Shown here: piece after piece, positions 1 through 64,000 of the stretch | Position numbering within the stretch: the stretch's first letter is position 1 | How the letters are laid out: every line of letters begins with the position of its first letter | NCBI RefSeq assembly: GCF_030704535.1 | Contig: NC_081818.1 | Location: 29,344,001 to 29,408,000 of the forward strand | Length of the DNA stretch: 64,000 bases | Direction: 5' to 3' | Source: Vitis vinifera | Taxonomy: Eukaryota; Streptophyta; Magnoliopsida; Vitales; Vitaceae | Notes under the pieces: model-generated | Database searches by the model: none | Seen by the model: the letters and a program-made list of their open reading frames with translations, nothing else | Told to the model about the DNA's origin: nothing | Program-made: the position numbers and the translations under genes

Positions 1-1
1 C

Positions 2-1528
2 AACAATTATTTCACCGGAGACATTCCTATTCAGATTGGTGATCTTGCACTACATCGTATTGATCTTAGCAATAATTTACTCGTGGGAAGGATACCATCT
101 GGGTTCCAAAATTTGAGGAGCTTAGATTACATGAATCTCTCCCACAATAAACTCTCTGGCACCATTCCTTCCCTTACAACTGGACATTGATCGATTTATC
201 ATACAATGATCTGGAGGGCCATATACCATTTGAATTGCAGAATGCATCTCAGCCTGGTGCATTTGATCACAACAAGGGTTTATGTGGAGAAATCAGAGGC
301 TGGCCACACTGCAAAAAGGGGCACAGAATCAAAATGATTATTGTTATTTCTTTGTCCACCATCCTGTTTCTATCATTTGCAGTCTTTGGGTGTCTGTTTC
401 TCTCAGCCCAGAAGAAGAGAAGAGATAAAAAAATTCTACCAACAGAAGCAGCAGCTCCAAGGCATGGGGATCTATTCTCAATATGGGGCTTCGATGGAAG
501 GCTTGTTTATGAAGATATAATCAAGGCAACAAAGGATTTTGATATTAAATATTGCATAGGTGCTGGAGGTTCTAGCAGAGTCTACAAGGCACAACTGCCT
601 GATGGAAATGTGGTTGCCTTGAAGAAACTTCACCATCTGGAGATTGAGGAGCCAGCTTATATAAAAAGCTTCAAAACTGAGGTACAAATATTATCAGCGA
701 TAAGGCATCGCGATATTGTGAAACTTCATGGCTTCTGTCAGCATAAAAAAGCTATGTTTCTAATTTATGACTACAAAGAAAGAGGGAACTTGTGCAACAT
801 GCTGAGAAATGAAGTTGGAGCTGTGGAATTAGATTGGATTAAGAGAGTGAACGTTGTCAAAAGCATCGCTCACGCCTTATCCTATATGCATCATGATTGT
901 AACACACCAATAATTCATCGCGACATCTCCAGCAACAATATCCTTTTAGATTCAGAGTTAAAGGCTTTTGTATCTGATTTTGGTACCGCTAAACTTATAT
1001 ATCCAAATTCATCGAATCAAACCCTTCTTGCAGGCACATACGGCTATATTGCACCAGGTGAGTGGCTATGCCTTTTACAATGCTAAGGCCTAATGTGAAA
1101 AAATAGAGAAAGAATTACATAAACCTTGTTCTTTGCAAAATATTTATGTTTCATTTTATATTTGTTTGGTAGAGCTTGCCTACACGTTGGTCGTGACAGA
1201 AAAATGTGATGTTTATAGTTTTGGGGTGGTGGCACTTGAGACAATGATGGGAAAGCATCCAAAAGAGCTTATCACCTTACCACCCTCATCAGCACAAAGT
1301 ATAATGCTTGGGGATATATTAGACGCACGCCTCTCACCTCCTGCAGATCTGCGAGTTCTTAAAGATGTAATTCCTGTAGTAAGGATGGCGCTCAAATGCA
1401 TAGATTCCAATCTTCAATCCCGCCCAACAATGCAGCATGTGTCCGGAGCGCTTCTTGCTCATTCACCATTCCCCAAGGTGCCCTTTCATGAGATTTCCCT
1501 CTGGCATCTAATGAATCAAGATGTATAA
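2..1528 (+). pseudogene. LRR receptor-like kinase, MIK2-like, 3' part with frame break
   Basis: The gene enters from the left edge. Positions 2-187 encode leucine-rich repeats (ending in a SHNKLSGTIPS-type repeat) in one frame that meets a stop at 188-190. The continuation (DLSYNDLEGHIP, the juxtamembrane cap, a hydrophobic segment from about 340 to 410, then the kinase) is in another frame, so about one base has been lost near 180-187. The kinase looks complete over two exons: lysine motif VVALKKL, HRDISSNN catalytic loop, [25 protein letters not shown]. The intron is 1058-1172 (GT-AG), rejoining the codon for E in APE; exon 2 ends at 1528. In the family, LRR-RLK XII/MIK2-like proteins are plasma-membrane receptors for peptides or wall signals. 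The break suggests a pseudogene, but a sequencing error or an unusual allele would look the same. Family call is firm; pseudogene call is moderate. Confidence 0.7.
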
Positions 1529-2028
1529 TTCTGCTTCTAAATTTGGATCTGAAATTGAACCTTTGTTATTGAGTTCCATTCATCAACAGCTCAATCCTTT
1601 GTTTATGGACAGATTAATAATGTAACTGAAGTTATGACAACATTTGAACTTGTCATTGTCCTTTCTCCACCTGCTTCCTACAATTAGCTGTAAGGGAATT
1701 TGAGAAAACAAGATAAAATAGCTGAGGGAGGACCGTAAGAAAACATCATGGATCAATTTTTCATGTTCAAAACAGAGTACAATCAACAAAAGCAAAAGCC
1801 CATGATTCTCTCCAGGCTACTCCTTCAATCTCCTCCACCTACTTCTCTCACTCACATCTCAAAAAGGAAAAACCAACACATCAGCATTAACTTCAAGATA
1901 CAGTCTCAGCATTTTTTGTTCAATTTTTCAAGATGCCCCCAATCCCTTTAACAGATAGCATGTAAGATAAGGAAGTGACATGGGGAAGAAACAGATGGAC
2001 ATGAACTTGGTGCTATGTTTGCCTGAAA
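1529..2028. other. Convergent intergenic spacer
   Basis: About 500 bases between the stop codons of two convergent genes. They should hold both 3' UTRs. I see no other coding potential and no repeat. An AATAAA-like signal cannot be assigned with confidence to either gene. Confidence 0.6.
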
Positions 2029-5000
2029 TTAGGGTTTTGGTGACCGGTGAGGATTGTTGTGGTTATATGGAGAGGCATGTGGACCGTTTGGCATGGAGAG
2101 ACTTCTGTTTGGTTGTCCATTCCTTGATAGGAACCCTGCCTGTGCTCTAATGCCACTTCTAGAGTTAGGGGTGGAGCCCGTGCGCTCTGCTTGCATGGTC
2201 TGGAAAAAGGATGAAGAACTGGCCATGTCCTTGAGATTTGGCAGAGGCTTTAGGGCTTCAACAACTTCACTCATTAGAGGTCTGGCTTTTGGGTCCCGAC
2301 TAAGGCAGTGTGCAGCCAATTGGGCCGCTTTCTGTGCACCTTTGATTGAGAAGCGACCTTCGAGACGGGGATCTAGCAACCTATAGAACCTTCTCCTCTC
2401 TCCAAGATGAGGTCGTGCCCATTCCACAAGGTTATGCTCCCCATTTGGACGGTTTTTGTCCATGGATCTTCGCCCAGTCAACATTTCAAGGAGAACCACC
2501 CCAAAGCTATAAACATCACTCTTTGACGTAAGATGCCCTGAAAAAAGATGGAAAATATTAGATTTAGAAGGATGCACCATAATTAAGGCCGAATTTAGGA
2601 CTGCCACATGATTGCATGTCAGGGAATAGAAGGAAAATGGAAAATGAGTTGGAAGACTTTTCTCCAACAATATATGACAAGGAAATCTGCAACATATGTA
2701 CAAAGTTTAATGAGTAGAGCTGAATGAAAGAAATTATATGGGAAGAAGAGATTTACTGAAACTTGAGCATGAGACTAACTCATGGAAGTATTTTATTTGC
2801 ATTAGAAAACTAAGATGTACAAAACCATTTGGAAAGACAATTCCCAAGAAGAATTTTATAATAGGTGATCATGACCCAAACTAAAATTAGCACTGACCCC
2901 TATTTATTAGATGTAAAATGCTAAAAGCACCACTTTTCAAGTACGTAAAAATAAGAAATCACACAAGTGGTTCTGTTCCTCCTTATAGATACAGCTTACC
3001 ATATGTCCTATTGTCCATAAACTAAACTCGGAAATAATATCATTCAACAGAAAAACAAGTAATTTAAACCAGCCCCTACGGATTAGCAATCCTTATTTAT
3101 AACAGTTCTATCTTTATTCAGATACTCCTAATTGCCTTTTCAGTTGTGGCATGAGTTTAGCAATGGAATTCTGACCCCAGCCCCTACTTGAAAAAGACCA
3201 GTATCATCCACATCCTAACAGAAACAGGTAGGGCCTGTTAGTTTACAAGCCTGTCATATTGTCATACCCCAGTAGAACCCTAGTTATGGCATTAGTAGTG
3301 ATAAAAGATAACATGGAAACTGCAAAATCAATAGAGATGGCACAATGGTGGCTATATCAGTGGCAGCAGAAGTGGCTGCAGCCACGGGCTGCAGTATGGG
3401 TGACAACTTCATGAGGCAACAATTAGAAAAGAGTGATGTGAGTTTGACAACTTCAGAATTAACACATAGCATAAACATCCCTGGTTTTTGTGAGCTTAAA
3501 CACTTGGGTCTTTTGGAGGAGTAATTTGTATTACAAAGCATTTCTCCATTATTAAAAAAAAAAAGGGGGAAAATTATAACTTCTCAAATAAATATATGGA
3601 AACTGCCACCATTTCTCATGTAGAAAGGAACAAACTTTAAACAATACAAATTCTTTGGAATGTTTCAATTGGTTTAGGAATAGTCCAATTTCAGTGATAT
3701 AGTACTTATGAAGCTTAACAATGTATTGTAGTTCTATCACAACTGTATGCCAGGACACACATTCCATGAAGGTTCATGAACATTGTAGGTAACCCTGAAT
3801 TTATTTCACACACATCCACATCCAAGTATGCCATTCCACGAAGCATTCAACAAAAACATACATACCCACTAGAAATTAACAAATATATATAAAGCCAGTT
3901 AATGTCCATAGTATAATTCATATTTGAATTTAATCAAAATCCATCTAATAAAGCCCTTACACATAGAGAAATGCTATAAATTGCATCTTAGCAGACACTT
4001 AAAACAATATGTTAGGAAGACCAGAGTAAAATGAATGAAATACGAAAGGACCCTTCAATTAATGTGTTTGCTCAAAGGAGTTAGTTAGGCAGAAATGCCT
4101 CCATTGAAACAATTATAAGAAAAAGAAATGTGCTTTATGGTAACAAGGATAAAAGCTCAGGCAGCCAATAATTTTCACAAAAATAGAAGCAATAAAATTT
4201 GTCCATTAAAAAATCCAAAATTCAGTAATCCCCAAACCCTGAAGAAATGGATTGAGTTTCTCTTTGCATTAGATTGAACTTAGTTACTTAGCTAGCAGAC
4301 ACAACTTTCCATTGCCTTGATGGCATCCGAAGTTATCAGAAAGGCCCACAATTAGGTGGCAAGCAAAGGAATGGTACAGAAAAGAGAGAGGACCCTAAGA
4401 AGGATGAAGAAAATTATACTAGTGCCTCTCTAAGTTCCATTGATTTGACACAAGAGATTCACTTGGATTCCATTATCCTAACACGAAGAAGTGATAGTAC
4501 AAATGAGGAGATTTAACCAAGTGAATGACCCACAAGAAGCAATAGGTACCACACACAGACATACAAATGTAAAACGTGATTCAGGCTTGAGGAATGGCAA
4601 AACTAGGAGGAGCAGAATTAGATGGGTCACAAGAGCATAGCCACAGAAATGTCAAAAATAATAAAAATAGTAATGAGAGTTTAAGTGTAGTCACCTGTCA
4701 TCACATACTCAGGGGCTGCATAGCCATAGGTGCCCATTACACGAGTAGATACATGTGTCTTATCTCCTTCTGGACCGTCTTTGGCAAGTCCAAAGTCAGA
4801 AAGCTTAGCATTGTAGTCCTGGAAGAACAAGTTTCACAAATTGAAATAAGACAAGGATAAGTTAGGACTACTATTTGCAAAGCATTTTAAGTCACCTACC
4901 ACATCTAACAGGATATTAGATGTTTTAAAATCTCGATATATTACTGGCCTTTCAGCTTCCTCATGAAGAAAGGCAAGACCCTTTGCAGCACCAAGTGCAA

Positions 5001-8000
5001 TTTTCATTCTGATGGACCAAGGAAGAGGCAGGGCCCCTGCAGGCACATAACACCATTAAATACCAGATAACATTAAATACCACCAACCATAATGAAATTT
5101 TCTAATCACAATTCTCAAATTGATGCTATCAGTCAAAATAAACTTGCATTAACTAGATCATAACAACAAAGAGATGTTTAGTTGCATAATTTTTAACAAG
5201 TTTACCATTAAAAAGAAATGTAAAAAACAAAAAAAAAACAAAAAATGTTCTTGTAATATTTTTTTTTAGATAAGTGTGCGCATATATATTACGAGGCAAA
5301 AAGCCACAAAGCATACAGGAAGTATACAAAGTAGCCTAAGCAAAAACAACACTCACCACCCCTTAGGGAACGGCAAGTCATTACAAAAAACCTAAAAGCA
5401 AAGAGGACTCCTCTCCCATATACACCCTAACCCAACTCCACAAGTTACAAACAAAAGAATTCTTTATTTTCTGAATAGCAAGAGAGCCCCCCCTGAAAGC
5501 TAATCTATTTCTCTCCTTCCAAACCGTCCAAAAAATACACAACGGAATGGAAGTCCAAATCATTTTCATCTTTCTCCCCACAAAAGGGCCCCTCCAACTG
5601 ACTAACATCTCTTTGACTTTCTCTGGGAACACCCAATTAGCCCCAAACAAGGCCAAGACAATCTCCCAGAGAACCCTTAAAACTGTACAGTGTAAAAGAA
5701 TATGATTTACATTTTCCTCTTCACAACCACACAAAAAACACGATTTGGAAGATGTCAGCCCTGTCTTTGAAGCCTGTCCAAAGTTAGGACCTTCTCCCAA
5801 GAAGCCTCCCATGCAAAAAAAGCAACTTTGGTTGGGACCTTGTCCACCCAAATGCTCTTTTTCGGGAAGGTAATGACATTAGGGTCTGTCAACAGCTTGT
5901 AAGCATCTCTAATCCGAAAGCGGCCGTGTCCCCCTCCTTTCCATATCATTGAGTCCTCTTCATGAGAAGTCCTCAAATCCCTCAACATATGCAACAACTC
6001 TTCTAGGGCGTCCAGCTCCCAATCATTAGAGTTTCTAGAGAGTCTTATGTTCCAACCTCCTTGACCAAGGCTAGAATCCCACATCTCATTTACCGAGGCA
6101 TTCCTTTGGGCCGCCAAAGCAAACAACCGGGGAAAAGCTTGGGACAACACCTCATTTCCGCACCAATGGTCAGTCCAGAAACTAACCTTAGTCCCCTTTC
6201 CCACTTTGAACTCTATATTATCCCAACACCAAGACGACTCCTTCAAGATATCCCTCCAAGCCCCACCCCAAACGTTCCGCGAGCCTCCTTTGTTCTCCAA
6301 CCAAAACCCACATGGCCATACTTCACCCCAATCACCTTCCTCCAAAGGATTTCTTCCTCAAAGGCAAACCGCCAAATCCATTTGCCCAACAAGGCCTTAT
6401 TCAATATGTGCTACAGCGCTAGCATAAAATGTGATCCACCCAATTGTGTTGTTTGGTTGAAGACAAGAAATTAGCAACAGGGGAACTTTCCTTTCACATC
6501 TCAATTGCACTGGGGCTTTACTGGAAAATCGAATGGAATTTTAAAACATGAAACTCATCCAAAAACATGATCTACAAGCATTGCAACATCGGACAGTATT
6601 CTTATACTTCATTTAACAGATAACATAATCCAAATGGCTCTAAGCAACCCATGACCATGTAAACAATTAAGAAGATGATACGAAGATAAAAACCTCAATT
6701 TAGTAATTCAAAGGTGTATCTCATCCACAGTTTCACAAATATTATATTTACATTTGCTTAACATTCTATAACATTCAACTAGCAATATTAGAATGTTGAG
6801 GAAGAGATGGTGGAATTAGCAACCAAATCAAGAGCCTGAAAGAATTTAATCCTCAAAGCATCTTGAATTAAAATTAGATAGCATGAATCACACCTTTATT
6901 TTTATAAAGAGGCTTGATTGAGCTGTCTTAAAGCATTGGCCATCAGAAATGCACCTTCATGATCCAATGAGCACCAAACCATCAATTATCAGCTCAAAGT
7001 AAAAAATTAACAGCAAAACCAGTGGATTACTGCAAAAACTGCATTAGCTCGATCAGACACTATCTGATCGAATTGTTGGAACTTGATCCATAAAGATCCA
7101 ACTTCAGGTTTTGACAGGGTTTTCCAGGTGCTGCAACTTCAGCCTTCTTTCTTTCTATGGTTTGTGCTTGCACACACTTCCTGTGTACTTGGGTTCAGTC
7201 CCTGTGACGGTTTTAATGGCGTTTGCTTACTCATTTAGGGATAGCATAGGTTGCTAGCCAGAAGATTTTATAGCAATACAATTATCCAGATGACAATGCA
7301 TTGACCATCTACATAGAAGGTGGGGTCGAAGGAGGACATACTGCTTCTAATAATGAAATAACATAATTTGAGTTGCTCACAACTCAATGAAAACATCCCA
7401 AATAATGTATGCTAATAAACACACGCATCAAAAAAGTACTAATGGTCAAATCCTAAAATTTGAACATATACATATGTGTGTGTGTGTGTGTGTGTGTGTG
7501 TATCAATTGTAAATGCTCATCTGTTCAAAATTTAGGATTCGACCATATGATTAATTTTTATAATCACTTCAGGAAGCCAAGAAGTCAGTCCACATTCAGT
7601 TCTTTTCCAACCATTGGAAATTCTCCTTCAGATTGTGAATGATCATCTGTTCAAAATTTAGGATTCAACCATATGATTAATTTTTATAATGCATGATCCT
7701 GTTTCACATGATACTATAAAGTGATGAATAATATTGACTTGAGCACATCATGTCTTTATACATGTAACAAGTTTCCACTCCTTAAATACTTGGAAAATTC
7801 TAAATCCCAACTGGTATTGTTTTAAACTCATCCCATTCTCCTTCAGATTGTGAATGATCATCTGTTCAAAATTTAGGATTCAACCATATGATTAATTTTT
7901 ATAATGCATGATCCTGTTTCACATGATACTATAAAGTGATGAATAATATTGACTTGAGCACATCATGTCTTTATACATGTAACAAGTTTCCACTCCTAAA

Positions 8001-10816
8001 ATACTTGGAAAATTCTAAATCCCAACTGGTATTGTTTTAAACTCATCCCCAGATATCAAAAGAAGCAAAAGCAAGCCATAGACAGAACATACCAAGAAAA
8101 AGTAATAAGGACATCACCACTCTCCAGGCCCATTTCCAGGTAGCTAATTGCAAATATTGGAATAACAAAATCATCGCCATCACCAAAAGAACCCAAGCCT
8201 AAACCCAAAATTTTTTTATAGCTATCACATGGATCATGATACTTCAGATAGAAACTACAAGCATTAAAAATAAAAGGATAGTGCTCATGCAGAAAAGAAA
8301 AAATATGGCCTTATCAGGACTAATGAGACCAAGAACAGAAGGACTATCATTGCCTTTTGGAGAGTAAACCGCATTAAGTTAAGATTATTTTCAGTACATT
8401 AAAGAATAAAACCTCTGAATGCCTCTTCCACAAAATAATCTAGGGAAATCAAATTATTATGGCAATAATATATACCATATTGATATTTTAATACACGAGA
8501 TCTTAGATTAAACAATTAATACCATGCATGACAGCCAAATTCATGGGGAAAAAATAAGTTCAGTTATGTACTTCTGAAAAGGTGATTCTCCAAGCTTCCA
8601 CGAGGCATAAACTCATAAACAAGCAGCCTTTGATCATCCTCAATGCAATAACCAATTAATTTAACCAAATTAGGATGGAGGAGATCACCAAGAAAATTAA
8701 CTTCAGCCTGCCATATAATTGAAACATGAAAATATCCATAAATCATAGGAGAAGTGAAAGTAAAAAAAAAAAAAAAAAAAAGACAAAATAAGTAGCCCTC
8801 CAGGTAAAAAAACAAAATTAAAGTTGATGAGGAGGTGTCATACAAGCCATTCTTTATGACCCTGAAGTCCATCATGATTGAGGGTTTTCACTGCAACAGT
8901 AAGCCCTGTACCAGGTTTGACAGGTGTTGTTCCAGTCCCATTAATCCATCCCTTGAAAACACAACCAAACCCACCCTCACCAAGAAGACTCTCTGGTCTA
9001 AAATTCCTTGTTGCTGATTTAAGCTCATTGAAGGTGAACTTTCGGAGCTGAGAAGCAACTTTCAGTTCCTCGCCTGTGTTGGGCGTTGATGGAGTACTTT
9101 CCCCATTGCTAGTGGTTGAAGAGGATACAACTGGTGCAACTGGTTGATCTCTGCTTGTATCATTCGTAGATTTACTTTCCGCTGATTTGAACACAGAAAT
9201 CACATAATATTATTGCCTCTAATTCAAAAATAACAAGTTAGTCTCCATAGAGAAGCATTTGTAGTTCCTGAATTTGGCAAGACATAACAGATATTCCATC
9301 ATGCAGCAGAAAATGCTTCTAAATATTGCTTAAAATAAATTTCACCAGTTGATTCATGTCCATATCTCCAATCAGCGCATCCATTTATAACAAAAATGAC
9401 CAAATACTGGACCATTTACAGAAATCTTACAGTAACCCAAAATGAGATTACAACATATTCTAATGTGAGCTCATTGCTTTTAAAATATTTATCGCACAAC
9501 TTTGTCTTGCATTTTTGTTATAGAACCATAAAAAAGTCATCGCTTCCATCTTTATTTGATTACGCCCAATGACATAAAAATAATCAGGGAAACACAATAT
9601 ATCCTTATACAGTGGATAATATTAGTCCTCTTTCAGCATATTATTGAAGATAACTACCTAGACTGGTCCAATACACAAATACACAACATAACTAAAAGCG
9701 TTTCATAAACCTAATTCCCAAATAAGCATCTACACATTTTATCTTTCTATCTAAACCTGATGAAGCTGCTGCCAACACCCCTTATCTAAGTTAAATATGA
9801 ATAGATCATGATAAGAAAGCATGATTAACATTCAAATATCTCTTCTCTAACTTAGGAGTGTGTCTAGAAAAATGCGTCATGATAGCATAAACTAATAACC
9901 TATGGAAACCACCCAATACTTATTTCTAAATCCAACTACTACAACAGTCAACATCAACATAACAGGCTGTGCAAAATGGCTAAAAACCTGTTTCTCCATC
10001 GTACAATTTCAAATTCTTCCCCCTCGAGAAAGAGGGGTAAAAAAAAGAAAGTATAAAAAAGCACATGATCAAATCATAATAGTTCGTTGACGTTCTTAAC
10101 AACCTAAATGACTTCATGACTAATAAACGACAAAACCAATTATCAAGCAACCCTGTCTGTGAATGTGGATAATAGATGCTCAATGAAACCAATAATCCAA
10201 CAAACATGCACAAATGGCAAATGAACACATCCTAACTAGATAAACGACAAAACCAATTATCAAGTAACCGGTCTTTGAATGTGGACAAGTAAACACTCAA
10301 TTAAACCCATAATCCAGAAACCATGCACAAATGGAAAATGAACAATTCGATAAGCCTCTAAAGAACCGAACAAAACCCAACTTAATGATCCACTACTCAT
10401 CAAAGGAGAAAATATGGAAAATTCACACATGTTATTCTAACCAAATAATCTAATGAAGTTCAATATGTACACTCAACATTCAAGTAGCACCAATCATGCA
10501 TATGGAAAATAAGCATGATACGGTCATGCCAAACGATATAATAAGCATTCAAAAACAAACAAAACCGGACAACTTAAGAATGATAATGTAACAAAACTAC
10601 AAACAATTTTGAGAAAGGAATTAGAGAAATACCATATTGTGTGCTAGAGCTACTTACAGAGCTCTCTACTTTGGACCTTGCAGACATGCAACTCCCCATA
10701 AATCTAAACTTAATCCAACACCCTGTCGCCTCTTCTTCATCATCTTTCTTCTTCCTTCCCTTTGAATTGCCCACCTCCCAATTCCCCACCTGAATAGCAT
10801 CCGGGCCTAATCCCAT
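2029..10816 (-). CDS. Receptor-like cytoplasmic kinase VII, PBL34/PBL35-like, six exons
   Basis: Six exons on the minus strand: 10633-10816, 8844-9181, 8572-8707, 4900-5036, 4695-4818, 2029-2537. All junctions are GT-AG and the phases agree, giving 475 residues. Residues 1-110 are a polar, Ser-rich N-terminal region with the CWIKFRF block typical of PBL34-36. The kinase follows: GEGGFG loop 129-134, ATP lysine in AVK at 160, catalytic YRDFK with Asp255 (RD kinase), DFG 273-275, [10 protein letters not shown] 294-302, [12 protein letters not shown] in exon 6. The C-terminal tail is Ser/Asn/Pro-rich. Family knowledge: membrane-linked RLCK-VII kinases relay pattern-recognition receptor signals, PBL34-36 for acyl-metabolite sensing by LORE. 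The start fits because the upstream bases lack another in-frame Met and the MGLGPD start matches family members. Intron 1 is 1.45 kb; intron 3 (3.5 kb) is swollen by a LINE piece and duplications. No key kinase residue is missing. Confidence 0.93.
2538..4694 (-). other. Intron 5 of the PBL34-like kinase gene
   Basis: A 2157-base intron with GT at 4693-4694 and AG at 2538-2539 on the minus strand. It is AT-rich with no recognisable element or coding stretch. The short reading frames in it have no family features. Confidence 0.7.
5259..6412 (-). mobile_element. 5'-truncated LINE fragment (zf-RVT end) in intron 3
   Basis: On the minus strand, 6345-5381 encodes the end of a plant LINE ORF2: NKALLGKW block near 6400, a [16 protein letters not shown] region, [10 protein letters not shown], then the reverse-transcriptase zinc-binding motif with C-x2-C...H-x4-C spacing (CFLCGC...HILLHC) near 5725-5670, and the usual [10 protein letters not shown] tail. 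The frame changes about 5800, so it is dead. The 3' end is marked by a T run at 5259-5267, the A tail in the element's sense. The body starts about 6412, so it is strongly 5' truncated and lacks endonuclease and RT core. No clear target-site duplication was found. It lies in the sense direction of the host gene intron. Confidence 0.82.
7443..7545. repeat. (TG)13 microsatellite inside a 23-bp inverted repeat
   Basis: A pure (TG)13 run spans 7475-7500. It is flanked by arms 7443-7465 and 7523-7545, whose sequences are reverse complements at 21 of 23 positions. The right arm is also part of the block repeated downstream at 7620-8049. A single-strand hairpin with a TG loop is possible. Confidence 0.8.
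7620..8049. repeat. 215-bp tandem duplication in intron 3 of the kinase gene
   Basis: Units 7620-7834 and 7835-8049 are head-to-tail copies with a period of 215 bases, starting at ATTCTCCTTCAG and ending in AACTCATCCC. By eye they differ at one base (TTAAA against TAAAA near 7780 and 7998). About 45 bases of the unit also occur once more upstream at 7518-7562. The near-identity points to a recent duplication. Confidence 0.9.
9182..10632 (-). other. Intron 1 of the PBL34-like kinase gene
   Basis: A 1451-base intron. It contains a short internal repetition: the stretch near 10120-10180 (CGACAAAACCAATTATCAAG) recurs near 10240-10300 with the surrounding bases similar. Nothing else recognisable. 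Confidence 0.6.
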
Positions 10817-11691
10817 TTTCTCTGAACACCAACAAAATCAAATTCCCATTTTCTCATAAATATTTCAATCCATCAAAATCCTCCCTCCTTTACTACCTTA
10901 CTCCAAACCCTCTAAATGTCCAATACATAAAACAACACCAAAAATCAAAATTCACCGAAAATACCTCTTCACGAAAATGAAAACACCACGCCCACCCCAA
11001 AAATAATTATTAAATAACCTAAAATTCCACCCAAAAAAGGGAAACCCTTTTCAGAACCGAAAATTAGAGAATCAAATAGAGCCAAATCACTCAGACCCAG
11101 ATGAGAAAACCGGGTCCGGAAGCCTCAAATCAGAAAAATGTGCATGACCCAGATCGCAAAATGGACATGCAAGACCACAACCCCAACATCCAGACCAATC
11201 AGAAGCGAATATTTCATCAATCGTCCAATTCGGAGCCCAAAAAACCCTAGGAATCGAATCCAATAAGGTGACAACCTCAAAGTTAAAATGCACTCCCAAT
11301 TATCACTTTTTTGTCCGCCCACCACACCCACCCACCGCCAGGGAACTCCATTAACTTCACAAAACCGGCATTAGGGTTTTTAGAGAGTAAAAATGGCGAC
11401 AAAAGTAGCTTTCGCGGCCACTGAAGAACAGAGAGAGGGGGGGAGAGAGAAACGTGCGTTTTGCGTGAAAAGCAGTGACAGAAGAGAGTGAGTACTGAAG
11501 ACAGAGGTGGGCAACAAAACAACGTCGGTGACGGAATTAGCGTGAATGCAAAAACTTCATTGGCTGGCCTAGTATTTCTGTAAGAGAAAAGATAGGATCT
11601 TATTGGAGGGTGAGATAGACGCGTGCTCGACGGCGTGAACTGCGGGTCCATTTTATCAACTCAATGTCACACCTCACGATACAACAGTAAC
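10817..11691 (-). promoter_or_regulatory. Leader and promoter of the PBL34-like kinase gene
   Basis: Upstream of the kinase start, the minus strand reads as a plant 5' leader: CT-rich stretch at 11429-11455 and an AAACCCTAATG block at about 11365-11380. The transcription start is not fixed by the sequence but is probably upstream of 11400. If it lies above 11495, the leader contains the miR156-complementary 20-mer listed separately. Short reading frames here have no family features and may be upstream ORFs. Confidence 0.5.
11476..11495 (+). other. 20-mer matching miR156 at 19 of 20 bases
   Basis: The plus strand reads TGACAGAAGAGAGTGAGTAC; the canonical miR156 sequence has GCAC at the end. 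On the minus strand, the sense of the kinase gene, this is a near-perfect miR156 target site with one mismatch near the miRNA 3' end. I looked on both sides within about 150 bases for the complementary star arm of a MIR156 hairpin and found none. It is therefore more likely a target-like site, or chance, than a miRNA gene. Confidence 0.5.
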
Positions 11692-12271
11692 CGGCAAATC
11701 CGGGTTCGGTTTTCATACCCGGTCTGATTCTTTAAAAATTAAAACCCTAGATTTAATTGCAATTAAAAAAATTTGTTTTGTGTGGATCACGTTTATCTTT
11801 CACAATAATTTTTTTATTAAAATTATTTTATTTTATTTAAGTTTTTAATAATAAAAGCATTATTAGTTACAATAGGTTTAAGATGGTTGAATTTTCATTA
11901 AACATTAAACATGTATATAAGAATTATATTAATCACTTATTAAAATGAAGAATGAAATTTATATATTCTTTATTCATCGGATCGTTTTCAGCTTAAAACC
12001 TAATTATAACGATCCGCACCTAACCAATTGGGCCCTCATGGCTTTAAAAGCCCTGTATCGGCAAATTCGGATTCAATTTTCATATCCCGTCTAATTCTTT
12101 AAAAATTTAAACCCTAGATTTAATTGCAATTAAAAAAAATGTTTTGTGTGGATTACTATTTTATTTAAGTTTTTAATAATAAAAGCATTATAAGTTACAA
12201 TAGGTTTAAGGCTTAAAACCTAGTTATAACGACTCGCACGTAACCAATTGGGCCCTCACGACTTTAAAAGC
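11692..12271. repeat. Diverged tandem duplication upstream of the kinase gene
   Basis: Copy A, 11692-12058, and copy B, 12059-12271, both begin CGGCAAAT(C/T)CGG and both contain AAACCCTAGATTTAATTGC, the AAGCATTAT(T/A)AGTTAC block and a TAACCAATTGGGCCCTCA block near the end. Copy A has about 150 extra AT-rich bases in its middle. A weaker third trace (GGACCCTCATAATTTTAAAA) follows near 12349. The divergence shows it is not recent. Confidence 0.75.
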
Positions 12272-15200
12272 TATTTACACTGGGGTCAAACAAACCCCCA
12301 CACCTCAGTATGAAATTGGTTATGATATTGTCCATTTTGAACTCAAAGGGACCCTCATAATTTTAAAACGCGTCTATAGGGTTACGAGGAATCCATACTT
12401 ATATCAAAAACTTTTCTCTATATCCAATGTGAAATGTCACATAAGATGTGATGTATACATGGTGGTATCTTTGAGAGAAAATAAATCTAAACAAAAAATT
12501 GGGGATTAATAGCAAAGTTAATTTTGATAAAGAGTATTCTGACTTGTAAGTTAAAACCGCGTGGACGTGGATGAATGCATGTATCAAAAAGATGGGGAGG
12601 ATAAATAAATAAAACAGAGAAACAAAACGCAGCGCTTTAGCATTAAAGAAGCAAAAACGGCGTCGTTTGTAAGGAAACCAAGATTTTGAATTTTGGAGCC
12701 ACTCGAAACTTCCGAAACGGTGCATTTTTTCTCTCATTGTTCCAACTTCCTACTGCTAGAGTCATTCGATTGAAACAAAACCCTAGTTTTGACTCTCCTG
12801 TGTTACACTTGAAATATTTTATTACCTTTCTGGTTTGGATTTACTTTACTATTCTCTCCTGTGTCATGACATGTAACTCGTGACGTGGCATGCGCTTGTG
12901 CCATGTCACCGAACGTACCATTCTGGTGACAGTATGGAACTCTGATCCTGCTTTGCAGGGGAGTTTTTTAGCTATGATTTAGTAAATAGCATATTGATTC
13001 TCAGTGCCAGTGTGGATGGTTTAAAGAGAGAACAATCCTGCCATGATTCATTAAATAAAATTTTTATGGTCAGTAGTCCATGATGAGTGGGATGAATGCA
13101 TCTTCTGTCCAAAATCTATGGTTGATGGCGATGTGACAGTGTAAGTAAGTCATGAATTTTTGAGTCACATAGTATCGTTATGGGACCAAGTCTGGTTTTC
13201 AGGGCCCTTTGTTTGAAGGATATTTTCTGTTCTTCCAAGAACTGTTTGATCTTGAAGAATCTGCCATGGTGGAGGACCTGAATCTCCTAATCCCACATAC
13301 ACTTTTGTAGTTATAAAGACCAAGTTCCTGTTTGTTGGGAAAAAAATTGTTCTGCCTCTGAGACCACTCCTGGATTTCAGTTGTGGTCACTACTGAGTTT
13401 ATCAATAAGTAATGGTGGGGTTCCTATTTTCCTCTTTGTTTGCGCTGTTTGTTGAGAGAAAATTCTGATCTTTTCTATGATATTTACAGATAGTCACATG
13501 AATGTGTACACACACATAGAGTTGGTTGGCACTGTCCTGCATTATGTTGCATCATTTTGATCCTCGAAGATACAAATTTATGATAGCTAATGAGGACAAT
13601 CTGTAATTTTATTTTATTTTTTTGCATTCTCCCCTTCTCCAATTGTAGTTTTCAGAAGACTAGCTGATGAATAGTGTCATGATGCTCTGCAGAACCACTG
13701 ATGAACTGTATTGGTAAGCCTAAGTAACTGGATGTGAATCATGGAGTATTGACTCAGCTACCACCTGTTGGTCTCTGAAAAAATCAGTTTGGAAATTGGG
13801 TGTATTGTATTTTGATATGGAATTCAACCAATGGACCTCAATTTCCAACACCCTTTCCTCGAAAATTAATATAAAAAAAAGGCTGAAGGAAAGAAAAGAA
13901 AAAAATTGTTATTTCTGATGGTTGTTGTGGTCCTGGACCTCAGCTGTTATATTCTTGTCATAGGTACCACCTAAAAAGTGGGATCAAGGATCAGAGCCAA
14001 CTGGAAAGTGGGAATGTGTATCCCACATTGAATCTTTTAAAAATCCGATCTTTTGCCTCCTGTAATTTGGATAAAGTTTCAGAATATTGAACTGTCTCAA
14101 CTTTAATATTCTTCTCCTCTTAAATTCTCCCACTGGATTGATAATGGCTAGAGGATATTCTCATACCATAGATTAACTGAAATCAGGAAGAAGTTTAGAC
14201 TGCTAAAACCATCACACAATGCATAACATCTACTAATCATGTAAGCTCCATCACATAAGCAATGGATTGGGAGAAAGCCGAAATTATATATCTTCTCTGT
14301 CCTTTCTCTTGAGAGTGCTTCCCCTACAGATGCGATGGGGAAAGACGAAATTGCATGGCAACCTGATTCTAGGGGAGTGTTTACTAGTAGAAGTGCTTGG
14401 GATGCCATTAAAGATCATGGGCAGGTCAGTTTCCTTCAATACTTTGGCATTCTTTGGTCTTAAGGGTAGTACTCTTAGGGAAAAAAAGGTTGTAAAACCC
14501 TATATATCTTGCCTCAGAGGGGAATTCTGTAGAGGCCTAAGTGCAGTTTTTCTCAAGCTATAACATTGGACAGGTATAAGATACAGTGTAAGAATCTCCA
14601 GGAGTGTAAGAGGTGAAAGATTGGACAGTTAGCATTATGAATTCAGAAGAATTAAGAATGAGATATAAATGTAGCTTGTAATATAGCAATTTTGGGCTGG
14701 GAAGAGCAGAAGGGTTTAAAGAACTTTTTTTTTTTTTTTTTACCAGTGGGCTATACAATTCATGGCATTATTGAGAATGTTTCTCTGGTTTATAATGGAG
14801 AAGGTGGTTAATGATTTTGAGGCAAACAGCAGTTAGTTTTGATTTTGAATATATTCCTGGCATGATTCATTCTTGAAGTTACTATCAAGTACTTGGTTGA
14901 TTACTCCTCCTGGAAGTGTATGACAGATTAATTGATTGTTCCTGACTTGTGGCGTGCATCGGGAAGAGAAAACTGACAGTGAAAGCCAGCTGCTATGAAT
15001 GTTGTTTGGGCCAACAGGACTGAGTCAGTTCGTGGACATAAAGCTAGTGATATTTTCACTGGGTAGGAGGCTGCAGGAGATAGAGGATTAGAGGGGGCCT
15101 TAGTTGCTGCGGGTTCCATGAATGCTAAGAATGTTCTTCAGGCACCTGCTGCTCCTTGGCAGGCTAACTATTGATTGCATTGAGTGTGGGACATTGGCTT

Positions 15201-16680
15201 CTTCCCCCTCAAATGTGGCCAGAAGTTTACTCTTAAGACTGTCTGCTAGTCTCCCTCTGCTATTTAATTTTCTTTTCTACGACACAGTAGAAAATTGCCA
15301 AGACTATTTTCTTGGCTATCAAACAAGCAGGTAAAGTAGACCTCCTAAATTAAGATTTTCAGCAGTTGACTAATCTCATAATCATGTGTCTGAGCTAATC
15401 ATCTGCATATAATTTATAGACACCACATTCATGATACCCCCACTATCTGTTTCTCTTGATATTGTTGTCACCCTAATCAAAAACATGCCAGGGAATTAGG
15501 CTATTCAGATCTCTTGTCATTGAATATTCTAATAATCCCTTAATAGACTAAACTATTCATCATCTGTGATTGAATATTCTAATAGCTCCTTGCCTAATCA
15601 ACAGCTTTATCAAGCGTGTTACTCCACAGGGTCTACGTTCTTTATTTATATTATTCTGGTTTTTTGCTTTGGTAATTGCCTACATTAACTAGATTGAATT
15701 TGGCTTCTGACTTATGTCACAACACCATTTGTTTTGATCCATCGATGTGATACTTCTCTTCGAAATTTTTTAGCCTTTCTCTGTAAATCTTGTTGGGGTA
15801 TTGACATAATCTACCTTTCTTCGTCAATGTGAAACCGAGTCAGCTGATTCTGCTATCCAAACCTGGAGAAGATGGGATGTGTGTAGATTAGCCAAGAGCT
15901 AATGTCCAAGGAATGTACTTAGATAAATGCTGTACTGCTGTCTACATGTGAAACAACCATCCTTATCCGGGCATACTTTTTCACATAAAAAACTGTTCAC
16001 AGTTTGGGAGAATGGTAAATCCCCTATCCCTAATGCACTGACAAAGAACTTTTTACGTACTCTTATGCAGAGTACTTCTCATAGATATTGTTTATTTTCT
16101 TGGTTAGGAGTTTGCTTAGATAGAGGCAGTGATGCCCATCTGTAAAACAGGCATCCCTTCCCTGACTTACATTGATATTCACCGTTGGAGAGAGAGAGGG
16201 GGAAAGAGAGAGAGAGATGAATGGTTGTGGGGGGTTGGGACAGAGAGAGGGAGAGATGGGTCAGTGGCTTTGTTGAATGATAGGAAAGGGGTGGCAGTAG
16301 ATCACATGGATGATCCACCAGGACTGCAGGAGGAGGTACCCTATATCACACTTTCCCTTTCCAGCAAGAGACTTGCAAACGTCGCCTTCAAGAATCCAAA
16401 CAGTGACCATTTTCTAAGCTCTCTTGTTTTCTTCCCCTCCTATCTCTTTGGCTTCTTTCCTCTAGGAATGTGTGCTCTGATTCTCCCTTCCCCTTTTCTC
16501 CACCTTGGTTCCTTCGTTTCTACATCCAACTAGATTTTGCTCCCCATCACTCATTGATGAAATCAGCTGACCTCCTCATCATCAGAGGAACTTTCTCTGA
16601 AGCATTTCCGTTCAATTTTTTTATGCTACAAACTTATGATTCCAAAGCACTAAAACAATTAACATATTGAAAAATGCAAA
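12272..16680. other. 4.4-kb spacer without a clear protein gene
   Basis: The start resembles a plus-strand plant leader (ACGGCGTCGTTT near 12657, then AAACCCTAG at 12779). Further on there are splice-like signals, such as a pyrimidine tract with TAG near 13648 and a GTAAGC near 13713, but no reading frame with family features. A GA-rich stretch lies at 16185-16260 and a T run at 14724-14742. It may hold a non-coding transcript or decayed gene; the sequence alone does not decide. Confidence 0.4.
14328..14460 (+). mobile_element. Short LINE relic (zf-RVT upstream region)
   Basis: Plus-strand codons from about 14328 read DAMGKDEIAWQPDSRG, then VFTSRSAWDAI, which fits the D-x-I-x-W...G-x-F-x-x-x-SAW-x-x-I stretch found just before the zinc-binding end of plant LINE ORF2. 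The frame is lost soon after. Only a fragment is visible and no ends were found. Confidence 0.45.
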
Positions 16681-17026
16681 GGAGAGAATCCTTTTTATTT
16701 CATGGCCCATACTACATGCCAGAGCTGGAAAACCCACCCACTGACACATGCAATGTAACTTAGATTTTTTTTTTCTTTTTCCCTTTCAACAATCCAACCT
16801 AGCAAAAGTATCACAGCAGCATGGAAAAGAAAGTCTAGAATTCAAAGCCCTCTGATTCCCCACACTAATATCCATCCAACTGAATTTTAAGTAGATATAC
16901 CCGACTCTATACACCACTCTACAGCGAAAAACATGAATTAGAGCTGATGATGCAGAAGCCTAATAACCCTCCTATTCCCACTAAGCCATCACAAAAAGTT
17001 GCAGTCCCTGTGTCATTGTTTGAGAA

Positions 17027-18215
17027 CTAGGCCTGGTTTTGATGGAAATGGTCCTGCTCCGGCCAAGCCCATAATCCAGACTGGTCGCTGATGCCACTGA
17101 ATATGTTGCAGAAGCTTTCGTCTTGAACAATTTGGTCGATCTTTTGGCAGTGGATGTCTGATCTTGGGGAGCCTTGGAGGAGTTGGGTTATGCTTGCTGG
17201 CCTGAGGGATGAAGGGAAGAATTGCTTGCTGCTTAATTGGGAAGAGACGGGGCTGTTTATGAGAGTTGTTCTTGAGATGTCTAGGTTGATGCCGGAGCTG
17301 TGCTCACTTCCATTGCTCCAAGAAATCTGATCAGTTTCTTTGTTAAGGTTTATGGGTCCAACTCCCTTGGGTTCTCTACTTTTTAGAGCCAATAACTGCA
17401 ACATTTGAACCAAAGAGTAAAGATGAATCAAGTAGTTATAAAACTGAATGTTTGGTAAAATCAGCATTGTCTCTCACAGAATTAAGTTTGGGAAAATTCT
17501 CCTACAAGGGATAAAAGAATGCCACTGAACTTCGAAGTCCGAATCCCAGATTTTCTCCCCTCCCAAACACCAAACATTTGGTACATAATAAAACATAGGT
17601 GAATTCAATGATGCAGAATGGGAATTCTTACCTCTGCATGAAGCTTCTTGTTCTGAGCCTGAAGAGCATCATTGTCAGCCTTGACTGCTTCGAACTGTCT
17701 CTTCAATAGGTCATAGTCTTTCTCTAGTTGCTTGGTTTTCCACCTGGCCCTCCTGTTTTGGAACCATATAGCAATCTGTCTGGGTTGCAGACCCAAGGTC
17801 CTAGCCAGCTGCATTTTCCTCTCAGGCTCAAGCTTGTTGCCCAACTCAAAGTTCTTCTCAAGGGTCTTCACCTGTTCCAAGTTGAGCCTCCTCTTCTTCT
17901 CCCCAGCCTGCGATCCATCATCCGAAAAGTCATCATCTCCATGCACTTCTTCACACCCATCAACCCCAGAGAAAGACATGGATCTCTTCATTAGGACTGG
18001 GATAACACCTGCAACATCACAACCATGCAGAATCCATCAACTACTATATATGTATGTGACAATGAAATGGGGTATAGCTTGAGGGAGAGAAATAGATAAG
18101 AGAGATGACCATGGAAGTCCTGAGGTGTACATGAGGGGAGGCCAGTGTGAGAGGTGTAAGGAGGGTGGTCCTCTAGATGAGTCTGAAAAAGGAAATCTGT
18201 AGGAAGGAAGGCCAT
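17027..18215 (-). CDS. HD-Zip class I transcription factor, ATHB13/20/23-like
   Basis: Three minus-strand exons: 18110-18215, 17632-18008, 17027-17395. They join in phase to 283 residues. The short first exon ([10 protein letters not shown]...PQDFHG) and the start of exon 2 ([14 protein letters not shown]) match the ATHB13/20/23/3 clade. The homeodomain covers about residues 72-128, with helix-3 [10 protein letters not shown] at 117-126. The leucine zipper has L130, L137, V144, L151 and L158 at seven-residue spacing. An acidic region ([11 protein letters not shown]) precedes the homeodomain, and the C-terminus has an aromatic/acidic patch ([10 protein letters not shown]), the usual AHA-type activation motif. 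Class I HD-Zip factors bind CAATNATTG as dimers in the nucleus and regulate growth and stress responses. The start at MAFLP was chosen over an in-frame Met 12 codons upstream because family members begin there. Confidence 0.93.
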
Positions 18216-20097
18216 TTCAATGCAAATCATGAACTTTGGCTCTTTATACAAATATAATAGACTGTGATGATAGTCTGACTCACATGGAGGCAGGTTTTAG
18301 AAAGAGGACATTTGTGCAGAGGCCGAAAGATAGCGATTTTAGGTTGAGAGAAGGGACGAGGGGCCTAACCTTACAATATTATATACCCAGACTTGGATCA
18401 TACATACTAAACATTACATTACTTAGCTTAATAATTCGAATAGCTTACTTTTAATGCTCATCAACATCCTATAGGGTGATCCCTCTTTCAATTTTATTGA
18501 GCTTTGACTCCAAAAATGGACTGATAGAGGGTAAGTATATATGATTAGTCTGCATGTAACATGGTTCAAATTTATTACAAAAGAAACAGTATCAAGATTG
18601 ATATAGATAGGAACAACATAGTGCAAAGGACTAAGTTCAAGTTAGGAAAGGGTTTCAGAGAGAGGACCAGGACCACAGGTCAAGTCCCATGCACAATGAG
18701 GAAACCTGGAGTAAAAACAATGGACAGGACAAATTCAAGCCATGGTCTCTAGTGATCATAAACCAAATATCAATCTAGCCCCCCATATCTCTTTGATTGA
18801 ATGTTACCTTTTTTTTTTTCCTTTTTTTTTCGGCCAGCCTGAATTTAGGGTATATATTACTGGTTTCTAGGCTCAAAATTGGCTGTGTTCAAGGCCTGAA
18901 TGGGTTGAGAATTGCAGAAATGAAGGTTCCCCATGAATCCAAATGGGGACATATCTCTAAATTGGAAAATGTAAAAGGAAGGTTCCCACACTTGGGGTTG
19001 GAGCAGGAGAGGGTAGTGGGTCCTTTACTGCACTACTTTAGGCTGGCCTAAAACAAGCTCCTCACATGGCTTTATTAGTTGGAGGTTTAGGGGGTACCCA
19101 TTTGGAATAGGGTGGATCCATGTTATTCCTGGTTCCTCTACTTCAAAATTTAATTGAAGAAAGTGCTTTAAATCTTCTCCACATGCCCTCGTGTTCCCAT
19201 GTGCCCTGTTTCACATCACTCTCTCTCTCTGATTGGGATTCTTCAACCACAGTTTTTTTTTTTTTTTAATATCAAGTAGTTATTCTAGATGCTTATCAGC
19301 TCTCACTGATCTGGACCCACCACCCAAAAGCTCCTACACCCTTGTTTTCTAACATTAAATTTTAAATAATCTATGTTACGTATACCCTTTGGCTGCTTGA
19401 TGAAAATATTTCAGAATTCACCTTCACATGATATGATGGGTGCTTAATAATGGGTGCAAAAAATGATCCCTTGGACTCATTGCCATGGCTTTTTTATAGG
19501 CCTCTTTGTTTTCTTCTTGTTCATTTTTCCTCATCTTATGTTTGGTGGTTGCGAAAATGAAAGTGAAAGAAAGGTAAAATTCTTAGTCTTATGGTTTGTG
19601 ATGTCATGGTTTCCATGAAATAGAATATTTAAAAAATTAGGAATAGAAAATTTATTTCATTTCATTTTTCATTTACTATCACGTTTAATTTACTTATCAA
19701 AAATAAGAATAAGAATAAGAATAAAACATTCATTCTCGTAATAATCGAGATTTGTTCTTACCAAGATTTTGATTTCTCTAGTACACATAATATTATGATT
19801 TAAATCGTTTGTTTGTTTGAAAAAATGTAAGCAAAGTGGAGGGTTTTGGTCCATGATGTGAAATGAGATAAAAGTTCAAAACTTTTCAACAGTAAAATCT
19901 CTCCCCTTTTGTTTGATAATCTATTTTTGTCTCCAACCAAAGCAGACAATGGGCTTCTTTGGATGGGCATGTGTCTGCTTCCGTGGGAGTTTTACTACTG
20001 CCTTTCTTGGAAATTTCTCTTCATAGGTTAATGTGATACTTACAATTTATTTACATTTCTTTAAGTTCATGCATTATAGTACACTTTCATCCTTTAA

Positions 20098-20144
20098 CAT
20101 ATATATATATATATATGGGACCATTTCCCATTTCTTAAAATAAA

Positions 20145-20192
<48 letters not shown>

Positions 20193-20243
20193 TCCCTCTC
20201 TCTCTCTCTCTCCCTCTCCCTCCCTCTCTCTCTCTCTCTCTCT
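20098..20243. repeat. (AT)n and long imperfect (CT)n microsatellites
   Basis: An (AT)9 run at about 20099-20116 is followed by an imperfect CT/CCT tract at 20150-20243, about 94 bases. Both lie roughly 1.9 kb upstream of the HD-Zip start codon. Confidence 0.95.
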
Positions 20244-20737
20244 TATCTATCCTTTTGTAGAATGAGTCATTCTATAGTATGATATGATGGACATATCAAA
20301 TCACCATTTTTTTTGTGTGGGTGGTAAAGTGAAAATGAATCAATTCTATAATTTAATGATTGAAATTGGAATTTCAAATATTTCAGGTGGATATGGGAGT
20401 TGAAAGTCCATATGGTCTGTTTGGTATTTCAGAAAATATCATTCAAAATAACCCTTATGAAACTACAGCTTCTTACAAAACACTTGTTTTGGAAACAGCA
20501 TGTTTGTCAAGTGATGTCATCTTAGCAAAATATGGAGTTTGTATTTAATAGAAAACCGTATTTTTATAGAGTAATTTCATCTTAATAAAACAAGAAATTT
20601 ATATTTTAATGGAAAGTCAGCATCTTCATTTTATGACATTATATGATATTAAAGCAGCTTAATCTAAGTTGAAAAAAAAGATATATGGACTTATTTGGGG
20701 CTAATATGGTCCAAAAAGAAATGCTATAAATATATAA

Positions 20738-20740
<3 letters not shown>

Positions 20741-20772
<32 letters not shown>
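20741..20772. repeat. (GA)16 microsatellite
   Basis: A pure GA run of 32 bases preceded by a TATAAATATATAAATA stretch. No gene is recognisable next to it. Confidence 0.95.
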
Positions 20773-20775
<3 letters not shown>

Positions 20776-23700
20776 AAAATTGGGCCCAAATTGGTAAGAA
20801 TTTTCCATGGAAAATCCAAGGCCCAGGACCAGGCCCAAATAATTTGGGCTGGAAAGTGCTATCTATGGGTTTGAGGCCTAAATTCCATGGGCTAGTATTC
20901 TGGCAGGCCTTTTAGTGTCTATTATATATACAATAAAATAAAAAAATAGCAAAAACATATTAATAATAATTTGATTTATATATTTATTTAAATATTTATT
21001 TTGGGACTGATAAAGTAAATTAAAAAGAGGAAAGGGAATCTTTTCTCTCTTTTTCACACACAAATTTGATTTGAATTGAAGTAGGGAAAGGAATTAATTT
21101 TTAAAAAATTTATTTTTTTTGGTATAATGGCTGTTATTTTCATTTGAATTTTGAAGGTAGGTATACTCAAAACCAACCAATTTCATTCTTTTGATGGAAG
21201 GAATATATGATTTGATTTTATTTTTTTTAAGAACACAAATATATTTGGAAAAAAAATTAGATTAGGAGGAGAGATCATTGTGTCTTTGTGATATATGTAA
21301 TCTCCTATGGTTTCGATTGATTAATCAACTACTATGGAAATTATTTTAAAAACTTTATTATATGGTTCTATGAAAGAAGAGAGAATTTTCTCCTCTACTC
21401 TCCCCCTTTGATACCTTGTTATCATATGTGACTAATCTCCTAAAAATAAAAATCTAACATCAACAAGATCATATTGAAAAGTTTCTTTTCAGTATCATAC
21501 AAAAAAATGTTATTAATTATAAATGGTGAAATGATCGAAAAAATTCATTACTTTGTACCTTATAAATGATATTGTAATGGAAAATTGTTTAAAATGCTCT
21601 CTAGGGAGAGGGACACTCTCGAGGATGACGATAGAGTACGAGTGGCAAGAGTTATACCGTACTAAGAGCACAACATGAAACCTTAAATGGAAGGAATCCG
21701 CAAGATTAGCATGCACAAACCAATAATGCAACACATGAGCTAACAATGCAATGCATAAAGCTCATAGACTAAGAGGTTGAACACATAAGGGCATTGTTGC
21801 ATCAAACATATAGACTAAGAAGGTGCTTAGTACACACAGGTTGCTTACATGCATGCCATTGTGTTGCTAGCTTAACAAGAGTATGACATGTTAAAATAAC
21901 TATGGACTCACACATATTAATCATAGTTTATGATTAAGCTATCTGGACATGTTTTAATTAATATTCATTGAGTATGGATCATCTTATGTGTAGAACCTAA
22001 TGCCACATATGTCTTTGATGATGGGCCTAAGACATGTGAGGCCCAACATTCCAAAGGGTATGGTTCATAAAGCATAGAGGAAATTCATATGTAAGAAATT
22101 CATCAGAATTGGCGTCCGTTAATATAATTTTGAATAGACAAAACGTTCTCTCCCCCACTTTCCATCACCAGAGAGAGACTATAGAAAGGTGGTTTCCCCT
22201 CCATCGCCTTAGAAGATCCATACTTCTTCAACAAGCATAATGGACTCGGGTTTGTTCCCATTCTGTAAATGTAAGACAAGTTTTCTATATTTGATTTGTA
22301 TTAAATTTATATTTTGGGTGACAATGGAGAATACAACATGACATATATATGACACAAGTCAAACAAATATCTACAAGCAAGACGTAGGTGACATGTAAGG
22401 TGCAACAAGTCGTATGAAGCTGAAATGGAAGAAAAGTAGTTGTTGAGCATAATACATGTGGTACGAGGAAAGACAAGCAATACAACTACTATGACAAAAG
22501 GCATGAATAAAGATAGGCAATACATGTCGATGGATAGACCATAATAACTAAAGTCTTAAGAGGATCTACTACCCAAAACTTCAATTTTGCATTCAAGTTT
22601 TATTGACTATGAATTAAAGCAGCAAACCCACTCAAGAAAGAAAATGAAAATGAGTTTTAAGGTAGTCATGTGATGGAATCAAAAGGTAACCCCACAAAAG
22701 GAAACTCTTCTACTCTTGTGTTAGTAACTTAGTATGAGTAGGCGGAACTACCTAAACCCTTATGGTTATATTAATTCCAGACCATTTGGAGTCCTGGACC
22801 AATATTAATTTGGGCTGATTGGCCTGAGAATGATTTAGAAAGATGAAACTATTAAATTGGATTGAAATTGGGCCAATTATTTCTTAAAAATTTTCCATTC
22901 CAAACCCAAGGCCCAGGCAGGGTAAAGCAGTTCTACAACAACCCCATCTGCAAAACTATAAAGGAGAGAGGGCTGTCCATGAACAGTAGAAATGGGCCAA
23001 TAATTTCATGTGCCAATGTTGTGGCAGGCCTTTTAGTGTCTAATTTTTAGAAGAAATATTTGGTTACAATGGATGAAATAATCCTTAAATCGGAAATTTA
23101 ACCATTGTCATATTTTTTTTGGAAAAGTAATCCATTTTTTAACATAAATACCCTTTCCTATTTTAAATATTTATACGTGGGTTTTAAAAGAAATGGTTAT
23201 TTTTACAAGAAAATAATGGAAATATTTTTGTCCAAATGATGCCAAAAATAGATGAAAGGTTAAATTTCAAAATTTGGGTTTTGAGAGACCCTTTTAATCA
23301 AATAACCCTTCGTAGTGTTAAGTTTGACCTATAAAATTTATTTTATTTATTTAAGAAATTGAGAGAAAAAAAATCATAATAATAAGAGATGAGTGCAGGT
23401 ATGACATCACAACTGAGCATAAAGGAGACAGACATTCCATCCAAGAAGCCACTAACTTACTCCATGACACCCATTAACCCCCCATCCATGCCCTAAAAAT
23501 GTGGTCGAACCAAATTTGATTGATTTTATAATAGGGTGCTCAACCCTAATGTTTGGTGGTTAATTTTATAATATGATTCTATATTTGTATGAATATTTTT
23601 ATAGGGTAAAAGTGCTTTTTCCTAGAAATAAGCTTAAATGGAGTGACATGCACGTTTGCATGGAAAGTTTTGTGGTATAGGCTTGGTTCATTGGAGCAAC

Positions 23701-26413
23701 TTTTTATGTATGTGCCTTTTCACTTGCAAAAACTTATTTTATTACCTTCTGACAGATATTGGAAGAATAGAAATAAGAATGAAAAATAATTTGAATTGTT
23801 TTTTAGAATGAAAATAAAAATCAAAAGTTCGGTATTATTTTTAGTTGTAAGTTTAATGGCCGTCTTGATCTTGAACGCATTTACATTATTTAAAAAAAAA
23901 CTCATAAATATATAATATTAAAAATTATTTTCCCTTTCAGTTGTTATTATAATCAAATTAGATTAATAAAAAATAAAAAATAAACTAATTTTTTACTTCT
24001 TAAAAGCTAATCTAAATTGGATAAAAATAAAAACAAGTACTCTTATTTGGGAAATACTTTGATAATTTTGAATTTTGCAAAACATGACTTACTTCATTTT
24101 AAACATATTAGAATCAAGATTTACACTATGTTTGGTTCTCGAAAATTTTGTATGAAAATGTGAGTGAGGAAAAGAAAATAAAGAGAAAAAATAGAATAAA
24201 ATAAAAAATAAATTCAAAGTTAATAAATTAATTTTATATGTTTTTTAAAATTTATTTCATTTGTTTTCTTTCACTATATAAAGACTATATAATTTTAAAA
24301 TGCATAAATTTATAATTAATTTTAATTATTTTTGTATTTTTCATAATAAAATAAAATAAAATATAAAAATACTATTTTTTTTTCTTTCTTTAATACTTTT
24401 CAAAAACCAAAATAGTTCTAAAGATTTAGTAACTTAATTTCAATGAAATAAATTTTTTTTCGCTATTATTTCTATTATTTTACTTATTTTATAAAAAAGA
24501 AAAAAATAATAAATATTATAGTTTATTATCTTATATTTATAGTTTTTAATTAGAAATGTCACAATGGAATTGAAAATAGAGCCCAGTAGCTCAAAAGCAT
24601 GAGTAGAGTAGATGTAACTTTAAATAAATAAAAATATAAAAATAATAATAATAATAATAATAAAAACCCACCTTTATGATAAATATAAAAAAAGCAACCA
24701 GATGCATGAAGGTGAGGCCATAATGATTAATGACTGAGAGGAGTGGGGAATGTGAGAAAAAAAGAGAAGCCACGTGCCATCACGTGGATGGCTACATTTT
24801 TACATGCGGCTGTAATTATTAGCTTAATAAATCCCCATGCAATCATCCAAACACCTGTTTTCCACTTGCCCCCCTCTTGGATTTTCTTGTAAATTGAATT
24901 CCCTCAGAATTCTCAGAAAAGCTTTTGGTTTCCCAACTACTCTCTGTTTGGGAATTTTCTAGGAAACCCTCTGCCTCTCAGGCTCTGGGAGTTGTTGTAA
25001 GTTGTAACAGAAACAGAGAGGAAAATCAAATTAAAAAATTGGTGCTGTCACCAACTTTCTGGATTGGAAAATCAATTTTGCTGTTTGGTAATTAGGGTGG
25101 AAATTAGGAAGAGATTTTTTTTTTCAAAAGCTACAATAATTGGGAGCTTTGCCTAATTTTAATTACTTCTTAAATGATTTTTTCTTTAGTATTTTATTTC
25201 TTTATTTTTATGGTATTTAAATATGAAAATTACTCTTTTAAGTATTTTTTTTCTTTTATAGTATTTTTAAAAAATGATTTTTTATTACTTTTTCCATATT
25301 ACCCAAAATGTATAAAAAAATCATTTTTTAAGTTTTTTATTATTTTATTTTAATGCTTTCTTGAACTAAACGGAATATGAAGGAATGTACTAAAAAAAAA
25401 GGAGATATTTGAAGTAGTATATATAAATAATTTGTTAACTTTTTTTTCTTCTAATTTTCTTCTTTCCCTTGCCATTTCCTTCAATAATATGAAAAAAAAA
25501 TCTAATAAAATTGCTATGGAAAAGAATGGGGAATGCTAAAAGATTTTTTCTGTTAAATAAACATATATTTTTTAAATAGTGTAGTGTTTGTTTGATATAT
25601 TTTTATTTTAAAAATAGGAAATAAAAAATATATCCGAATGAATACTAGATGTTAGTTTGGATATATTTCCATTTTATGTTTTTAAAATAAAAAATAATAA
25701 TAGCAACTTTAATTTTTTATATTTTTTAAAATTACTTATAAAAATGTTAGCAATTGAAATAATAATTTTTTTAAAAAAATAATAATTTATAAAAATTATT
25801 ATCTTAAATTTATATATAAAAAAATCTTGAATTGTAATTTTTTAAAAATAGAAAATAACTAACATTTTACACAACTTTTTTAATGGACAACCAAGTAATA
25901 ATTTTTTCCCTTACCCTTCCTTTTTTAAATGGATTGATTCACCAAAAGATAACATTGACTTGAGGGAGGGAAAGGTGTGGTATCTCTTCTCTACCACACT
26001 TCTCCTTTTCAATGGCTGTCTCTCCTCTTTGGATTTTTCCCTTGTAACCCAATCATGAATTTCCAAAAAAGAAAAAAGAAAAAAGAAAGTTCACATTGGG
26101 ATTGCCTTCTTTGCCACTCCTTTAACCAACAATGATTTCAACTTTTGTTTTTATTTTTCTCATTTGTAGTGGTGAATATGTAAATTCCAATTTAATATTA
26201 TATTTATATTCTCAAACGACATTCTTCCCACTTACACTTCCAAACCGACAAATCTGGATTGGGAAAATATATTTTTAATGATAGCGGGATGAAAAATGAA
26301 CCCTGATGTCATTTATAACGACTCAGATGTTGTCCACTCAAAAAAAATATTAAGTATTTGAAACTCGTTTTTAAAATTTTGTAATTTGACCGAGCATCCG
26401 TTATCGAAAGCCT

Positions 26414-27246
26414 CCCAAATTGGGACTTTTCTCAATAGTACAGTAGTTTAAAAAAGTTATGCTTAAATTATTATAGTAGAAGAAGTTATTACAAATATAT
26501 GGTAGTTTTTGCCACATAGGAGAGAGGAGAGAGGGTGAGAGAGGAGAGAGGAGAGAGGGTGAGAGAGAGGAGAGAGGAGAGAGGGGATAGGAGATAGGGT
26601 GATAGGATATTATAAAAGGGAACTCGTCTCTTGAAGAGACGAGTTCCATGAAAAAAAAAATATATATTTTTTTAAAAAAATTCCCATTTACTCAAGGGAA
26701 CTCGTCTCTTCAAGAGACGAGTTTCATGAAAAAAGACAAGGGAAAGACGAGTTCCCAGGGAAAATTTTTTTTTTTTTAAATATATTTTTTATTTAAAAAA
26801 AATCCCAAATTAAATAAAAAAAAAATTTTCCTAAAGGGAACTCGTCTCTTTGGGAATTTTTTTTTTTAAATATATTTTTTATTTAAAAAAAATCCCAAAT
26901 TAAAAAAAAAAAAATTCTTAAAGGGAACTCGTCTCTTGAAGAGACGAGTTCCCATGTAAAAAAAAATATATTTTTTTTAAAAATATATATATTAAAAAAA
27001 AAAAAATTCCTAAAGGGAACTCGTCTCTTCAAGAGAGGAAAAAAATTATTATTTTTTTTTAAATATATTTTTTGTTTAAAAAAAAATTTCCTAAAGAGAA
27101 CTCGTCTCTTCAGGAAAAACAATATTTTTTTTTAAAAAAAAAATCCCAAATTAAAAAAAAAAAAAAAAAAAACAAATTTTTTTTAAAATATAATTTTTTT
27201 TACATGGGAACTCGTCTCTTGAAGAGACGAGTTCCCTTTAGGAATT

Positions 27247-27285
<39 letters not shown>

Positions 27286-27372
27286 ATTATTATTATATAT
27301 ATATATATATATTTTAAAAAAAAAATTTACATGGGAACTCGTCTCTTGAAGAGACGAGTTCCCTTTGGAATT

Positions 27373-27415
<43 letters not shown>

Positions 27416-27563
27416 TTGGGATTTTTTTAAATAAAAAATATATTTTTTTAAAAAAAAAAATTTCCTATGGCAAAAAAAAATTAATTTAAAAAATTGGACT
27501 TTAAGACGAGTTCCCATAGGAAATTTTTTTTTTTTTAAAATATATTTTTTATTTAAAAAAATC

Positions 27564-27612
<49 letters not shown>

Positions 27613-27674
27613 AATTCCAAAGGGAACTCGTCTCTTGAAGAGACGAGTTCCCATGTAAATTTTTTTTTTTTAAA

Positions 27675-27712
<38 letters not shown>

Positions 27713-28567
27713 CAAAAAAAAAAATTCCTAAAGGGAACTCGTCTCTTCAAGAGACGAGTTCCCATGTAAAAAAATTATATTTTAAAAAAAAAAATTGTTT
27801 TTTTTTTTTTTAATTTGGGATTTTTTTTTTTTTAAAAAAATATTGTTTTTCCTATGGGAACTCGTGTCTTGAAGAGACGAGTTCCCTTTAGGAAAATTTT
27901 TTTTAAACAAAAAATATATTTAAAAAAAAATAATAATTTTTTTCCCATGAAACTCGTCTCTTCAAGAGACGAGTTCCCTTTAGGAAATTTTTTTTTTTTA
28001 ATATATATTTTTTTTTACATGGGAACTCGTCTCTTGAAGAGACGAGTTCCCTTTAAGAATTTTTTTTTTTTTTAATTTGGGATTTTTTTAAATAAAAAAT
28101 ATATTTAAAAAAAAAAAATTCCCCAAAAGACGAATTACCTTTAGGAATTTTTTATTTATTTAATTTGGGATTTTTTTTAAATAAAAAATATATTTAAAAA
28201 AAAAAAAAATTTTCCCTGGGAACTCGTCTTTCCCTTGTCTTTTTTCATGGAACTCGTCTCTTCAAGAGACGAGTTCCCTTGAGTAAATGAGAATTTTTTT
28301 AAAAAAATATATATATTTTTTTTCATGGAACTCGTCTCTTCAAGAGACGAGTTCCCTTTTGTAATATCCTATCACCCTATCTCCTATCTCCTCTCTCCTC
28401 TCTCTCACCCTCTCTCCTCTCTCCTCTCTCCTCTCTCACCCTCTCTCCTCTCTCCTCTCTCCTATGTGGCAAAAACTACCATATATTTGTAATAACTTCT
28501 TCTACTACAATAATTTAAGCATAACTTTTTTAAACTACTGTACTATTGAGAAAAGTCCCCCAAATTG
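26414..28567. mobile_element. Foldback Mutator-like element with 9-bp target duplication
   Basis: The 9-bp direct repeat CCCAAATTG occurs at 26414-26422 and 28559-28567 and brackets a 2136-bp element, 26423-28558. The element begins GGACTTTTCTCAATAG and ends with its reverse complement. The arms remain complementary for well over 200 bases: an AT-rich outer part, GAGA/CT-rich tracts, a GGATATTA block, and then the repeated palindromes. The complementarity continues with interruptions toward a centre near 27490, so most of the element is one inverted repeat. Nine-base duplications with long terminal inverted repeats are characteristic of Mutator-like transposons. No transposase or captured host gene is visible, so it is non-autonomous. 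The interior alternates poly-A/T tracts with about a dozen full copies and several partial copies of one palindrome. Confidence 0.8.
26619..28356. repeat. Array of 29-bp GAGACGAG palindromes
   Basis: The half-site GGAACTCGTCTCTT is followed, after C or G, by its reverse complement AAGAGACGAGTTCC. Full copies begin near 26619, 26699, 26924, 27206, 27334, 27623, 27733, 27856, 27951, 28020, 28249 and 28326. Partial half-sites are near 26744, 26838, 27016, 27098, 27502, 28128 and 28218. Spacing is irregular, set by A/T tracts of differing length and by blocks such as TTTAAATAAAAAATATATTT and AATCCCAAATTAA. The copies are near-identical, while the spacers vary. Confidence 0.92.
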
Positions 28568-29751
28568 AATCAGTAGCAACATATGTCACAAGTCTGAAAT
28601 TTTTTTTGATTATTTTACAATATTTAATGGTGAGTTGGTTGAAATTGTGATTAAACTAACTGCTAATTTATTGATTAAAATTTTAAGAAACCCAAATCCA
28701 ATAAATAAAACAATAAAGCAACTAGGAATCGTTCAAAATTAACAGTAACTTTCAAAATAAGGCCAAACATGCCGTTTCATGGAGTTATTCATCCCAGTTT
28801 ACAGGACTGACGGAGTAAATCCAAATCCAAATCCACACAGACTCGCCGTTTCTGGGAAATTATACTCACGCGCCTTGTGATCCCGAGTCAATCCAGTCCG
28901 AAAAGTAACGCGCAGAGGAGGGACCCAGGGCTCCCAATTAATCAACAAAGTCCGGCCACGCGTGAGGGAGAGCGAGTGGGGGAAGTGGCCGCAGCGCCAC
29001 CACGGCCCTTTTTTATTTGGGTTCGTGGGGAGTCAGTCATTCAAGCAATAATTTGCGCGTTCGCCGATCCTCTCCCGCCTGGAATTTTTCCTCCTGTCTC
29101 TCTCTTTCGCTATATGCATTGCTCCAATTTCAGTCTATAATTTCAATTTCGATTTTACTCAAAGAAGGAGTAGAGAGACTGTGATGGGATGAGGTAGATG
29201 GTAGAGAGTTCCGCCCTCGTATTTGACGACGACGACTCTTTTGCTTTTATACTCCTTTTTCTGGAAATTATCTGTTGTCTTCTTGTATTCATTTCAGGCC
29301 TTTTATTGGTAAAGAGGCTGATTTTTTTGGTGTGTGATCGGAGGAGAAAGTGGGTTTCTGTTTGAGACGGTTTTCGAGGTAATTTACTGTGTGTGATACG
29401 TGTGGGTTTCTGTATTTGGATCTATCTGGCCTTTTTTTGCATTATTTGGAGGAAATATGAAGGAAAAGTTGAGATGATTTGATCCGTCAGCGTTTTGACG
29501 ATTCCTTAGAAGAAGCTTCCATTGTTTCAAATTGTTTTTCTTTGATTTCACTAATGCTTCCAAAATTCTCGTGACCTTCTAGAGTTTCTGGTTTTGGGTT
29601 TTGGGTTTTGGATCTTGTGTTTTTCTTCCATAATCTATGGCTATCTTTCCGGTTTATTGAATTGGGAGTGTTTGTGTCCCAATTTTGATTCTTTCGATTG
29701 TGAGTCTGTTTGTATTTTCTTGAATTATTATTGTTTACTGTGGTGGTGGTG
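28568..29751 (+). promoter_or_regulatory. Promoter and leader of the glutaredoxin-like gene
   Basis: The space between the foldback element and the start codon at 29752. A C/T-rich stretch near 29085-29112 and a CTATATGC at about 29110 could mark the core promoter, with a leader of several hundred bases after it. A GAGGTAATTT donor-like site near 29378 leaves room for a 5' UTR intron. An ATG-started reading frame at 28877-29140 has no family features. Confidence 0.4.
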
Positions 29752-31104
29752 ATGGGGTGTGCGAGCTCGAAGCAACCGCGGTGCCGGCATTGCCAGAACT
29801 CGTTTGCGCCGGTGCCGCGAAGCTACTCTATGCACGTCCACCACCCGCCGCAGAGCAAAGGCGACAGCTACCATGTGGTGGCTCTCACCTCCACCACATT
29901 GGGCACTCTCAAGCTTGATACTTCTCATCAAAACCGCAACTCCCATGTCAATGGTACTATCGTTGAAGAAGAAGAGGATAAGGAGAACAAGGTGAATGGG
30001 AATGAGAATGTGAAGGCTGGGGACAAGAAAAACAAGGGATTCTCCATGGGACTCATTGAAGCCAAGACTTGGTCCAGTATGATCAATGAGAAAATTCCCA
30101 AAATTGCTCCGAAAACGCCTATCAGAACCCCTCCGGGCGAGCCCGAGACCATCAATGCCTGGGAGTTGATGGAGGGGCTTGAGGACGCAAGCCCTCTCCG
30201 ATCACCCAATCATCTTCGGAGCTTTTCTTTTGATATTGATCGGAGGTCGATCCCAGCTCCATTTGAGCTCCCCAAGTCGAGATTTCAGGAAAACGGGGAG
30301 GCATCGCCCAGGCCCATGTGGCTGAATTTGGTAGACAGTGAGATGAATCCCAATTCGAATTCAAAGACTGCTGTTCCTGAGTTTGATCCTGAAGTCATTT
30401 CCGTGTTCAGGAAATCACTCCAGGAGCTTCCCTCTGACGACCCTTTCCATATAAAGGATGATGAGAAAGTGCAGGCAAGAGAAGTAATGGATGCGAAGAA
30501 GGTGAACGATGATGAGAAAGTGCAGGCAAGAGAAGTAATGGATGTGAAGAAGGTGAACGACGATTATGATTTTGATGTTCTGGATCATAAGAGCCAGTCA
30601 TTTGCCAAGGACACGGTGGTTGTGTACTTCACAAGCCTAAGGGGAGTGAGGAAGACATACGAGGACTGCTGCCATGTTAGAGTGATTCTAAAAAGCTTGG
30701 GCATTCGGCTGGATGAGAGGGATGTGTCCATGCATTCAGGGTTCAAGGAGGAGCTCAAGGACCTCCTGGGAGACGCCTTTAACAGCGGCAGCCTGCCAAG
30801 AGTCTTCCTGGGAAGAAGGTACATTGGCGGGGCTGAAGACGTACGAAGAATGCATGAGGAAGGCCAGCTAGAAAAGACTCTGGAAGACTCTGAAAAAACA
30901 GAAGCTGGAGGCAATAGTGGCAGCAGAACTTGTGAGGCATGCGGGGATATTCGGTTTGTGCCTTGTGAGACATGTTCAGGGAGCTGTAAAATCTACTACG
31001 AAGGCGATGAAGAAGATGACGATGAAGAGGGTGAATTCGGGTTCCAACGCTGCCCAGACTGCAATGAAAATGGCCTCATTCGCTGCCCCATATGTTGCTA
31101 TTAG
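29752..31104 (+). CDS. Membrane-anchored glutaredoxin-like protein with CxxC-rich C-terminus
   Basis: An intronless gene of 450 residues. The start MGCASSK at 29752 was chosen because Gly2/Cys3 with Ser6 form the N-myristoylation and palmitoylation pattern found in this family; a frame opening 14 codons earlier has no ATG. Residues 1-280 are low-complexity and contain charged stretches. Residues about 287-390 form a glutaredoxin-like fold (DTVVVYFTSLRGVRKTYEDC, then LPRVFLGRRYIGGAEDV). The usual CPYC/CC-type active site is replaced by SLRG, so oxidoreductase activity is doubtful. The C-terminus has four CxxC pairs, at 394/397, 405/408, 434/437 and 445/448, resembling a DnaJ-type zinc-binding module, with an acidic run between them. 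The type is as in Arabidopsis At5g39865 and At3g28850, whose biochemical role is unsettled. Residues 236-252 are repeated as 253-269. Confidence 0.92.
   Translation: MGCASSKQPRCRHCQNSFAPVPRSYSMHVHHPPQSKGDSYHVVALTSTTLGTLKLDTSHQNRNSHVNGTIVEEEEDKENKVNGNENVKAGDKKNKGFSMGLIEAKTWSSMINEKIPKIAPKTPIRTPPGEPETINAWELMEGLEDASPLRSPNHLRSFSFDIDRRSIPAPFELPKSRFQENGEASPRPMWLNLVDSEMNPNSNSKTAVPEFDPEVISVFRKSLQELPSDDPFHIKDDEKVQAREVMDAKKVNDDEKVQAREVMDVKKVNDDYDFDVLDHKSQSFAKDTVVVYFTSLRGVRKTYEDCCHVRVILKSLGIRLDERDVSMHSGFKEELKDLLGDAFNSGSLPRVFLGRRYIGGAEDVRRMHEEGQLEKTLEDSEKTEAGGNSGSRTCEACGDIRFVPCETCSGSCKIYYEGDEEDDDEEGEFGFQRCPDCNENGLIRCPICCY
30457..30558 (+). repeat. In-frame 51-bp tandem duplication in the glutaredoxin-like gene
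   Basis: Units 30457-30507 and 30508-30558 encode DDEKVQAREVMD(A/V)KKVN twice. They differ by one C/T change that alters Ala to Val. The unit is a multiple of three, so the frame is kept. Confidence 0.96.
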
Positions 31105-33420
31105 TTTGGGTATCAACCAAGATTTTTCCCAATTTTTTGTGCTTTTTCTTCTTTCTGGATTTCTTGTGAGTTGTTTGCTGTACAGTGAGGAGTTTTTATT
31201 AGATGAATGGGGGATATTCATAAGAAAAGCAGCTAGAGAAGACAGCAACTCAAAATCTGTTGTGAGTAGGTTTGTTTCTCACAATCCCCGCTCATCTCTT
31301 TGCAAAGCCTGTATACTTCCATAATGTTATGGTTCCACAAATACAAAAGGTTTGTATACATTTTTGAGAACATACTGATGATTTACATTATGAATTTTCA
31401 ACTTCTTCCTTCTTTTTATTATTTTTTTCTTTAATTTTCCTTGAAACCAAACATTTATCACCTTCTTGGGTACATGGGTTATCTTGTATGATCCATCAAC
31501 CCCAACTGCAACCATCAAAATCCGAGTCTTGATTTAATTTAATACCATTAAATTAAGAGGTCACAGATGACAAAATATTGAAATTCATTGAGGCAAATGA
31601 GCTCTAAAATGTGACAATTCAAGAAGTCATCAAGCCATAAAGAGGGGAAACGCAAACCAAATCAGACCATGGAAATCCACCTTGTTGATTAAAATATTTG
31701 GTTGGTGTCTATTTTATAGGAGGGTAGTTTGGGAGATTTATTCTAGTGCCAATATGAGAATTTAATACTTTCCCGAGAAACTTCTTTTGTATTCAAACAC
31801 CAAATATCCAAGTCAAGACGGTGGAGAATAATCAAATAAGAATGGGATTGTCAAACTTGTTTCCTTCAACTCCAAGAAGTCAGCATGGGATGAAGGAGTT
31901 GGTGCCCTCCAAGTTTCCACCAGAAGACCATGTCCTCTGAAAGCTACAGGACACCCAAGAAAAAAAAACCTATTGAATACTTCCAACCCTCAACAGGAGG
32001 ATGAATAGCAGTTTTTGGGATTTCAGCAATCTTCTCAGAGACTCGAGTTCATGAGAAGAAACCATGAACCCTCCATATGGGGAGTTCTTATTTCCAGCCT
32101 CTCCTTGGACTGGAATCTATGAGATTGACAGTTGATACAACCCAGAAAATGGAAACCTATGTGGTGCCACTACCGATGGGACACCAGAAAAATACAAGCA
32201 TTGGGAGCCAAGGATGTACACATCTCTCTTTACCTGCCCATCTCACAATTCAAATCCTGTTCCTGCATTCACATTCATATGGGCCTCAGACCAGCAAATC
32301 AGTATAAGCTACATGACATTTCTCCATCTAATCAATCCTATTCACTTTGGGTTGGTGCACAAAACAACATTTAAGAAATGAACAACTCCCTTCCCATCAA
32401 ATACAGGTGCCATTAATGCTTGACAAAAAACCAAATCCATCTTCCACCTCTTGGTATGAGACTTATCTAAATCAACAACACCCCATTATAATCATATGTT
32501 TTGATTGACAACGAAAATCTATGAAAGAGACGCCAAGAAGTTGTGAGCCCACATTGTACCCTAAAAGTCGTAAATTCAAGTTAATCATCTCCAATTCTTA
32601 TTAAGGATGAAAAAAAAAAACAAAAAAGAGAGATATGGATGCATACTAGGCCGGTGAAGCAACCCTAAAGGTCAGCACAGTCTTGGTAGTTGAGCTCAAA
32701 AGGAACAGTAAATATGTCATTGACCAACAAGAAACAGAGCATTAGAAAATCAGATCACAGGTGATGGGAAGCAAGTAAGCATTAAGGTGCCGGCTAACTA
32801 AAAAGTGTACCTCATTTAAAAGACAAGGACACTAGCTGGATATTAAAATGTTAACAGAAAATGAAAAATTATTTCCAATGTTCTCCCTAAGGGCAGTCAA
32901 CCATCTTGATTGTTTATCTAGTAAACCTACCCTACGACCAATCAACTACCTATAAAGGTCAAATTTAATCCGCCAGCAGTTATATTCATGTTTGCACATA
33001 CCAATGTGGTCAACATTGGATCAAAAACTAAGCCCAGGAGCAATAGACCCAGAGATCAAGAGTCCTTGACCATCCCCACAAACAAAATTGCCCCAAATCC
33101 AAAAATTTAAATGAATCAAGGACCTCACAATAACTAACCTTATCATGAGATCGGGTCCTTTCCCACATGGGGGGTCTAAATAACTAATTGTGGCAAAAAA
33201 CCAACCACTAAGAGTTTTGCAATAAGCTTCTAAGGTTGGATAAGATACAGTGGCATTGATCTAAAGATGCTAAGTTGTAAGGAAGTGCACTGAGTACAGT
33301 GCAACTTCTGAGTTACTACCAAACAACTCCCCCAAACTAAGTTGCTATACAGTGAGAGTTTATTTATTTGTCGGTAAGAACAAAGAGGAACAAACTAAAA
33401 AGTAGTGTCAATCCAAAATT
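31105..33420. other. Intergenic region with two 3' UTRs
   Basis: The 3' UTR of the plus-strand glutaredoxin-like gene lies on the left and that of the minus-strand BPA1-like gene on the right. Between them is 2 kb of AT-rich DNA with short reading frames near 32077-32374 that match nothing I recognise. No clear repeat ends were seen. Confidence 0.5.
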
Positions 33421-36400
33421 TTACATTTTGTTCCCCTTATTGCCCAAATCAGCTGCTGCGTTTGCTGCACGAGTGAGAATGCCTGAAACCCAAAGAGCTC
33501 CCTTGGCAAAGTAGCTGCTGTTAACAAAGGCATTTGCAGCTGCAACAGTTGTTTTCCCAGTAACCACTGCAGCTGATTTGGTGAACTCCAAAAGCTGGTA
33601 CCTATCTTCCACAGCCCGAGCAGCTTCTACACCTCCATAAATCTTATTTGCAGCTGATTTACTAAACTCTGAAACATGGTACTTTTCATCCACAGATCGA
33701 ACAGCTTCCACGCCAGCATATATCTTATCAGTTAGTCCAATTCTCTTGCTAAGCTCAGCAATCTTGGCTGCTGCAGCAGCAGAGACTCCATGGGCCTCAT
33801 CAAAAGCTTTGGCCTTGATTAGTGCATCTTTGCCCAAAACATACCCCTTGGCGATCATGGTTGTGACCACTTCCTGTGCCACAGTTACTGCTTCTCTGGG
33901 GGTGGTGGCCTGTTAGGATTATAGAAGGTTTGATTGAAAGAAGATAAGAGATTCAATCACAATCAGAACAATGAACTAGATGATATTTCTGACTTCTATA
34001 AATGAAGGTGTGCTCTCTAGAATTAGGTCCATGGAAATTAGACATGATTGCCAAGAACCAGTGTACTAAAGATCGTAAACTATAGAAATTCATGTGAAGC
34101 AACCAAACAATGTCTTCACTCTTGTATGATTTAGTCACCAAGCAACCTGGCTTGTAGTTTGAACTCCTCGTTACTTGACTAAGCACAAACATACAAAAAT
34201 ATAGAGTTGAATCAAATGGGAGAATGATAGAAAATAAAGATTAGAAAAAATCAAACTTTGTTAATAAGGTAAATTTTCTATAAAATCGTGGAGTTTCTGA
34301 ATTACTTGCATAGGTTTTCAAGTTAAGGCCAAGTCACAATGACCTCAAATTATAGGTCCAGCTATCCCACCTGACCAGCAACATTACTGATCTGAGAAAC
34401 TCAGCTGTCCTCTCTGAGTTGTCTGCAAAGGTTAAAAACAGAGCACCATACGATTGCAGAAGATTTCTCAAATCATTCCTGGCTTGTTTATCATATACAT
34501 GGAACCCAAATCCTAACCCACATAGTGCAGTAAATGTCTAATTATAAGCAAAATCCAGCAATAGTAAAGAATTCTCAAATTATTTCTTAAAAATGTTAAG
34601 ATATTTGTTCTTACTTTGCCCTGACTTTCTTATGAAATATGCATCATCACTCTCACAATTACATATATGTTTTGTATTTGCAGTAAAATATCTGATGACA
34701 AATGATTGTCAAATCCTGAATTTGTCTCCAATATGATGTGCACAGCCAGAAAGTAAAAGTTTTGCCTTTCCTAGGAAAATGGTTTACGCAAAATTGAGCA
34801 GCCAAAGCTATATGAGATTGTACTGGGGTATATAATTTTTGGTAGAAAAGCAATGCATACCATAGAGTTAATTTCATAGTTCCAGGAAGAATTACTCCAA
34901 GGATCAGATTCATCTGCGTATATTCCCCAGCCTGATATGCACACTCGTTGATCTACAATTGTGGCTCCCTGAAATATTAGAAATAGGACATGATAAGCAA
35001 ATAAACTGCATGGCTACACATAACACAGACATGCCGAGCTTCGAAATACTAAAGAATGAACATTCATCAAAGCATTTGCTCCAGGGCAAACAAATGACAA
35101 CAAAGTCAATATATTTAGGCAAAAAAATCAACCTTCAAAATAGGGTTATTACAAAAATAAGCCATCGCTCATCAGTCGTTACCAAAAGATGAATGCAAAA
35201 AAAATGGGTCAGTCCTTTTGGTGAAATTCTGATGTTGATCTTATATTGTGTAACAAGAAAAACAAAATATATTTAACCTTAACCAAATAAAAAATAAAAA
35301 AATGGACTAGTTTTATTGTCATGTAGATGCCTATAATCCAATTACCGTGTGAAGTAAGATTAAACCTATAAAGGCTTGCTAAAAGCTTCAAATCAACCTA
35401 TTGGGAGAAACCTAGAGGCGATGATTTAAATCCATACTATCTCCAAACACGATAGCATAATCCCTGTTGAGAGAGAGAGAAAGAAGAAAAACCTTAATTC
35501 TCATTCATGTAATGTCTACTTACAATTGAGAGATATATATATACAAGGCTAGGAGTCCTAACTACCATACATGTGACCTATATTAACAAGGAAAGATAAT
35601 ATACTATAAATACATTATATTCAACACTCCCCCTCAAGCTGGAGCATATACGTCATATGCACCAAGCTTGTTACAAATATATTTAATCCTAGGACCTCTG
35701 AGAGATTTAGTGAAGATGTCTGCTAGTTGATCATTTGAATTGACAAAACTTGTAGCAATACATCCTGATGCGATCTTCTCTCTAATAAAATGACAGTCAA
35801 CTTCAATATGCTTGGTCCTTTCATGAAAGACTGGATTGGATGCAATATGTAATGCGGCCTGGTTATCACAGATGAGTTTCATCTGTTCATCCTTTCCAAA
35901 TCTCAACTCCTGAAGAAGATGTCTCAACCATATGAGTTCACATGTTGCCAAAGCCATAGCTCGATACTCGGCTTCAGCGCTAGATCTGGCCACTACATCT
36001 TGTTTCTTACTCTTCCAAGATATTAGATTACCTCCAATAAAAACACAGTACCCTGAAGTGGAACGTCTATCTGTGGGTGAGCCAGCCCAATCTGCATCTG
36101 TGTAACCAACAACTTGAATATGACCTCTATTCTGGTACAATACACCTTGGCCTGGTGTACTTTTGATATATCGAAGAATACGGATTACGGCATCCCAATG
36201 GCTATCACATGGTGACTGTAGGAATTGACTAACAACACTCACAGGAAAAGAAATGTCTGGACGAGTAATGGTGAGATAGTTCAATTTACCTACGAGCCGT
36301 CGATATCTCCCGGGGTCTCCTAAAGGCTCCCCCTGTCCTGGTACAAGTTTGACATTCGGATCCATAGGTGTGTCTACCGGTTTACAGTCTAACATACCGG

Positions 36401-39400
36401 TTTCTTCCAGGATGTCTAAAGCATACTTCCTTTGGGAAAGGACCACACCAGAACTGGATTGAGCTATCTCAATTCCCAAGAAATACTTGAGTTTCCCCAA
36501 GTCTTTGGTCTGAAAGTGGGTAAAAAGATGTTGCTTTAGTTTCTGAATACCATCCTGATCACTGCCTGTAATGACGATGTCGTCCACATAAACAACCAGA
36601 TAAATACACTGCCCCAAGGAGTTATGATGATAAAAAACTGAATGGTCTGCTGTACTGCGAAGCATGCCAAACTCTTGAACAACAGAACTAAAACGGCTAA
36701 ACCATGCTCGAGGAGATTGTTTCAAGCCATATAGAGAACGGCGTAACCTGCACACTAAACCAGACTCCCCCTGAGCAACAAAACCAGGAGGTTGCTCCAT
36801 ATAAACTTCCTCGGCAAGATCACCATGAAGGAAGGCATTTTTAATATCCAACTGATAAAGAGGCCAAGAACACATAGCAGCCATGGAGAGAAGCAAGCGG
36901 ACAGAAGCAATCTTGGCAACAGGTGAGAATGTGTCACCATAATCAGAACCATAAACTTGAGTATAGCCTTTAGCAACTAAGCGGGCCTTAAGGCGATCAA
37001 CCTGACCATCAGGACCAACCTTAACTGCATAGACCCAACGACAACCAACTGTAGATTTACCAGAGGGTAAAACAACAAGATCCCAAGTGCCATTAGAGTG
37101 CAGAGCAGCCATTTCATCCACCATTGCCTGTCGCCAGCCTGGATGGGAAAGAGCTTCATGGGTGCTCTTTGGAAGAGAAACAGAGGATATAGCAGAAACA
37201 AAAGCAGAATAGGGTGAAGATAATCGATGATAACTCAAAAAATTGTAAATAGGATGAGGATTACGAGTAGAGCGAGTACCTTTCCGAACAGCAATGGGTA
37301 AGTCATTAGGAGAAGGCAGAGCCGGGGCAGGTGAAGCCGAAGGGATAGGAAGTGAGTCAGCAGGTGCCTCAGGAAAAGGGAGAGGAGCAACGACACGAGG
37401 GCGACGATGATAAACCTGAAGTGGTTGAGGGGGCATAGCATCAGGTGGGAAGACAATGGGAATGGGCAAGACTTCAGAAACAGGAAGAGACTCAGAAGAG
37501 GTGGAAAAGAATGGTGAGTCCTCAAAGAAGGTGACATCAGCGGAGATAAAGTATCGATGAGTCTCAAGGGAATAACAACGATAACCCTTCTGAAGTCTGG
37601 AATATCCCAAGAAGAGGCACTTCATGGCTTTGGCGGAAAGCTTGTCCTGTCCAGGAGTGAGAATATGAACAAAGCAAGTACAACCAAAGACACGAGGAGG
37701 AAGGAAATAAAGTGGTTGGTCAGGGAAAAGAAGGGAGTGAGGAATCTGATCGTGTAAGACAGAGGAGGGCATACGATTAATCAAATAACAAGCGGTAAGA
37801 ACAGCGTCCCCCCAAAAACGAAAAGGAACGTGACTATGGAGGAGGAGAGTACGAGCTGTCTCAACAAGATGTCGATTCTTGCGTTCAGCTACCCCATTTT
37901 GTTGAGGAGTATGAGCACAAGAAGACTGATGAAGAATCCCATGATGAGACATAAACGAAGTAAATTGGGCTGAAAAATATTCCCTGGCATTGTCACTGCG
38001 TAACACACGAATAGAAATATTGAACTGGGTTTGGATTTCAGTATAAAATTTCTGGAAAATAGAGAATAACTCAGCTCGATTTTTCATTAAAAATAACCAA
38101 GTACATCGAGAATAGTCATCAATGAAAGTGACAAAATACTGAAATCCTAAAGTAGACGCAGTCCGACAAGGACCCCAAACATCAGTGTGGACAAGCTCAA
38201 AAGGAGACTTTGCCCGATTATTCAAACGCTTTGGGAACGAGACACGAGTATGTTTCCCAAGCTGACATGACTCACACGGAAGCGACGACAAAGTGGAAAA
38301 ACGAGGAACCATCTTCTGGAACTTGGAGAGACTAGGGTGGCCTAGACGATTGTGAATGAGGAGAGGAGCATCAGTGGAAATGCAAACTGCAGGAGATGAA
38401 TCTGAGGTGAGGTGATAGAGGCCTTGAGACTCACGTCCTATGCCAATCGTCTTCCCCGTACTCCGGTCCTGCAAGGTCACAAATTTATCAGAAAAGGTAA
38501 TAGAACAATTAAGAGTACGAGTGATTTTGCTGATGGAAATAAGATTAAAAGGACATTCAGGAGTATAAAGGACAGAAGTGAGAGGTAGAGAAGGCAGAGG
38601 AAGGGCCAAACCAATACCTTTAGCCACAGTTTGAGAACCATTAGCTAAGATAACAGTAGGTAAATCAGTGGTAGTAGTAATAGAGGAGAAAAGATCCTTA
38701 TTACCAGATAGGTGATCAGATGCTCCAGAATCTAGAATCCAGGGTCCAAGAGAAGATGTGTGGGTAAGGCAGGCAGAGGCATTACCAGGCTGGGCAACAG
38801 AGGCAATAGAAGCCTGAGATGTCTGAGATGCGGAGGAGCTCGGAGGCTGAGGCAGCGGAGAATCAGAGGACTGGGCCATATGGGCAGTGCGAGGAGGTCT
38901 TCCATGTAACTGATAGCAACGATCGCGAGTGTGGCCAAGTTTATTGCAATAGGTGCAATGAGGACGTTGGCCTCTCCCTCGGGTACCACTGCGTCCTCCT
39001 CGAGAGGTAGTTTGAGAAACTAACACAGAAGAATCTGAAGCGCTATCAGATGGCAAAGTCTGAGTGGACGAGATACGGAGGAGGCGAGCAAACACATCAT
39101 CCAAGGACGGAACTGATGAACTACCAAGAATCTGATCACGAATAGGCTCAAGATCCGGACGGAGGCCAATAAGAGTAAAGACCATGAAGAACTTGTCAAG
39201 CTGTGTTTGTTGAGCCCCAACATCAGGAGTAAGAGGCATCACAGTCAAGAACTGCTCTTTAAGAGAGGCAATCTGACCAATATAAGTAGATAGATCCAAG
39301 TCCTGTTGGCTGAGATGGACAATAGCAGAAGCCACCTTATAAAGACGCTGGATATCATTCGTGTATAATCCTTTGGCCTGAGTCCAAAATTTAAAACAAG

Positions 39401-41826
39401 TTTTATAGGCCTGAAGATGAAGAAGAATCCGGGGATCAACCGATTGCCATAATACACTACATAACTGTGCATCTATCTTCTTCCACTGTACGCGGTCAAC
39501 CTCAGGGATATCTGCCTCCTGGGTAACCAAGTGATCCTCATATCCTTGACCCATAAACCAAAGTTCAACAGAGGCAGACCAGGAAAGATAATTTTCACTG
39601 CCAACCAATTTCTCTGAGGTAATCATAGGAGATCCAGAGATAACAGAGGTAAAGATCTGATTTTTGGTGGTCATATTCACGTATTTGGATCGAAGAGAGC
39701 CCTAATACGACTTCAGATTGCGGCGTGGCACCACCGAAAAAGGGAGATGGCCTCAGATCGCGACGTGGTACCACCAGAAAGGTAGAAGAACACTTCCCAA
39801 GGCACGTGCAGGGATTGGGGTGGAGAGAAAGTAGCCGGAACTTCGTCGGAAAGGCTGTTTGGAGGGCTGACGGAGACAAAAATCCCCAAAAGAGGTACGT
39901 GCAGGGCTCGGATGGGAGAACCAGGTAGGTAGGGATGCTAGTCGACGGCAGACGAGGCTGGAGGAGGAGGCGCGTCGCCGGAAAAGGCCTCACGCGCCCT
40001 CACGCGCCGGCGCGTGAGATGCAGTCGCCGGCCGGAAAATGGCGCGTGGCCGGCGCGTGGATCCTCTTTTGGTGCCAGTGCCTTCACAAAAGTTGGAGAT
40101 CTCCTCCAGGCGCTCCTTCTGGTATGGTCGGTGTCGGAAAAATAGGTCGCCGGAAAAGTTCGCCGGAAAGTTCGCCGGAAAATTTCGCCGGCGGTGAGTG
40201 GTTTCTAACGACGTTCCGACTGACCGGAAAGTATTGGGAGATGGGGAAGGTGACCGGAATGAAACACGGTCACCGGAAGGTTGCCCGGAGTTGATGACAC
40301 GGGAAACGGGAAACAGGAAAGAATTAGGTTTTCTTCCCTAGCTCTGATACCATGTTGAGAGAGAGAGAAAGAAGAAAAACCTTAATTCTCATTCATGTAA
40401 TGTCTACTTACAATTGAGAGATATATATATACAAGGCTAGGAGTCCTAACTACCATACATGTGACCTATATTAACAAGGAAAGATAATATACTATAAATA
40501 CATTATATTCAACAATCCCGATGCCAAATTTTTATAACTTTGAAAGTGGAAAAGCTCAGCAGAAGTCTTTTTGGACTGATTCCAGAGAAAACTTGAATAA
40601 AGGCCATTCTTTAACTAGAAAGAGAATTTTCCCATTAGAAATGCACTTTTCATACACTAGATTTTCATGTCAGCTGACACCGTGTGGATTACACACAACC
40701 ATGTCTCTGGTTATGCAAAAATCAAGTTGCAGAAATCAAATGACTGTAAAATGAATCATCATCCTTTCTTAGAAACATACAAAAGCAAATAGAACACCAT
40801 CGAGAATTGAGGGAGGCAAGAGACTGGAAATATCGAGGCAGATGATCAGAGAACATGCTAATTCTGTCTTCCATTATAATGAAAGTATTCGTATTTATTA
40901 TCAGGATAGCAGGCAGAAACTTACACTGAGCAAGACAGCAGTTTCGAGAGCATAGAAATCTCTAAATGTCACATAGGCAGTACGAGCACATTCGCCTGAC
41001 CTGTTTTCAGTGGAAACAGCATCTATCTCGATTAGAATCATGTGGATTGTTATCAGATAACAAACATATAAAATTAGCATCAGAGATCATATTGCTTATG
41101 ACTTATGACTTATGAGTACTGCAGGGCCACTGTAGTCAACTGCAAATAGAAGCACATATCAAGCAATGAAAATTCATCTTTTGAATAGTACACAGAACAA
41201 ACTCACAAACACCAAGTTTGAAACAAAATGGAGTAAAATGCTTGAGCCTTAGGAACATCACTTGTCGGTTTTTTAATAAAATTTTGCACTGGACATTGAA
41301 ATCCAGCTAGAATTTTCCAAGAAAAAGGAAAAGGAAAGAAATTTAAAAAAAATTTGAAATATGAGATATTCAAAGTGATGGATTTTATCTAGTGCATGAG
41401 TAAATGACATTCAAACAATGTCTTGTGTGTGTGTGTGTGTGTTTTAATTACTTGGTTTTATTTAATCACAATGATTTCCAACAAGACAATCTAATCGGCC
41501 ATCTAATACTAACGAATGAAGCTTGTGCAAGAGGACTCCAATGAAACCATAAAAACGATCAAAAGTTCTCCCCAACCCCAACTCTGAATGCCAGTCTGCA
41601 TCTAATTGAAACGAAAACAGTCCAAAAGTTCTATAAAATTTATAATGACACAAACAGAGTCATTTAAGAGAAGCTATATAAATTCAGACGTAAATGATTA
41701 CTGAAAATACCTGATAATTTCAAGGTGCTCAATCATCCCACAGTGAATGAAAAAATCATAAACATCCTTCTCTGTTGCTTTAGGAGACAGGCAAGTAACT
41801 TCTGCAGTATAAGCTCCTGGATACAT
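33421..41826 (-). CDS. BPA1-like (binding partner of ACD11) RRM protein, four coding exons
   Basis: Four coding exons on the minus strand: 41711-41826, 40925-41000, 34861-34968, 33421-33909, all GT-AG and in phase, giving 262 residues. Residues 1-75 form an RNA-recognition motif: MYPGAYTAEVTCLSPKATEK (beta-1/RNP2 region), AYVTFRDFYALETAVLLS (RNP1 region) and GATIVDQRVCI. Residues 101-262 are the family's Ala/Lys-rich helical half, with repeated (Y/A)GGVEA(A/V)R-type segments and a GALWVSGILTRAA end. Family knowledge: BPA1 and its relatives bind the sphingolipid-transfer protein ACD11 and influence cell-death control; RNA binding is not established. For exon 2, the acceptor AAACAG before TCAGG was preferred because an upstream AG gives a stop. 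Intron 3 is 5956 bases, of which 5055 are a copia insertion. A 5' UTR exon probably ends at 43064 and is spliced to 41868. Confidence 0.88.
33910..34860 (-). other. Intron 4 (last coding intron) of the BPA1-like gene
   Basis: A 951-base intron between the RRM exons and the helical exon. AT-rich, nothing recognisable in it. Confidence 0.65.
35465..35626 (-). repeat. 3' LTR of the copia element
   Basis: 162 bases, starting TGTTGAGAGAG and ending TATTCAACA, with TG...CA ends. It appears identical to the other LTR at 40353-40514. Confidence 0.95.
35634..39680 (-). CDS. Copia polyprotein (gag-protease-integrase-RT-RNase H)
   Basis: One open frame of 1348 codons. Recognisable parts in order: a UBN2-type gag region, a CCHC zinc knuckle (CTYCNKLGHTRDRC), the protease motif WILDSGASDH, the GAG-pre-integrase GHPSLSKF and integrase catalytic core, reverse transcriptase with YVDDI, and a copia RNase H (ADWAGS, HIEVDCHFI). 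The size is normal for plant copia. It belongs to the retroelement and not to the host gene. Confidence 0.95.
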   Translation of the reverse strand: MNMTTKNQIFTSVISGSPMITSEKLVGSENYLSWSASVELWFMGQGYEDHLVTQEADIPEVDRVQWKKIDAQLCSVLWQSVDPRILLHLQAYKTCFKFWTQAKGLYTNDIQRLYKVASAIVHLSQQDLDLSTYIGQIASLKEQFLTVMPLTPDVGAQQTQLDKFFMVFTLIGLRPDLEPIRDQILGSSSVPSLDDVFARLLRISSTQTLPSDSASDSSVLVSQTTSRGGRSGTRGRGQRPHCTYCNKLGHTRDRCYQLHGRPPRTAHMAQSSDSPLPQPPSSSASQTSQASIASVAQPGNASACLTHTSSLGPWILDSGASDHLSGNKDLFSSITTTTDLPTVILANGSQTVAKGIGLALPLPSLPLTSVLYTPECPFNLISISKITRTLNCSITFSDKFVTLQDRSTGKTIGIGRESQGLYHLTSDSSPAVCISTDAPLLIHNRLGHPSLSKFQKMVPRFSTLSSLPCESCQLGKHTRVSFPKRLNNRAKSPFELVHTDVWGPCRTASTLGFQYFVTFIDDYSRCTWLFLMKNRAELFSIFQKFYTEIQTQFNISIRVLRSDNAREYFSAQFTSFMSHHGILHQSSCAHTPQQNGVAERKNRHLVETARTLLLHSHVPFRFWGDAVLTACYLINRMPSSVLHDQIPHSLLFPDQPLYFLPPRVFGCTCFVHILTPGQDKLSAKAMKCLFLGYSRLQKGYRCYSLETHRYFISADVTFFEDSPFFSTSSESLPVSEVLPIPIVFPPDAMPPQPLQVYHRRPRVVAPLPFPEAPADSLPIPSASPAPALPSPNDLPIAVRKGTRSTRNPHPIYNFLSYHRLSSPYSAFVSAISSVSLPKSTHEALSHPGWRQAMVDEMAALHSNGTWDLVVLPSGKSTVGCRWVYAVKVGPDGQVDRLKARLVAKGYTQVYGSDYGDTFSPVAKIASVRLLLSMAAMCSWPLYQLDIKNAFLHGDLAEEVYMEQPPGFVAQGESGLVCRLRRSLYGLKQSPRAWFSRFSSVVQEFGMLRSTADHSVFYHHNSLGQCIYLVVYVDDIVITGSDQDGIQKLKQHLFTHFQTKDLGKLKYFLGIEIAQSSSGVVLSQRKYALDILEETGMLDCKPVDTPMDPNVKLVPGQGEPLGDPGRYRRLVGKLNYLTITRPDISFPVSVVSQFLQSPCDSHWDAVIRILRYIKSTPGQGVLYQNRGHIQVVGYTDADWAGSPTDRRSTSGYCVFIGGNLISWKSKKQDVVARSSAEAEYRAMALATCELIWLRHLLQELRFGKDEQMKLICDNQAALHIASNPVFHERTKHIEVDCHFIREKIASGCIATSFVNSNDQLADIFTKSLRGPRIKYICNKLGAYDVYAPA
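40353..40514 (-). repeat. 5' LTR of the copia element
   Basis: 162 bases, the same sequence as 35465-35626. In element sense it is followed by the tRNA-Met primer-binding site. Confidence 0.95.
41412..41441. repeat. (TG)n microsatellite in intron 2 of the BPA1-like gene
   Basis: A short TG run (about nine units near 41424-41441) between coding exons 1 and 2. No other element is seen in this intron. Confidence 0.85.
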
Positions 41827-42317
41827 GGTTTTGAAATCTTAATAAGCACAACTTGCCCTCGAGCGAACCTGTTTGAAACATAGTGCATATATAATGTAAG
41901 AGCCCATGCTGGAATCACATAAAAATATCTTGCTTCATATCAAAATCCATGCCCAAACAAGACCATTTTTCAAGGAAGGGGTAAAGATAAGGAACATGTC
42001 AGAAAGAGATAATGAGCACAGCATTGGTCTATGTAATGATCAGGAGGTGAGGTCCATCACCCCTAATGGTCCCCCAGTGCCTCAGAGGTCAATCTTTCAT
42101 GGGTATACTCCATTAAACCTAAAATGACTGCAACACACCATGCTCCATCCCTGTCAACAGGGTGATTTTTCTTTATATGCCCTGGTAAAAATTGAACCAT
42201 CCTACACTATTTCCATGTGCCATGAAGTGCCAATCTTTTTTTTTTTTCTTAGGTATATAGCAAGGATGACCGCAATCCGCAAGCCAAACAGGAAAAAGGA
42301 AAGACAGAAAATTTTAA

Positions 42318-42674
42318 GTGCCTGTTGGGCAATATTTTCAAAAACAGTTTTTAATTGTTTTCAGGAACAAGATTTTATTTGGGACTCAAATATGAAAAAC
42401 AGTTTTCTCGGCTTACTTTCCATGAGTTATAATATATTTATATCTAATACAAAAGTTTTAAAAGTCTTCATCACCTTTTCAATTGATTGTTTCTTAGAAG
42501 ACTCCAGAAAAAAAATCTAAATGAAAACACTTAAATTATTCCAAAAGACAACCTGTTTTCAAAACAAATTCTTAAAAAAAAAAAAAAAACCTTTTTCTCT
42601 GTAAAAGTTAGTCAAATGTGTTTTTGTTAGAAAACAGGTTTCACTGTATTCAGTAACAGTTACCAAACAGGCAC
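42318..42674. mobile_element. hAT-like MITE in the 5' UTR intron
   Basis: A 357-bp element with 15-base terminal inverted repeats: left GTGCCTGTTGGGCAA; the right end, reverse complemented, reads GTGCCTGTTTGGTAA. The interior is rich in AAAACAGTTTT-type palindromic words, usual for plant hAT MITEs. No 8-bp target duplication could be recognised, so the exact ends are uncertain. Confidence 0.5.
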
Positions 42675-42934
42675 CGATAAGATTCAGGGTCTGCCTCAAA
42701 ATCACCGGATACAACTTACCCAACACCACTAATAAGAAAAAGGAATTAAAGATAGATCATTTGCAAAAGCACACCAGACAGTTTCCTAGAGATTAAGGTG
42801 GCTAATGGGCTCCAAGAAATTGAAGGAAAATAAAAGAAAAAGCAGTTTTCATAGATCTTAATGAGGCAAACAAGAAAAATAACAGAAAAGAAACCCAAAA
42901 ACTTCAGAAACATAAAATAAAAAAATAAAAGAAG

Positions 42935-42997
42935 GGTGGGGGTGGGGGTGGGGGTGTGTGTGGGGGCGGGGGGCGGGGGGCGGGGGGGCGCGGGGAT
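42935..42997 (+). other. G-quadruplex-forming G tract
   Basis: About 60 bases of the plus strand consist almost only of runs of four to seven G separated by T, TGT, C or CGC. Many runs of three or more G with loops of one to three bases satisfy the G4 rule several times over. The strand opposite to the G tract is the gene's sense strand, so the transcript is C-rich here. It lies about 70 bases into the 5' UTR intron of the BPA1-like gene. Confidence 0.9.
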
Positions 42998-43562
42998 ACG
43001 ATACAAACAATCACCAATACGCAGAGGAAATCAAAGTTGAATATAAGTATGAGTTTTACGTACTGAGGCTCTGATCAAGACCCAAGAGAGGGGTCTCTTG
43101 AAGTGAGAGATTGATCCTCTGCAAGGCCAAATTTCATCCACTGGTGATGGATTTAGCTTGATAACTCAGCTGCTGGTTTTGTGAAACTTGGGGGTGGTGC
43201 TGTGGGCCGGTGGTCGTGTGCAGTTACATGAAGGACAAGTGTATAGTCGGAATCCACAGAAGCTGACACACAACTCCTCCAATCGGTTTATTTGAAGTTG
43301 GTAGTAAGTGTCAAGACAAAGTTATGTTTTTTATTTTTTGAAAGATTAAATTATGAAAAATAACCCATTTCAATTCAATATATTATCTAAAAACTTTATA
43401 TAAAAAAAATGTTCTAGAGAAATGCTCATTTTTTGTCATAGAATTCAGATATCGTCAAGGTAAAAATGAGTTGAATAATAATAATAATTTATTAATTTTA
43501 AATTTTAATTTTAATTTTTCCTCTTCATTTTTCTTAAATTTTCTAATAACCAGACATAAGAT

Positions 43563-44280
43563 AAGGCCCTATTTAATTGCTATTTTTGAAAACTGTTATA
43601 GAAAATAGTTTCTGAGAACAATTTTTAGGAAACGATTTTTTGTGTTTTTAAAAAGAAAAAAAAGTGTTTGAAAACTAAATTCTAGAAAACAGTTTTTGTT
43701 CTAGAAAACAATTTTTGTTTTTCAAAAAAAAAAAAACATGTTTGATTGGATTAATAAAAAAAAATTTAGAATAAGTAAAACAAAAAACATGTATGAAAGT
43801 TATTTTTTAATTAATAAAGTATTTTTTTTCCATTAACTTGATATTATAAATATATAAATAAATTTCATATGTACAATTTAATTAAATTAAAAAAAAATCC
43901 ATTTTGGAATTTGTACACCAATTATAATTTTTTTAAACAAATGATGATTTTGTCATAATGTGTAAATATATTAATTTCAATAATTTAAAAAAGAAGAAAG
44001 GGTTTATAGGTAAGGGTGTGATGGTTGAGTGGAGCTCACCTTTGTAGAAATACAAAAAATAGTTAAGAAAACACAAAAAGAAGAAAGAGAAAACATGAAA
44101 AACAATTTATTTTTTTAACAGTGAAAAAATAATAAAAACATCTTTTTATTATTATAAAAAAAATGGTTTTTAAGAACATAGAAAACACAAAAAAACAAAA
44201 ACACACCCCCTTCCTCAAACAAAATTTTTGTGTTTTTTGTTTTCAAAAACAGAAAACAGATCGAAACAAACAGGCCCTAA
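43563..44280. mobile_element. hAT-like MITE
   Basis: Left end TAAGGCCCTATTTAAT and right end, reverse complemented, TTAGGGCCTGTTTGTT form imperfect inverted repeats of about 16 bases around 718 bp of AT-rich, GAAAACAGTTTT-rich sequence. This fits the GGGCCTGTTTGG class of plant hAT MITEs. No target duplication was recognised. Confidence 0.45.
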
Positions 44281-45748
44281 ATGTTTGAAGGTTTTATTTT
44301 TATTTTTTTTTCTGTTTTGTGACTGGTTATGAAAAGCCCATAATAATTGTTGTTTGGGCTACACAATATTTCCAGATCGCAAATTAGATAGGTTCAGTCC
44401 AACCAAATCTGAACTCAATTCAAGGGCTTGAACAATTTAAATTTGATTGGGCTTTCATTAAATTTTGGGTTGGGCTTGGTGCAAGGGCATGGACAGCCAA
44501 TCCAAAACCTGATTATTTACTTATTTTATTTTGATTTTGTATTTATTTTGGAGTTTTTGATTAATTTATTAATTATAGTAAGAGTTGTAATTGTTAAGAT
44601 TGAGTGAAAGAATGTTATAGGTTTTTAAAAAATTATTTTAAATATTTTTTAAAATGTTATTATTATTTTTGTTTTTCAAATTAAAAAAATTAATTTTATT
44701 TATTTAACTTTAAAATATTTGCAAATTAAATCAGTTGAAGATTAGAGACTGATTGGTTGAGATGATATATCGCGGTTGTGGTGGAGGATAAGAGACTTGG
44801 ATTTCGGAATAATTGAAGTAAGAGATGAGAAATGAGAGAGAGGGATTTATTTATTCTAACTTAAAGTTTGTTTTTACTTTATTTTAAAGATGGCTGTGAG
44901 ATTTTCAGAAGATGACCCCAGCAGCCTCTGCCTTCCAGAAAGTGTTTCCAAAAAGCAAAACAACACTTTTTTGAAACCAAAATGTGTTTTTGTTTTTGTT
45001 TTCATTAATTTATATTTTTTTAGTCTCATCAGCTGCATCCTGTCTATACTTGTCTCCATAATTAGAAAACTCAACACATGACCTTGATTTCTGGAATATT
45101 TTATTTGAAATTCAACGGATAAAGATCTAAGCATTTGTTCTGCGCTGTGTTTTCGTAGGAATAAAATTTTATTTAAAAATTTAAAATATAAAATATAATC
45201 TCAACGAAATTATATGCTTATATATACTACAATATATATATATATATTCTATTTTCAAATTGTTACTACAACATTTTATAGAAAAAAAGAGAAGTGAAAA
45301 CATATTAAATTTGTTTTTTAAAAGTAATGCATCGAACAGTTTTTTGTTTTTCAAAAACACCTTTTAAAATAAAATATTTTAATTATTTTTATTTATTTTT
45401 TTAGAACTATAATTATAAGAGAATGATTAAAAATAAATTATGAATGATAAGTTATTTTTAAAATATATTTAAAAACATTGATTAAAAATATTTTAGACTC
45501 TTTTTTATTGTGTGATTTAAAAATAAATTTCTATTTTTAAAAACAAAAGACTGTTTTTTAAAAGTTTATAACACTGCTTATTCATTGTTTTCTTGAAATA
45601 ATTTTAAAAAATAAAGTGAAATAAGAATAATACTTAGAGAACAAATAAGAATTGTTTACACGAATTTTTAAAAGAAAAAGGAAAACATTAAAAATAAGTT
45701 TTAGAAAACATTAAAAATAAGTTTTAAAAAACATGATCAAACGATACT

Positions 45749-46148
45749 TAAGAGTCTATTTAGTGACTATTTTTTAGAATAATTTTAAATTTTTTTAAAT
45801 AAAAAAATAAGAAAATATGTTTGACAATTAAAAACTATTTTTGTTTGTTATTCTTTAAAAATATAAAATATAATGTTTTTAGATAATCTCTTTTAATTAT
45901 TTTTATTTATTTTTAAAAAGAATTATACAAATATATAGAATGATTAAAAATAAAATATTAGATATAAAAATTATTTTTAAAACATATTTTAAAATATTAA
46001 AAACATATTAAAATATTCTAACTTTTAAAACAAATTTTTATTTTACAAATTTAATAAAACATCAATAAACAATATAGTTTTCAAAAACTGTTCGGAGAGC
46101 TGTTTTCAAACTATTCTAGAATAGGTAATAGTTACTAATCAGGCCTAA
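45749..46148. mobile_element. hAT-like MITE, diverged
   Basis: The left end TAAGAGTCTATTTAGTGACT and the reverse complement of the right end TTAGGCCTGATTAGTAACT align as imperfect inverted repeats around about 400 bp of AT-rich DNA. It is similar in style to the two elements at 42318 and 43563, and more decayed. Confidence 0.4.
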
Positions 46149-46499
46149 TTCTTCCCATTGGTATATTTAATCCAAACACAGATTTCTTTTCATGTTCTGA
46201 AAGTGATTAAGTCAAGATTTAGGTTTGATCTAATGGGTGTTTTTTTTTTCCTCTCTGACAGAATGAAGTAATCAAGTGATAGCCAATTTTGAAAGGGACC
46301 CATGAAAATGGCAGGAGGTATTGACCTCTTTTTTGTGTCTTGCCTCCTTTCTCATGATTCATGTATTTTATTTATTTTTTTGGTTGTAAATGCAGAAGTA
46401 TTTTTCTGAATCTCTATACATAATGATTTCTCTGAATCGCGTTATTGCTACTTGATAATGGCCTGGAGGTTCAATACTAGAAATTATACGAAAAGAAAC

Positions 46500-46561
46500 C
46501 AAAATTTGGAGTGCTGAAACCAGGAAAGTAGTTGGGTTTGGTTGGGGTTGGGGTTGGGGTG
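46500..46561 (+). other. GGGGTT repeat with G-quadruplex potential
   Basis: The plus strand at about 46530-46561 reads GGG-TTTGGTT-GGGG-TT-GGGG-TT-GGGG, four G runs with short loops. It stands at the upstream edge of the tandem repeat. Confidence 0.75.
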
Positions 46562-47780
46562 GATTTTGCAGGATTCCAAGTTTTTTCTCTTCTTCCCATG
46601 TTTTATCTTCATTTGGTCGTTTCCTAATCTTGTGTTTCTTTCTAAGAATAAGTTATTTCCCCGTTTCATCCCTAAATTGAATATGTTCTTTTGCTTAGAA
46701 TGTTGGCACCATCACATAATGAGGGTTTTTTTTAGGGTTGAATTGTTGCTAGTTTATGATTCATGGAGGTGCAGTGCTTCAATGTTGCTGAGAAAGTATA
46801 AGGAAATGAATGAGAATTTGGAATATTTAGAATTGGAAATCAGTTGGGAGTTGAGCTACATTCCAAGTTTTTGTATCTTTCCTCTTTTCTGTTGCATTTG
46901 GTTGTTTCCTAAATGTCGTGTTTCTTGCTGAGAACAAGATTGGAAATGTGGGTATGGCCTTGGGTTTACCCAATTTCATCTCTGGTTTGAGTATGTTTTT
47001 TCTTACAATGTTTGCACCATTGCATAATTACAGCTTTTTAGGGTCAAAAATATTGTTTTTGATGATTGCATGGATGTGTAATGCTTCATTGTTGCTGGCA
47101 AATTATGGTGAAAAGAATCTTTTCCTTTTTTTGGGTTGTAATTTTTTTTTTTTTTTTTTTTGTTTCTTGTCAAAAATAAGGTTGGAAATGCTGGTATGCA
47201 CTGGACTTTACCCAATTTTGTCCCTGGTTTGTGTATGTTTTTTCTTACAGTGTTTACAGCATTACATAATTACATTTTTTTATGGTTGAAATATTGACAT
47301 ATTGTTATTTGATGATTCCATGGGGTGTAATGCATCATTGCTGCTGATTATAGTGAAACGAATTGTTTCCCTTTTTTCTTTTTTGGGTTGCATTGGTTGT
47401 CTCCTCAATCTCATGTTTCTTGTTAAGAATAAGGTTGGAAATGCGGGTATGCAGTTGGCTTTACCCGATTGCATCCCTGTTTGAATATGTTTTTTCTTAC
47501 GCTACTGACATCATTACATAATTATGTTTCTTTAGCATTGACATATTGGTAGTTGATGATTGCATGGAGGTGTAATGCTTTGTTGTTGCTGAGAAATTAT
47601 AGTGATAGGAATCTTTTCCTTTTCTTTTTCCCTTTTTGGGTTGGATTTGGTTGTTTCCTAAATCTGGTGTTCTTGTTAAGAACAAGTTTGAAAATGTTGG
47701 TATCCACATTGCTTTACTTAATTTCATCCATGGGTTGAATGTGTTTTTTCTTACAATGTCGACAACATTATAACTTTTCT
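46560..47780. repeat. About five diverged tandem copies of a ~250-bp unit
   Basis: Units begin near 46612, 46898, 47157, 47391 and 47646, each with the order TTTGGTTGTTTCCTAAAT, CTTGTTAAGAA(C/T)AAGGTTGG, a TTTACCCAATTTCATCC block, TATGTTTTTTCTTACAATG, CATTACATAATTA, TGATGATTGCATGG, GGTGTAATGCTTCATTG, then AATC(T)TTTTCCTTTTTTTGGG. Unit length varies from about 235 to 285 through T-tract and indel changes. Divergence is moderate. Both strands carry short open frames in each unit, but they are not alike from copy to copy, so coding is unlikely. Confidence 0.85.
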
Positions 47781-49323
47781 GAGCACTGGGTCATTCCGTG
47801 AGCTTCACCTTCCCAATGGCATCTCAACCATTTTAGTTTCTTTCTTTCAGCATTCCCACAAATGTTTTACTTCCCATGCTTAGATTTGTTTTTCACTCTT
47901 TTCCCTTTTTCTTTTGGAAAAGTGAAATTAGTGCAATGAAGGAACTTCACTATGGTTGTTCAAATCCCAGATCTGTTGTTTTTCTCTTTTACGATAAGAA
48001 ATAAGCTTTATAAAAGAAAGGAAGAGAGGTGTTTCAAAGAAAACTGACGCACAAAAACAAAAGATGCCGACGGCAACAGAAAAAAACAAGTCAAAAAAAT
48101 GGAACATAGACCAAACAACGCAAACAGGTAGAAATTTCCTTTAAAGGTCTCTAAAGTACGCGACCCTTTCTTTGCTAAAAAGAGATTCATCGTTATGTTG
48201 TCACTCTCTTAACCATGATATGTAGCTTCAAAATCATGAAAATGGGAACACATCCAAATAAGCTTGTATAGTTTAGTCATTGTATTTTCATTTCTTTCAG
48301 ACTTTACTTGTTGGGTTCACCAAATTTTCTCAACATTCATCCAAGAGACACTGTCCTCCTCAATGACCACCTCAAATTTTGATATCTAGTTGTCGTATTT
48401 GATTAAGACACAAGATTTCGCTAGAAGGACTAGTCCCTTTCTCTTGTTGCTGTCTAAAAATCTCTGCAGATGTGTAGGATATGTCTAAAAAGTACCAATG
48501 CAATCAGCTGCCATTATATGGGGTATTAAATTATTCAACTCTCTACTTCTGTAGCCACTGGAAATCTACAGTTGATTGAGTCGAGCATTTATTATGAATT
48601 TGATGGAAATCTACACCTAAATCAGAATAAACTGATATAATCATGTATGTAAAGAATCATGCATGACCGTATCTGGTCAGAATGAAATTTGCAAACAGAA
48701 GTGCTGGAAAGTTGAGTAGGCAGATGAATATCAGTGGAGAGATCTTGCTTTTGTGAGTTTCAGGAAGTCAGGAGTCTTAGGATCACCATTGAAGTATATT
48801 TATGCAGAAATGAATTAGCTTATGCCCTTGGTAATACACCATTTTCCAAGTTAATACAGATTGATTAGGATTAACTTGTACTAATTTGGGTTGTATTATG
48901 ATTACTTTTATTAAATTCCTGCTGAAACTGTGGGACTATCCCTTTAATTGATCTTGTAAGACAAAAACAAAATGAAAAGAGGATATTTTCAATGTTATTT
49001 TTGGATATTACCCTTACATTCAGGATTAACATGTCGTTCTTTCATTTGCTTCTATTATTTGAAAAGGGGATTAACCTCAAACATATGTCTTTGCTGGTAT
49101 CACCTTACAATCTTCAGACTGACCCTCCTAACGGCAATGAAGTCGTAGTGTAACTGATCAAAGCTGGAGAATTGATTTATATAAAAGCCTTAGCAAGTGC
49201 AAACCCTTTTATTATATGTCTCAATCATAGTACCCAGAATACCTTAGAACTTAATTCTGAACCTTGTTTGGTTAAGTGACCAAACCCTAGGAAGAAGTAC
49301 GATAAGAAAAATACAAGGGTTCA

Positions 49324-50014
49324 TTACATAATTAAACTCCTGATTATTGCAGCCTCAGGACTATCAGCATCGACTGTAGCCAGTAACCTGGACAGTCGTT
49401 CGCTTAGGTCATCCACCTCTCTGTGTAAGCTTCTAATGTAGTTGCAGGTCTCCTGTAGGACCTTGGAAGCTGACACCTATAGAAACAAAAATCAAGTCTC
49501 AATAAGAAAAAATATCACAATTTCTGAACACTTGGTTAGGCATTATTGAGGAGAGTTTGTTGTGAATCAGTGTACAGGTTCCTGACTCTGACCATCTATA
49601 GTAAGCATATAAGTCAATAAGGTGAGGTTAAGGGTATGAGCCAACTCAGGCCACACATAAGTTTGAACCGAAAGGTGCAATCACAACTGTAGGTGGATGA
49701 GTGCCTGTGAATATATATGGCTTCTTGATGTCTGCGTCAAATCACAAACTGCCTGAGTGAGGGGTCCTATTAAACTACCGTATTACAGTTAACATGTAGT
49801 ACATGCTGGCATGGTATATTCTCTATCTTCCTGAGGTAGCCCTGAGAAGATTTGAATTCTTAAGAAATATAAAAGAGATGGAGAGGAGAGCTACCTTGTC
49901 TGAACGCCTATTGCGAATCTCAGGAAGAAGTTGCTGCAACTTGGACACAAGTTCAATGATCTGATCATCTGAGATCCTCGAAGACCCTGACTGCCTCGAC
50001 CTTCTGCTAGACAT
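49324..50014 (-). CDS. PRE/ILI-type atypical HLH growth regulator
   Basis: Two minus-strand exons, 49895-50014 and 49476-49324, with a GT-AG intron of 418 bases between two whole codons, give 90 residues. [19 protein letters not shown] begins the protein. Helix 1 ([15 protein letters not shown]), loop ([11 protein letters not shown]) and helix 2 ([28 protein letters not shown]) form an HLH domain. The basic DNA-binding region is absent, as in PRE1-6/KIDARI/ATBS1 proteins, which are usually 90-95 residues. Family knowledge: these nuclear proteins sequester inhibitory bHLH partners such as IBH1 and HFR1 and promote cell elongation downstream of brassinosteroid, gibberellin and auxin. No oddities in length or key residues. 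Confidence 0.93.
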
Positions 50015-50363
50015 CCCTAGAATATGGTGTCTATGTCTGTCAAAAAAAATGGGTTTGAGGGATTTAATATAGAAGCAGAGTTAACCCAAAAAGAGACAAG
50101 TGGGAAGAGTTTTTGCTTAGAGCAAAGCTTAGGCTCTCTCGAGGAAGAAGGCAAGTGTTGTTAGGTATAATCTATAGAGGAAGCGCTGAGAGAGATATAT
50201 AAAGAGGAAGGACCACAAGGAAATAAGCAGAGAGGGAGAGAGAGTACAATAACATCGACAGTGATGTTGGATGTGAAGAAGACAATTGCATTGGAGAAAG
50301 CAGTGGCCTAGGCTTGGTTTTTTTATGAGAGAGAGAGAGAGAGGGGGGGAGAGAGAGAGGTGC
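50015..50363 (-). promoter_or_regulatory. PRE-like gene leader, TATA candidate and GA/CT tract
   Basis: A TATATAT-type box at about 50196-50202 sits 182 bases before the start codon on the minus strand, which would place transcription start near 50165. Because the word is nearly symmetrical, the strand is not certain. A GA-rich run at 50327-50360 (CT on the gene's sense strand) lies just upstream and could bind GAGA-binding BPC proteins; that is inference from family knowledge. Confidence 0.45.
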
Positions 50364-50756
50364 TACAAGTTTCTTCTGTGTGTTCCCAAGTTGGGGTTTG
50401 ATCTCAAGTGGGCTTAAAGAAATATGTTTGTTTTTGAGCTAACAAAGTGGGCCTTCATGTGTAGGTTTTCATACACAACACCATGTGATCATATGACTCC
50501 ATTCCTCTCTAGTTAGCATCCGTGAATTCATTTTCCAACAACAAATGGTTTCTTGCCATATCACCTTACCCTTGGATTGGTTCTTGAACAAGCTGCAGGG
50601 AAATGAATCAGAGACCGTCTCGCTCAGTTATCACCTGAAATAGCAGATTATTCTCAATTAGTCCATCAAAAATAACCTAGTAAAAACTTCTCTCACTGTC
50701 TCTCCCCCTCTCCTTCTCTCCCTCTTCCCCTCTCCTCCTTTCCCCCTCTCCTCTCT

Positions 50757-50787
<31 letters not shown>

Positions 50788-52946
50788 CCCTTCCTTCCTT
50801 GTTTGGGACACAACTACGTGAGTGTTTCATCCTTCATTGTCAAAGCTTGTGTCACATGCCTTTCCCCTCCATGCACGACACGACACGTGGCATGTCTGAG
50901 TCTGGTACATATATTATAAGAAAGAGGCCTGTTAAAAATAGCAAAGATATGAAATTTCCATGCTTTGTTTAGCATAATCACGTGTAGCAAAAGAATTAAC
51001 AAGGCCCTGCTAAATCTCAATGTGTGCATATCCACACGCATTAAGTTCGGTTTTCGCTAACCACTAGCAACTTAATGATTAACTATAATCTCTCTGTTAT
51101 ATACAAAGGTTAGGTTGCTTCTCTGATTCCTCTTTCATCTGCACAACTGTTTTTAAGTCTTCCATTAGACACGGATTTGGACTTCAGGTCATAGTCACAA
51201 GTTGGTACCTGTACTGTGTTACAAGTCCAAAAACAAAAGTTGGTAGTTGGGACCATTTAGAAAGTTTTTTAAGTTTTCATCCAATGGGGACATAAATAGT
51301 TTCATTTGAATGTGATTGGATGCATTTGGTGAAAATGAGAACTAGTTCTTTGGAGGACCAATCTGCCCTCTTTGAGACTACTTCAATAGCCAAAGGTTTA
51401 GGACCCTGTCTGTTGAAAACAGAGTTCCATTTTTCAACGGGGTGGTCCTATTCATTGTTGGAAATCTATTCAAAATAAATGAAAATATATTTCCAAAGGT
51501 ATGACTCTATACACATGCGTATTTAAGTAGTGAAGTGATGTAACCCAAATTGAATAGGCCTAATATCCTAAGGATGCAACCCCAAATTACAGGGTACCTT
51601 GAAATCTATAAATAGTGCTTAGGGACTGCCATTTTATTCATTCATTCAGCCATTTTATTCTTCCTCATCTTTCAACATTCTATTTGTCCCTGCATCAAAA
51701 TTCCTATACACGTTTGCTTCTGTTAGCATACACCGTAAGTAAACAAATATAGCTTCATTATTTCCCAGAGGTGTATTTGCCATACTCTTGTGTATTAGGA
51801 ATTTGGGAGTGAATCCCAAAATCCTATCCATAATTAGAAACTTTACAGACTAAGAACTTGTTTGAGAAATCTAGAAACCCTTCCTAATGCTTGGAAACGC
51901 TTCCTTGTAAAAATTAGGTGTTTGCCAAACTTTTAAAAACTCGCCAGATAATTCTTCAAACAAGCACTCCAAATTGAAAGTACTTTAATCAAAATCACTC
52001 CCAAATTGGTTCTAAATATAGCTCTCCCGATTACTCTTTGGGATTAGCTCCGATTGATAGCTTGTACAAGCAAATATCAAATCCTAGGGTGGTGCACATG
52101 GTTGTAGCACACCCCTCAGGATTCAGGTCCCCAACCCTCTATATGAACCAAGAAAAAAAATGAAAAAAAAGGAAAAACAATGGCACACTTGAAGAGGTGT
52201 CGAGTACCCGACAAATAATTAATGATGTCTTAGCATATGGTCCTACCGTCCTAACTAGTAAGTCTAATCTGGTGTTACCACACTTCACTTTAATCTGGGG
52301 ATTTAAATCTACAGAAATGGCATGTGTGGGTGCCTGAAATTGCGTTACTAGATGCCAAACTAAGCCTTATCTTTGCTTGTATTTAGTGTTATAGGTCTCA
52401 AATTTCAATACTAAATGCCAAATTTACCTCCAATACCTTATCTTTACTTTTTATGTTATTTAAAACTTAACAGCGACTCTACATTTCAAAGCTATGTTGT
52501 CGTTTATGTTGTTATGTAACCTGCACATGATTGTAGTACAAAGGATCACAACTTTAAGATATACTGGGCCAGGGGCCCAACTGAAACCGAGGAAGTTAGG
52601 CCATTTGTACAAAGCTCTGTTTTTCTTTATCTTGGTTGGTTGAGCTTTTGGCCAAGGTTCGAAACTCCAGATCTTAACCAATGTGCGGCCCTCATGTGCA
52701 TTTGATTCGTAAGGGCATGAGATGAGATTTAAAAAGTTGATATTCCCTATTCTATCGGTGCATTTTTAAATGTTAGGCCTTGTTTGTTTCTCGGAAATAA
52801 TTGAGAGGAAGAGCACCTTTTTACATCCGTCCAACACAGGCCCAAATTTGTGATCAGTAGTTGCGAGCTTGATATGTCATTTGGTGACCCTCGGCCTGGT
52901 TGTGTAGTTAGCCCTAAGGCATTACTTCTGGGCTGCTTATAGATTA
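50364..52946. other. Intergenic spacer with a CT-rich tract
   Basis: No supportable gene. A CT/CCCT-rich tract spans about 50693-50779. A stretch around 51456-52080 has an LTR-like look and is listed separately. The last 150 bases lead into the F-box-associated ORF, and no F-box domain is visible in them. Confidence 0.5.
51456..52080 (+). mobile_element. Possible solo LTR or LTR-like relic
   Basis: The stretch opens with TGTTGGAAAT, carries a well-placed TATAAATAG at about 51608 followed by a pyrimidine-rich leader-like part, and has no coding potential. This is how plant LTRs look. No second LTR, clear end or target duplication was found, so the call is weak. Confidence 0.25.
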
Positions 52947-53870
52947 GTGGTCTTCGTCAGGCCAAGTATCGGAGTTTTGGAGCTCTTGGGCCTGTCCATT
53001 GGGTTAACTCTTTTGGGCCTTCGTAACATATGTTGTAACGGTATACTTTGTCTATACAGTCACTGTAAAGGAGTTGCCTTATGGAACCCTGCAACCAGGG
53101 AAATCAAGTCTCTTCCAAGGACAACCTTGAGGCACTCGGAATTTTGGGAATGTGCGTTTACATTTACCGCATTTGGTCATGATCCTAAAACCGATGACTA
53201 CAAGGTCTTCAGACTTTTAACCTGTTCAAATATGCCGGGCCGCCCTATCCAGAAAATGGAATTATACACTTTAAGCAGCGATTCTTGGAGACAAATGGAC
53301 TTAGATGTGCCTGCTCACATTGAAGGAACTAATATCATAAACACATGTATGAAGGGAATAAACCACTGGTTGGGATCTGATCATGAGAATGGTGACGTTG
53401 TGATCCTTCTTTTTGACACGAGTGATGAAGTTTTTGGGGTGATACCTTTACCGGATTCTTTTGGCAACCAGCGAGGGGATATTGCAGTGTACAATGAAAT
53501 GATTGCTTTGATTTTTTATCCAAACACGTACACCGACACAGACACAGCCACAGAGAAACGCTTCGATATGTGGGTGATGAGTGAGTATGGGGTTAAGGAG
53601 TCATGGACTAGACTGTTTACAATTGGAGCTGTTTCAGGTGTTGAGAGGCCTTCGGGATTTTGGAGCAATGGCGGAGTTTTCATGGGAAGTAGCAGTGGGG
53701 AGTTGCTTTTGTATAACCACTTCACTCAACAATTTAAGAATCTTGGAGTTTTCTCGGTTGCTAGACGTCCTAGCATTGAAAGATATATGCAGGTTATCAT
53801 TTACAAGGAGAGCCTAGTTTCCCTTAACGGAAGGCATGAAGAGGAAGATGGTATCATTCGTGTCCCATAG
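52947..53870 (+). pseudogene. F-box-associated-domain protein lacking the F-box
   Basis: An open frame of 307 codons. From about residue 30 it is a typical F-box-associated (FBA) domain: CNGILCLYSH, the WNPATREIKSLP motif, FGHDPKTDDYKVFR, VELYTLSSDSWR-like segment, GINHWLG, ILLFDTSDEVFGVIPLPDS, and SWTRLFTIG. In complete family members an F-box of about 45 residues stands in front and binds SKP1 for ubiquitin ligase assembly. Here the first 28 residues are unrelated to it, and no F-box was found in any frame for about 300 bases upstream. It is either a 5'-truncated pseudogene or the last exon of a gene whose first exon I cannot see. The domain itself is not interrupted. Confidence 0.75.
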
Positions 53871-54254
53871 CCATGGATGTTCTCTCTGTTTGTTGGTAAT
53901 GGATGGATGGACATGAGATGGATTCTGGTAAGTTACTAATTTTATTTATTCAAATGAAGATGGTTGAGGAATGAAGCCTGTGGGCTGTGACTGTGAGCGA
54001 GAATTCTAGTACCTGTCTTTCCCAATTCTGATGATTGATTCAAGGCTGAAAAGTCAGCTCCATCTCATAGCAAGAGCTCCATGTTGTGAAAAGAATAAGT
54101 ATTTGAGATGGACATGGATGTGAGATATCTCCTGAAACAAACTGATTAACCTCCCCTTCCACTTCTATCTCACCGCATCCTGGCTTTTTTTCTTTTCTTT
54201 TTTTATCCCTTTATCACCAATCATCCTTGGGATCCTACGGGCATCTTCACATTT
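53871..54254. other. Spacer between F-box-associated ORF and PPR relic
   Basis: 384 bases between a plus-strand stop and a minus-strand stop, convergent. No repeat or gene is seen. Confidence 0.6.
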
Positions 54255-55085
54255 CTATGCAGCCAAATAGACGTTGGATAACTGAACATGAGCTCCATCT
54301 TCTTCTGTTCCATCACCATTTCCTGTCATTAGAAGCTCTCTAGCAGCAAGCTCTGCGACATCAATGTTGTTATGAGTTTGACAACCACTCAGTAAGGCAC
54401 CCCAGACTGGAGCTAGTGGCTTCATGGGCATTCTTCTTATGAGCTTGGGTGCTTCCTCTAACCGACCTGCCCTGCAGAACAAGTCGACCATGCAACTATC
54501 GTGCTCATGTTTGGGTAAGATACCACCATATCAAGCTTCCATTTTGTTTAGTAGAAACTGGCCTTCTTCCTGGAGTCCTGCATGGGCACAAGCCATTGTG
54601 ACTTCAAGAAGAACAACCCCATCTGGTCTAAGCCCATCTTCCACCTGCATTCTCTCCAAGCATTGCATGGCTTTTCTCACATGCCCATGTAGTGCAAACC
54701 CCCCAATCATAGCTGACCATGAGAACACATTCCTCTTAGGCATTCCCCTCGAAGACCTCTACACCAACATTTGACATGCATATCAACTAGCGCAGTCCCA
54801 ATAAACACATCAGCCTCCAGACATTTCCTTTTGCTAACATACTCATGGATCCACTTTCCTTGCTCCAAGAGCCCCCAAATGAGCACAACCCTTAAGCGTA
54901 GTGTTCAAACAGAATTTATCAGGCTCAACTCCCGGAAGCATTCAAAGCCTCAGCAGCCAAACCACGCCCAACATACCCATAAATAAAAACATTCCACTCT
55001 ACTGAATTTCATCAAACAACTGCACTCTGCGTAGAAACGAACCAGCACAGTCTGGACATGCCCATCCGATGAAGAAACACCATTT
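54255..55085 (-). pseudogene. Pentatricopeptide repeat (PPR) protein relic, E-class
   Basis: On the minus strand, pieces of PPR motifs run in three frames. From 55085 to about 54780: VLKNGVSSSDGHVQTVLVRF, then [18 protein letters not shown] and [11 protein letters not shown]. From 54743: [20 protein letters not shown] and GLRPDGVVLLEVTMACAHAG. From 54491: [38 protein letters not shown] and the E-motif [10 protein letters not shown]. The gene is broken by frame changes near 54500-54540 and in the 54770-55000 part, by at least one stop, and lacks the N-terminal repeats. PPR proteins bind organellar RNA; the PLS/E class is mostly involved in RNA editing. This copy should be inactive. Confidence 0.8.
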
Positions 55086-55549
55086 TTCAAGACCAGGTTG
55101 GTAGTGGAACCACAATAGACTTTCCTTTAACAAATCTACATTTTTTCTTCAAAGAAAAGAATCTGAGATTGTAAATTCCTTGTTCTGCATAGGGTAATAA
55201 CATCGTTCCAACAACCAATGACCTATAAAAAAGTTGAACATAGATTACACATGGAGAATGACAGATAAATACAGGAATGCGAAGTTGTAATTTATAATTG
55301 GGACATATCTTAAGACTCTTCATCATGCATAATCCATTTTTCAAGCTCATGATTGTAAGCTAAGAACTGATCATTTTTCCCAGAAAAACAAACCTACAAG
55401 TTAGATGAGGGCATGAGGGCACTAACACTGTAAATGGTCCTTAACGCATGCATAACTGATTCTTGGCCAAAATAAACATTTTGATATACTTGCATTAGTC
55501 TGTTAATTCAGTTGTAGAGAAGATCAACTAGAAAAAAAAAATTTGGGTG

Positions 55550-56810
55550 CAAAAAATTCTACCAAAGAGTAAGATATGTATTCATCCGAGCCACCAGTAA
55601 ATGACTAGTTCTCAGACTTGGTGCAGTTAAAGGGGATCTCATAGGCTTAATGATGTTAGAGCCAAATAGAAGTAAAACTTGGAGGAAGATGGTTTTTTTT
55701 TTCAAGTTCAACATTCTTTTGATGGTAATACAATTGGTAGACAGAGTCAACAGTGTTGTTGATATATCATCCGTGCTCTCATGACTAGTCTTCCATTCGA
55801 AACCTGCAATATCCAAACCAAAAATCATCAAAGATTGCCCAATGCTTATCATATATCAGAACTGAATAACTTTTTACAGCCTACCACATGTTGGTTATGA
55901 ACACATGAGGAGGAAATTGATGAGTAGAATTGAGTTTTCCACAGCCTTCACAAGCAAATAGATTGTTCTGCTCTACATGCTTCCAAAGCTTCTCAAATGA
56001 GCTATCCATGCACATAATCTGAGCCCCCAGGAATCAAATCAGGTAAAAACATACATGTTCTGAATGTGGAGACCTTAACAACTTATGTATTGAAGTTTCA
56101 AGGAAGAATTTTCTAAGTAAACTCTCATCTACACCGCGAAGCAATGAAGTAAACCGATAATACCTGGACTCAAAACTGCAATTATAACATTTTATTGTTC
56201 TTAAAAGGTTCATTCCAATGATGGTATGTGATAGGCACTCATTTGATGTACAATCCCAATTGTCTCTGCTATATTTTTCTCCTAGTGCAGCAAATGACAG
56301 ATGATGATTTTCAAAAATATCAAGCAAGATTGAAGCAGCATCTCCTGACCTAGCTAATGGATGTGCCTGACACATTAGCGTCACTATTAAAACTGCCTAT
56401 TCTAATGTCAAACCTTCTTCCTTTGGCAAAGAATAAATACGAATGTAACCCCGAGCCCACAAACTTACCTCCTTGAAGAAACAATTATGGGTACAAACTT
56501 GTTCATCCAATTCCGCATTTTGATTATCTGACAGTGGGGAAACTTGTTCTTCCGTTTCTGCACTTCGACTTTGTCCAGTAAATTGCTTTTGTCTACTTTC
56601 TCTCTCAAATTGCCTTTGATACTCCATATATTCGAGCTTTCTGGACTGTGCTTGAAGCTCAAGTTCATGACGCCTAGATTCTGTTGTTTCAATTCATCAA
56701 CACTCACAGAAACGCCAGTAGTGGATTTTGGAGAATCACTGATAAGAAGCTGCTCGGTACCACCAGTGGCCTGGTATACCATAAAAAATTTAGCTAGCAT
56801 CATAATGATA
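55550..56810 (-). pseudogene. Inactive USP53/54-like (ubiquitin hydrolase-related) relic
   Basis: Minus-strand pieces follow the order of the C-terminal part of plant inactive ubiquitin carboxyl-terminal hydrolases 53/54 (At3g47890/At3g47910 type). A charged coil ELELQAQSRKLEYMEYQRQF at about 56670-56610 comes first, then SGDAASILLDIFENHH and WDCTSNECLSHTIIGMNLL with IKCYNCSFESRYYRFTSLL at 56345-56130. SSFEKLWKHVEQNNLFACEGCGKLN-like codons and PPHVFITNMW follow at 56000-55885, and FEWKTSHESTDDISTTL at 55815-55770. Intron-like gaps remain between the pieces, but the frame breaks in the coil (about 56690), and the domain end after 55730 is lost. The family lacks the catalytic Cys, so even complete members are non-enzymatic. 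The N-terminal DUF627/629 half is absent. Confidence 0.7.
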
Positions 56811-56949
56811 TATCATAAGATTATCACTGCACTGAAAAAACAGAACCACACCTTTGAATCCTTTGCATCTCTAATAGACTTGTTTTTTTCTCTCTTTAAT
56901 TTTTTTTTTTGTATTATCATCAGCTGAATTAATTTTCTTTTGGGTATCA

Positions 56950-59400
56950 AGGGCAGCCTTCATAAATAAATAAATAAGTAAATGTATCAAACCTTTTATA
57001 TTACAACTTAGGAGTTTGCTTCAAACCATAAAAATATTTCTTCAACAAACAAATATGATATTCCTTTTCTGAAATAATAAATCCCTTAGGTTGATGCGTA
57101 CAAATCTGTTCTTCAAATTCACCATGTAGAAAAACTATCTTGACATCAAATTGCTCTATACTTCACTACTAAAGAAAACTCTTCATTGAAATCCATACCC
57201 TCCTTTTGCGTATAGCCCTTGACTACCAAGCATGCTTTGAACCTAGCATCCTCCACTCCCGGAATTCCTTCCCTTCTTTGAAAGACCCATTTGAAATCAA
57301 TAATATTTTGATTTTTAGGCTTCTCAACTAGTTGCAACTAGTGGCCAAGTATGGTTATTTTGAAGAGATTCAATCTCCTCATTCATAACAACAATCCATT
57401 GTGTAGATTTTTTTTACTAGTGATGACTTCAATAAGTGTGAGGTTTCTCCTTTTAATGCTCTTTATCAAACTAAGTACATAAGAAATCAAATTTGCATAA
57501 GCATCTCTATGGTGGTTTAATCAACCCCTTTGTTCTATCTTTGGACAAACAATATTGTTGCTCTTATGATGCAGTTTCTTTATCATCAAGATGTTGTACT
57601 TCTTCCTCCTTTGGCTTTATTGAGATCATGTTTTCTATGGTTTTTGAAGTGTTAGGCCCAAACTCCACATTTTCTCATACACAAGGGTTGTTTCTTGTAT
57701 AAAGTTACTTTTTCCTAGGACTTAACATTGCAGACTTATTAAAAGTTACATTTCTACTAATAAAAAATTTGTAGAAATTTCAATATAAGCGCCATAACCT
57801 GTACCTTTCACTCCATCTACATATCTTAAGAATATGCACTTTCTTATCTTTGGTTCCAACTTAATTCACATGAGCATAAGCAGGACAACAAAAAATTCTT
57901 AAATTAACATAATTAGAAGGGGAATTGGATCATGTCTCGTCAGAGGTCTTACAATTAATAGGAATTGAAGGAGATCTATTTGTAAAATAAAAAGTCAAAT
58001 TTATTGATTTGGCCTAAAATTCCTTTGATAATCCTATATTCAAAAACATACATCGTGCTCTCTCTAAAAGAGTTCTATTCATTTGTTTTGAAACACTATT
58101 TTTTTGTGGAGTATGTCTAACTGTATATTGTCTCACAATACCTTCATTCTTACAAAACTCATTGAACTCCTTCCCACAGAATTTCATGTCATTCTCAGTT
58201 CTTAAGCATTTGATCTATTTTCCAGTTTGCTTCTCAATCATAGTTTTTCATTGTTTAAACTTCCCAAAGACATCACTCTTATGTTTCAAGATATATATCT
58301 GGACCTTTCTAGGGTAATCTTCAATAAAAGTCAACATATATCTTCTACCACTATGTGATACAACTTGAGATGGGCCCCAAATATCCGAATGGATGTAATC
58401 CAAAGTACTTTTAGTTTTATGAACACCTACATTGAATTTCACCCTGCATTGTTTCTCAAACACACAATGCTCACAAAAATCCAATTCTCCCATTTTTTGT
58501 CCATCAAACAAATCTTGTTTGCTTAAAATTGTCAATCCTTTCTCACTCATATGCCCAAGCTGCATATGCCACAATATGATAGTATTTGAAATTGATTCTA
58601 AGGTTGGAACTATAGTTGCACCTATAATTTATAAAGGCTATCAATTTTCTTTCCTTTCATCATAACAAGAGTACCCTTTGAAATCCTCGAAACTCCACCT
58701 CTAACCTTATATGTGCATTCATTAAAGTCAAGTGTCCCTAAAGAAATCAATTTTTTCTTCAACTTTGGAACATGGCTTACATTAGTTAATGTCTTTGTAG
58801 TGTTATCATGCATCTTAATTCGAATTATGTCTATTCCAACAACCTTATAGGCTATATCATTTTCCACAGGATCTTTTCCACCACCTATAAGTTGGTAGGT
58901 ACTAAACCAATCCCTATTGGGAAATATATGATAGGAGCATCCAGAATCAAGAATCCACTCATCATCTGAGTTATTAATAGTAATTGAAAGAACATCTGCA
59001 ATATCTAAATTTTCTTCTACAATTGTTCTATCACCAAAATTAGAAATTTTCTCTTTTTCTTTTCCTTTATGGTTTGAACAATTTTTCACATAGTGTCATT
59101 CTTTGTTGCAAATGAAACATTTGTTATTTCCTATGGACTTTGATTTATATCTAGATCAACCTTTCCTGCCATTATTTTTCTTTCCTATTCTCTTTCTAGC
59201 TGCCAAACTTTGACCTGAGCCATCTTCTTTACTCTTAAACACCCTCTTCTTCAACTCTTTTAAGTTTAAGGTTGATCTAACATGCTTGATGGAGAGAGTA
59301 TCTCTAGCATACATCATGGTATCCATGAAGTGCTCATAAGAATTCTATAGGGAACACAGTTAAAAGAGTATTTAATGTTACCAACTTAAACTAAGCAACC
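56950..59400 (-). mobile_element. Broken Ty1/copia fossil
   Basis: Minus-strand remnants in copia order: a gag/protease piece with the WILDSGCSYH motif at 59089-58622, a GAG-pre-integrase and integrase piece (HMQLGHMSEKGL, then IHSDIWGP) at 58574-58248, and the start of reverse transcriptase (FKWVFQRREG, then GYTQKEG) at 57337-57146. Many breaks interrupt it, and the rest of the RT and RNase H are missing. No LTRs were recognised. It is far older than the copia element at 35465 and of a different copia lineage, as the motifs differ. Confidence 0.88.
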
Positions 59401-59659
59401 TAATGTACTAAAAATATGGATCAATTGCAATTGGATTTTAATTAAGTCATTATGAATTTCATATGTGGTCACTTTATTTAAATTTTTAATCATTTTCTTT
59501 CTATTGCAGTCATATTTTTTATATTATGAACATTATTTAGTACTTTGATTGCTATTAAGTGTATGATACAAAAAGTGTTATTAGCCTATTAGGTGATAGA
59601 GCCTAAATCCTCTTTATAAGATGAACATGATAACAAAAATATTTTTTATCAAGAAACAC

Positions 59660-60290
59660 ATGAATCAAGTGTAAATATCATCATCAAGAATGGAGATCAT
59701 CGTAATGATAATTAAATTGTTATAGTTGAATATTCTAATGAGCTCATAGCCATGAGCTATGATAACTTTTTAGTATAAACACTATTGTCAGACCCTTATA
59801 AGACATTCTAATGAGTTTTTAATGTTTTATTATAACAACTCAACAATGTGAACGTTTTCATCAAGAAAAGAGATCATGGAACTAACTGAAAATTGAGGTG
59901 TTATTATTAAATATTCTCAAGAACTCTTCGTCTCTTATCATAGTAACTTTACAATGTGAATATTATCATCAAGAAAAGATATTATGATATTGATAATTGA
60001 AATACCACTAATTGTCATTTTCATAAGCTCTTAACCTTTTAAGATAATAATTTTATAGTGTGAAAACTATTTTCAAGAGTGAATCGTGAAACTAATAATT
60101 GAAATCTCAATATTAGATGTTCTCACAAGCTCTTAGTTCCTTATCATACAGTAACTTTCAATGTCAATACGCTCGTAACACTTTTTTTTACCATAGTAAT
60201 TTTTAATGTGAATGACAAAACTAAGTACCATTATTTAATATTCTCATGCGCTCTTAACTTTCTAGTGTGAACACTTCCATCAACAAGAAC
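59660..60290. repeat. Diverged minisatellite, unit about 120 bp
   Basis: About six imperfect copies of a unit with the order ATATTCTCA(A/T)GAGCTCTTA, CTTATCATAGTAACTTT, AATGTGAA, then TCATCAAGAAAAGAGATCATG and GATAATTGAA. Examples start near 59740, 59800, 59920, 60030, 60118 and 60238. Copies differ by many substitutions and indels. Confidence 0.65.
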
Positions 60291-61764
60291 GATTCCCAAA
60301 AATTTTAGAGCCCCCGAAAAAAATAGGTTCATGATGAAGTGGGTCACCACAATAGAACAACCCTTGTTTGTAGTGATTGAGTTTTGGGCGCAGCTGCAAA
60401 AAAAATGGTGGAAACCAATCAACCAATGCCTTCGGAACAGACCCATCAAAGCCCCTTTTAGCAAACAAACAAATACGGCCTGAAAAAATGGGCTGTAGCT
60501 TTCAGACTCTGACCATTTTCTCATGACCAACAGTCAACATTGACAGAGCCCACGCCATCACAATAGCAACTTTTGAGGGACCCCCAAGAATCTAACAGAA
60601 AGATAGAGCTCTGCCCTATGCTAAACGCCAATATGGGCTCTGCTAATTGTCCTTTTCCATGAATGTGTGAACACACTTGAGGCCCAATTTTATGATATAA
60701 TAATGGGTAATTTGCTTGGAATTTTATATGGGTTTAGAGAAGAAGCCAAAGCCCAAATAATTGGGTTGTGCCAATTGCCACGAGCCCATACGGGTCACCT
60801 GCACTCAGTACGTAACACCCACAAATTTGCAGCCTGCAGGCAGGCACCTAATGGGTCTGAGTACTGATGTGATGCTTCTCTGCCAAGTGTCCATTAAATC
60901 ATGCGCGACCCACTCCTCAGTGGGATCATTTTTCTTTTAAGTTTCCAAGGACTTCCCCACTATTCCGCCTTTTTTCTTACCTTTTCCATGATAAATGAAC
61001 TGTAAAAGAGGTAAAGGAGGCTTGGACTATTATTTGGAACAGAGTAAAGTACAAATAATATATCACCCTTTTAGTGAATGTAATAACCAATCTCATAGAA
61101 GCTGTCCTTGCTTGCTTAAAGTTTGAACATGAGCCGTATACTTTGGAAGCTCACTTGACCTGCTGGGGAGAATTGGCAAAAAGCAACATGTGATCTGCAC
61201 CTACAAGACTTTAGGGTAGGGTCCTAATGTGTCCCAAGTGGGACATTTATCAACACATCTCAAGCTTTACATTTAAGAAAAATAAATCCCTTCTGTTGGG
61301 TGTTGCTTTTAACAGATAGAGAGATGTCCTTAAGGCCTTATCTATAATGAAAAAGAGCACACATTAGCAACCACATGCAATGGAAAAGGTGAAATGGGGC
61401 AAGGGAAAGGTCTCTCTTTAGGGGCTGGAAAGGTGGGATTGTGTGGGGGTTGGTTTTGCCTTTTGGGTATTATCGTACAACAGAACTTAGAAAAGAAGGC
61501 AAAGGGTAATGAATCACCCAACTAAGCAGACAGATAACACAAGGGTTTATGCACCATAGATATTGATAATATAATATTTCCTTCTCCATTGGGAATGGAG
61601 CAGTGGGTACTCTTGATATTCTTCTTCTTGTTTTCTTCTTCACATCCCCATATATCTACAACTATCATCATGAAATGGAAAATATGAAAGCAAAAGGTTA
61701 ATGGGACCCAAACATAATCAACACCCAACAGAGGCCATGTTGCTACAATTATCAAAATCTCTTC
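60291..61764. other. Intergenic region before the ABCB19-type gene
   Basis: No gene is recognisable. The part next to 61764 should be the 3' UTR of the minus-strand ABC transporter. Short reading frames at 60231-60530 and 60667-60867 have no family features. Confidence 0.5.
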
Positions 61765-62973
61765 TCATATGTGATGGTGCTGTAGTTGCAAGAGTCTTGA
61801 GTAGGCCCCCTCGGGTCGGCTGATGAGCTCGGAGTGGCTACCTTGCTCTACAATGCGGCCATCTTGGACTACTCCAATGCTGTCCACCCCTCTAATGGTT
61901 GATAACCTGTGGGCAACAAGCACTGTGGTGCGCCCCCTCATCAGCCTCTCCAGGGCTTCTTGTAGCACACATTCTGACTCTGCGTCTAGTGCACTTGTGG
62001 CTTCATCTAGTAGGAGGATTGTTGGGTCCTTGAGGACGGCCCTGGCTATGGCAATTCTTTGCTTCTGCCCTCCTGAGAGTTGGACTCCTCTCTCCCCAAC
62101 TGGAGTTTTATATCCATCAGGCAACCCGCTGACAAAGCCGTGGACATTGGCAGCTCGAGCTGCTTCAATTACTTCTGCTTCTGTTGCTCCATCTTTGCCA
62201 TAGGCAATGTTGTCCAAAATGCTAGCTGCAAAGAGAGCTGGCTCTTGCTGTACCAACCCGATTTTGAGCCTCAAAGACTTCAGGTTCAAACGCCGGACAT
62301 CTTTGCCATCAATCATAACTTTTCCAGCAGTTGGGTCATAGAATCGCTCGATCAGTGCAATGACAGAACTCTTACCAGACCCACTAGCTCCAACAAGGGC
62401 TTGGCTCTGGCCAGCTCGAATTCTTAGGTTAAGGTCTTTAAACACTGTGATATCAGACCGTGAAGGGTATGAAAAATCAACGTGGCGTAGTTCAATTTCC
62501 CCACGGATTGATTCAACTGGTTCAGCATCTGAATCATCAGGGTCAATCTTGGTTGAACGATCAAGAATAGAAAAGACTGATCCAACAGCCTCGCCACCCC
62601 TAATGATCTCAGGAGCAAGACTAACTGTTTCTGCAACTGAATTGGCTGTGATGACCAGCACCACAAAAACCTTAATAACCTTAGAAAAGGTGGAGGCCCC
62701 TTTGCTGACAAGGTGGGATCCATACCAGAGAATGAGTGCTTCAGAGGCATAAAGAGCAAGCTGAGAGAGGCCAAAGAGGAGCCCAGAAGTTTGACTACGA
62801 CGAAGGCTTTGCATCTGAGGCACGCGAAGCTCATAGCAAAAGAGGGAGAGTATCTTCTCTTGGGCATTGAAGGCAGCAACAGTTCTGATGTTGCTCACTC
62901 CCTCCCCTGCAATCATGCTAGTTTTTGCATGCGCCTTGGCTGTGTCTCCGGCAAATCCTTTAAGAGAAAGTTG
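61765..62973 (-). CDS. ABCB19: ABCB19-type auxin efflux transporter, last exon (partial)
   Basis: A single exon of 402 codons on the minus strand, opening after an acceptor TTGAACAG at 62974 in phase 0; earlier exons lie beyond the window. It starts QLSLKGFAGDTAKAHAKTSM within transmembrane domain 2 and ends LLQLQHHHI. It holds the last membrane helices and the second nucleotide-binding domain: Walker A GASGSGKS (fragment residues 196-203), Q-loop QQEP, signature SGGQKQ (300-305), Walker B LLLDEA (320-325), D-loop SALD, and H-loop VAHRLST with His at 355. All ATPase residues are present. The end GRIVEQGSHSEL plus RPEGAYSRLLQLQ is close to Arabidopsis ABCB19 (PGP19/MDR1), a plasma-membrane exporter of auxin, and reported for brassinosteroids. 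ABCB1 is the main alternative; the C-terminus favours ABCB19. Confidence 0.88.
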   Translation of the reverse strand, partial: QLSLKGFAGDTAKAHAKTSMIAGEGVSNIRTVAAFNAQEKILSLFCYELRVPQMQSLRRSQTSGLLFGLSQLALYASEALILWYGSHLVSKGASTFSKVIKVFVVLVITANSVAETVSLAPEIIRGGEAVGSVFSILDRSTKIDPDDSDAEPVESIRGEIELRHVDFSYPSRSDITVFKDLNLRIRAGQSQALVGASGSGKSSVIALIERFYDPTAGKVMIDGKDVRRLNLKSLRLKIGLVQQEPALFAASILDNIAYGKDGATEAEVIEAARAANVHGFVSGLPDGYKTPVGERGVQLSGGQKQRIAIARAVLKDPTILLLDEATSALDAESECVLQEALERLMRGRTTVLVAHRLSTIRGVDSIGVVQDGRIVEQGSHSELISRPEGAYSRLLQLQHHHI

Positions 62974-64000
62974 CTGTTCAAGGCAGAAAACAAATAACCG
63001 ATTAACTGTCAGGGTACAACAAAAAATTCAACCTAATTCAGGATTAAGGAAATAGACAAATGTGGATTATTAGAGGACAAACCACCAAAAATAATGGGTT
63101 TCCAAACATGACCCACAATCACAAGTCCCAAGCGTCCAACGATTCCTTCAAATCACAATATATATCTCAAGTTTCAAGGGTAAAGCACTCAATGAGGGTC
63201 AAAAGTACCCTAAAATAGAGATTAAGAAGTGATTAATTTATTTATTTTTCTTCATCCTAGGTCTGACCTTCTGGGTTTAGCGACCATGACCCCCCACCCC
63301 CCAAAACAAAATTTCCTCATGTTAGCATTAAATACACAACCAAAACTCATTATCATTCCAATGCAATGACTTGGTTTAGAACTTAAAAAAACATTTATAT
63401 ATATACAATTTCAAACACATGGTTCAGTCACGGTATGACCATGGAGGCGGAAGGTGAGGGAGTTGGTGGGACCATGAAAGGGTCTCTCTTATGTGGATAA
63501 GTACATGAGGCCATGACTATTATATTCATAAAGTTTTGCAGGCAGGTCCTTGAGCAATTACTGTATTCAACTGTGGACACAGCATGCTCAAAATTAAATA
63601 ACAGAAACTGCTGAATTATATAGTACCACTGTCAGTGCTACAGTTTGAAAAACACCACCGTCCAGCTCTATTGAATTCGGAAATTCCATGGGGAGGGGTG
63701 CGTAGGTGCGCACCCCGTGTAAGCTAGAAGTTGTTTTTCATGGCAGTCTGCTCAGACCCTCCACTGCCATGCCATGCCACTGACACACCCTCCATGAAAA
63801 CTCAGAAGACCGAGAAAAACTATAGCAGAAGATGAAGATAACATCTGCCAGAATAATATTTATATATATGATAAAAAGAAAATGATCACGGGCGAAGAAT
63901 CTCTCGAGTCTTTAAAGCAATGGGCATCTTATACGCAGAGTAAATGAGGCAATCAAAGCTTTTCTTTTCTTTTTCTCTCTGTGTGTCTAGAGAGAGGAAG
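62974..64000 (-). other. Intron of the ABCB19-type gene, running off the window
   Basis: The last kilobase shows no ABCB exon on the minus strand, so it is most simply the intron before the last exon, at least 1 kb long. A poly-C run lies at about 63290-63303. No other element is recognisable. Confidence 0.5.

What the first reader, a model, noticed from the sequence alone, without database searches (positions are those of the whole stretch)
26414..28567. Foldback Mutator-like element built of a repeated 29-bp palindrome
Seen directly: a perfect 9-bp duplication CCCAAATTG, inverted ends starting GGACTTTTCTCAATAG, and arms that remain complementary over much of 2136 bp. About a dozen copies of a GGAACTCGTCTCTT palindrome are spaced by A/T tracts. 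Known: 9-bp duplications and long terminal inverted repeats define Mutator-like elements. Inference: internal palindromes multiplied through replication slippage or hairpin repair, which makes a nested cruciform-prone structure. If transcribed, it would fold into long double-stranded RNA and feed 21-24-nt siRNA production. The palindromes are far better conserved than their spacers, which hints at recent amplification, gene conversion or a protein-binding role.
Basis: partly seen in the sequence, partly recalled or inferred. Interest (0 to 1): 0.75.

Follow-up and report, generated by a model that had tools for sequence, protein, structure and literature searches.

The report
Foldback Mutator transposon with palindrome-array arms
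This is a short, gene-less copy of a plant jumping-gene family of the Mutator kind whose two long arms are built from many copies of a 31-letter palindrome; larger relatives in the same genome carry a matching transposase, so it is a real but fairly ordinary mobile element.

Summary
Window 26423-28558 (2136 bp) has near-perfect inverted ends, an exact 9-bp duplication (CCCAAATTG), arms that pair along most of their length, and 12 full plus several half copies of a 31-bp palindrome.

It is one of a dispersed family. Of 38 copies judged, 23 have a perfect 10-bp target duplication, 3 (this one included) a perfect 9-bp one, 3 a 10-bp one with one mismatch, 1 lies in a TA run and 8 have none; mispaired flanks gave 0 of 1406.

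The Mutator call now has direct support. A 14-kb relative on contig C7 has the same ends, palindrome arrays, a perfect 10-bp duplication and an open 860-aa Mutator transposase frame, with plant-mobile-domain frames in antisense. The window copy is thus a non-autonomous foldback element of that family.

Arrays are head-to-tail within arms; one relative carries 57 bp of host flank copied inverted beyond its end.

"Palindromes far better conserved than spacers" holds only in part, small RNAs were not testable, and palindrome function is open. New member of a known kind; moderate interest.

The parts
26414..26422 (+). left target site duplication CCCAAATTG
26423..28558 (.). whole non-autonomous foldback Mutator-like element, 2136 bp
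26423..26534 (+). left outer terminal inverted repeat; the first 110 bp are 92.7% identical to both ends of the transposase-bearing C7 element
   Evidence: (I4, which also takes in one flanking base on each side)
26518..26605 (+). GA-rich minisatellite (AGGAGAGAGG type), overlapping the inner side of the left terminal repeat
   Evidence: (D13)
26618..28356 (.). array of 12 full 31-bp palindromes GGGAACTCGTCTCTTSAAGAGACGAGTTCCC (up to three changes) plus lone halves, separated by A/T tracts; units mostly forward near the left end and reverse near the right end, mixed in the middle
28369..28465 (-). CT-rich counterpart of the GA-rich minisatellite in the right arm
   Evidence: (D12)
28447..28558 (-). 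right outer terminal inverted repeat
   Evidence: I4
28559..28567 (+). right target site duplication CCCAAATTG

Best explanation
SHOWN: the family is dispersed, makes 10-bp and sometimes 9-bp target duplications, and shares its ends and palindrome arrays with long copies that encode a Mutator transposase with plant-mobile-domain frames in antisense. INFERRED: the transposase of such copies cuts and pastes the short copies in trans. The arms are minisatellite-like arrays of a unit of very roughly 110 bp (one 31-bp palindrome plus an A/T spacer), mostly head-to-tail within an arm and inverted between arms. They probably grow and shrink by tandem duplication and deletion, and an arm is now and then copied from the other by template switching across the foldback. 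The palindromes may also serve as extra transposase binding sites, but a passive origin is at least as likely.
For: Target duplications: 23 of 38 copies perfect at 10 bp, 3 of 38 at 9 bp, 3 of 38 at 10 bp with one mismatch, 1 in a TA run, 8 none; left-of-one with right-of-another control 0 of 1406. Flanks of the copies share no common insertion context, only a few short or weak matches and the duplicate L006/L010. The C7:141028-155117 copy has the same ends, TAAAATTGAG on both sides, 34 palindromes and an open 860-aa frame: MULE PF10551 2.7e-18, DBD_Tnp_Mut 4.2e-11, SWIM 5.8e-9, and PMD 3.6e-55 and 1.7e-23 on the other strand. In the own-genome protein search (58 matches, 53 of 1195 candidates scored), 4 of the 5 best transposase copies lie between convergent family ends, and the fifth (C9:1847649, no stop) lies 4.6 kb inside an exact end. 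Array growth: L016 has direct repeats of 2.6 kb at 96%, and 12 of its 18 tandem-repeat rows have a period of 111-115 bp. Orientation: forward units left, reverse units right. Inverted copying: L053, 57-bp perfect inverted flank.
Against: Trans-mobilisation is inferred from shared ends; no excision or transposition was seen. 8 of 38 copies show no duplication by the rule (three look decayed by eye), and of 8 further copies with a variant end only 3 have a perfect one. No empty site for the window copy; the one for sister L002 is a paralogue at 68% identity. 20 of 35 sequences show no strong internal repeat and 10 show inverted ones, so 'tandem duplication' as the main mode rests on unit order. 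The coding copy C7 is lopsided: 24 palindromes near its left end, 9 in the middle, one near its right end. Benjak et al. report TSDs of grape Mutator families as always 9 nt when found (PMC2528002, section 8 read). Copies came from the top of a similarity ranking, so older copies are under-sampled. The C10 14-kb copy holds a nested Gypsy-type retrotransposon and shows no TSD, so size alone does not mark a coding copy.
Confidence: 0.92

Rival explanations
1. The palindromes are cis-acting binding sites of the family's transposase (a symmetric site for a dimer), amplified because more sites recruit more transposase, as proposed for the repeats in Galileo arms.
For: 40 of 40 copies examined keep a palindrome within 450 bp of both ends, 36 of 40 within 300 bp. 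The 8 of 8 fetched copies with a variant end (GTACGG) also carry them, 3 to 29 each, and so do coding copies. Palindrome A/T positions change at 0.2% (12/6146) against 2.0% (86/4209) in the terminal repeats. Precedent: a transposase THAP domain binds sites in repeats inside Galileo arms (PMC3688188, passages read).
Against: Copy number varies from 4 to 31 full units per element in the copies counted with both ends, and common descent alone would give 40 of 40. Substitution in palindromes is lower than in spacers in only 6 of 10 pairs of young copies. Unit turnover also lowers divergence. C7 has a single palindrome near its right end.
Confidence: 0.35
2. The arrays are a passive minisatellite hitch-hiking in the arms; the perfect palindrome only makes the unit prone to slippage, deletion and template switching.
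For: Head-to-tail arrays with higher-order duplications in L016; 259 lone halves beside 492 full units in 34 elements, as hairpin-linked deletion could leave (halves of palindromes broken by indels are counted among them); no excess of compensated changes (3 observed, shuffle mean 2.7, 160 of 300 shuffles reach it). Tetris of Drosophila shows arm repeats turning into satellite arrays (PMC4079207, passages read).
Against: Very low change at palindrome A/T sites and retention near both ends in the 40 of 40 copies examined.
Confidence: 0.5
3. The arms feed double-stranded RNA and siRNA, and the palindromes are kept or shaped by that (silencing of the kind recalled for Mu killer in maize).
For: The single strand folds nearly end to end. 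C>T/G>A changes are commoner at CG (49/1756) than at other C/G (30/2634) in palindromes, as methylated DNA would show.
Against: No transcript, small-RNA or methylation data were available. Deamination-type change is normal for any silenced element. No excess of compensated changes that would speak for RNA hairpins under selection.
Confidence: 0.3
4. The structure is an assembly artefact of a collapsed or inverted read.
For: A/T- and palindrome-rich arrays are hard to assemble (general knowledge); none of my calls points to it here.
Against: Many independent sites with different flanks and their own duplications.
Confidence: 0.02

Closest known systems
Mutator superfamily, MUDR-type group of flowering plants (group 50 in Dupeyron et al. 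2019, PMC6446971; passages read)
   Same: MULE transposase with SWIM finger, antisense plant mobile domain, terminal inverted repeats, 9-10-bp TSD as listed for that group
   Different: Arms are palindrome arrays of kilobase length; group placement rests on listed traits, no tree was built
Grapevine Mutavine families (Benjak et al. 2008, PMC2528002; section 8 and passages read)
   Same: Likely the same host species; multi-copy Mutator families of up to 17.7 kb, several with terminal repeats
   Different: Text reports TSDs always 9 nt when found, and the word foldback does not occur in its main text; I could not compare sequences, so this family may be one of the named ones
Tm1 Mutator/Foldback family of root-knot nematodes (PMC3169594; passages read)
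   Same: Composite terminal repeats with variable numbers of tandem motifs, unequal arms, 8-10-bp and mostly 9-bp TSD, coding and non-coding members
   Different: 13-15-bp motif, not described there as a palindrome; Phantom-like transposase; animal host
Tetris foldback transposon of Drosophila (PMC4079207; passages read)
   Same: Long arms with internal tandem repeats that also form kilobase satellite-like arrays, 8-10-bp TSD; compare L016
   Different: 220-bp unit; copies without conserved ORFs, autonomous partner only presumed in the passages
Galileo (PMC3688188; passages read)
   Same: Kilobase arms with internal repeats; transposase domain shown to bind sites in repeats
   Different: P-element superfamily transposase
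MuTAnT of Medicago and FARE of Arabidopsis (PMC4486113 passages read; FARE only as cited there)
   Same: Plant Mutator-like foldback elements, MuTAnT with a coding partner
   Different: MuTAnTs are mostly 200-300 bp, target TA microsatellites, 9-nt TSD; no 31-bp palindrome array mentioned in the passages

Membership tests
Mutator superfamily (MULE) | Mutator-type transposase in a copy with the same ends | tested here: met
   C7:150030-152609, 860 aa, PF10551 2.7e-18, PF03108 4.2e-11, PF04434 5.8e-9, between family ends with perfect 10-bp TSD
Mutator superfamily (MULE) | Target duplication of 8-11 bp (range as given in PMC6446971) | tested here: met
   9 bp here; 29 of 38 copies with 9-10 bp and at most one mismatch, 8 of 38 none, 1 in a TA run; control 0 of 1406
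Mutator superfamily (MULE) | Long terminal inverted repeats | tested here: met
   113 nt at 99%
Mutator superfamily (MULE) | Mobilisation by that transposase | not testable with these tools
   No activity data
Foldback-type element | Kilobase arms, inverted to each other, made of internal repeats | tested here: met
MUDR group 50 of Dupeyron et al. | Antisense plant mobile domain, SWIM finger, 9-10-bp TSD | tested here: met
   traits as listed in the Table 1 passage
MUDR group 50 of Dupeyron et al. | Place in the transposase tree | not tested
   no tree built
A named Mutavine/Repbase family of grape | Sequence identity to the reference element | not testable with these tools
   reference sequences not held
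Rehavkus | PHD finger in the transposase; arthropod or annelid host (PMC6446971) | tested here: not met
   Pfam at E up to 0.01 shows MULE, DBD_Tnp_Mut, SWIM and Transposase_mut, no PHD; host inferred to be a plant

The most novel reading that the evidence does not exclude
The 31-bp palindrome is a symmetric binding site of the family's own transposase. The family has turned its arms, in coding and non-coding copies alike, into arrays of up to dozens of such sites that multiply by tandem duplication and inverted template switching: a plant Mutator lineage evolving by runaway growth of its cis-recognition sites.
Probability: 0.3. Interest if true: 0.55.

Novelty: new member of a known kind. Interest (0 to 1): 0.36.

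Why it matters
It links a foldback element made of palindrome arrays to a transposase-bearing partner in the same genome, so the old question of what the long repeated arms of foldback elements are for could be tested directly: is the palindrome bound by the transposase, and is it needed for movement? It also shows a Mutator family whose commonest target duplication is 10 bp, and one copy (L053) with host flank in an inverted duplication. For genome annotation, such copies are easily mistaken for low-complexity DNA or assembly errors.

Tried and rejected
Tried and rejected: (1) Hairpin-templated correction within each palindrome: compensated changes at shuffle level in the core (3 against a mean of 2.7), and fewer than shuffled at the outermost pair (3 against 13.95). 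(2) 'Every 14-kb copy is a coding copy': the C10 copy holds a nested Gypsy-type retrotransposon. (3) Palindromes absent from copies with the variant end GTACGG: wrong for the 8 of 8 fetched. (4) Rfam on window 26300-28700: no match at gathering scores. (5) Solved structures by sequence for the transposase: none at E up to 0.1. (6) NCBIfam: one hit, IS256 transposase at E 1.4e-9, 37.5 bits against a cut-off of 150. (7) Target-site preference: in 22 sites chosen for a 10-bp duplication the mean GC of the duplication was 0.495 against 0.337 in 500-bp flanks, no clear motif by eye; not pursued. (8) Paper searches: for the half-palindrome strings or MUDRAVI, 58 papers, 20 listed; the two transposon papers among those 20 matched MUDRAVI only. 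Searches on foldback with Vitis and MULE, foldback with Mutator, and Rehavkus or minisatellite (one search listed 20 of 54) showed no title or abstract start that describes this family; I read passages of six papers only. No fold prediction of a protein was run. PF10551 was asked for in the whole genome but the call did not complete.

Full report
What is there. At 26423-28558 lies a 2136-bp element flanked on both sides by CCCAAATTG. Its outermost 113-nt stretch (one flanking base on each side included) is 99% complementary, and inside it stretches of 259 nt (91%) and 132 nt (90%) pair. As one RNA strand it folds at -1352 kcal/mol against a mean of -421 (sd 8) for 12 dinucleotide shuffles, with 895 of 989 pairs joining the two arms. 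It holds 12 full copies (up to three changes) of a 31-bp palindrome, two 15-bp arms round a central G or C. A GA-rich minisatellite lies between each end and the array.

It is a dispersed family. The whole-element search gave 236 matches from 40 scored of 275 candidates, so a lower bound. The 21-base end occurs 129 times forward and 114 times reverse with up to two mismatches (reversed control 1 and 0; 100 places listed), and the exact palindrome at 499 places (control 0). I fetched 40 loci first (L001-L040, top of the ranking); L010 is the same place as L006. Flanks of the copies share no common context: apart from L006/L010 there were seven short or weak matches between loci, and none to the window.

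Target duplications. Of 38 copies judged, 23 have a perfect 10-bp duplication, 3 (window copy, L006, L025) a perfect 9-bp one, 3 a 10-bp one with one mismatch, 1 sits in a TA run, and 8 have none by the rule. Pairing the left flank of one copy with the right flank of another gave 0 of 1406. Left out of the 38: L010 (duplicate), L015 and L037 (one end only) and L030 (no clean right end); L016, L034, L038 and L039 were completed with their far ends (L047-L050). Three of the eight 'none' (L022, L024, L028) look by eye like decayed duplications. Eight further copies with the variant end GTACGG were fetched later: 3 of 8 have a perfect 10-bp duplication, 5 of 8 none exact. So 9 bp is true here, but 10 bp is commoner in the family. 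A range of 8-11 bp is given for Mutator elements in PMC6446971 (passages read).

The coding partner. Convergent ends about 14 kb apart were looked at on C10 and C7 (whole), C9 (nearly whole) and C3 (ends only). C7:141028-155117 has the family ends, TAAAATTGAG on both sides, 34 palindromes (24 near the left end, 9 in the middle, one near the right end) and an open 860-aa frame on the minus strand. Pfam gives MULE (2.7e-18), DBD_Tnp_Mut (4.2e-11), SWIM (5.8e-9) and Transposase_mut (1.2e-7); two of three plus-strand frames match the plant mobile domain (3.6e-55 and 1.7e-23), the third nothing above a cut-off. The first 110 bp of the window element are 92.7% identical to both ends of C7. C9:1138168-1152452 is similar but its transposase frame is split into 585 and 274 aa. 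C10:8375229-8389571 instead holds a nested Gypsy-type retrotransposon and shows no TSD. In the own-genome search with the 860-aa protein (58 matches, 53 of 1195 candidates scored), the five best are on C7, C9 (1847649), C13, C9 (1146425) and C3; only the first two of these five are free of stops. Four of the five lie between convergent family ends (one end of the C3 pair has one mismatch), and the fifth, C9:1847649, lies 4.6 kb inside an exact end whose partner I did not locate. Duplications at four further long copies: C15 perfect 10 bp, C9 and C3 10 bp with one mismatch, C13 none by the rule. Antisense PMD, SWIM finger and 9-10-bp duplication are the traits listed for the MUDR group of flowering plants (PMC6446971, Table 1 passage); I built no tree.

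How the arms are built. Palindromes are directional by their flanks: forward units prevail in the left part of the copies and reverse units in the right (counts per tenth of length, forward 40 48 40 23 28 29 34 14 3 0, reverse 0 3 8 17 19 14 16 38 47 28, unassigned 1 5 5 5 4 3 6 5 5 0; 34 elements). L016, the left 8.7 kb of the 22-kb C13 copy, is head-to-tail; 12 of 18 tandem-repeat rows of that locus have a period of 111-115 bp, and it has direct repeats of 2608 bp at 96% and 1840 bp at 94%. In the 40 copies the spacing of successive palindromes has a median of 118 and a 5-95% range of 77-304. Of 35 sequences, 8 show a direct and 10 an inverted internal repeat of 150 bp or more at 93% or more among the five best printed, and 20 show none. 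In 34 elements there are 492 full units and 259 lone halves, the latter including halves of units broken by indels. Tandem duplication plus deletion is my inference for the main mode. In L053, 57 bp of host flank recur perfectly, inverted, just beyond the other end, in place of a duplication, and L058 shows 155 bp at 85% (2 of 41 copies tested; L033 gave only a 22-bp direct match). That is what template switching from one arm to the other past the element's end would leave; an older element round L058 is an alternative I did not exclude.

Are the palindromes special? For: 40 of 40 copies keep one within 450 bp of both ends (36 within 300; left out there: L010, L026, L030, L034, L035 and one-ended loci); 8 of 8 copies with the variant end have 3 to 29; A/T positions change at 0.2% (12/6146) against 2.0% (86/4209) in the terminal repeats, and G/C positions at 2.3% (102/4390) against 4.2% (62/1464) (31 elements, 61 of 62 ends used, 439 units). 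Against: among five young copies (10 pairs, not independent) the palindromes change less than the 180-bp terminal segments in 9 of 10 pairs, but less than the spacers in only 6 of 10; compensated double changes number 3 against a shuffle mean of 2.7. Units were picked by a mismatch limit, which biases divergence down, though few units lie near the limit. Deamination-type changes are 49/1756 at CG and 30/2634 at other C/G, as expected of methylated DNA. I judge passive turnover somewhat likelier than a binding role.

Empty sites. Joining the flanks of L002 finds C18:6511615-6511829, a paralogue at 68% identity that runs straight across the junction with one copy of the target; two other hits there cover only the right flank. 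The joined flanks of the window copy find only themselves. No second genome of this kind is held.

Known or new. Foldback Mutator elements are known in plants and animals, and arms with tandem repeats in Tm1 (PMC3169594), Tetris (PMC4079207) and Galileo (PMC3688188), passages read for each; MuTAnT (PMC4486113, passages) is a plant Mutator foldback family with a coding partner. Grape Mutator families were catalogued in 2008 with TSDs always of 9 nt when found (PMC2528002, section 8 read); whether this family is among them I could not test. Novelty: new member of a known kind, with an unusual palindromic unit.

Noticed in passing
L053 (G000:C5:1989750-1991650): Copy whose two flanks are a perfect 57-bp inverted repeat instead of a target duplication, which suggests inverted copying past the transposon end into host DNA.
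   Followed up: partly
L058 (G000:C1:3252140-3253880): Copy with only 31 bp of terminal repeat, inside flanks that are inverted repeats of each other over 155 bp at 85%.
   Followed up: partly
L016 and G000:C13:7406638-7428592: 22-kb copy whose first 8.7 kb is a head-to-tail palindrome array with higher-order repeats, like a satellite being born inside a transposon.
   Followed up: partly
G000:C9:1847649-1850228 and G000:C7:150030-152609: Two full-length transposase frames without stops, reported at 100% identity (rounded) to each other, suggesting recent movement of coding copies.
   Followed up: no
window 29710-31104 (+): Glutaredoxin-like open frame (Pfam Glutaredoxin and GRXCR1-2_C) about 1.2 kb beyond the element's right end, so the element may lie in its upstream region.
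   Followed up: no
window 35634-39680 (-): 1348-aa open frame matching Copia-type retrotransposon domains.
   Followed up: no
window 187-1086 (+), 2029-2703 (-), 5755-6345 (-), 52947-53870 (+), 61765-62916 (-): Frames matching protein kinase, kinase C-terminal part, zf-RVT, F-box-associated and ABC transporter families (8 of the 18 ORFs were scanned).
   Followed up: no
L041/L042 (G000:C10:8375229-8389571): Family copy carrying a nested Gypsy-type retrotransposon with a 1493-aa open frame; similar short frames recur on both sides of it, as LTRs would give.
   Followed up: partly
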